32,881 nt of DNA from an uncultured Alphaproteobacteria bacterium (lineage in GTDB: Bacteria; Pseudomonadota; Alphaproteobacteria; UBA7985; CAJQQZ01): NCBI GenBank assembly GCA_905480575.1, contig CAJQQZ010000176.1, forward strand, positions 1 to 32,881, in the 5' to 3' direction. Positions 1-32,881 of this stretch are shown one piece after another. Made by a program: the position numbers and the translations under genes. Within the stretch, counting starts at the first letter, position 1; every line of letters begins with the position of its first letter. The notes below the pieces were generated by a model. That model did no database searches. It was not told the DNA's origin and saw only the letters and a program-made list of their open reading frames with translations.

Positions 1-7
1 ACAACAC

Positions 8-136
8 CCATCATAGGTCTCAATGACGGACAATGTCTTCTGGCCCCTGCAGAGGCCAGAAGACATACCCAAAAATCAAACAAACTGGCCTACTTTTGCT
101 CCGCCCCAATGGCAGACTTTTACTCCGCCGTTGACA
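8..136 (-). mobile_element. IS21-family-like element end (left copy)
   Basis: On the minus strand these 129 bp match 20919-21047 base for base. Read from 136 downwards they start with TG and contain two 20-nt direct repeats of the form ggcggagYaaaagt..gcca, followed by a strong hairpin with 13-bp arms. Multiple subterminal repeats beginning at a TG end are typical of the transposase-binding end of IS21-family elements. No transposase gene is visible; it could lie to the left, outside the window, since the copy ends only 7 bp from the window edge. Assignment to IS21 is from end architecture, not from a transposase. Confidence 0.6.
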
Positions 137-396
137 GCTCATATTGAAAGTAACATGATATTCAAGATTGAACCTAGCGGTTATGAGCTCAACATTTTGT
201 CTCATCAAGCAATGTGGTTGACGCCAAAATACTAAGTTCTTTGATGATGAAGCCCAAGGCTTGGTTTGCGAAACAAAAGTTTTCCGAAAGCATGGAGAGC
301 AGGAAGAAATGATTTTTGGGAGTGCCGCATATGGTTTTTGTACACTTTAAACAGACTACTAAGAGATAAAAGTCAGCACGTGAATTTGATCAGCGT

Positions 397-1959
397 TTAA
401 AGCAATGTGAGTTGCGCATCATCACTATTCGGCCCTTTTTCGCCTTTAGGTTGCTTACGCTTCATGGTCGACTTGCGACTTCCTAGTTTTAGGAAAACGG
501 CATTTGCAGTAGACGAAAACGCCTGACTTTTTCTTATATTGTTGATCGTGTCCTTTGCCACTTTTGCTGAAGCGGTTTGATCAACAATTGGAGCTGGATA
601 ATCACGGCCCAGTTTAAAATTCGTCTCATCAATCAGAGTTCTCTCATAAGTCCAGGGCTCATGAATGTATGCATCTGGAAGGTTCTTTAACTCTGGCACC
701 CATTTTCGAATAAATTTTCCGGTAGGGTCATGTTCTTTAGACTGTTTAATCGGATTGTAGACACGTATGGCATTAATACCTGTAACCCCTGATTGCATTT
801 GCAATTGGCTGTAATGAATTCCCGGTTCATAGTCCGTGAATAATCGCGCAAGGTGCTTACCGGTTACGCGCCAGTCGAGCCAAAGTTGATAACTTGCAAA
901 GCTAACGAGCATTGCCCTCATACGAAATGTAATCCATCCCTCAGCCGTAAGGTTACGCATACAAGCATCGACAAAAGGGTAGCCGGTTTGGCCATGCTTC
1001 CAAGCTACAAAATATCTTTCATTATGAGTATCCTGCCGCAGCCCTTCAAACGCTGAATGCATGCAGTGTGTCTCGATCTCGGGTTGATCTTCAATCTTTT
1101 GAATGAAATGACAACGCCAAGCCAAGCGAGAGCTAAAGGCAGTTAGGTTGCGCCCAAAACCTTTTCTCTCCTCCGACCTCAATTGTGCGCGACGCTTACT
1201 AATTGACTGGGTTACCTCACGGACAGAGAGGCTACCCCACGCAAGGTGTGCAGACAGCCGCGAGCAGTGCACCTCAGATAAATCAGGTGCTGAGAGATGA
1301 TAGAGGTATTTTCGAGCTCTATTGGTTAGAAAACTCCGCAAATCTAAAACAGCTTGTTCACGACCACCTTTTTGTACCTTTCCAATAGCAATCTCTCCAA
1401 ACATCCGGTGGTCTTTAGACGGAATATTATCCGATTTACACAATGGAAATGGGATAAGCTTTTCAGGCTTTGGAATTATCTTTTCGGCCATCCTAGCATT
1501 GCGGATTTTCGACCAATCATCCCGACTGCGCAATCTTCGTACGATACCATTTGAAGGGGCTTCATGAAGCTCGATGTTAGAGGCAGCGCATAATTTCTCA
1601 ACCTCAATGTCGCGTTGATAAGTCCGTAGATTTCCAGTTTCCTCATGTGTGTAAATCTCACCCACCTGGAAGTCTTGATGTAATGATTGAATAACTTCAC
1701 ACGCCTCACCAACCTTAACAATGAGATGTTGGCCGAGATCTGCCAACTCTTTATCTAAGTCATGCAGACAGTCATGAATGAAATGCCAATGGCGGTGCGA
1801 GGCGAAAGGTTGCTTCCAGTATTCAGGTTCAACGATGTAAAGTGGTATAATTGGAGCGCTGGAAGTCGCCGCCTTAAACAAGGGGGCGTGATCATTCACT
1901 CGCAGATCACGTTTGAACCAAACAATGGATGGTGTTTGTCCCATCGTATTAGATTTCAT
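397..1959 (-). CDS. photolyase/cryptochrome family protein, atypical FAD pocket
   Basis: A 520-residue flavoprotein of the DNA photolyase/cryptochrome family, predicted to be cytoplasmic and to use blue light through FAD for pyrimidine-dimer repair or light sensing. The N-terminal alpha/beta antenna domain starts with [13 protein letters not shown] (12-24). The FAD domain carries [11 protein letters not shown] (325-335), [14 protein letters not shown] (341-354) and [20 protein letters not shown] (399-418). Length is normal for a full photolyase (470-520). The FAD-pocket segment that reads DGDLAANNGGWQW in E. coli PhrA reads [13 protein letters not shown] here (376-388). By my alignment His382 therefore takes the place of the Asn near flavin N5, and Leu386 the place of the first Trp of the electron-transfer triad. 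It is the last gene of the light cluster, downstream of the DUF2805 gene. Repair activity is uncertain; membership of the superfamily is clear. Confidence 0.85.
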
Positions 1960-1988
1960 TTATGTGTAAGAGCGTCATAGGAGCATAT

Positions 1989-2213
1989 TTATTTGTAGCT
2001 TTCACGGCGGTCACCAAAGCTCCTCACTCTTTTTCGCCAAGCCTTATAGCTACCGGTTTTCAAACTGTCTCTCATCAACGTCTTTACTTGCTTTTCGGTA
2101 ATCCCATATTCAGAGTAAATCTGAGCAAAACTTACATGATCGGACAGCGCCATTTCAATGATCGCGCTAATATGTGCTTGTGGTAACTCGTTAGCTTTTT
2201 CCATACCTGACAA
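1989..2213 (-). CDS. DUF2805 / TIGR03643-type small protein
   Basis: A 74-residue protein matching my memory of the DUF2805 (TIGR03643) family. The core VSFAQIYSEYGITEKQVKTL (about 27-46) is followed by a basic KAWRKRV segment. The predicted fold is a helix-turn-helix-like helical bundle with no signal peptide, membrane helix or metal site. It lies 32 bp downstream of the antenna-less photolyase-like gene and 29 bp before the full-length photolyase gene, so it is almost certainly co-transcribed with them. Family members are, as far as I recall, often found beside photolyase genes, but no function is established. A role in DNA binding or in regulating the cluster is inference only. Confidence 0.75.
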   Translation of the reverse strand: MSGMEKANELPQAHISAIIEMALSDHVSFAQIYSEYGITEKQVKTLMRDSLKTGSYKAWRKRVRSFGDRRESYK

Positions 2214-2245
2214 ATAGCGGACATCAATGAGAAGACAAGCCTAAT

Positions 2246-3490
2246 CTACTGCATGACAAAACCTAAATCGGTCAACACGGTTGGGATTTTCTTTTTGAGG
2301 TTAAAGAACCCCTTGGTTGCGTGGGGCCAAACAAGTCCATCATAAGTTCGCTGATGTTGATGTAAGCTGATACCGTGCTCAGCAAGCCTTGCCTTTGCAG
2401 CATCCAAATGGGATGCCACCGGGCCAAGCGTTGCGAGTGAAGTCACAATTTGGGTTGTCCCAGCAAGCCGGGTTGCCTCAACCAGATGTTCAACCCAATT
2501 GTTCGTGGCCGTAGCTGGGGACGTTAGGTGTTCAAATCGTGAAAGTGCATCCGCTACGGCACCTTGCGCAAAAGCTTGAACTTTTTCGCTTTGATGAGAA
2601 TTAGATGCGGGGAGCAAACCCAACACACCAGCTGGCTGGGCTTCAATGAAGGTATTAGGCTGGCAGTCTTCAGGTGTGATCAACAGCAAGAAGTCACCTT
2701 CTGGCATTGGTTGCACTGGCATTAACGGCACCAGTGAGTGATCAACCTCCTCGGTTAAGGGTTCAGCTGTGGTTGATAGTTGCCCTATGGGTTCAAATCG
2801 ACCCTCAGTGAATTTTGCAATATTTGAGGGGCAAGCCAAATAGGTTTTACCTTTGGTATGCAATCCGCCAACCCAGCGCCAGCTCAATGTATTTGCAGCT
2901 GGATCCCCATCAATGAGATGATTAAGAAAAAAGTCAGCCCCTAACTCCCAAGGTAGCCTCAACGTGAATATCCAAATGGAGGCGAACCACATCCGTGCAT
3001 GATTATGCAAATACCCAGTTGATTTAAGCTCGCTACACCAATGGTCAAAGCAGCTAATACCTGTTCGTCCTTTAGTGGCTTCAACATAATCGGCTTTGCG
3101 TGATAGGTCGCGCTCTAAGCCCTCAAACGCCAACTTAAGATTGCTTTTATAATAATGCCAAACACTGGGGCGTTGTTGCATCCACCCCTTAAAATAGCCC
3201 CGCCAGAAAACCTCTTGTACAAACTTCATAGAAGCCGATAGATCGTGCACTGAGAATACCTCAGCCAAAACCTCTTTCTCATCAACCAGCCTATGCTTAA
3301 TCCACGGTGATAGGCCTGAAACCGTACTCCGATTATCGGAACCTAGATCAAAGTTGCGTTGATTGGCATAGTGAGCGCCCGCGCGCGGTTTAAACTGCCC
3401 CAACCGCTGCAGTCCTGCATGTCGGCTTGGCTCAAACGTCACAGCCTCCTGCTTTAGAGAAAAATGAGATAATCGATCTGATGAGCTCAT
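2246..3490 (-). CDS. photolyase-like FAD-binding protein lacking the antenna domain
   Basis: A 414-residue protein that holds only the C-terminal FAD-binding half of the photolyase/cryptochrome family plus a C-terminal extension. FAD-domain marks are FWRGYFKGW (95-103), GYLHNHARMWFASIWIF (159-175) and LIDGDPAANTLSWRW (192-206). The Asn (N200) and proximal Trp (W204) equivalent to those of classical photolyases are kept. The usual N-terminal Rossmann-like domain is absent: the protein opens with about 60 residues leading straight into the helical domain. Residues after about 240 form a separate C-terminal domain I cannot assign. It sits between the DUF2256 gene (5 bp gap) and the DUF2805 gene. 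Whether it repairs DNA, binds an antenna in trans or signals is unknown. Confidence 0.8.
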   Translation of the reverse strand: MSSSDRLSHFSLKQEAVTFEPSRHAGLQRLGQFKPRAGAHYANQRNFDLGSDNRSTVSGLSPWIKHRLVDEKEVLAEVFSVHDLSASMKFVQEVFWRGYFKGWMQQRPSVWHYYKSNLKLAFEGLERDLSRKADYVEATKGRTGISCFDHWCSELKSTGYLHNHARMWFASIWIFTLRLPWELGADFFLNHLIDGDPAANTLSWRWVGGLHTKGKTYLACPSNIAKFTEGRFEPIGQLSTTAEPLTEEVDHSLVPLMPVQPMPEGDFLLLITPEDCQPNTFIEAQPAGVLGLLPASNSHQSEKVQAFAQGAVADALSRFEHLTSPATATNNWVEHLVEATRLAGTTQIVTSLATLGPVASHLDAAKARLAEHGISLHQHQRTYDGLVWPHATKGFFNLKKKIPTVLTDLGFVMQ

Positions 3491-3495
3491 AAGTT

Positions 3496-3657
3496 CTATA
3501 CCTCTTTCTTCTCGTGGGCGGCCTTTGGTCTACGATGCCTTCGGCAACGTTCTGAGCAATAGAGCACTTCATCCCAAACCTTTACCCACTTCTTCCGCCA
3601 CAGGAACGGTCGATCACACGTACGGCACGTTTTGGAAGGCAAGTCAGACTTTTTCAT
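3496..3657 (-). CDS. DUF2256 zinc-knuckle protein
   Basis: A small protein (53 residues from the MKKSDLPSK start) of the DUF2256 family. It carries CRTC near the N-terminus and CSERC near the C-terminus, a four-cysteine zinc-knuckle pattern around the family core RPFLWRKKWVKVWDEV. A longer reading from 3696 adds 13 residues but runs deeper into the upstream photolyase gene; the shorter start overlaps the end of that gene by 14 bp, which fits translational coupling. DUF2256 genes are known neighbours of FeS-type bacterial photolyases. The function is unknown; a nucleic-acid or photolyase partner role is inference. Confidence 0.85.
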   Translation of the reverse strand: MKKSDLPSKTCRTCDRPFLWRKKWVKVWDEVLYCSERCRRHRRPKAAHEKKEV

Positions 3658-5179
3658 CGGCTTCAATCGCCTTGAAAAAACGACGGCTATCATCACGGAT
3701 TGCTTGGCGCTTTTCTTCGCTCATCCGATCCAAACTTTTATACATAAAACCCATACGTTGATTGCCTCGCAACTTGCCTTCATTACGCCCGATAAAATCC
3801 CAATAGAGGTAGTTGAACGGACAAGCAGTGGGTCCGTTTTTGACGCTCACCTTATATTTGCAAGAGCCGCAGTAGTTGGACATTTTATTGATATAAGTAC
3901 CGCTCGCCGCGTATGGCTTTGAGGCCAGCAATCCGCCATCTGCAAATAAGACCATGCCCGAGACATTAGGCAGTTCGACCCATTCATAGGCGTCAGCATA
4001 GACCAACATATACCAGTTATTGACCTCATCTGGATCAAGCCCAGCGATCAAAGCAAAATTCCCTAATACCATCAATCGCTGAATATGGTGGGCATAGGCA
4101 TTTTGTTTTGTTTCAGTAACGCATTGCCTTATGCAGTTCATCTGTGTTTCAGCAGTCCAGTAAAATTCAGGAAGTGGTCGTTTTGCCTCGAGAAAATTTA
4201 CCTGTTTGTAGTCAGGCATTTTCAGCCAATAAATACCCCGCACATATTCGCGCCACCCAAGGATTTGTCGGATGAAGCCTTCAACCGCATTCAGAGGCGC
4301 GATACCTTCATGATATGCCTTCTCCGCTCGCTCAATGCACTCTAACGGAGTGAGCAGCCCACAATTGAGATAGAAGCCGAGATGGCTGTGATGCATCCAC
4401 GGCTCGTTTTGTATCATCGCGTCTTGGTAGTCACCAAATAGGCTTAGTCGTTTTACAATGAATTGATCTAATGCTTCATTTGCTTGGTTCCGCGTGACCG
4501 TAAAATGGAAGGGTAAAAGATCTCCAAAATGATCTGAAAAATGTGTCTCAACAAGAGCTAAAACCTCTTGAGTAATGTCATCTGGCTGAGCACGATAGGT
4601 GTCCGGCACTTCCAAACCTGAGGCAGGCGGTTTGCGATTTTCAGCATCAAAATTCCATTGTCCACCGATAGGCTCACCACAGTTCATCAAAACCGAATAT
4701 TTGCGGCGCATTTCGCGATAGAAGTATTCCATACGCAGTTGTTTTCGCCCCTTTGCCCATGCTGCAAATTCTGTTTGTGAGCATAGAAAACGGCTATCTT
4801 CTTTTATGGTGACAGGCAGATTGAGCGCTGCTGACCAACTGGCCATTTGCTCTTGCAGTCTGTATTCACCGGGTGCCGTAACAACGATTTCTGAAAATGC
4901 TTTTTGAGATGCTAGACGAGTTACTTCACCAGCTAACGATCCAGTATTATTTGGATCGTCATATTTGACATAGTCGATATTGTAACCGTCTTCGGCAAGC
5001 TCTTTTGCAAAATGCCGCATTGCCGAAAAGACGAGCGCTATCTTCTTTTTGTGATGCTTAACGTAGGTCGCCTCATCGCGAACCTCACACATCAAGATAT
5101 GGTCTTGCTGAGGGTCTAGTTCTGCCAAGCTTGAGATAGATCGGCTTAATTGATCGCCAAGTATTAGGCACAGTTTCAT
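3644..5179 (-). CDS. phrB: FeS-type bacterial cryptochrome/(6-4) photolyase, PhrB-like
   Basis: A 511-residue member of the iron-sulfur bacterial cryptochrome/photolyase group, which repairs (6-4) photoproducts with light using FAD, an antenna chromophore and a [4Fe-4S] cluster. Cysteines C349, C437, C440 and C453 sit one position from the four cluster ligands of Agrobacterium PhrB (350, 438, 441, 454). The adjacent histidines in AYAHHIQRL (H364, H365) match the conserved pair of that enzyme, and the FAD site shows DAYEWVELPNVSGM. The start MKLCLILGDQL at 5179 is chosen because family members begin there; an upstream in-frame ATG at 5230 would add 17 unrelated residues. It is the first gene of the minus-strand light cluster and overlaps the DUF2256 gene. 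Confidence 0.92.
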   Translation of the reverse strand: MKLCLILGDQLSRSISSLAELDPQQDHILMCEVRDEATYVKHHKKKIALVFSAMRHFAKELAEDGYNIDYVKYDDPNNTGSLAGEVTRLASQKAFSEIVVTAPGEYRLQEQMASWSAALNLPVTIKEDSRFLCSQTEFAAWAKGRKQLRMEYFYREMRRKYSVLMNCGEPIGGQWNFDAENRKPPASGLEVPDTYRAQPDDITQEVLALVETHFSDHFGDLLPFHFTVTRNQANEALDQFIVKRLSLFGDYQDAMIQNEPWMHHSHLGFYLNCGLLTPLECIERAEKAYHEGIAPLNAVEGFIRQILGWREYVRGIYWLKMPDYKQVNFLEAKRPLPEFYWTAETQMNCIRQCVTETKQNAYAHHIQRLMVLGNFALIAGLDPDEVNNWYMLVYADAYEWVELPNVSGMVLFADGGLLASKPYAASGTYINKMSNYCGSCKYKVSVKNGPTACPFNYLYWDFIGRNEGKLRGNQRMGFMYKSLDRMSEEKRQAIRDDSRRFFKAIEADEKV

Positions 5180-5297
5180 ATGTAGTTCAAATCCATAAAT
5201 TCGAGCTAGAACCTCTATTCTTGCTCTCAATATAACAAACTATGTCATTCCGCCCCTAACTCAATAGTGTCCCGTTAAATAAAGTAAGCGCACGATG

Positions 5298-5317
5298 GTT
5301 TGAAAATATTTTCAAAC
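5298..5317. promoter_or_regulatory. 20-bp perfect palindrome upstream of the light cluster
   Basis: The sequence gtttgaaaat followed by its exact reverse complement attttcaaac forms a perfect 20-bp palindrome 118 bp upstream of the phrB start. It could be an operator for a dimeric regulator of the photolyase operon. No regulator gene lies next to it and no clear promoter boxes could be fixed beside it. Confidence 0.4.
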
Positions 5318-5354
5318 TACAGAAGAGCTAATGGCTTCTTTTCACGATAAGAAA

Positions 5355-5615
5355 TTAGATTAAGCTATCACTATTTTTCACCCAACGTGGTTTTTCAATC
5401 CAAGAATAAATCTCTTGTCTCGGCTTCTCATGCCAGCCGATGTTGAAGGTATTGTCGTGTTTGAAGAACGTGAGGCGATGGTAGGGGAGGTTGTTGTCTA
5501 TCCACCATGCAAGGTCTTGCCATGTGTCAAGATGCGTTTGACCCTCATTGAATGCTGGAATGACAATACATGCAGCAGCTCCTATATGACCATTTGCATC
5601 GCGATGGTCCCACAT
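5355..5615 (-). pseudogene. fragment of an unknown gene (C-terminal part)
   Basis: An 86-codon reading frame containing DTWQDLAWWIDNNLPYHR and NTFNIGWHEKP, rich in Trp and aromatic residues and protein-like in composition. The frame stays open for only 7 more codons upstream of the first ATG (reading CHLLAYH, which looks like a continuing protein) before a stop. This suggests the C-terminal remnant of a longer gene whose front was lost. I do not recognise the family. No ribosome binding site was found before the ATG. Confidence 0.4.
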
Positions 5616-5639
5616 GTGATAGGCGAGGAGGTGACATTA

Positions 5640-6073
5640 CGGTTGACGCCAACCGCTAACGGAGAGGTTACTAAGCCCCGGAGCCGCACCGTTTCGTGCA
5701 GCTCTACGATCAAATTACCATGTAGGGATCGAGTTGCAACAACTCATTCGTCAAATGGCTAACTTGTTTTGACTATCTCAATCCAATGTCGCGTCACCCT
5801 CTCCCGGCGACATCAACGTGACATTCAAATTGCTAAGCAATTGATTTTATTGCCTCGAGACGCAACCAATTTGCACAGGTGGTGTGTAAGGCGACATACG
5901 AAATTTACAGCACCTCAAAACTGCCCCTTCTCGCTTCGTTTGGATTGATCCATATCTACGCTACTGCTCTTTGCTGCATTGTAGGGCTCGATGCTAGCAT
6001 TAGAGGCAGGGTTGCCTCATTGGGGGAGTGGTTTCAAAAAAGGCGGTAATCGTGTGAATTGCACCGGGGTTCA
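5640..6073. other. gene-free stretch between light cluster and integrase island
   Basis: About 430 bp with no convincing coding frame on either strand. It contains only short inverted repeats such as attgct-a-agcaat near 5838. No copy of the tRNA-Met 3' end, which would mark an island boundary, was seen here. It may be a junction scar between the light cluster and the integrase block. Confidence 0.4.
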
Positions 6074-6937
6074 TCAATTGGGATAACCCTTATGGTGAAA
6101 TGGCCCTTGGATTTCTTTGTAAATCAACATCTTTGAGCGATAGTTCTCGATCTTACGTTTCAAAGAAAGTTTTTGATTGGCAACTTGATTGAAGTTTTCC
6201 GGTTTAACACCGTGTTTCTCACCAATTACTTGAATACCTTCAGCCTGATCCATGTCGTAGTTTTCGGGCTTCATCATCCAGATTTTGTAAGAGCTGAGGT
6301 CGGATATTATCCCTTCCAAGTCTTCGAGCTGTTGTTGGGAGGTCGTATCGAAATAGTCATAGCGGGTTTCGGGATACTGTCGACGGTTAAGATACTCTTT
6401 TTCGAAATGTTGTGCATCTGGCTCGGAGAGCCAAGGCCAATTCAGAGTTGCATGACACTGGTCTGGCTTCAGATTTTTGTACTTTCTGACTTCTTGTGGG
6501 GAAAGCTCGGTCGATGATTGGCCTAGTATCGGTTTTTTAAGTAGCCGCCGACCATATACAACCTCTTTGTCACTCCAGCCCTTTCGGTGCCGACTTCGCA
6601 ATGTGTCTTGTTTTTGTCCGGTGTCTTCTGCCCAAGCGGCAAGCGATTGTTTCACATCATTAACTTCAAGAAAGATCGTATTTCGCCTATTGGCAGATTG
6701 TGCCTTCTTTGTTGCCCAGCGGCAGTTCTCTGGTGTGTACTCATTTAGATCGTTGTTTATGCGGTCGAGCGTGTGCTCGGGCGAAGGTGGCGGCCCCATT
6801 ATTTCCAAAAAAGAACTAAAATCTTCAAAGGCTGGATCATAGTAACCGCCAGTCGCCTTCATCCTATTCTTCATGTTGCGCCAACTGTTATACGCAGCAC
6901 GATATTCGTAACGGATAGGTATTTTATTTTCTGTCAT
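6074..6937 (-). CDS. phage-type HNH-like DNA-binding protein
   Basis: A 287-residue protein whose N-terminal third matches the phage/homing-endonuclease pattern YNSWRNMKNRM (16-26), then HTLDRINNDLNEYTPENCRW (55-74) followed by ATKKAQSANRRN. The conserved His55, Asp58, the Asn pair 61-62 and the NCRWAT block are characteristic of these HNH/AP2-associated proteins, which are common on phages and islands. The region after about residue 90 resembles a repeated DNA-binding segment and then a charged C-terminal part I cannot assign. It lies downstream of the integrase on the same strand and is probably island cargo. Nuclease activity is inferred from the motif only. Confidence 0.6.
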   Translation of the reverse strand: MTENKIPIRYEYRAAYNSWRNMKNRMKATGGYYDPAFEDFSSFLEIMGPPPSPEHTLDRINNDLNEYTPENCRWATKKAQSANRRNTIFLEVNDVKQSLAAWAEDTGQKQDTLRSRHRKGWSDKEVVYGRRLLKKPILGQSSTELSPQEVRKYKNLKPDQCHATLNWPWLSEPDAQHFEKEYLNRRQYPETRYDYFDTTSQQQLEDLEGIISDLSSYKIWMMKPENYDMDQAEGIQVIGEKHGVKPENFNQVANQKLSLKRKIENYRSKMLIYKEIQGPFHHKGYPN

Positions 6938-7016
6938 TGGGTCACTATTTTCTCAAGAACGCGATGGCACGATTTACTTACTTGGAGACGTTGACTTAGT
7001 GTAATCAGAATTTAGC

Positions 7017-8312
7017 TCACAATCGATACAAGTGCGACAAGTCCAGTCCCTCATACTCAACTCTGGCGACCTTATCGTATAGCTTTGTAATGAGGTGCCC
7101 GCTTCCATAACGGCTATCCATCCTCTTGTAGTCCACCCAACCCAATAACTGTTCCCGATACTCAAGACCCACATCAGCAGCACGTAAGGCATCGTTGAAC
7201 GAATTGCGGAAGCTGTGGAATACTTTCCGTCTTGGAAAAGACAAGCCGGTGGGCTTCATAAAGACACGGAACCGCTTTGAAAACTGATCTGACATCTTGG
7301 ACGCACTTTGAAGCGGCATATCTGGAAAGAGCCATTGCCGATCTGATTGCTCGACATATGACAGGAAGCCGATCTTGATCAATTCCGGGTGGATCGGCAC
7401 CTTACGTAGAGAGTTCTTGGCTTTTAGGCGCTTGATGTATTCTCCTTCGGGAGCATAGTCATTGCCATAAACCTTATCATTGACATCGAAGTAGTAGACG
7501 TCATCTGTTTGCTTGATGTCGTGCTTTTCCAGTTGCAATATCTCCTGCATCCGCAGTCCTGAGAAAGCAGAGATAAGCGGTAACCAGAAGCGGCTACGCC
7601 TTGGCCGATTGGGACCAACCTTATTTATGCCGTGCCTGTCGTCCTGACAGCCTGTATACAAAGGTTGATTGAAAATTACCTTCAGCTCACTTGTCGTGAA
7701 CGGCTCATAGCCTTCCTCTTGCTCAGAATAACTTTTGGGCCTTGCTGGCTTGTTGATCGTAACTAGCCGAGATGGATTGCCAGCTAGAAACTCTTCTTTC
7801 ACCGCCCAATCAAAAATTGCATTGAGTTTGGATAGGTTCTTGCCAGCTTCTTTATGGCGTTGTGCCGGTTCACCATTCTTTTTAGCGTGGGCCTCAGAAG
7901 CCTTTTGCAAGCTCATACGCTTATAGTGACGCTTTGCCCAAGGAGGAATGACAACGAACAAATCAGCGATGGACTGACACTGTGCCCGCGTAATTTCAGA
8001 GAGCGGTATGGACCTGCCTACTTCTTCTTCCAACGCACGTGTGGCTGTCTTCAGTTGATCAAAGCGTGACTTCGTTATGCCCGGTTCTTTGTGCTTGAGA
8101 TACTTATCAACAAGTTCCCCAACTCTTACACTTCGCTGAGGCATAATCTCTACATTCGGTTCAAGCGCTGGTGCAAATAATGGGTTCTGAAGTGTAGGAT
8201 GTCGATTGTCAGAGACGGCTTCCAGGCGCCGTCGAGCTATCTCAGCATTCGCTTCTGCCAGACGATCAGCTAATTGCTGGAACGACGGGCTCGAGCGTAG
8301 ATCAGCTGTCAC
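7017..8312 (-). CDS. tyrosine integrase, catalytic part (gene broken by in-frame stop)
   Basis: A 431-codon frame (GTG as first possible start) carrying a core-binding domain (about 60-180) and the tyrosine recombinase catalytic domain (about 205-425). Catalytic residues visible are Arg254 in SGLRMQEI, His366 and Arg369 in HSFR, Trp392 in LLGW, and probable nucleophile Tyr402 in SRYGSGH. It would cut and join DNA at the attachment site of a genomic island. The frame continues exactly in phase, across one TAA at 8382-8384, from the upstream DUF6538-like segment. The two pieces are therefore one integrase gene of about 629 codons with a nonsense mutation. The GTG at 8312 is not preceded by a clear ribosome binding site, so independent translation is doubtful. 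Confidence 0.85.
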   Translation of the reverse strand: MTADLRSSPSFQQLADRLAEANAEIARRRLEAVSDNRHPTLQNPLFAPALEPNVEIMPQRSVRVGELVDKYLKHKEPGITKSRFDQLKTATRALEEEVGRSIPLSEITRAQCQSIADLFVVIPPWAKRHYKRMSLQKASEAHAKKNGEPAQRHKEAGKNLSKLNAIFDWAVKEEFLAGNPSRLVTINKPARPKSYSEQEEGYEPFTTSELKVIFNQPLYTGCQDDRHGINKVGPNRPRRSRFWLPLISAFSGLRMQEILQLEKHDIKQTDDVYYFDVNDKVYGNDYAPEGEYIKRLKAKNSLRKVPIHPELIKIGFLSYVEQSDRQWLFPDMPLQSASKMSDQFSKRFRVFMKPTGLSFPRRKVFHSFRNSFNDALRAADVGLEYREQLLGWVDYKRMDSRYGSGHLITKLYDKVARVEYEGLDLSHLYRL

Positions 8313-8381
8313 CTTTAACCCTGTATGCTGGCGTAACTTACCTCGCCTTCTTCTCTTATAGGTATGCTGGAAGTCTTTTTG

Positions 8382-8906
8382 TTATAGAAAGTGATACTTG
8401 ATCAACTGCTTCAAGGCGACCAGATGAAACGCTGTCGCGATGTCTTGGTCTGGGTGACGGTACAGCTTTTCCTGATCGGTTGTGGCCAATGCATCAGCTT
8501 CCTCAAAGTCCTCAGCAAGCTCCACCAGAATTTCATGACGATTTTCGTCGGTAACGCCCTTCCTATACCCAGCGCCTTTCTGGATTTGTTGCTCCAGTTC
8601 ATGGAAGTAAGCAATGGCGATCTGGTTTAGCTCGTGATCTGTGAGCCTGAATTTGAACCCGGGTTCATCAGCATTGCTTGCCTTGGCACCTGCGGGTGAA
8701 CTCTTGCGCTGACCTTCCAGCCTTTTGATCTCGGCATCGGTCGTAACGCCAAAGACTTTGGCCTTTTCACATGCGGTCCTGTAATCGACCCCAGAAATGC
8801 GTTCTATCCAGTTCTCTTTGCCAACCAATGTCTGTAGAGCTTTGGGAACACGCCGACGTAGCTTCCAGCCCTTGTTGTCTTTACTCAGATACTGTTGTTT
8901 AGGCAT
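8382..8906 (-). CDS. integrase N-terminal segment (DUF6538-like), ends at premature TAA
   Basis: This is the front part of the split integrase. It starts as MPKQQYLSKDNKGWKLRRR, the DUF6538-type opening of long alphaproteobacterial integrases, and runs to KQLIKYHFL before a TAA. After the stop the same frame stays open (QKDFQHTYK then, 16 codons on, TGLKVTADLR) into the catalytic part. The start at 8906 is favoured by family resemblance; in-frame ATGs at 8915 and 8972 would add 3 or 22 residues. It begins about 100 bp from the 3' end of tRNA-Met and is transcribed in the same direction, the usual position for a tRNA-targeting island integrase. Confidence 0.75.
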   Translation of the reverse strand: MPKQQYLSKDNKGWKLRRRVPKALQTLVGKENWIERISGVDYRTACEKAKVFGVTTDAEIKRLEGQRKSSPAGAKASNADEPGFKFRLTDHELNQIAIAYFHELEQQIQKGAGYRKGVTDENRHEILVELAEDFEEADALATTDQEKLYRHPDQDIATAFHLVALKQLIKYHFL

Positions 8907-9007
8907 GTCGTTCATGCCTAATGTGTACCACCGATGTGTACCACTTTTCAAGAGAGAGCCATTGAAAACCAATGGTTTTCAGAAATATCAATGAGTTATG
9001 AGTGTGT

Positions 9008-9084
9008 TGGTAGCGGGAGAGGGACTTGAACCCCCGACACGCGGATTATGATTCCGCTGCTCTAACCAGCTGAGCTACCCCGCC
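9008..9084 (-). tRNA. tRNA-Met (CAT)
   Basis: The minus strand reads as a complete 77-nt tRNA with encoded CCA. The acceptor stem GGCGGGG pairs with CTCCCGC with one G-T wobble, the D-loop has AGCTGGTTAGA, and the anticodon stem GCGGA/TCCGC encloses loop ATCATAA with anticodon CAT. The T-arm is GGGGG-TTCAAGT-CCCTC. The sequence matches elongator tRNA-Met of alphaproteobacteria; a lysidine-modified tRNA-Ile2 also has CAT but differs elsewhere. The 3' end faces the integrase, so it is the likely attachment site. Confidence 0.95.
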
Positions 9085-9220
9085 ACAACAAGATATGCTG
9101 GGTCCGTTAGGACGCGCACGAAATAGGCTGCATAAGGCTTGATGTCAAGCGTCGTTTAACAGAAAATGCATTTAAAAGCTTGCACGCGTTTCGTTTGGAA
9201 TTTTCAACGCTATTGGTCTC

Positions 9221-9239
9221 CCGCAAGTAGCGCTTGCGG
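9221..9239. repeat. hairpin in the leader of the ABC transporter operon
   Basis: Inverted repeat ccgcaag-tagcg-cttgcgg with 7-bp arms, about 100 bp before the ATPase start. No T-run follows, so it is not an intrinsic terminator. It could be an operator or a leader hairpin; nothing decides between them. Confidence 0.3.
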
Positions 9240-9338
9240 CGCCATAACCCTCGTTGTAAGCTGCTCCGAATTTAGCCAGCTTGAACTAAGTGTCATAAGG
9301 CACAAAAATTGGCTTTAAAGCTTTGAACAGGGGAATTT

Positions 9339-10133
9339 ATGGCGATCGAAGACCAGGCAAACCAAGGTGGCAGCGTGCTTTCAATGGTGGATATCCATAA
9401 GCGTTTCGGCGACCTTGAGGTCTTAAAGGGTGTTTCTCTGGAAGCGAAAGCCGGTGACGTGATCGCGCTGATTGGTTCTTCTGGGTCGGGTAAATCCACC
9501 TTTCTTCGTTGCGCTAACCTTTTGGAAGTACCGCAAAAAGGTGACATCCGGTTCCAGGGCGAGGCCATGGAGTGGAAAGTCCGCGGCGGCGAAAGAGAAC
9601 CAGCGAACGCGGATCAAGTCCGCAAGGTTCGGGCCAATCTTTCTATGGTTTTTCAGCAGTTTAATCTTTGGTCACACATGTCAGTTTTGCAGAACGTAAT
9701 AGAGGCACCAGTTACAGTACTCAAAAAATCCAAAATAGAAGCAGAAGCGCTTGGGCGTAGTCTCCTTGAAAAAGTTGGCATCGGTGACAAAGCAGATGTT
9801 TATCCGTCACAGCTATCTGGTGGACAACAACAACGTGCTGCGATAGCACGCGCTTTGGCAATGGAGCCCGCCGCCATGTTGTTCGACGAACCCACATCGG
9901 CGCTTGATCCAGAGCTTGAAGTTGAAGTTTTGAAGGTGATTCGCGGTTTAGCACGTGAAGGACGGACAATGTTGTTGGTAACTCATGACATGTCTCTTGC
10001 CAGAGAGGTAGCAAATCACGTAATCTTTCTCCATCAGGGAGTGATTGAAGAACAGGGGCCGCCGGCCGAAGTTTTTGATTCTCCTAAATCAACTCGGTTG
10101 CAGCAATTCTTGAGTGCCTCTGCTTCCGAATAA
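9339..10133 (+). CDS. polar amino-acid/opine ABC transporter ATPase
   Basis: A 264-residue cytoplasmic ATPase of the HisP/OccP/GlnQ group that powers uptake with the two permeases and binding protein encoded downstream. Visible motifs are Walker A GSSGSGKST (46-54), Q-loop VFQQFNLWSH (104-113), signature LSGGQQQR (159-166), Walker B MLFDE (180-184), D-loop SALD (187-190) and switch His216. The ATG has aggggaattt just upstream as ribosome binding site. Length is normal for the family. The first 14 residues are a non-conserved extension. The binding-protein gene follows after 40 bp, so a common transcript is likely. The substrate cannot be read from the ATPase. Confidence 0.93.
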   Translation: MAIEDQANQGGSVLSMVDIHKRFGDLEVLKGVSLEAKAGDVIALIGSSGSGKSTFLRCANLLEVPQKGDIRFQGEAMEWKVRGGEREPANADQVRKVRANLSMVFQQFNLWSHMSVLQNVIEAPVTVLKKSKIEAEALGRSLLEKVGIGDKADVYPSQLSGGQQQRAAIARALAMEPAAMLFDEPTSALDPELEVEVLKVIRGLAREGRTMLLVTHDMSLAREVANHVIFLHQGVIEEQGPPAEVFDSPKSTRLQQFLSASASE

Positions 10134-10173
10134 ATTTGGCACTTGAACGAAAAATGATTCGGGAGGATCAACA

Positions 10174-10908
10174 ATGAAAAAACTTATTCTTGGCGCAGCG
10201 ATTGCTGTGATGTCTGCCGGTGTTGCTTTTGCTGACACAGTTCGCATGGGTACTGAGGGCGCTTACCCTCCATACAACTTCGTTGATGACAACGGTGAAA
10301 TCGTTGGTTTTGAGCGTGATCTTGGTGATGAGCTTTGTAAGCGTGCGGGTCTTGAGTGCACCTGGGTGAAGAACGATTGGGACTCAATCATTCCAAACCT
10401 CGTTTCTGGTAACTACGACACAATCATCGCCGGTATGTCTATCACTGCTGAGCGTGATGAAGTCATTGATTTCACACAGGAATATAAACCTGCTGATCCA
10501 TCAGCTTACTTGGCGGTTGCTGGCACTGACGATTCCGCTATTGATGGCATCGTTGCTGCTCAGGTTAATACTGTTCAATCAGGTTTTGTCGCTAAGAGCT
10601 CTGCAACACTTGTTGAGTTTGCAACACCTGATGAGACAATCGCTGCTGTGAAGTCCGGCGAAGCTGATGCTGTTCTTGCTGACTATTCTTACCTCGCGCC
10701 TATCGCTGCTGAAAGCGGCGGCGAGCTCATTCTTCTCTCTCCACGTCCGTTCATCGGTGGTGGCGTTGGCATGGGTATTCGTGAAAGCGACACAGAGTTG
10801 AAAGACAAGATGAATGCTGCCATTGATTCTGTCAAAGCGGACGGAACGTTGAACGCTTTGCTTGCAAAGTGGTTCCCTGAAGAAACAAGCATTCACTCCG
10901 CTTACTAA
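10174..10908 (+). CDS. amino-acid ABC transporter substrate-binding protein (family 3)
   Basis: A 244-residue periplasmic solute-binding protein of the family 3/HisJ-type fold that delivers a small, probably cationic or N-substituted amino acid to the permeases. A Sec signal peptide (MKKLILGAAIAVMSAGVAFA) is cut after about residue 20. The mature N-terminus has the family pattern VRMGTEGAYPPYNFVDDNG, followed by GFERDLGDELCKRAG and a downstream AGMSITAERDEVIDFT, the ligand-contact region. Two Cys in the first lobe could form the usual disulfide. A strong ggagga site lies 8 bp before the ATG. A terminator-like hairpin after the gene probably makes it more abundant than the permeases. Confidence 0.93.
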   Translation: MKKLILGAAIAVMSAGVAFADTVRMGTEGAYPPYNFVDDNGEIVGFERDLGDELCKRAGLECTWVKNDWDSIIPNLVSGNYDTIIAGMSITAERDEVIDFTQEYKPADPSAYLAVAGTDDSAIDGIVAAQVNTVQSGFVAKSSATLVEFATPDETIAAVKSGEADAVLADYSYLAPIAAESGGELILLSPRPFIGGGVGMGIRESDTELKDKMNAAIDSVKADGTLNALLAKWFPEETSIHSAY

Positions 10909-10933
10909 GAATTACGCTTTTTGTATTTCTGGA

Positions 10934-10964
10934 AAGGGGTGCCATTCCGTGGTGCCCCTTTTTT
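10934..10964 (+). terminator. partial intrinsic terminator between binding protein and permeases
   Basis: Stem aaggggtgcca / tggtgcccctt (11 bp with two G-T pairs, loop ttccg) followed directly by a T-run. It lies between the binding-protein gene and the first permease gene of the same operon. This is the classic place for an attenuating terminator that keeps binding protein in excess. Confidence 0.75.
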
Positions 10965-10978
10965 AACTGAGTAAAGAT

Positions 10979-11860
10979 ATGTTTGAGTTCTGCGTTGATC
11001 CTAAAACTCTCGAAGGCATCAGTTGGATTGCCTGTTATCTGACAACACCTAAACATCAATCGATGTATTGGTCAGTGTTGGTGGTTTTGCTGCTGATCGG
11101 GCTGACAGCACCTTTTACCATGTTGTTGGGGTTCTTCGGCGCTTGGCTCAAACGCTCTGTCTTTTTGCCTTTCCAATTTATGGGTTGGTTGTACACGTCG
11201 ACAGTACGTGGCGTACCAGAACTAATTTTCTTTTTGTTTGTTCCCATCGCTCTCGATCAGTTGGTTGAGCTGATTCGTCACAAGATTAAGTGCTCTGATT
11301 GGACCGACGCCGTTTACCAGGGCAATGATTTTGTTGTTTGCACCGCTGCCAAGATGCCTCTTGGAGAAGCAGAACAATGGGTCCATCACACTTGGAACTT
11401 TGCTCTTGCGGTCACTGCATTTTCGATAGTCTTCGGGGCCTTTGCAGCTAACATTATCGATGGAGCGTTGAAAGCTGTTCCAAAGAACCAGCTTGAAACG
11501 GCACAAGCTTACGGCATGTCAAAGCGACAGATATTTTTCAGAGTTCACATGCCTCAAATGTGGGTCTATGCGTTGCCAGGCTTGTCAAATCTCTGGCAAG
11601 TTTTGATAAAGGGAACACCCTTGTTGTTCCTCTTAGGCATTCAGGATATTGTTTATTGGGCCAAAGAGCTGGGTGGCTTGAAGACACAAGTCTATCAATA
11701 CCCGCATCCCGACATCAGAGTTTGGTATTTCTTGGGCCTGCTTTTCTTCTACTTACTGCTAACCTGGATCAGTCAAATTGGCTTTGATCGGTTAACGAAA
11801 ATCGTCTCTAAAGGGCAAGCAACGATGGGTGGCCAAGCGGCCACAGGAGGCCGGGTATGA
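10979..11860 (+). CDS. amino-acid ABC transporter permease (HisM/OccM group)
   Basis: A 293-residue inner-membrane permease subunit with about five hydrophobic helices. The coupling-helix region appears as AANIIDGALKAVPKNQLETA and AYGMSKRQIFFRV (about 160-192), the EAA-type loop that contacts the ATPase. Helix 1 follows YWSVLVVLLLIGLTAPFTM. A hydrophilic insertion of about 45 residues (LIRHKIKCSDWTDAV and following) between early helices is longer than in HisM; the second permease also departs from the short family form. The stop overlaps the ATG of the second permease (ATGA), so translation is coupled. A weak gagtaaag site precedes the ATG. Confidence 0.92.
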   Translation: MFEFCVDPKTLEGISWIACYLTTPKHQSMYWSVLVVLLLIGLTAPFTMLLGFFGAWLKRSVFLPFQFMGWLYTSTVRGVPELIFFLFVPIALDQLVELIRHKIKCSDWTDAVYQGNDFVVCTAAKMPLGEAEQWVHHTWNFALAVTAFSIVFGAFAANIIDGALKAVPKNQLETAQAYGMSKRQIFFRVHMPQMWVYALPGLSNLWQVLIKGTPLLFLLGIQDIVYWAKELGGLKTQVYQYPHPDIRVWYFLGLLFFYLLLTWISQIGFDRLTKIVSKGQATMGGQAATGGRV

Positions 11861-12696
11861 TGTGTCTTGATACATGGTATGAGTATGGCCTTCGATCTTT
11901 GGGCTTTGGCTCTAGACTGCTGCCGAAGACGGATATTCAGTTTTGCGATCAGGTCGTTCTTATCGGTTCAGGAATGCTCTGGAATATCTATTTTGCTATT
12001 TTGGCAGTTATCACTGGATTCTTTTTCGCAACGGTTCTGGCCCTAGGAAAGAACTCGAAAAACCCGGCGCTTCGCATCCCATCTGCCACATTCGTGTACT
12101 TCTTCCGGGGCACACCTTTGTTTTTGCAGTTCTTTTTCGCCTATGAACTCTTTGTTTTGTTGCCTAAGCTATCGGTCGACATCAATCTAATCTTCATCAC
12201 AGTCACGGCTGAAACACGTTGGTTGACGAAAGCTTGGCTTGGCGCCTTGATCGTTCTGTTCCTAAATACATCGGCCTATTCTGCCGAGATTTTTTACGGA
12301 GCGTTGCGCGCGGTTCCTAATGGCGACGTTGAAGCAGCACACGCCTATGGTTTCAACGGGTTCCAAAGGTTCACAAAAGTTATTTGGCCGACAACCCTTC
12401 GTTTGGCCTGGCCTTCCTACACCAATGAGGCGATTTTCCTGTTCCACTCAACAGCTCTGGTTTTCCCCTCGGCATTTCCGGCATGGCGACAAAAAGGCGA
12501 CGCGGTCTATTACGGGCAATATTTCGCTGAAAATACCTTTAACCCGTTCGTGGCCTACCCAATCGCTGCGGTCTATTTCATTATCGGAACATTAATAATT
12601 ATTTGGCTGTTTGGTTTGGCGAACAAGCGCTTAAACAAGCATGTTGCCCCTGAGCTTCGTAAGAAGGTTTGGTATCGTCCGAACTTGGTTAGGTAG
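11857..12696 (+). CDS. amino-acid ABC transporter permease, second subunit
   Basis: A 279-residue inner-membrane permease of the same family as its upstream neighbour, with which it would form the heteromeric channel. Conserved features include FYFFRGTPLFLQFFF-type residues (VYFFRGTPLFLQ, about 80-91), and the EAA-type loop GALRAVPNGDVEAAHAYGFN (about 148-167). It starts at the ATG that overlaps the previous stop codon. Its last 8 bp overlap the 3' end of the convergent metallo-hydrolase gene, and no terminator separates the two. The substrate is inferred from the neighbouring catabolic operon to be an N-substituted or cyclic amino acid. Confidence 0.92.
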   Translation: MMCLDTWYEYGLRSLGFGSRLLPKTDIQFCDQVVLIGSGMLWNIYFAILAVITGFFFATVLALGKNSKNPALRIPSATFVYFFRGTPLFLQFFFAYELFVLLPKLSVDINLIFITVTAETRWLTKAWLGALIVLFLNTSAYSAEIFYGALRAVPNGDVEAAHAYGFNGFQRFTKVIWPTTLRLAWPSYTNEAIFLFHSTALVFPSAFPAWRQKGDAVYYGQYFAENTFNPFVAYPIAAVYFIIGTLIIIWLFGLANKRLNKHVAPELRKKVWYRPNLVR

Positions 12697-13450
12697 CGTT
12701 TGCCCAGTCTTGTGGCAATCTTTGACCGCCAACCAAAAAACCGTCAATGATCTCAATCATACGTTCTTGACAGAAGGACCCTTCATGGCCGCCGTGGACA
12801 ACGGAGACCGGGAGTTCGCGAAGTCGCCGCAGTGATTGCTCGTAGATTTCGGTGTTTGAGTGATAAGCGAAATCTATCAAACCGCCTTGATAGATGACAT
12901 CGCCACTGAAGAGCGTTTTCTCTTTTGGATCATAAAGTGAAATCGCGCCGGGAGCGTGTCCCGGCAGATGAAGAACATGGAAGGATCTGTCTCCCAGATC
13001 CAAAACATCGCCGTCATCAAGATAACCGGTCAGGGGTGCAGGTTTGATTCGGTAGTTCCGCCAGTCCCAGTCATTGTGTGGTAGGGAGGTGAAAACCTCG
13101 GCTGACACAAAGTCGTCAGAGAGCGTGTTGTATCCCGTAGGGTCAGCATAAACCTCTGCATCCGCTGCATGTGCCAAGTGACAATCAAACTCATAAGCAC
13201 CGCCCATATGGTCGAAATGGCAATGTGAGGAGATCGCAGTCACATCTCTTCCTGCCAGTGCAGCAATGGTTGGTTTCAAAGGGACGACACCCATGCCGGA
13301 ATCAACCAGCAAGTCCTGATTACGACCCTTGATGTGCCAAATGTTGCACCGCATCCACGGCGCTATATGTTTCTCGCGTATCAAAGAAATGCCACCGCCC
13401 ATGGATATGACTTCAAAGTAGTCCAGGGACCAATGGTTTTTGGCTGACAT
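12689..13450 (-). CDS. metallo-beta-lactamase-fold hydrolase
   Basis: A 253-residue soluble hydrolase of the MBL superfamily. The metal-binding motif SHCHFDH (75-81) is followed by HLPGHAPGA, FSGDV and a final HGGHEG histidine, which completes a di-zinc site. The start MSAKNHWSLD at 13450 is chosen; an upstream ATG at 13468 adds six residues. It is transcribed divergently from the P450 operon, with 60 bp between the starts, and convergently with the transporter. The setting suggests hydrolysis of a lactone, thioester or amide intermediate in the same pathway. Glyoxalase II-like and lactonase functions cannot be separated by reading. Confidence 0.85.
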   Translation of the reverse strand: MSAKNHWSLDYFEVISMGGGISLIREKHIAPWMRCNIWHIKGRNQDLLVDSGMGVVPLKPTIAALAGRDVTAISSHCHFDHMGGAYEFDCHLAHAADAEVYADPTGYNTLSDDFVSAEVFTSLPHNDWDWRNYRIKPAPLTGYLDDGDVLDLGDRSFHVLHLPGHAPGAISLYDPKEKTLFSGDVIYQGGLIDFAYHSNTEIYEQSLRRLRELPVSVVHGGHEGSFCQERMIEIIDGFLVGGQRLPQDWANAT

Positions 13451-13510
13451 TTCTTGCCTTACGATCAAACTAGGTTAGTCTCTCATCTAGATTTTCATGT
13501 TGAGTACAAG

Positions 13511-14698
13511 ATGTCAAATTTACCGTTAGCACCAGTCAATGAGTCGATCACCATCGCAGAGTTGACGGACAATCCTTACCCTTTTTATCGGACCTTCAGA
13601 GCAGATACGCCGGTACTGCGAGTGAAAGCGCTCGGACGAACGTTACTAACGAAAGCCGAGCACACCAAAGCAGTTAAGGATGATCCAGATCGGTTCAGTT
13701 CCGACGATCCAAACACACCGATGGAGAAGGCCTTTCAGGCAAAGACTTTGATGCGGCGTGACGGCCAAGATCATATGCGACTGCGAAAAGCCATGATGCC
13801 CGCATTTTCTGCGAAAAATATCAAGACTGTTTGGGGACCGTTATATCAGGAAATCGCAGAGCAATATGTTGGGAGTCTTCCCAGAGGTGAAACCGTTGAT
13901 TTCTTCGAGGCTTTAGCTGGACCGGTGGCTGCTCGATGTTTGGCTCATCTCTTGGGCATAGAAAATGCCTCAGATGAGGAGATGCAATTCTGGTCACAGG
14001 CATTGATCAACGGTGCAGGAAATTTTGGTTGGCAGGCAGAGCCTTTTACCATTAGTGATCAGGCGAACAAAGAGATCAACGCCTGCATCGATGAAGCTGC
14101 TCAGGCCTTCAAACAGGTGCCGAATCAATCCGCCCTTTCCGTGATGGTCAACGCCGTAGACCCAATCGAAATAGAGCACATTCGATCAAACATTAAGATC
14201 GCCATCGGCGGGGGCTTGAACGAGCCACGAGATTCGTTGATGACCGTGGTTTACGGCTTGCTCACTAATCCAGAGCAGTTACAGGCTGCGAAAGAAGATT
14301 CTACACTTTGGCTCACCGCTTTCGAAGAAGCTGTGCGTTGGGTTGCGCCGATCCAGGTGAGTTCACGTCTCGTTATGGAGGACACCGAAATAGGTGGCTA
14401 CTTCATTCCTAAGGGCGATACAGTGATGACCAGTCAAGCCTCAGCCAATCATGATGAAGATGTTTATGAGGACGGGCACTTGTTCAACATCTTTCGCCCG
14501 AAAAAGTCTCATCAAGCCTTCGGCAATGGTCCGCATTTCTGTATGGGAACTCATATCTCTCGACGGATGGTCGGCGAAATTTTGCTGCCGCTTTTGTTTG
14601 ATCGTTTTCCAAATCTTGCATTGCCAGACCCCGCCAAAGTGATATTCAAAGGTTTTGGATTTCGTGGCCCCATTGTGATGCCGGTCACACTTAACTAG
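13511..14698 (+). CDS. cytochrome P450
   Basis: A 395-residue soluble bacterial P450 that would hydroxylate or oxidatively demethylate its substrate using electrons from a ferredoxin not encoded here. Visible motifs are the C-helix HMRLR (88-92), the K-helix ExxR at Glu273-Arg276, and the haem loop FGNGPHFCMG (337-346) with ligand Cys344. The I-helix reads GGGLNEPRDS (233-242), so the usual acid-alcohol pair (Asp/Glu-Thr) is replaced by Asn-Glu-Pro. The start MSNLPLAPVN at 13511 is preferred over 13454. It begins the operon P450, cyclodeaminase-family, flavin oxidoreductase, aminotransferase, with 11 bp to the next gene. Confidence 0.92.
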   Translation: MSNLPLAPVNESITIAELTDNPYPFYRTFRADTPVLRVKALGRTLLTKAEHTKAVKDDPDRFSSDDPNTPMEKAFQAKTLMRRDGQDHMRLRKAMMPAFSAKNIKTVWGPLYQEIAEQYVGSLPRGETVDFFEALAGPVAARCLAHLLGIENASDEEMQFWSQALINGAGNFGWQAEPFTISDQANKEINACIDEAAQAFKQVPNQSALSVMVNAVDPIEIEHIRSNIKIAIGGGLNEPRDSLMTVVYGLLTNPEQLQAAKEDSTLWLTAFEEAVRWVAPIQVSSRLVMEDTEIGGYFIPKGDTVMTSQASANHDEDVYEDGHLFNIFRPKKSHQAFGNGPHFCMGTHISRRMVGEILLPLLFDRFPNLALPDPAKVIFKGFGFRGPIVMPVTLN

Positions 14699-14709
14699 GA
14701 AGATATATC

Positions 14710-15693
14710 GTGCCAACTATTCATATCGTAAATGAAACTGAGTTAAGAGACTTGGTCCATCTGGACATGACATCCGTTGACGTTGTGGAGAAGGGGTTCA
14801 TTGCCCTGGCTTCAGGTAAAGTCCAAATGCCGCCGATTATGCACATGGAAATTCCCGAGTTTAACGGTGAGATGGACGCCAAATCCGCTTACGTGCCGGG
14901 ATTTGATTGTTTTGCTATGAAGGTAAGTCCTGGGTTCTTTGATAATCCGAAGAAAGGGTTGCCTAGCTTGAACGGGCTTATGGTGTTGTTTTCGTCTGAA
15001 ACTGGTGTCGTACGATCTGTACTCCTCGATAATGGCTATCTGACCGAAATCAGGACCGCCGCTGCTGGCGCCGTCGCCGCGAAACATTTGGCCAGGGAAG
15101 CCATTGAAAAGGCTGGTGTTTTAGGAACTGGCGGTCAAGCGCGCTACCAGATCGAAGCACTTCATTTGGTGAGACCATTTAAGTCGCTGACGGTTTGGGG
15201 GCGCAACAAAGACAACGCCAAAATCTGTGCCGATGAGTTGGGCGAGAAGTTGAACATCAATGTTTCTGTTGCAGACACTCCTGATGAGGCAGCTCTACAT
15301 TCAGACGTGTTGGTAGCGGCGACGCCATCAAAGGTTCCGTTGATTACAGAAGAAGGATTGCATCCTGGTCTCCATATTACGGCTATGGGTTCTGACGCAC
15401 CTTACAAAACAGAGATCGCAGCTGATGTGACAGCTTCAGTTGATCGTTTAGTTGTTGATTCTCTAGCTCAGTGCATCAAGCAAGGTGAGCTCCGTACCGT
15501 CACAGAAGCGGGATTGAATTATTCGGCTGTTGAACTTGGACAACTCTGTGACGGATCTGAGCCTGGCCGTCAATCAGACGACGAGATCACTCTCTGTGAC
15601 CTGACCGGCACAGGTGTTCAAGACACTGTTATCGCCACCCATGCTTATGACCTCGTCACTAAAGCAGGGACTGGAAAAGCATTCGAGAGCTAA
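14710..15693 (+). CDS. ornithine cyclodeaminase / mu-crystallin family protein
   Basis: A 327-residue NAD(P)-dependent enzyme of the OCD/mu-crystallin family, whose members deaminate ornithine to proline, reduce cyclic imines such as pyrroline-2-carboxylate, or make alanine and related amines. The Rossmann loop GTGGQARYQ (139-147), the substrate-side Lys71 in AMKVSPGFF, Arg115 in LTEIRTAAAGA and the TGTGVQDT motif near the C-terminus are present. It starts at GTG with an aggaag ribosome site 7 bp upstream. Five bases separate it from the flavin oxidoreductase gene. In this operon imine reduction or cyclisation of an amino acid is a reasonable guess; the exact reaction is open. Confidence 0.88.
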   Translation: MPTIHIVNETELRDLVHLDMTSVDVVEKGFIALASGKVQMPPIMHMEIPEFNGEMDAKSAYVPGFDCFAMKVSPGFFDNPKKGLPSLNGLMVLFSSETGVVRSVLLDNGYLTEIRTAAAGAVAAKHLAREAIEKAGVLGTGGQARYQIEALHLVRPFKSLTVWGRNKDNAKICADELGEKLNINVSVADTPDEAALHSDVLVAATPSKVPLITEEGLHPGLHITAMGSDAPYKTEIAADVTASVDRLVVDSLAQCIKQGELRTVTEAGLNYSAVELGQLCDGSEPGRQSDDEITLCDLTGTGVQDTVIATHAYDLVTKAGTGKAFES

Positions 15694-15697
15694 AACT

Positions 15698-17731
15698 ATG
15701 ACGACAAAAGACCCCTTGCTTCAGCCGTTCAAACTAAGAAACCTTACGCTCAAAAATCGTATCGTTTCGACACCGCATGCACCAGCCTATGTCACTGAAG
15801 ACGCCATGCCAGGTGAACGTTATCAACGGTATCATGAGGAAAAGGCGAAGGGCGGTTTGTCTATGACTATGTTCGGCGGATCTTCAAATGTCGCACCTGA
15901 CTCTCCGTCTGTTTTCGGGCAGATTTATGCTGGCCACGACAGAATTATCCCTTATTTCCAACAGTTTGCTGAACGCATACACAAATACGACTGTGCTTTG
16001 ATTTGTCAGGTTTCCCACATGGGGCGCAGGACTACTTGGCAAATGGCGGATTGGTTGCCTGTACCGGCGCCATCAAGAGTACGGGAGCCAGCCCACCGCG
16101 GGTTTCCAAAAGAAATGGACGTGAATGATATCAAGCGGATCATCCGCGCCTACGGCGATGGCGCACGGCGGGCCAGGGAAGGGAACCTCGATGGTATCGA
16201 ATTGTTGCATCATGGCCATTTGCCGGACCAGTTCTTTTCGCCTCTAACCAACCATCGCACAGATGGCTACGGCGGATCATTTGAAAACCGCCTTCGGTTT
16301 ACCCTGGAAACTTTGGAAGAAATGCGTCGCCAGATCGGTGATGATAAGATTCTAGGCATTCGAATTACTGGACAGGAGAAGAACCCAGCCGGTAACCAAG
16401 TTGAAGAATGTGTGCGGGCCGCGAAAATAATCGAAGAAAGCGGTCTGGTTGACTATTTCACAGTCAACGGCGGTAATATTGGCACCGATCATGAGCTAGC
16501 TTACCACATGCCAGGCATGGCGGCTCCGCTTGCGCCTTGGTTGCGGATGGTAGAGCTGTTCGGCAAAGAGCTAAACACGCCGCTTATTCATGCTTGTCGG
16601 ATTAACGATTTGGCGACTGCCCGTTATGCCGTTGAGAACAACATTCTCGATCTTGTCGGGATGACGAGGGCTCAGATGGCAGATCCTTACCTCGTGAAAA
16701 AGCTGGAAGAAGAACGCGAAGAAGACATCAGACCTTGTGTTGGTGCCGGCTATTGTTTGGATCGGATTTACCAAGGCGGAGAGGCGCTCTGCGCCCATCA
16801 GGTGGCCACGGGGCGCGAAGCAACGATCCCTCATGAAGTGCCTAAGTCAGATGGCACAAAGAAGAAGATTGTTGTGGTCGGTGGTGGACCAGGAGGTATG
16901 GAGGCCGCCAGGGTATCAGCCGAGCGCGGTCATGACGTTGTGCTTTTTGAGGCCAACTCTTCACTCGGCGGCCAAATATCGTTGGCTAGAAAAGCGGGTT
17001 GGCGCAAGGACATTGGCGGTGTGGTTGATTGGTACGAACTCCAGCTGCAAAAGTTAGGCGTCGACATCCGTTGGAACAGCTATGCAGAAGCCGAAATGGT
17101 GAAAGCGGAAGAACCCGACGTCGTCTTCATAGCCTCGGGTGGCGTTCCAGATACGGATTATGTGCCAGGTGGCGAAAACGCCATCTCTGTTTGGGATGTC
17201 CTCAGCGGGCAAGAACTTTCCGGGTCTGTGTTGATCTACGATGACAATGGCCAACACCAAGCGCCTTCAACAGCTGACTTTTTGAGCGGGAAAGAGGGCG
17301 TCGAAGTGGAGGTTGTGACTCCGGATCGGCACATAGCCATGGAAATGGGAACACTAAGCTCACCGATCTATATGGAACACTTCTACGCCCACGGTGTGAA
17401 GGTTCAGGCCGATCATAGGATCAAATCGGTTGAGAAAGCCGGCAATCAGTTGAAGGTGACATTTACGAATGAATTTGCCGGTCCAGAACTGACCAGAACC
17501 GTCGATCATCTGGTCGTTGAACATGGCACTTTGCCGTTGGATGAGGTTTACCTAGACCTTGTTGCGGATTCGTCCAACGATGGCATCACAGACTACCAAG
17601 CTCTTGTTGACAATCAGCCGCAACCCATGCATGGCGAAGGCTACCAGCTTTTCCGCATTGGAGATGCTGTTGCCAGCCGAAATATGCATGCCGCCATCTT
17701 CGATGCCATGCGCATAGCCAAGGACTTATAA
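15698..17731 (+). CDS. TMADH/N-methylproline-demethylase-like flavin-FeS oxidoreductase
   Basis: A 677-residue two-part enzyme: an old-yellow-enzyme TIM barrel (1-340, FMN), an iron-sulfur linker, and an FAD/NAD-type domain opening with VVVGGGPGGMEAARVSAERG. Family members demethylate trimethylamine, dimethylamine, histamine or N-methylproline, or reduce dienoyl-CoA. Barrel marks are LKNRIVSTPHAPAY, HMGRR, and DGIELLHHGHLPDQFFSP with NHRTDGYGGS. The FeS loop is CVGAGYC (347-353) plus C365, so the second of the four usual cysteines is Ala350. I recall this spacing from proteins labelled N-methylproline demethylase, but this is unverified. The start 5 bp after the previous stop fits the family; the in-frame ATG at 15614 lies inside the OCD gene. 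Confidence 0.88.
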   Translation: MTTKDPLLQPFKLRNLTLKNRIVSTPHAPAYVTEDAMPGERYQRYHEEKAKGGLSMTMFGGSSNVAPDSPSVFGQIYAGHDRIIPYFQQFAERIHKYDCALICQVSHMGRRTTWQMADWLPVPAPSRVREPAHRGFPKEMDVNDIKRIIRAYGDGARRAREGNLDGIELLHHGHLPDQFFSPLTNHRTDGYGGSFENRLRFTLETLEEMRRQIGDDKILGIRITGQEKNPAGNQVEECVRAAKIIEESGLVDYFTVNGGNIGTDHELAYHMPGMAAPLAPWLRMVELFGKELNTPLIHACRINDLATARYAVENNILDLVGMTRAQMADPYLVKKLEEEREEDIRPCVGAGYCLDRIYQGGEALCAHQVATGREATIPHEVPKSDGTKKKIVVVGGGPGGMEAARVSAERGHDVVLFEANSSLGGQISLARKAGWRKDIGGVVDWYELQLQKLGVDIRWNSYAEAEMVKAEEPDVVFIASGGVPDTDYVPGGENAISVWDVLSGQELSGSVLIYDDNGQHQAPSTADFLSGKEGVEVEVVTPDRHIAMEMGTLSSPIYMEHFYAHGVKVQADHRIKSVEKAGNQLKVTFTNEFAGPELTRTVDHLVVEHGTLPLDEVYLDLVADSSNDGITDYQALVDNQPQPMHGEGYQLFRIGDAVASRNMHAAIFDAMRIAKDL

Positions 17732-17734
17732 ACT

Positions 17735-19117
17735 ATGGATACCAGCCGTTTGAACGACCTTGAACAGGTCGATCGCGATAATGTTTTTCACGCCTCGACA
17801 CACTTGGGTCAGTACGCGCGTGGCGAACTTCCGAACCGTATTATTACAGGTGGTGAAGGTATCTATATTCAGGACAGAGACGGCAACAAGAGCTTGGATG
17901 CTTTTGCGGGTCTGTACTGTGTGAACATTGGGTATGGTCGCCAGGAAGTAGCTGATGCGATCTACGAGCAGGCTAAAGAGCTGGCCTACTATCACACCTA
18001 TGTCGGCCACTCCAACGAGCAGATCATCAAGCTATCTGAGCGCATTGTTCGTAAAGCCGGCATGGGCATGAGCAAGGTTTTCTATGGCATGTCAGGCTCT
18101 GACGCCAACGAGACCAACATTAAGCTTGTTTGGTACTACAACAACGTGTTGGGTCGTCCGGAAAAGAAGAAGATCATTTCTCGCGATCGCGGCTATCATG
18201 GCTCGGGTCTTATGACTGGCAGCTTGACTGGCCTGCCAGTGTTTCACAATGCCTTTGATCTGCCTTTGGACAAAGTCCTGCACACCACTTGCCCACACTA
18301 CTACCGTCAGGGCAAGGAAGGCGAGAGCGAAGAAGAATTCGCTAAGCGTTGTGCGGAGGAACTCGAAGACATGATCTTGGCCGAAGGTCCAGACACTGTG
18401 GCGGCCTTCATTGGTGAGCCAGTGCTAGGGACCGGTGGTATCATTGTGCCACCAAAAGGCTATTGGAAAGCGATCCAAGAAGTTCTCAACAAATACGATA
18501 TTTTGCTGATTGCCGACGAAGTGGTAACGGCATTTGGCCGTACGGGCAAGTATTTCGGCAGCCATACTTTTGAGATTCAGCCTGATCTGATCACGATCGC
18601 TAAGGGCGTTTCCTCCGGCTATCTGCCTTTGTCTGGCGTTGTGGTTGGAGAGCGAGTTTGGAAGGTGCTCGAGCAAGGCACGGATCAAATGGGTCCGATT
18701 GGTCACGGTTGGACTTACTCAGCGCACCCGGTTTGTGCAGCAGCCGCGAACGCCAATCTCGATATCGTAGATGCGGAAGATCTGACAGGCAACTCTCGCG
18801 ACGTCGGTGCTTACTTTAACCAAGCCATGAGCACCGCACTTGCTGGTCATCCGATGGTCGGCGAAGTGAGAGGAATCGGCCTTATGGCAGCGGTAGAGTT
18901 CGTTGAAGACAAGGCGAACAAAACCGCTTTTGATCCTGCTAAGAAAGTTGGACCTACGGTGTCCGCTAAATGCTTAGAAAATGGTATGATTGCTCGCGCT
19001 ATGCCGCACGGCGATATCCTGGGCTTTGCACCACCGCTTGTCCTGACCAAGGCTGAAGCTGACAAAATTGTGGATATCACCAAACGTTCTGTTGAAGAAG
19101 TGTGGCGTTCCCTTTAA
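17735..19117 (+). CDS. class III (omega) aminotransferase
   Basis: A 460-residue PLP enzyme of the class III aminotransferase family that moves an amino group from an amine or omega-amino acid to pyruvate or another keto acid. The PLP lysine is Lys290 in TIAKGVSSGYLPLSG, Asp261 in IADEVVTAFGRTG pairs with the pyridine nitrogen, and YHGS (154-157) stacks on the cofactor. The length and the LGQYARGELP opening match the pyruvate-dependent putrescine/omega-amine transaminase group. It starts 3 bp after the flavin oxidoreductase, with aagga upstream. Its position last in the operon suggests it handles a primary amine released after demethylation or ring opening. Confidence 0.92.
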   Translation: MDTSRLNDLEQVDRDNVFHASTHLGQYARGELPNRIITGGEGIYIQDRDGNKSLDAFAGLYCVNIGYGRQEVADAIYEQAKELAYYHTYVGHSNEQIIKLSERIVRKAGMGMSKVFYGMSGSDANETNIKLVWYYNNVLGRPEKKKIISRDRGYHGSGLMTGSLTGLPVFHNAFDLPLDKVLHTTCPHYYRQGKEGESEEEFAKRCAEELEDMILAEGPDTVAAFIGEPVLGTGGIIVPPKGYWKAIQEVLNKYDILLIADEVVTAFGRTGKYFGSHTFEIQPDLITIAKGVSSGYLPLSGVVVGERVWKVLEQGTDQMGPIGHGWTYSAHPVCAAAANANLDIVDAEDLTGNSRDVGAYFNQAMSTALAGHPMVGEVRGIGLMAAVEFVEDKANKTAFDPAKKVGPTVSAKCLENGMIARAMPHGDILGFAPPLVLTKAEADKIVDITKRSVEEVWRSL

Positions 19118-19170
19118 AGTTAAACACTGGGCTCCGACCAAGGAGCATTGGTAGATTTAGAGGAACTGGA

Positions 19171-19536
19171 ATGCGCAAAATTTTGATGGCTGTTTCTGCT
19201 GGAGCATTGCTTGCTACAGCTGCTTGTGGTGGTGGCAAATCCGAAGGCGGACTGGACAGAAGCATCTTTGTTAAGTCCGTCGAAATCGGCGTGATTTCAG
19301 CTTTCAACAAAATGTGTGGCGCTAAACGGACCAGCCAATATGAGCAAGCCTACATCGAGTCTGTTCGCAAGACGCAGCCTTTGACGCCAGCTCAGGAAGC
19401 GGAAATCCAAGGTTGGATGGACCGTGGTGATACACAGGTGGAGCAACGGTTCGATGAAGCCGGACGCAAGAAGCAGTGTGCGGACTATCCTGCCAACCAG
19501 AAAGTGATCGACGACGGCATCGCAGGCAACTTCTAA
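19171..19536 (+). CDS. small predicted lipoprotein, unknown function
   Basis: A 121-residue predicted lipoprotein. The start ATG at 19171 follows a gagga site and gives the signal MRKILMAVSAGALLATAACGGG with lipobox ATAAC; lipidation would be at Cys19. An earlier in-frame ATG at 19102 lies within the aminotransferase gene. The mature part is short, charged and has three more cysteines (in KMCGAKR and KKQCADYP among them), so a disulfide is possible. It lies 53 bp after the aminotransferase and may be co-transcribed. I do not recognise the family. Confidence 0.7.
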   Translation: MRKILMAVSAGALLATAACGGGKSEGGLDRSIFVKSVEIGVISAFNKMCGAKRTSQYEQAYIESVRKTQPLTPAQEAEIQGWMDRGDTQVEQRFDEAGRKKQCADYPANQKVIDDGIAGNF

Positions 19537-19577
19537 AGACCAGAGAAGCCGCTCATTCTTGACAGTTTTTCGGGTTT

Positions 19578-19616
19578 AGTCCTAGGGTTGACGCATAACA
19601 GCTCAATCCTAGGACT
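19578..19616. promoter_or_regulatory. inverted repeat before the TfoX-N gene
   Basis: Perfect 9-bp arms agtcctagg / cctaggact separated by 21 nt, ending 5 bp before the ATG of the TfoX-N gene. The arms could bind a dimeric regulator or form a hairpin that covers the start region; there is no clear Shine-Dalgarno other than the gg of the second arm. Confidence 0.4.
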
Positions 19617-19621
19617 TGATA

Positions 19622-19960
19622 ATGGCCTACGACGAAGAATTGGCGCAACGCTTCAGAGACTTGCTTGAAGGTCTGCCTGGCATATCTGAAAAGAAAATGA
19701 TGGGCGGCATCTGCTTTATGGTCGATGGCAACATGATCGGAGGCGCGGACCGAACCAAGGACGGGCAGGGTCGTTTCATGTTCCGCGTTGGCAAAGAAAA
19801 CCAGGAAGAAGCCAAAGCCCGCTTCGGTGGTGAAATCATGGAGATGGGCGGGCGCAAGATGTCTGGATTCTTCTTCGTTGATGAAGGCTGTGGCCAGGAA
19901 AGACTGGTCGAGTGGGTGAACTTCGCTCACGCCTTTGCCTCATCTCTGCCAGCCAAATAG
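19622..19960 (+). CDS. TfoX N-terminal domain protein
   Basis: A 112-residue single-domain protein of the TfoX/Sxy N-terminal family. It begins MAYDEELAQRFRDLL and contains KKMMGGICFMVDGNMIGG, the core of the domain (about 24-41), then a region like GGRKMSGFFFVDEG. The C-terminal TfoX domain of the competence regulator is absent, as in many alphaproteobacterial homologues, so a role in competence should not be assumed. The start at 19622 is taken because an ATG precedes the conserved opening; the TTG at 19616 lies in the inverted repeat. The DUF2461 gene follows after 9 bp. Confidence 0.85.
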   Translation: MAYDEELAQRFRDLLEGLPGISEKKMMGGICFMVDGNMIGGADRTKDGQGRFMFRVGKENQEEAKARFGGEIMEMGGRKMSGFFFVDEGCGQERLVEWVNFAHAFASSLPAK

Positions 19961-19969
19961 GAAGATAAG

Positions 19970-20623
19970 ATGGGCGACTGGTCTTTTGATCCTGACCTAG
20001 CGGTCTTTTTGGCGGATCTTCATGCCAACAACAACCGTGATTGGTTTCAATCTCAAAAGAAGCGCTACGAGCTGGTTTACAAGAAACCGGCCGCCGCTTT
20101 CTCCGATATGATGGTCGACCAATTGCAAAGCCTCACCGGTGTGGCCCATCGGTCCAAAACCTACCGCATCAACCGAGATGTTCGCTTCTCCAAAGACAAA
20201 ACGCCCTACAACTGTCACCTCCACATCTCCTTCACGCCAGAGGGCAGGGATGAAGCCTCGCCCTCTTGGTTTTTTGGGTTGGGTCTGGAAAAGCTTTCAC
20301 TGGGCGTCGGGGTTTTTGGTTTTAGCAAAGACAAACTCGAGACCTATCGCCGACGCGTCGATGGCGCACCAGGCGAAGATTTGGAAGAACTCGCTAAAGC
20401 GCTGCAAAAGAAGGGCGTCCGCTTTGGTGATCCCGATCTGAAACGCGTTCCCAAACCTTATGACTCAGAGCATCCAAGAGCAGATTGGCTCAAACACAAA
20501 GGCCTAAGCTGTTGGTTGGATTTTGACGGCGGTGGTCGTGCGTTTGAAAACGATACACCGAGCAAAGTGAGCGCTGAGTTCAAAAAACTGGCACCGCTTT
20601 ATGATTGGTTAATGGAGTTTTAA
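19970..20623 (+). CDS. DUF2461 domain protein (TIGR02453 type)
   Basis: A 217-residue cytoplasmic protein of the DUF2461/TIGR02453 family. It shows the opening FLADLHANNNRDWFQSQK, the central KTYRINRDVRFSKDKTPYNC (about 63-82) and the SWFFGLGLEKLSLGVG strand pattern. Full length for the family. No function has been established. It sits between the TfoX-N gene and the GFA gene; its TAA stop shares bases with the ATG of the GFA gene (taATG), so the three form a small operon. A good RBS (ggaagataag) precedes the start. Confidence 0.88.
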   Translation: MGDWSFDPDLAVFLADLHANNNRDWFQSQKKRYELVYKKPAAAFSDMMVDQLQSLTGVAHRSKTYRINRDVRFSKDKTPYNCHLHISFTPEGRDEASPSWFFGLGLEKLSLGVGVFGFSKDKLETYRRRVDGAPGEDLEELAKALQKKGVRFGDPDLKRVPKPYDSEHPRADWLKHKGLSCWLDFDGGGRAFENDTPSKVSAEFKKLAPLYDWLMEF

Positions 20624-20979
20624 TGATGTCAGACTTGACGAAAGGAAGGTGCCTCTGTGGTGCCGTCACTTACGAATTCGAAGGCAAACCCAATTGGACA
20701 GCACACTGTCATTGCGATTCCTGCCGACGCAACACATCAGCCCCCATGACATCATTCTTGGGGGTCGACCGTGACAAAATCAGATTCACGGGCGAAGAAA
20801 CCAAAACCTACGAATCATCCCCCGGCGTGCGTCGCCACTTCTGTGGCACCTGCGGATCGCCCGTAGCCTACGACGCAGACACCTACGTTCACGAAATCCA
20901 TTTTTACCTAGCAGCTCTTGTCAACGGCGGAGTAAAAGTCTGCCATTGGGGCGGAGCAAAAGTAGGCCAGTTTGTTTGA
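20623..20979 (+). CDS. GFA-family protein with 3' end replaced by an IS end
   Basis: A member of the GFA (glutathione-dependent formaldehyde-activating-like) zinc-binding family. Zinc cysteines are present as CLC (10-12), CHCDSC (29-34) and CGTC (74-77). Residues 1-98, ending at HFYLAA, look native. The last 20 codons, VNGGVKVCHWGGAKVGQFV, are encoded by the IS21-like end that begins at 20919, and the stop lies inside that element. Family members usually continue about 20-40 residues with a different C-terminus, so the gene was truncated by the insertion. It may still make a folded zinc protein. Substrates of this family are mostly unknown; the name does not prove formaldehyde chemistry. Confidence 0.85.
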   Translation: MMSDLTKGRCLCGAVTYEFEGKPNWTAHCHCDSCRRNTSAPMTSFLGVDRDKIRFTGEETKTYESSPGVRRHFCGTCGSPVAYDADTYVHEIHFYLAALVNGGVKVCHWGGAKVGQFV

Positions 20980-21047
20980 TTTTTGGGTATGTCTTCTGGC
21001 CTCTGCAGGGGCCAGAAGACATTGTCCGTCATTGAGACCTATGATGG
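20919..21047 (+). mobile_element. IS21-family-like element end (right copy)
   Basis: A 129-bp sequence identical, in inverted orientation, to 8-136. It starts TGTCAAC and has direct repeats at 20926-20945 and 20950-20969 (17 of 20 bases equal, 24-bp spacing). A hairpin at 20989-21022 has perfect 13-bp arms (atgtcttctggcc) that could also act as a terminator. Identity with the other copy stops at 21047 just after an ATGATGG that could be a transposase start, and the following DNA holds no transposase. It is therefore a remnant. Confidence 0.65.
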
Positions 21048-21194
21048 ATTTTTTTCCATTGTATTAGCAGCAACTTCGTAGAAGGGGCTCTTTTGCTGGT
21101 GGGAATCCCGCGTTGATGGATTCAGGGGCTCAAAACTAGACTGCATGAAGCGCCAAGCGGCTTTAGAAATAAAATCCTCTGACAAATTTTTTAC

Positions 21195-21225
21195 TTGAGT
21201 TTCCATCAGAGGGAAGGTGTAATTC
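21195..21225 (+). promoter_or_regulatory. CueR-type promoter of copper unit A
   Basis: A -35 box TTGAGT (21195-21200) and a -10 box TAATTC (21220-21225) are separated by 19 bp, the over-long spacer typical of MerR-family activated promoters. The spacer contains ttcca....gggaaggtg, an imperfect dyad of the CueR/HmrR type and similar to the site before cueR in this window. It faces the copper genes starting at 21289. Confidence 0.75.
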
Positions 21226-21262
21226 GCGTCTCTAGATATTTTCAACCACGGCAATAACCAAA

Positions 21263-21292
21263 ATGAACACTTTTTTGGGCTTCAGAATTTGA
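21263..21292 (+). CDS. possible 9-codon leader ORF
   Basis: ATG at 21263 opens a nine-codon frame (MNTFLGFRI) whose TGA overlaps the TTG start of the Cys-rich peptide gene (TTGA). The arrangement would couple translation of the TTG-started gene, which has no clear ribosome site of its own. The leader itself also lacks a strong ribosome site, so this is tentative. Confidence 0.25.
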   Translation: MNTFLGFRI

Positions 21293-21693
21293 CTAAGGGC
21301 GGTTTCAAACAATCGATTGTTAAGTCAGCTGTGATACTCGCGATGCTTCTGCACTCGTTGGTGTCAACCGTCCATGCTGCGCCTCAAACTGAGTTGTCAG
21401 ATTTGACAGATTCAAAACATTCTTTGTCGGCGTCTGCACCTCAGGACGCCATTTCCGAAATAGCCGAAAATCCTCATAAAGCACACTTCAGTGACACCGA
21501 ACAAATGTCGTGTTTGACCCATGAAGCTGACAATCAAAGTTCTTGCTGTCAAAACTTTTGCTATTCCGGCTTTTGTCCTTCTTTAGCTTCGGCAACCAGC
21601 TTCTTTGGTGGAAAGGCAAAACATCAATTCGCTGAACAGCAATTGCTCCTGGCTTTCCACCCCAACGCCCTCAATCGTCCACCGCGAATTTAA
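21289..21693 (+). CDS. exported Cys-rich peptide, CutF/CruR-like candidate copper sensor
   Basis: A 134-residue exported protein. The signal peptide is KQSIVKSAVILAMLLHSLVS with cleavage after about HAA (30-31). The mature part has a cysteine cluster CCQNFCYSGFC (86-96) plus Cys75, and it ends in the proline motif NRPPRI. It is the first gene after a CueR-type promoter and is followed by a stem-loop and then the lipoprotein, outer membrane factor and oxidase genes. This matches the layout described for CutF of Rhodobacter capsulatus and the DUF2946 protein CruR of Bordetella, where a nascent exported Cys-rich chain senses copper and controls translation downstream. Homology is inferred from architecture only. 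The start codon TTG is the only suitable one before the signal core. Confidence 0.55.
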   Translation: MTKGGFKQSIVKSAVILAMLLHSLVSTVHAAPQTELSDLTDSKHSLSASAPQDAISEIAENPHKAHFSDTEQMSCLTHEADNQSSCCQNFCYSGFCPSLASATSFFGGKAKHQFAEQQLLLAFHPNALNRPPRI

Positions 21694-21697
21694 AATT

Positions 21698-21752
21698 CAA
21701 TTTTCATTAAGACTCTGAGTCCGACTTTGCTTCGGATTCGAAAGAAAAATTG
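21698..21752 (+). promoter_or_regulatory. stem-loop after the first Cys-rich peptide gene
   Basis: Inner hairpin gagtccga / tcggattc (21717-21724 with 21732-21739, one G-T pair, loop ctttgct), with possible outer pairing of caatttt (21698-21704) and aaaattg (21746-21752). It fills the gap between the peptide gene and the lipoprotein gene, ending 16 bp before the ATG. It has no clean T-run directly after the stem. It could be a translational switch of the CutF type or an attenuator. Confidence 0.45.
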
Positions 21753-21768
21753 TTTTTAGGTTCGGGAA

Positions 21769-21999
21769 ATGAAAAAGAAATTATTTGGCGCTGCCCTTTT
21801 GGCAGGTACCTTGGGAGGGTGCATAACGGAGCAACCTCCAGAATTTTTAACCGCAAATTCACCCACAAACGCTGAAGCGGGCATACAAAATGTCCACCAT
21901 CATTCAGGCCTGGGCTCTTGGCAAGATCGTCGACCTGTCGAGCCAAAGTCATGGAAGAAACTTAATGAAGAGCAGTCTCCCAAAAAGGAGGCCCACTGA
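21769..21999 (+). CDS. small predicted lipoprotein of the copper operon
   Basis: A 76-residue predicted outer-membrane or periplasmic lipoprotein. The signal MKKKLFGAALLAGTLGGC gives a lipobox LGGC with Cys18. The mature part is hydrophilic, with an NVHHHSGLGSW segment whose three histidines could bind copper. The TGA stop overlaps the ATG of the TolC-like gene, so the two proteins are translationally coupled and perhaps form a complex. I do not recognise a family. Confidence 0.75.
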   Translation: MKKKLFGAALLAGTLGGCITEQPPEFLTANSPTNAEAGIQNVHHHSGLGSWQDRRPVEPKSWKKLNEEQSPKKEAH

Positions 22000-23480
22000 T
22001 GACCTACTCCAAAATTCTAAAAAGAAGTTTCGCTGTTGGTCTAACAATTTCTCCTCTTGTTCTGGGCGGCTGTGGACTTGTCAAACAAATGGAGGCTCAC
22101 TCTACTTCTGACCGAGGGCTCAACGAGGTCTCCTCACAGACGGCGGCCATTACAGGTCAGCAGCCCGTCTGGGTTCGTAACAAAGAAGACGCGGAGTTTC
22201 TTCAGGCCAAGGTTAGTTCGCTTGTCAAAGGCAGAACTATTTCCGCTGATGCCGCCGTTCAGGTCGCCTTACTGAATAACAAGCGTGTGCAAGTCGCTTT
22301 TGCCGATGTTGGGCTGTCCGCCGCAGATGCCTGGCAGCAGACCATGCTGGAAAACCCTAAAGTCTCTATTGGCCTGTTGGGCATCGCTCATCCTGAGATT
22401 GGAGCGATAAGGGCCATTGAAGGAATGATAGCTGCAAACATTCTGGCGATCGCCACAAGAAATTCGAGAATGGAACTGGCTGATAACCGCTTTCGGCAAG
22501 CCAAACTAAGGGCTGTTGAGGAAACTTTGAGCGTGGCAGCTGAGGCAAGGACAGCCTGGATCAACGCTGTGGCTGCTTTCGAGACAGTTCATTTTCTCAA
22601 CAAGGCGCAAATCTCTGCAGATGCTTCCTCAGAACTTGCACTGAAGCTTGGTGAGACAGGTGCCATTCCAAAGGGGGCTCAGGCGCGAGAGCACGTCTTT
22701 TTTGCAGAACTCAGTGGACAGAGGGCTCAAGCGAGACTTGCTGCCCGACTGGCTAAAGAAGAACTGACACGTGTGATGGGGCTCTGGGGTTCTGACCTGA
22801 ATTACTTTGTCCCTGACTTTCTTCCTTCTTTACCGAATTATGTTCGACAGAAGCCCAGCATAGAAGCTGAAGCATTGAGAAACAGGGTCGACTTGAAGGC
22901 TGCAAAGTTGGAGCTGGATGCAATGGCAAAATCTTACGGCCTTACTCATGCAACGCGCTACGTAACCGATCTGGAAATCATCTCTGGTTTCGAGGCAGAA
23001 CGTGAATTGGAAGATGGTGAGAAAAAGTGGACAACCACGCCCCAGGTTGAACTGGAATTTGTCATTCCGATCTTTGACTCGGGGCAAGCAAGGCTTCGCA
23101 AAGCGGAATTGGCTTACAAGAAGGCCGCTCTCGTTTTGGCGGAAAAGGCGATCAATATTCGCTCAGAAGCCAGGTCGGCTCAAACGGCCTATCTTGCAAC
23201 TTATGAAATTGCACGCCACTACCGTGACGCCGTCGTTCCACTTCGCATCCAGATCGAAGAAGAGGCATTGCTCACTTACAATGGCATGATCTCCAGCACT
23301 TTTGAGCTGTTGGCTGACAATCGTGCCAAGACCAACGCAATACTTCAAGCCGCAAATTCAAAGCGAGACTTCTGGTTGGCTAACGCCAGCCTCTCTGGTG
23401 CCATCTTTGGCGGTGGCGCTGGTGGTGCCGCAATGAGCGGCGGAACTGAAATGGTTGCTGGCGGCGGTGCCGAGCATTGA
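21999..23480 (+). CDS. TolC-like outer membrane factor
   Basis: A 493-residue outer membrane efflux protein of the TolC/CusC family. It has a lipoprotein-type signal ending LVLGGC (Cys25), and two long alpha-helical repeats. The first helix region includes AAVQVALLNNKRVQVAFADV (85-104) and the second includes AALRN-type RVDLKAAKLELDAM, with VIPIFDSGQARL the conserved Pro-Ile-Phe turn of the family. A Gly/Ala/Met-rich tail closes the protein. No inner-membrane pump or membrane-fusion protein is encoded next to it, which is unusual for an efflux channel. It may serve a pump elsewhere or have a copper role with the oxidase. The stop overlaps the region before the oxidase, with a strong ggagga site at 23481. 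Confidence 0.88.
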   Translation: MTYSKILKRSFAVGLTISPLVLGGCGLVKQMEAHSTSDRGLNEVSSQTAAITGQQPVWVRNKEDAEFLQAKVSSLVKGRTISADAAVQVALLNNKRVQVAFADVGLSAADAWQQTMLENPKVSIGLLGIAHPEIGAIRAIEGMIAANILAIATRNSRMELADNRFRQAKLRAVEETLSVAAEARTAWINAVAAFETVHFLNKAQISADASSELALKLGETGAIPKGAQAREHVFFAELSGQRAQARLAARLAKEELTRVMGLWGSDLNYFVPDFLPSLPNYVRQKPSIEAEALRNRVDLKAAKLELDAMAKSYGLTHATRYVTDLEIISGFEAERELEDGEKKWTTTPQVELEFVIPIFDSGQARLRKAELAYKKAALVLAEKAINIRSEARSAQTAYLATYEIARHYRDAVVPLRIQIEEEALLTYNGMISSTFELLADNRAKTNAILQAANSKRDFWLANASLSGAIFGGGAGGAAMSGGTEMVAGGGAEH

Positions 23481-23494
23481 GGAGGAAAGAGACT

Positions 23495-24853
23495 ATGATG
23501 AATAGAAGACAGCTTTTGGGTGCTGGGGCTGGTGTAGGTGCCGCAATGGTATCCGCCAACGCCTGGACGAAAACAACCAATATGGGTCTGCCAGAAGCCC
23601 CTCTTATGGACTCAGCGGCGACGCAGGACCCAGTTTATCCAACGTCAGGGCCAGACTATCAGCCTGTTGTAACGGTTAACGGCTGGTCGCTGCCACATCG
23701 GATGAATAACGGCGTGAAGGAGTTCCACCTGATCGCCGAGCCGGTTGAACGTGAGATGTCCGAGGATATGACTGGTTACCTCTGGGGTTACAATGGGCAA
23801 TCACCAGGGCCAACTCTGGAGGCGGTTGAAGGCGACCGCGTCCGAATTTTCGTGACCAACAAATTGCCAGAGCACACCTCAATTCATTGGCACGGATTTA
23901 TCCTGCCGTCGGGAATGGACGGTGTTGGTGGGCTTAGTCATCCGGGCATTCCGCCGGGCAAAACTTTTGTCTATGAATTCGATATGACCAAAAGTGGTAC
24001 CTTCATGTACCATCCTCATGCCGATGAAATGGTTCAAATGGCGATGGGAATGATGGGCATGTTCATTGTCCATCCCAAAGATCCTGAATTCATGCGCGTG
24101 GACCGGGATTTTGTCTTCATGTTGAACGCCTATGATATCGATCCCGGCTCCTATGTTCCGAAGATCATGACAATGACTGACTTTAATCTATGGTGCTGGA
24201 ACTCCCGTTTGTTCCCGGACATCGACCCTATTGTCATTTCAAAGAACGATCACGCCCGGATAAGAGTCGGTAACCTGACCATGACCAATCACCCTATCCA
24301 TATGCACGGTTATGACTTTGAAGTCAGCTGCACGGACGGTGGTTGGGTCAGACCTGAAGCGCGTTGGCCGGAAGTGACGATTGACATCCCCGTCGGTGGT
24401 ATGAGGGCCTTTGACTTCCATGCCATTCATGAAGGGGATTGGGCTATACACTGCCACAAATCCCACCATACGATGAATGCTATGGGCCATGATGTTCCGA
24501 CATTCATTGGTGTAGACAAGTCCGGCATAACCCGTAAAATTCGCAAACTTCAGCCGGAATACATGCCAATGGGTACCGCTGGAATGGCAGACATGGGTGA
24601 AATGCAGATGGAGCTGCCAGACAACACTGTTCCGATGATGGCAGGTTGGGGCCCTCATGGGCCACTGGAAATGGGCGGTATGTTCTCTGTGGTTAAGGTG
24701 CGTGAAGGTCTGGATTCAGACGACTATTCGGACCCTGGTTGGTACGAAAATCCACCAGGAACAGAGGCGTACGAATGGACAGGCGAGTTGCCTGATTTTA
24801 CCAGATCCTCAAACGCAAAAACCCAAATCACGAAGAAGCAGAAGTCTTCCTAG
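23495..24853 (+). CDS. multicopper oxidase, Met-rich, Tat-exported
   Basis: A 452-residue periplasmic multicopper oxidase, probably oxidising Cu(I) to less toxic Cu(II). A Tat signal NRRQLLGAGAGVGAAMVSAN leads the protein. All four copper motifs are present: HWHG (131-134), HPH (173-175), HPIHMH (266-271) and HCHKSHHTMNAM (319-330), giving type 1 ligands His266, Cys320, His325 and axial Met330. Only about 70 residues separate the first pair of motifs from the third, so it looks like a two-domain oxidase with a C-terminal extension. Met-rich segments lie at 183-189 and 357-382. The start at 23495 follows ggaggaaag; an ATG at 23477 lies inside the TolC-like gene. Confidence 0.92.
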   Translation: MMNRRQLLGAGAGVGAAMVSANAWTKTTNMGLPEAPLMDSAATQDPVYPTSGPDYQPVVTVNGWSLPHRMNNGVKEFHLIAEPVEREMSEDMTGYLWGYNGQSPGPTLEAVEGDRVRIFVTNKLPEHTSIHWHGFILPSGMDGVGGLSHPGIPPGKTFVYEFDMTKSGTFMYHPHADEMVQMAMGMMGMFIVHPKDPEFMRVDRDFVFMLNAYDIDPGSYVPKIMTMTDFNLWCWNSRLFPDIDPIVISKNDHARIRVGNLTMTNHPIHMHGYDFEVSCTDGGWVRPEARWPEVTIDIPVGGMRAFDFHAIHEGDWAIHCHKSHHTMNAMGHDVPTFIGVDKSGITRKIRKLQPEYMPMGTAGMADMGEMQMELPDNTVPMMAGWGPHGPLEMGGMFSVVKVREGLDSDDYSDPGWYENPPGTEAYEWTGELPDFTRSSNAKTQITKKQKSS

Positions 24854-24943
24854 TCACTGAAATTTTCCGGATCTATCTGGAGACCACTAGACGGGGTTTT
24901 TTGGGTGGATCACTTTTTAACTCATTCCTACAGGAGAAATTGG

Positions 24944-25231
24944 ATGAGATTGTTGAGAATTGTACTTGTCTGTTTGGCAGCGAGCTTTGTAACTGTTCCC
25001 GCTTTTGCGGACACATTTACGAAAGGCGTAATCAAGAAAGTTGATGCCAAGAAAAAGAAAGTCACCATCATTCATGAGGAGTTGGTGGAATTGGATATGC
25101 CAGCCATGACCATGGTTTTTAAGGTGGCAGATGAAGCCATGCTGGAAGGCCTTGAGAAGGGTGATGAAGTTGAGTTCATCGCTGAGCGTGAGAATGGCAA
25201 ATTAATGGTCAAAGAATTCAAACAGGACTAA
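24944..25231 (+). CDS. CusF-like periplasmic copper-binding protein
   Basis: A 95-residue periplasmic metallochaperone of the CusF family. A signal peptide ends at VPAFA (about 22). The OB-fold metal site shows His44 and the motif MPAMTM (52-57), equivalent to E. coli CusF His36, Met47 and Met49, with Met52 where CusF has the cation-pi Trp44. The start at 24944 follows aggagaa; an upstream in-frame ATG at 24905 lacks this. It follows the oxidase after 90 bp and is closed by a terminator. It likely carries Cu(I) to the oxidase or an efflux pump. Confidence 0.9.
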   Translation: MRLLRIVLVCLAASFVTVPAFADTFTKGVIKKVDAKKKKVTIIHEELVELDMPAMTMVFKVADEAMLEGLEKGDEVEFIAERENGKLMVKEFKQD

Positions 25232-25247
25232 TTTTCCAAGCACTCGT

Positions 25248-25280
25248 GTGGCGGAGTGAAAAGCTTCGCCGCTCTTTTTC
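25248..25280 (+). terminator. intrinsic terminator of copper unit A
   Basis: Stem gtggcggag / cttcgccgc (9 bp with two G-T pairs, loop tgaaaag) followed by a T-run tcttttt. It lies 17 bp after the CusF-like gene and before the cueR promoter. Confidence 0.8.
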
Positions 25281-25365
25281 CATACACAAAGCCCTACTAA
25301 CAGGCCTGGCCTTTTGCCATTGCCGGATGATGGTTGCCTCTTAAAGCTATCTTTTCATAAAATCC

Positions 25366-25396
25366 TTGACCCTCCAGTCAGTGGAAGGTCTAGATT
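25366..25396 (+). promoter_or_regulatory. CueR-type promoter of cueR-copA
   Basis: -35 TTGACC (25366-25371) and -10 TAGATT (25391-25396) are separated by exactly 19 bp. The spacer ctccagtcagtggaaggtc forms the dyad ACCcTCCAg....tGGAAGGT with flanking bases, a textbook CueR/HmrR operator. The transcript would start about 40 bp before cueR, so the regulator controls itself and copA. Confidence 0.88.
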
Positions 25397-25437
25397 GCCA
25401 CTTCAAGCGCAAATTCGCGAAGAGTCAGAGTGCCATG

Positions 25438-25833
25438 ATGAACATAAGTGAAGCTTCTAAACGGTCTCACCTACCGGTGAAAACCATACGCTATTACGAA
25501 GACATTGATCTGATTAAGCCTGCTCGCAACGGAAGTGGTTATCGAAGCTATAACGAGAGCGACGTTCATCGATTGCGCTTTCTACAACGCTCCCGCAGCC
25601 TGGGTTTCACCATTGAAGAATGCCGCTTGCTGTTGTCGCTTTATGACGATGACAATCGCGCCAGCTCAGATGTGAAGTCCGTAGCTGAAGCCAAAATCAA
25701 GGAAATCGATTTGAAGATCAAAGAGCTGGGGACACTCAAGGTAACGCTTTCTGCGTTGGCTCAAAATTGCCACGGGGATGACAAACCCGATTGCCCGATT
25801 ATCGACGATTTGGCCGGAAGACGAGATCATTAG
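25438..25833 (+). CDS. cueR: CueR/HmrR copper-responsive MerR regulator
   Basis: A 131-residue cytoplasmic MerR-family activator that senses Cu(I) and turns on efflux genes by remodelling promoters with long spacers. The winged helix-turn-helix shows [20 protein letters not shown] (2-21) and [13 protein letters not shown]. The metal loop has Cys111 and Cys119 in CHGDDKPDC, matching Cys112 and Cys120 of E. coli CueR. A start 3 bp earlier at 25435 is equally possible. The longer frame from 25366 begins inside the promoter and is discarded. copA starts 5 bp after the stop. Confidence 0.93.
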
Positions 25834-25838
25834 AAGCG

Positions 25839-28271
<2,433 letters not shown>

Positions 28272-28308
28272 TTTGCAAATGAACGAGAAAGCGAGTTAAA
28301 CTGCGATT

Positions 28309-28650
28309 ATGAGCATGATTGTCAGGTTTCTAATTCAGCTGGTTATTGTGTTGGCTCTCGTTTCGGGCCCAGCACAAGCCTTGCCTATGGAAAGTCAAGA
28401 AGACAATCACCATCACTCTCAGGCTGTAAGCGACCATGATCACGGTCAGGTGTCATCAGATGAATCATCTTGCTGCCACCCAGTAGAAGTGGCGCATAGC
28501 TGCTTGCATCAGGTATCTGGCGTTCTGGTTTCAGAACCTTTAGCTAAGTTACCTTTAAAATCGGTCATAGGCCCTTTGCCAGAACGTCGGGGAACCATCT
28601 CTTCAAGACCTTGTTCTCCACCTCATCGACCGCCAATTCACTTTTCGTAG
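28309..28650 (+). CDS. exported His/Cys-rich peptide, second CutF/CruR-like candidate
   Basis: A 113-residue exported protein with signal peptide MIVRFLIQLVIVLALVSGPAQA. The mature part has a histidine cluster NHHHSQAVSDHDHG (33-46), a CC pair at 55-56, Cys65, and a proline-rich end SRPCSPPHRPPI (99-110). It sits 37 bp after copA and before a stem-loop and the cytochrome/oxidase genes. The architecture (exported chain, Cys/His metal site, terminal Pro motif, hairpin before an oxidase unit) again matches the described CutF/CruR type of copper-sensing nascent chain. There is no obvious sequence identity with the first candidate beyond CC and RPP-type endings. The function is inferred. Confidence 0.55.
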   Translation: MSMIVRFLIQLVIVLALVSGPAQALPMESQEDNHHHSQAVSDHDHGQVSSDESSCCHPVEVAHSCLHQVSGVLVSEPLAKLPLKSVIGPLPERRGTISSRPCSPPHRPPIHFS

Positions 28651-28651
28651 A

Positions 28652-28697
28652 CCTTTTTTAGGGGGAACAATTTCCCCTTTTACTACTCTACTAAAGG
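28652..28697 (+). promoter_or_regulatory. stem-loop that may mask the ribosome site of the cytochrome c' gene
   Basis: Hairpin agggggaa / ttcccctt (28660-28667 with 28672-28679, loop caat). An outer pairing of ccttt (28652-28656) with aaagg (28693-28697), the ribosome site of the gene at 28707, is possible. It starts 2 bp after the stop of the peptide gene, so a ribosome stalled near the Pro-rich end would disturb it. It could alternatively be a weak terminator. Confidence 0.5.
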
Positions 28698-28706
28698 AAT
28701 TGGATA

Positions 28707-29282
28707 ATGAAGAAGAAACTCCTGGTCGCTTCGGCGGCTACTCTGTCAATTGGTTTGGCACTTGGTGCTTTCGCTCACTCAGGTGCCATGGGTATCGTTA
28801 AAGAACGCATGGACGGCATGATGGTTATGGGTAAATCCATGAAGTCCATTGCCATGATGGTGAAGGGCGTCAAAGACTATGACGCTGACACCATAAAAGC
28901 CGCAGCGGCTGCCATCGAAAAGCATTCCGGTGAAAACATGACAAAGCTGTTTCCCAAGGGCGAGAAAAAGCAAAAAGTCTCCGTAGCCAAAGACGAAATC
29001 TGGACCAATTGGGAAGAGTTTGAGGCTCTTTCCATGAGGCTTCAAATACTGTCACAAGGTTTGGCTGCTTCAGCTGACAAAGGCTTGAGTGGTGCCTCTG
29101 ATTCTATGATGGGAAATAGCTCTATGATGGGTAGCGGCTCTATGATGGGCAGCGGCTCAATGATGTCCGATAGTAACATGCCGACAATGGAAATGATGGC
29201 GGGAATGTCACCTAACATGATCTTTCCGATGATTGCTGGAACCTGTTCCTCTTGTCACACGAAGTTTCGCACTGAGAAATGA
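28707..29282 (+). CDS. Met-rich cytochrome c' / c556-type protein
   Basis: A 191-residue periplasmic cytochrome of the class II (c'/c556) four-helix type. A signal peptide ends at FAHS (about 24). Helix A has VKERMDGMMVMGKSMKSIA and the haem site CSSCH is near the C-terminus (180-184), as in this class. Between the third and fourth helices sits an unusual Met-rich insert (133-168) made of SMMGxx units, encoded by 18-bp tandem repeats, probably a copper-binding element. The start has aaagga 8 bp upstream. The stop overlaps the ATG of the di-heme cytochrome gene (ATGA). Confidence 0.88.
   Translation: MKKKLLVASAATLSIGLALGAFAHSGAMGIVKERMDGMMVMGKSMKSIAMMVKGVKDYDADTIKAAAAAIEKHSGENMTKLFPKGEKKQKVSVAKDEIWTNWEEFEALSMRLQILSQGLAASADKGLSGASDSMMGNSSMMGSGSMMGSGSMMSDSNMPTMEMMAGMSPNMIFPMIAGTCSSCHTKFRTEK
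29103..29174 (+). repeat. four 18-bp tandem repeats coding a Met-rich segment
   Basis: Units start at 29103, 29121, 29139 and 29157. The first three begin tctatgatggg; the last is diverged (tcaatgatgtcc). They encode repeats of Ser-Met-Met-Gly within the cytochrome c' gene. The second and third units differ by a single base. Confidence 0.85.
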
Positions 29283-30169
29283 GGAGATTAGCACAGCTAG
29301 CTACTGTCGCGGCATTTGCCGGGGCAGTAGTCTTGGCGGCGGTTCACTTTTGGCCCATTGGTCAGCCGGTCAAGACAATCGCCCTTGAAGGGGATGCTGG
29401 TCGAGGAGCCTATCTCGCCCGAATATCTGGTTGCATCGGCTGTCATACCAACAGCAAAGAAGGCGGCAAGCCTTTGGCTGGTGGTGTCGCTTTTCTCACG
29501 GAGTTTGGTACTTTCTATTCGCCCAATCTAACAATGGACAAAGCTGAAGGCATGGGAAACTGGAGCATCGAGGATTTTGATAAAGCGGTCCGCCAGGGCG
29601 TGTCGCCTGAAGGGCAGCCATACTATCCGGCTTTCCCATACGCCTTCTATGCCAATTTTACCGACCAGGATATTGCTGATCTTTGGGCTGCCTTTAAAAC
29701 TGTACCTGCTGTTGCACAGCCTTCGAAGGAAAACGACCTCTCATTGCCGTTCAGCTATCGCCCGGGCCTGAAGGTCTGGCGCGCTGCGTTCGGCAGTGAG
29801 CCTGAAGCCAGAGATCCTGTAGCGGGGAAATCAGACGCCTGGAACCGAGGCCGTTATCTGGTTGAAGGAGCCACCCATTGTGGGGCTTGTCATACGCCCA
29901 GGAACTTTGCTGGTGCTCGCATTCTGGCCCGCAAGTTTGAAGGCGCAACAGGACTGCCTGAAGGTGGAAAATCACCGGCGATCACGGCAGAGGCTCTCAA
30001 AGCGGAAGGCTGGACCAAGGATGACCTCGCCTTCGCACTGAAGCTTGGTATGCTGCCAAGCGGAGACGTATTCGGCAGCCTAATGGGTGAATTTGTTACT
30101 GAAGCGACGCAGCACATGACCGATGAGGACTTGGCCGCCGTCGCAACCTATCTGATGAAAGAGGAATAG
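29279..30169 (+). CDS. di-heme cytochrome c
   Basis: A 296-residue periplasmic c-type cytochrome with an N-terminal hydrophobic segment (RRLAQLATVAAFAGAVVLAA) that is either a signal or an anchor. Two haem sites are present: CIGCH (52-56) and CGACH (201-205), each heading a class I domain. The pattern GGVAFLTEFGTFYSPNLT after the first site is shared with cytochrome subunits of alcohol and aldehyde dehydrogenases. No dehydrogenase is encoded here, so it more likely carries electrons to or from the adjacent oxidase. Its start overlaps the previous stop by 4 bp and the second oxidase follows 3 bp later. Confidence 0.9.
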   Translation: MRRLAQLATVAAFAGAVVLAAVHFWPIGQPVKTIALEGDAGRGAYLARISGCIGCHTNSKEGGKPLAGGVAFLTEFGTFYSPNLTMDKAEGMGNWSIEDFDKAVRQGVSPEGQPYYPAFPYAFYANFTDQDIADLWAAFKTVPAVAQPSKENDLSLPFSYRPGLKVWRAAFGSEPEARDPVAGKSDAWNRGRYLVEGATHCGACHTPRNFAGARILARKFEGATGLPEGGKSPAITAEALKAEGWTKDDLAFALKLGMLPSGDVFGSLMGEFVTEATQHMTDEDLAAVATYLMKEE

Positions 30170-30172
30170 AGT

Positions 30173-31546
30173 ATGGTCTTCTCTCGCAGATCTTTTATGG
30201 CTGGAGCGACGGCTCTTGGCCTGGCCCCAAAACTGGCTTTTGCCAATGCGGCTGAGCAACTGATTGCCAGCGAATCCAGTCATCAGATAGCGCCTGAGGC
30301 TTATCCCGCCACCTCTGTCTGGTGCTTCAATGACTCTATTCCCGGTTCCCTCATCAAAGTGAAGCAAGGGCAGAAGATTGAACGTGAGTTCGTCAATCGA
30401 TTGCCTCAGGATTCTTCAGTACATTGGCACGGCATTCGCCTCAATAATGCCATGGACGGGGTTCCAGGAGTAACACAGGATGTCGTCAAGCCAGGAGGCA
30501 GCTTTGATTATCACTTCACCGCGCCGGATGCTGGCACTTATTGGTATCACTCTCACAACCGTTCGCTAGAGCAGGTTGAGCGAGGTCTCTATGGACCTAT
30601 CATTGTTGAAGAGCATGAATTGCCAGATGTGGACAGGGACGAGGTCATCGTTCTTGATGATTGGTTATTTACCGAACAAGCGCAAATCCACGGCGATTTT
30701 AATGCCATGCATTCTCTGTCTCATGGTGGGCGGCTGGGGAACTATCTAACCGCGATGACCCTGGCGCGCGAACCTTTGACTGTCAAACAAAACGAGAGGA
30801 TCAGATTGCGGTTTATCAATGTCGCAACGGACAAAATTTTTAGTATTGGCCTTCATGGCTTTGAAGGCAAAGTGGTTGCTCTGGATGGCATGCCACTGGT
30901 CGAGCCAATACCACTTGATCACCTGGTTCTTGGCCCTGCCCAAAGGGCTGATGTCATCGCTGACGTCACAACAGAAGACGGTGGTCTTGCCACTATTGTT
31001 TCCCATGAAAGAAGCTCTGCTATTGTTCTGGCGGAAGTCACTGTGAGTGGAAAAGCCAGTCGAGCAAAGCGCGATGAAATGAAGGCTCTACCTCTCAATC
31101 ACGTGGAAAGCCCCGGAGACTTGATGAAGGCAAAGAGAGCGCCTTTGTTGATGGAGGGCGGTGCCATGGGACGCTTGCGCGCTGGAATCTACAAGGGCGA
31201 GGAACTCTCAATACGGGATCTTGTTCGAAACGGGCAGGTATGGACCTTCAATGGGGTCGCTAATATCACGGATGAACCCCTGGCTGAATTGAACCTTGGG
31301 GAGGACCTCGTCATTCCCATTACCAACCAAACCGCTTTTCCCCATGCAATGCATCTGCACGGTCATCACTTTCAGGAAGTTTTGGCGGATGGTTCCCTGG
31401 GACCATTCAGAGACACCCTTTTGGTCAATCGCAACGAGACTAGAGAGATCGCCTTTAAAGCCACCAACCCTGGCAGCTGGCTCTTCCACTGCCATATGCT
31501 TTCTCATCAAAAGGCAGGCATGAAAACCTTCGTGAGGGTTTCGTGA
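30173..31546 (+). CDS. three-domain multicopper oxidase, Tat-exported
   Basis: A 457-residue periplasmic multicopper oxidase of the CueO/CutO/PcoA superfamily, probably a Cu(I) oxidase. A Tat signal with SRRSFMAGA leads it. Copper motifs are HWHG (84-87), HSH (126-128), HAMHLHGHH (391-399) and HCHMLSHQKAGM (439-450), giving type 1 ligands His391, Cys440, His445 and Met450. The spacing between motifs 2 and 3 is long enough for a full middle domain, unlike the first oxidase in this island. It lacks the long Met-rich insert of CueO. The stop overlaps the GTG of the next cytochrome gene. Confidence 0.92.
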   Translation: MVFSRRSFMAGATALGLAPKLAFANAAEQLIASESSHQIAPEAYPATSVWCFNDSIPGSLIKVKQGQKIEREFVNRLPQDSSVHWHGIRLNNAMDGVPGVTQDVVKPGGSFDYHFTAPDAGTYWYHSHNRSLEQVERGLYGPIIVEEHELPDVDRDEVIVLDDWLFTEQAQIHGDFNAMHSLSHGGRLGNYLTAMTLAREPLTVKQNERIRLRFINVATDKIFSIGLHGFEGKVVALDGMPLVEPIPLDHLVLGPAQRADVIADVTTEDGGLATIVSHERSSAIVLAEVTVSGKASRAKRDEMKALPLNHVESPGDLMKAKRAPLLMEGGAMGRLRAGIYKGEELSIRDLVRNGQVWTFNGVANITDEPLAELNLGEDLVIPITNQTAFPHAMHLHGHHFQEVLADGSLGPFRDTLLVNRNETREIAFKATNPGSWLFHCHMLSHQKAGMKTFVRVS

Positions 31547-32061
31547 AGACTAGCCTGATAGCCTTGGTAATTGCCGCTATCCTAATAGCAGCCGGTGCTG
31601 GTTACATGCTTTGGCCGCAAGAGCCAGTGGAGCTGAAGGAATCAAAGACTGAGGCAGGGGTCACACCGGGGATCGAACAGGCGAACTTGGCCAGAATTGA
31701 AGTTGGGAAAGAACTCTATGCCGAAAACTGCGCGTCCTGTCATGGCGCTAACCTGGAAGGCAAAACGTCAGAGTGGCGAAGGCCAGGCGCAGATGGTGTT
31801 TTTCCAGCCCCGCCACATGATGAGACAGGCCACACCTGGCATCACGATGACCAGTTGCTCTTCAACTACACGAAACTGGGTGGTGTCGGACTGATGGCAC
31901 TCAACGGCATTGAGGATTTCAATTCTGGTATGCCGGCCTTTGAGGAAACGCTCAGCGATGATGAGATTTGGGCAGTCCTTGGTTTCATAAAGTCAACTTG
32001 GCCCGCACATATTCAGGACCAGCAACGACAACGAACTGAAGCATCAAAGCAGGGAGGATAA
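31543..32061 (+). CDS. membrane-anchored mono-heme cytochrome c
   Basis: A 172-residue class I cytochrome c with an N-terminal hydrophobic anchor or uncleaved signal (MKTSLIALVIAAILIAAGAG). The haem site is CASCH (63-67) and Met130 in SGMPAF is the probable second axial ligand. A His-rich stretch HTWHHDD (97-103) lies between them. It starts at GTG inside the stop of the oxidase gene (GTGA), so production is coupled. It is a plausible direct electron partner of the oxidase or the other two cytochromes. Confidence 0.88.
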   Translation: MKTSLIALVIAAILIAAGAGYMLWPQEPVELKESKTEAGVTPGIEQANLARIEVGKELYAENCASCHGANLEGKTSEWRRPGADGVFPAPPHDETGHTWHHDDQLLFNYTKLGGVGLMALNGIEDFNSGMPAFEETLSDDEIWAVLGFIKSTWPAHIQDQQRQRTEASKQGG

Positions 32062-32062
32062 A

Positions 32063-32696
32063 ATGCGTGTTCTATTGTTAATTTCATCTTTTATCACGCT
32101 TGTCCTGGCTTCTTCGGTTAACGCACAAACGATTACTGCCACACAAGGCAATGACGGTGACACCATCGTGTTTTCGGCTTCTGAAGCTAAAGGACCAGAT
32201 GCCGCCAAGTCAGCGCTCGGCGGGTTGCGGGATGAACTGGAAAATGACCCCAATGCGCCTGTGTTTGGTAACCCTGATGGTGATATTACGGTTGTGGAGT
32301 TCTTTGATTACAACTCTGGCAACTGTAAACGTCCGTCTTGTTTATCGCGAGTGGCCAATCCTGGGCGAGGGTTCAACCTTTGCCGCCCGCGCCGCCGTGG
32401 CTAGCAGAAAACAGGGACGATACGAGGAAGTTCACATCGCGCTCATGAAGCTTGGCCGCTCTACCGAAGCAACTGTTACAGCCGCGCGTACAAATCTCGG
32501 CCTCGACATGGACCGTTTGCGTATAGACATGAAGTCTTCCGAGATTGATCGACACATAGCCCTGTCCATGAAGCTCACCCAAAACCTGGGCTTTAGAGGC
32601 ACGCCATCTTTCGTGATCGGCGACGAACTGATCCCAGGCATGGTACCGCTCGCGCGATTGAAAGAGATCGTTAACGAACAACGCAGTAATATTTAA
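32063..32696 (+). pseudogene. DsbA-like thiol-disulfide oxidoreductase, frameshifted
   Basis: This was a periplasmic thioredoxin-fold DsbA-like protein. The front part (signal peptide ending VNAQ, then GNPDGDITVVEFFDYNSGNCKR) reads in one frame to about 32335. The rest (VRLVYREWPILGEG to TPSFVIGDELIPG and the end) reads in another frame. Compared with the family, about 15-20 residues just after the active site are missing, so a deletion caused the frameshift. The first active-site Cys is Ser (SGNC for CGYC). It starts right after an ggagg site and 1 bp after the cytochrome gene. Confidence 0.85.
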
Positions 32697-32707
32697 AGGA
32701 GACAATC

Positions 32708-32758
32708 GTGAAATTGAAAGCTGGCAAATTGGCTTTGGCCATGACCTGCGCCCCGTAA
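32708..32758 (+). pseudogene. start of an exported-protein gene cut by an IS
   Basis: A GTG preceded by aaaggagac opens a frame MKLKAGKLALAMT, typical of a signal-peptide start. From 32742 the sequence is an IS3-type end, and the frame stops at 32756-32758 inside it. The rest of the gene would lie beyond the element, outside the window. Confidence 0.65.
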
Positions 32759-32881
32759 ACTCCTCCGTTTTCTGGTAGAATTCGTCTAACAGATTCAGGA
32801 GACGAATATGAAGCGATCACGTTTCACAGAAGAACAGATCATTGGGATGATCAAGGAACAGGAATCAGGCGTTTCGACAGC
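32742..32881 (+). mobile_element. IS3-family element, left end (runs off the window)
   Basis: The sequence starts TGACCTGCGCCCCGTAAAC, a typical terminal inverted repeat of the IS3 family, followed after 66 bp by the start of orfA. Only the left end is visible, so length, right repeat and target duplication cannot be checked. Confidence 0.8.
32808..32881 (+). CDS. IS3-family transposase orfA (partial)
   Basis: ATG with aggaga just upstream opens MKRSRFTEEQIIGMIKEQE, the helix-turn-helix start of IS3-family OrfA proteins. It runs off the window after 24 codons. OrfB with the DDE domain is expected outside. Confidence 0.88.
   Translation, partial: MKRSRFTEEQIIGMIKEQESGVST

Follow-up and report, generated by a model that had tools for sequence, protein, structure and literature searches.

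Four adjoining genes in a 32,881-nucleotide window (the whole stretch of DNA that was analysed) encode a multicopper oxidase with complete copper sites and three c-type cytochromes, the first of which carries a methionine-rich insert. The run is preceded by cueR-copA and a CueR-type operator and is followed by a decayed dsbA and an insertion sequence. Both its conservation as a copper cassette and its copper setting are well supported. Periplasmic Cu(I) oxidation is usually attributed to a single oxidase acting with O2; with moderate confidence we read the cassette as a mobile copper-tolerance module that would add a haem relay to this reaction. Features of the window are listed below.

21195-21222, + strand, putative second CueR-type site (two mismatches), before the upstream copper operon
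21999-25231, + strand, upstream copper operon (PF02321, PF07732/PF07731, PF11604)
25366-25395, + strand, CueR-type promoter/operator, TTGACC-CTCCAGTCAGTGGAAGGT-CTAGAT, dyad within the spacer; regulation putative
25435-25833, + strand, cueR-like MerR regulator (PF13411, PF09278)
25839-28271, + strand, copA-like Cu(I) P1B-type ATPase (TIGR01511 copper-translocating ATPase above cut-off; Pfam)
28309-28650, + strand, small secreted-looking His/Cys-rich ORF, family not assigned
28661-28676, + strand, hairpin then T-run, possible attenuator or terminator (consensus scan only)
28707-29282, + strand, class II cytochrome c, cytochrome c' fold, signal peptide, one haem (PF01322, E 3e-23)
29082-29186, + strand, Met-rich insert of the cytochrome c', residues 126-160, ...DSMMGNSSMMGSGSMMGSGSMM..., between helix C and haem helix D
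29279-30169, + strand, di-haem cytochrome c, N-terminal membrane anchor (PF00034, E 7e-11, two CxxCH)
30173-31546, + strand, multicopper oxidase, Tat-like signal RRSFM (PF07732/PF00394/PF07731, best E 3e-48)
31543-32061, + strand, mono-haem cytochrome c, N-terminal anchor (PF00034, E 5e-12, one CxxCH)
32063-32696, + strand, dsbA remnant (tblastn in two frames)
32742-32881, + strand, end of an insertion-sequence copy, which cuts the contig (genome comparison)

The four-gene run

A first-pass annotation had placed four genes at 28707-32061. All were recovered at these coordinates, head to tail and in the order given: class II cytochrome c (cytochrome c'), anchored di-haem cytochrome c, multicopper oxidase, anchored mono-haem cytochrome c. 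Pfam searches returned the families claimed (PF01322, PF00034, the Cu-oxidase families and PF00034), and the CxxCH count of 1 + 2 + 1 gives the four haem sites proposed. The genes had been described as overlapping from start to stop. This holds for two of the three junctions, which are 4-bp overlaps (ATGA at 29279-29282 and GTGA at 31543-31546); the di-haem and oxidase genes are separated by a 3-base gap (30170-30172). The interval 28707-32061 omits the associated cueR-copA (25435-28271), His/Cys-rich ORF (28309-28650) and broken dsbA (32063-32696).

The product of the first gene was assigned to class II on a PF01322 score of 83 bits (cut-off 26.5), a C-terminal haem motif (CSSCH, 29244-29258) and an AlphaFold2 model that is a four-helix bundle (mean pLDDT 81); all top Foldseek matches to the model were cytochromes c'. 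Fold, helix order and C-terminal CxxCH are those of cytochrome c' and cytochrome c556, from which the protein differs in its Met-rich insert of ∼35 residues between helices C and D and in its genetic pairing with a di-haem cytochrome. Helix A retains Met35 and Met38 in 50/50 copies, so c556-like Met ligation of the haem is possible. The 75 residues preceding the haem contain 16 Met. The Met-rich loop looks suited to Cu(I) binding.

Nearly all cassette cytochromes c' carry the insert in the homologue comparison. Cytochrome c'/di-haem pairs lacking it exist elsewhere, including one in the host genome, and the Met-insert group is nested inside these pairs. Since such pairs exist, the loop appears to be an add-on, as would be expected if the protein were a Cu(I) store or chaperone comparable to CusF or to periplasmic copper proteins rich in Met, with the haem an inherited bystander and the operon only co-regulated. 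The insert, built of SMMG repeats and predicted to be disordered, would also suit such a store. We consider this reading unlikely; the haem site is invariant in 50/50 copies and the di-haem partner is retained almost everywhere, and a mere sponge would need neither.

Distinct Met-rich copies lay near copA, cueR or the oxidase in 39/43 cases versus 7/34 for plain copies, an association exaggerated by the sampling, since the oxidase led to most of the loci. The class-wide sample alone gave 2/6 versus 3/30 (p 0.19). A strict rule linking the Met loop to copper is weakened by this non-significant result and by Met-rich copies with no copper gene in reach (L139, L149 and L150, of which two are on contigs that are short or cut). 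Met-rich locus L174, scored as non-copper, in fact adjoins a second oxidase-like ORF.

The haem motifs of the di-haem cytochrome are at 29432-29446 and 29879-29893. Both haem domains match, by profile, the first two haem domains of the cytochrome subunits of membrane-bound glucose, alcohol and fructose dehydrogenases (E down to 4e-64) and belong to the same family. Unlike those subunits, the protein has only two CxxCH motifs, with no third haem domain and no dehydrogenase, and the position expected for the haem 1 Met ligand is occupied by Phe119 (29633-29635); haem 2 has Met269 (30083-30085). Phe is present at the haem 1 position in 49/51 and 17/17 relatives, and the haem 2 Met in all.

All T1, T2 and T3 copper-ligand motifs are present in the oxidase (HWHG, HSH, HxxHxH and HCHxxxHxxxxM) and are invariant in 7 relatives. 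No Met-rich segment was found in the window oxidase, where no 40-residue stretch contains more than 4 Met; 78/96 members of the family have 5 or fewer. Membership of the curated CueO and PcoA families was rejected on model cut-offs, with scores of 108 bits against 525 for CueO (PRK10965) and 216 bits against 479 for PcoA/CopA (TIGR01480). Homologues without any of the three cytochromes are common, so the oxidase family does not require them.

The closest solved structure is 4f7k, matched over the full length (E 4e-132), which we take to be the bacterial laccase Lac15. An oxidase acting on phenols, in an operon not concerned with copper ions as substrate, would have such a relative. This is very unlikely here, where copA, cueR and copper-binding genes are constant neighbours; laccase activity on dyes is in any case widespread among cuprous oxidases. 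Lac15 itself is an enzyme studied for dyes (PMC4103834).

The mono-haem cytochrome has its haem motif at 31729-31743 and a His loop, PPHDxxGHTWHH (31810-31845), that is near-invariant in 66 homologues. Its family was found ≤3 kb from the oxidase family at 20 places in 19 genomes, and the two families co-occur with an odds ratio of 15 (385 Alphaproteobacteria). In 12/20 sampled loci not adjoining the oxidase it lies near copA/cueR, at times between cueR and copA. The family is copper-linked in its own right. This copper-regulon habit and the Met-rich insert, both unknown to the first-pass annotation, strengthen the case for a role in handling Cu(I).

Copper genes and regulatory sites

The operator dyad (25369-25389) has one mismatch to ACCTTCCN7GGAAGGT, in a scan for which 1.26 sites with ≤3 mismatches are expected in the window. 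It sits inside a long promoter spacer directly upstream of cueR-copA; the flanking hexamers TTGACC and CTAGAT were read off the sequence. Genes here would, on this sequence evidence, be under CueR control. The cueR-like ORF opens at 25366, with a likely start at 25435 or 25438, and the copA-like ORF opens at 25791 and encodes YHS and HMBD metal-binding domains. The upstream copper operon comprises an outer-membrane efflux protein (21999-23480), a second multicopper oxidase (23477-24853) and CusF (24905-25231). The copper setting of the four-gene run consists of the CueR-type operator, cueR, copA, CusF and the second multicopper oxidase.

The small ORF at 28309-28650 gave no match in the Pfam search; small His-rich ORFs occupy a similar place before the cytochrome c' gene in 18/41 cassettes (positional counterpart HP5). 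The hairpin at 28661-28676 sits between this ORF and the cytochrome c' gene and could set the cytochrome genes apart from cueR-copA.

Conservation and mobility

The same run, on one strand and within ≤5.5 kb, was found in 41/88 loci holding an oxidase homologue, representing 36 distinct oxidases, which rules out a chance neighbourhood. The idea that the cytochromes are private to the host genome was also rejected. A gene order found only here, named at the outset as the refuting result, is therefore excluded. The gene set is conserved in marine bacteria, and the loci are mostly on plasmids and islands of Rhodobacterales. Homologous oxidases were present in 220 plasmid records (117 conjugative) and Met-rich cytochrome c' relatives in 86 (41 conjugative). 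On some cassette plasmids a copper-resistance oxidase and CopB are also near by. No description of the cassette was found in a literature search of open-licence papers.

Neighbours of the 41 four-gene loci include dsbA (41/41), copA (37/41) and cueR (36/41), together with L,D-transpeptidase (38), a further cytochrome c (38), DsbD (28), CcmI (17), CcmH (12) and CcmF (9). This richness in envelope and maturation genes favours the main rival explanation, that the island supplies spare or copper-proof envelope enzymes (L,D-transpeptidase, DsbA, DsbD, cytochrome c maturation proteins and c-type cytochromes). The oxidase alone would then detoxify Cu(I), and the cytochromes would sustain respiration and exchange no electrons with it. 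Copper is known to inhibit the L,D-transpeptidases of several species (PMC11390936), and cytochrome c maturation is one of the main targets of periplasmic copper (PMC8456105). We rate this explanation as possible but rather improbable. The Met-loop class II cytochrome c copies no known housekeeping electron carrier, and the four genes are intact here although transpeptidase and Ccm genes are absent from the window's contig, a genome search for the island-type extra cytochrome c gave no match, and dsbA is broken. Ten YkuD proteins were found in the genome, none of them in the window.

Comparison with known systems

The cassette shares a CueR-type operator, a Cu(I) ATPase and a Tat-exported periplasmic multicopper oxidase with the Cue/Cut systems (CueR-CopA-CueO of E. 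coli; CutO of Rhodobacter capsulatus). CueO and CutO, however, carry their own Met-rich segment (41 residues in CutO; PMC8456105) and are not encoded with cytochromes, whereas here the Met-rich stretch is in the co-encoded cytochrome c'. Pco/Cop systems (PcoA/CopA oxidase with PcoB, C and D) are likewise plasmid-borne and centred on a multicopper oxidase; they differ in that the present oxidase falls below the TIGR01480 cut-off and cytochromes stand in place of CopB, C and D.

The first-pass view of copper-resistance loci, as usually combining an oxidase with copper carriers, calls for qualification. CueR-regulated cytochromes c were predicted in Vibrio in 2006 and thought to serve copper resistance (PMC1526738), and many relatives of the oxidase lack the cytochromes found here. 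The Vibrio case resembles the present one in having cytochrome c genes that CueR probably regulates, and differs in that single c553/c554-type genes are involved, without an oxidase operon, a Met-rich cytochrome c' or a di-haem protein.

Proposed electron path

Because the oxidase is encoded with three haem proteins, one with a Met-rich loop, there may be a link between copper defence and electron transport. From these data we infer Cu(I) binding, each electron-transfer step and its direction as follows. CopA would export Cu(I) from cytoplasm to periplasm, where the class II cytochrome c would bind it through its flexible Met-rich loop; this loop would act in trans as the Met-rich segment of CueO/CutO acts in cis. 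The electron would pass from Cu(I) to the haem and on to the membrane-anchored di-haem and mono-haem cytochromes, ending either at the multicopper oxidase, which would reduce O2 to water, or at the respiratory terminal oxidase; the direct partner of the oxidase would most likely be the mono-haem cytochrome. The remaining Cu(II) would go to CusF and the efflux proteins. Two haem features argue against a relay: haem 1 of the di-haem cytochrome is without its usual Met ligand, and cytochromes c' generally have a five-coordinate haem, as is unusual in proteins that only carry electrons. The hairpin at 28661-28676 and the many oxidase homologues that do without the cytochromes also count against it.

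More tentatively, the Met-rich class II cytochrome c could be a Cu(I) acceptor of a new kind. A chromosomal cytochrome c'/di-haem pair would have gained a Cu(I)-binding loop and become a cuprous:cytochrome c oxidoreductase. Association with a multicopper oxidase and a copper-regulon cytochrome, and transfer by plasmids, would have given a module that oxidises toxic Cu(I) via a respiration-connected haem relay.

If the haem relay exists, the oxidase, the Met-rich cytochrome c' and the two anchored cytochromes, as a conserved mobile set, would turn copper detoxification into a redox chain, and the cytochrome c'/di-haem pair, found without copper genes in many Alphaproteobacteria, would acquire a concrete function. 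Plasmid islands with substitutes for copper-poisoned envelope enzymes would be an unexplored theme. Both the redox-chain and the replacement ideas are testable in culturable marine Rhodobacterales.

Downstream region

In the dsbA remnant the CPYC active site is replaced by SGNC, followed by a deletion or frameshift near 32335. CPYC is retained in nearly all other DsbA copies with a readable motif at the compared loci. As far as sequence goes, the loss of active-site Cys and the frameshift led to its rejection as a working gene, although part of the damage may be sequencing error. An intact dsbA relative is present at G000:C153. The insertion sequence that cuts the contig has four other copies in the genome (93-100% identity), two of which lie at contig ends.

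Organization of the gene run

The cytochrome c', di-heme cytochrome c, multicopper oxidase and mono-heme cytochrome c genes described in the first-pass annotation were all located. The start-to-stop overlap claimed for them holds at two junctions (four bases each; ATGA and GTGA) but not at the third, which is a three-base gap.

Features of the four-gene run and the region upstream (N-terminal signals as read from the sequence)
about 21195-21222: weaker predicted CueR-type site, before the second copper operon
before cueR: predicted CueR-type promoter, TTGACC-CTCCAGTCAGTGGAAGGT-CTAGAT
25435-25833: cueR, upstream of the four genes
to 28271: copA, after cueR and upstream of the four genes
28309-28650: small His/Cys-rich ORF, upstream of cytochrome c'
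28661-28676: hairpin with T-run, between the small ORF and cytochrome c'
28707-29282: cytochrome c', signal peptide
29279-30169: di-heme cytochrome c, N-terminal hydrophobic stretch, apparently uncleaved
30173-31546: multicopper oxidase, twin-arginine signal
31543-32061: mono-heme cytochrome c, N-terminal hydrophobic stretch, apparently uncleaved

A second copper operon, encoding an outer-membrane efflux protein, a second multicopper oxidase and CusF, precedes cueR-copA. Co-transcription of the cytochrome genes with cueR-copA is rated no higher than likely because the hairpin and T-run intervene. Two short ORFs that look secreted and contain His and paired Cys residues (21289-21693 and 28309-28650) each lie just downstream of, or inside, a putative CueR-controlled unit; a Pfam search of both gave no match. 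Downstream of the four genes is a broken dsbA, with SGNC at the CPYC active site that other dsbA copies retain and loss of frame near 32335. An insertion-sequence end (32742-32881) closes the contig, so that the far side of the island lies outside view; four other copies are present in the genome (five places in all), and the same end terminates two further contigs.

Conservation and mobility

Neighborhoods were compared at 88 loci, drawn from an oxidase scan of GTDB genomes plus seven plasmid loci. Conservation of the gene order was borne out: at 41 of the 88, a single strand holds all four genes in the same order in a span of no more than 5.5 kb, and 36 distinct oxidase sequences are represented. 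Companions at these 41 loci were DsbA (41), L,D-transpeptidase (38), a further cytochrome c (38), CopA (37), CueR (36), DsbD (28), CopZ-like protein (18), CcmI (17), CcmH (12) and CcmF (9), counts that are lower bounds because contig ends cut many loci, and that come from plasmid and genome sets overlapping in strains. The usual version has cueR-copA downstream of the four genes, whereas in the window they are upstream; neither the island transpeptidase nor the extra cytochrome was found on the window's contig.

Published targets of copper inhibition include L,D-transpeptidases (PMC11390936) and cytochrome c maturation (PMC8456105). The copper islands may thus carry replacements for envelope enzymes that copper poisons, a rival to the relay proposed below that has real support because the inhibited functions are those that accompany the cassette.

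Plasmid records with an oxidase relative numbered 220 (117 typed conjugative), and those with a cytochrome c' relative 86 (41 typed conjugative). A cassette-grade di-heme gene was found in only 3 of 398 genomes of a phylum-wide sample, the window's own genome not counted; one of the three lies outside the class, and there a Met-rich cytochrome c' adjoins the di-heme gene.

Met-rich insert of the cytochrome c'

AlphaFold2 gave a confident four-helix bundle for the cytochrome c', and the top Foldseek matches were all cytochromes c'. An insert of ∼35 residues, of the type SMMGSGSMMGSGSMM, separates helix C from heme helix D; this Met-rich stretch was modeled as disordered (pLDDT about 50). Nearly all cassette copies share it, and their MM pairs are spaced differently from copy to copy. 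In CutO of Rhodobacter capsulatus a Met-rich segment is 41 residues long, and CueO binds extra Cu(I) at its Met-rich segment (PMC8456105). In those proteins the segment lies within the oxidase, whereas in the window it lies within the cytochrome c', and a search of the window's oxidase found none (maximum 4 Met per 40 residues). We infer that the Cu(I)-binding segment moved from oxidase to cytochrome. The oxidase has all the copper motifs (HWHG, HSH, HxxHxH and HCHxxxHxxxxM), invariant across seven relatives; among solved structures, the laccase 4f7k is its closest relative.

Proximity to copA, cueR or this oxidase family was recorded for 39/43 Met-rich copies versus 7/34 plain copies of cytochrome c', a contrast biased by the way the loci were found; in the class-wide sample alone the association has p 0.19.

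Profile searches of 385 Alphaproteobacteria showed that cytochrome c' relatives often adjoin a di-heme gene of the same family, the pairs often being without Met insert or copper genes. The window's own genome has consecutive mono-heme c, cytochrome c' and di-heme c genes at G000:C126:21659-23552, a set that lacks the Met insert, the oxidase and copper genes. A tree built from 59 di-heme proteins, limited in detail by its long branches, places the cassette copies in one group (support 99/95) with four Met-rich copies found at other loci; the group is nested among plain copies, and the own chromosomal copy falls outside. Inside the group, L106 (a locus from a MAG) has lost the Met residues or never had them. 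The tree fits a Met loop that would have arisen once, within an older cytochrome c'/di-heme family.

Heme ligands and proposed relay

In dehydrogenase cytochrome subunits the Met of the YPAMPY motif ligates heme 1. The cassette di-heme protein instead has Phe at this position (49/51 cassette copies, with two gaps, and 17/17 others), so heme 1 may be five-coordinate; the heme 2 Met is retained in all copies compared. The structure model of the window's di-heme protein has an N-terminal helix at residues 2-24. The cytochrome c' heme may be five-coordinate as well; a c556-like Met ligand is possible, because helix A carries two invariant residues, Met35 and Met38.

In the proposed relay, Cu(I) exported by CopA would be captured by the Met-rich loop of cytochrome c', its electron would travel via the heme and both anchored cytochromes to either the oxidase or the respiratory chain, and the remaining Cu(II) would go to CusF and efflux. 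The whole scheme is given about even odds. A relay for the four genes and a replacement role for the flanking genes can both hold.

Mono-heme cytochrome and copper genes

The mono-heme cytochrome has a near-invariant loop, PPHDxxGHTWHHxD. In the class sample its family was present in 33/48 genomes with the oxidase family versus 43/337 others (odds ratio 15), and the gene lay <3 kb from the oxidase family at 20 places in 19 genomes. Another 20 loci were selected for lying apart from the oxidase, and at 12 of them copA or cueR lay within about 9 kb, against a roughly estimated chance expectation of 1-3%. At four loci of other Alphaproteobacteria (L194, L191, L202 and L204) the gene sits next to cueR and copA or between the two, with no multicopper oxidase of the cassette family nearby. 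In Vibrio, cytochromes c under CueR regulation were already predicted in 2006 (PMC1526738). The idea of a copper-regulon cytochrome is therefore known; the cassette operon is new within the open-licence literature.

Other features of the window

A phage-type integrase (7017-8312) and a DUF6538 ORF (8382-8972) adjoin tRNA-Met (9008-9084), and together (7017-9084) they form the end of an element that has inserted at the tRNA. Near the integrase and tRNA-Met, three consecutive photolyase/cryptochrome-family genes occupy 397-5230 on the minus strand, their domains being FAD_binding_7 with DNA_photolyase, FAD_binding_7 only, and DPRP.
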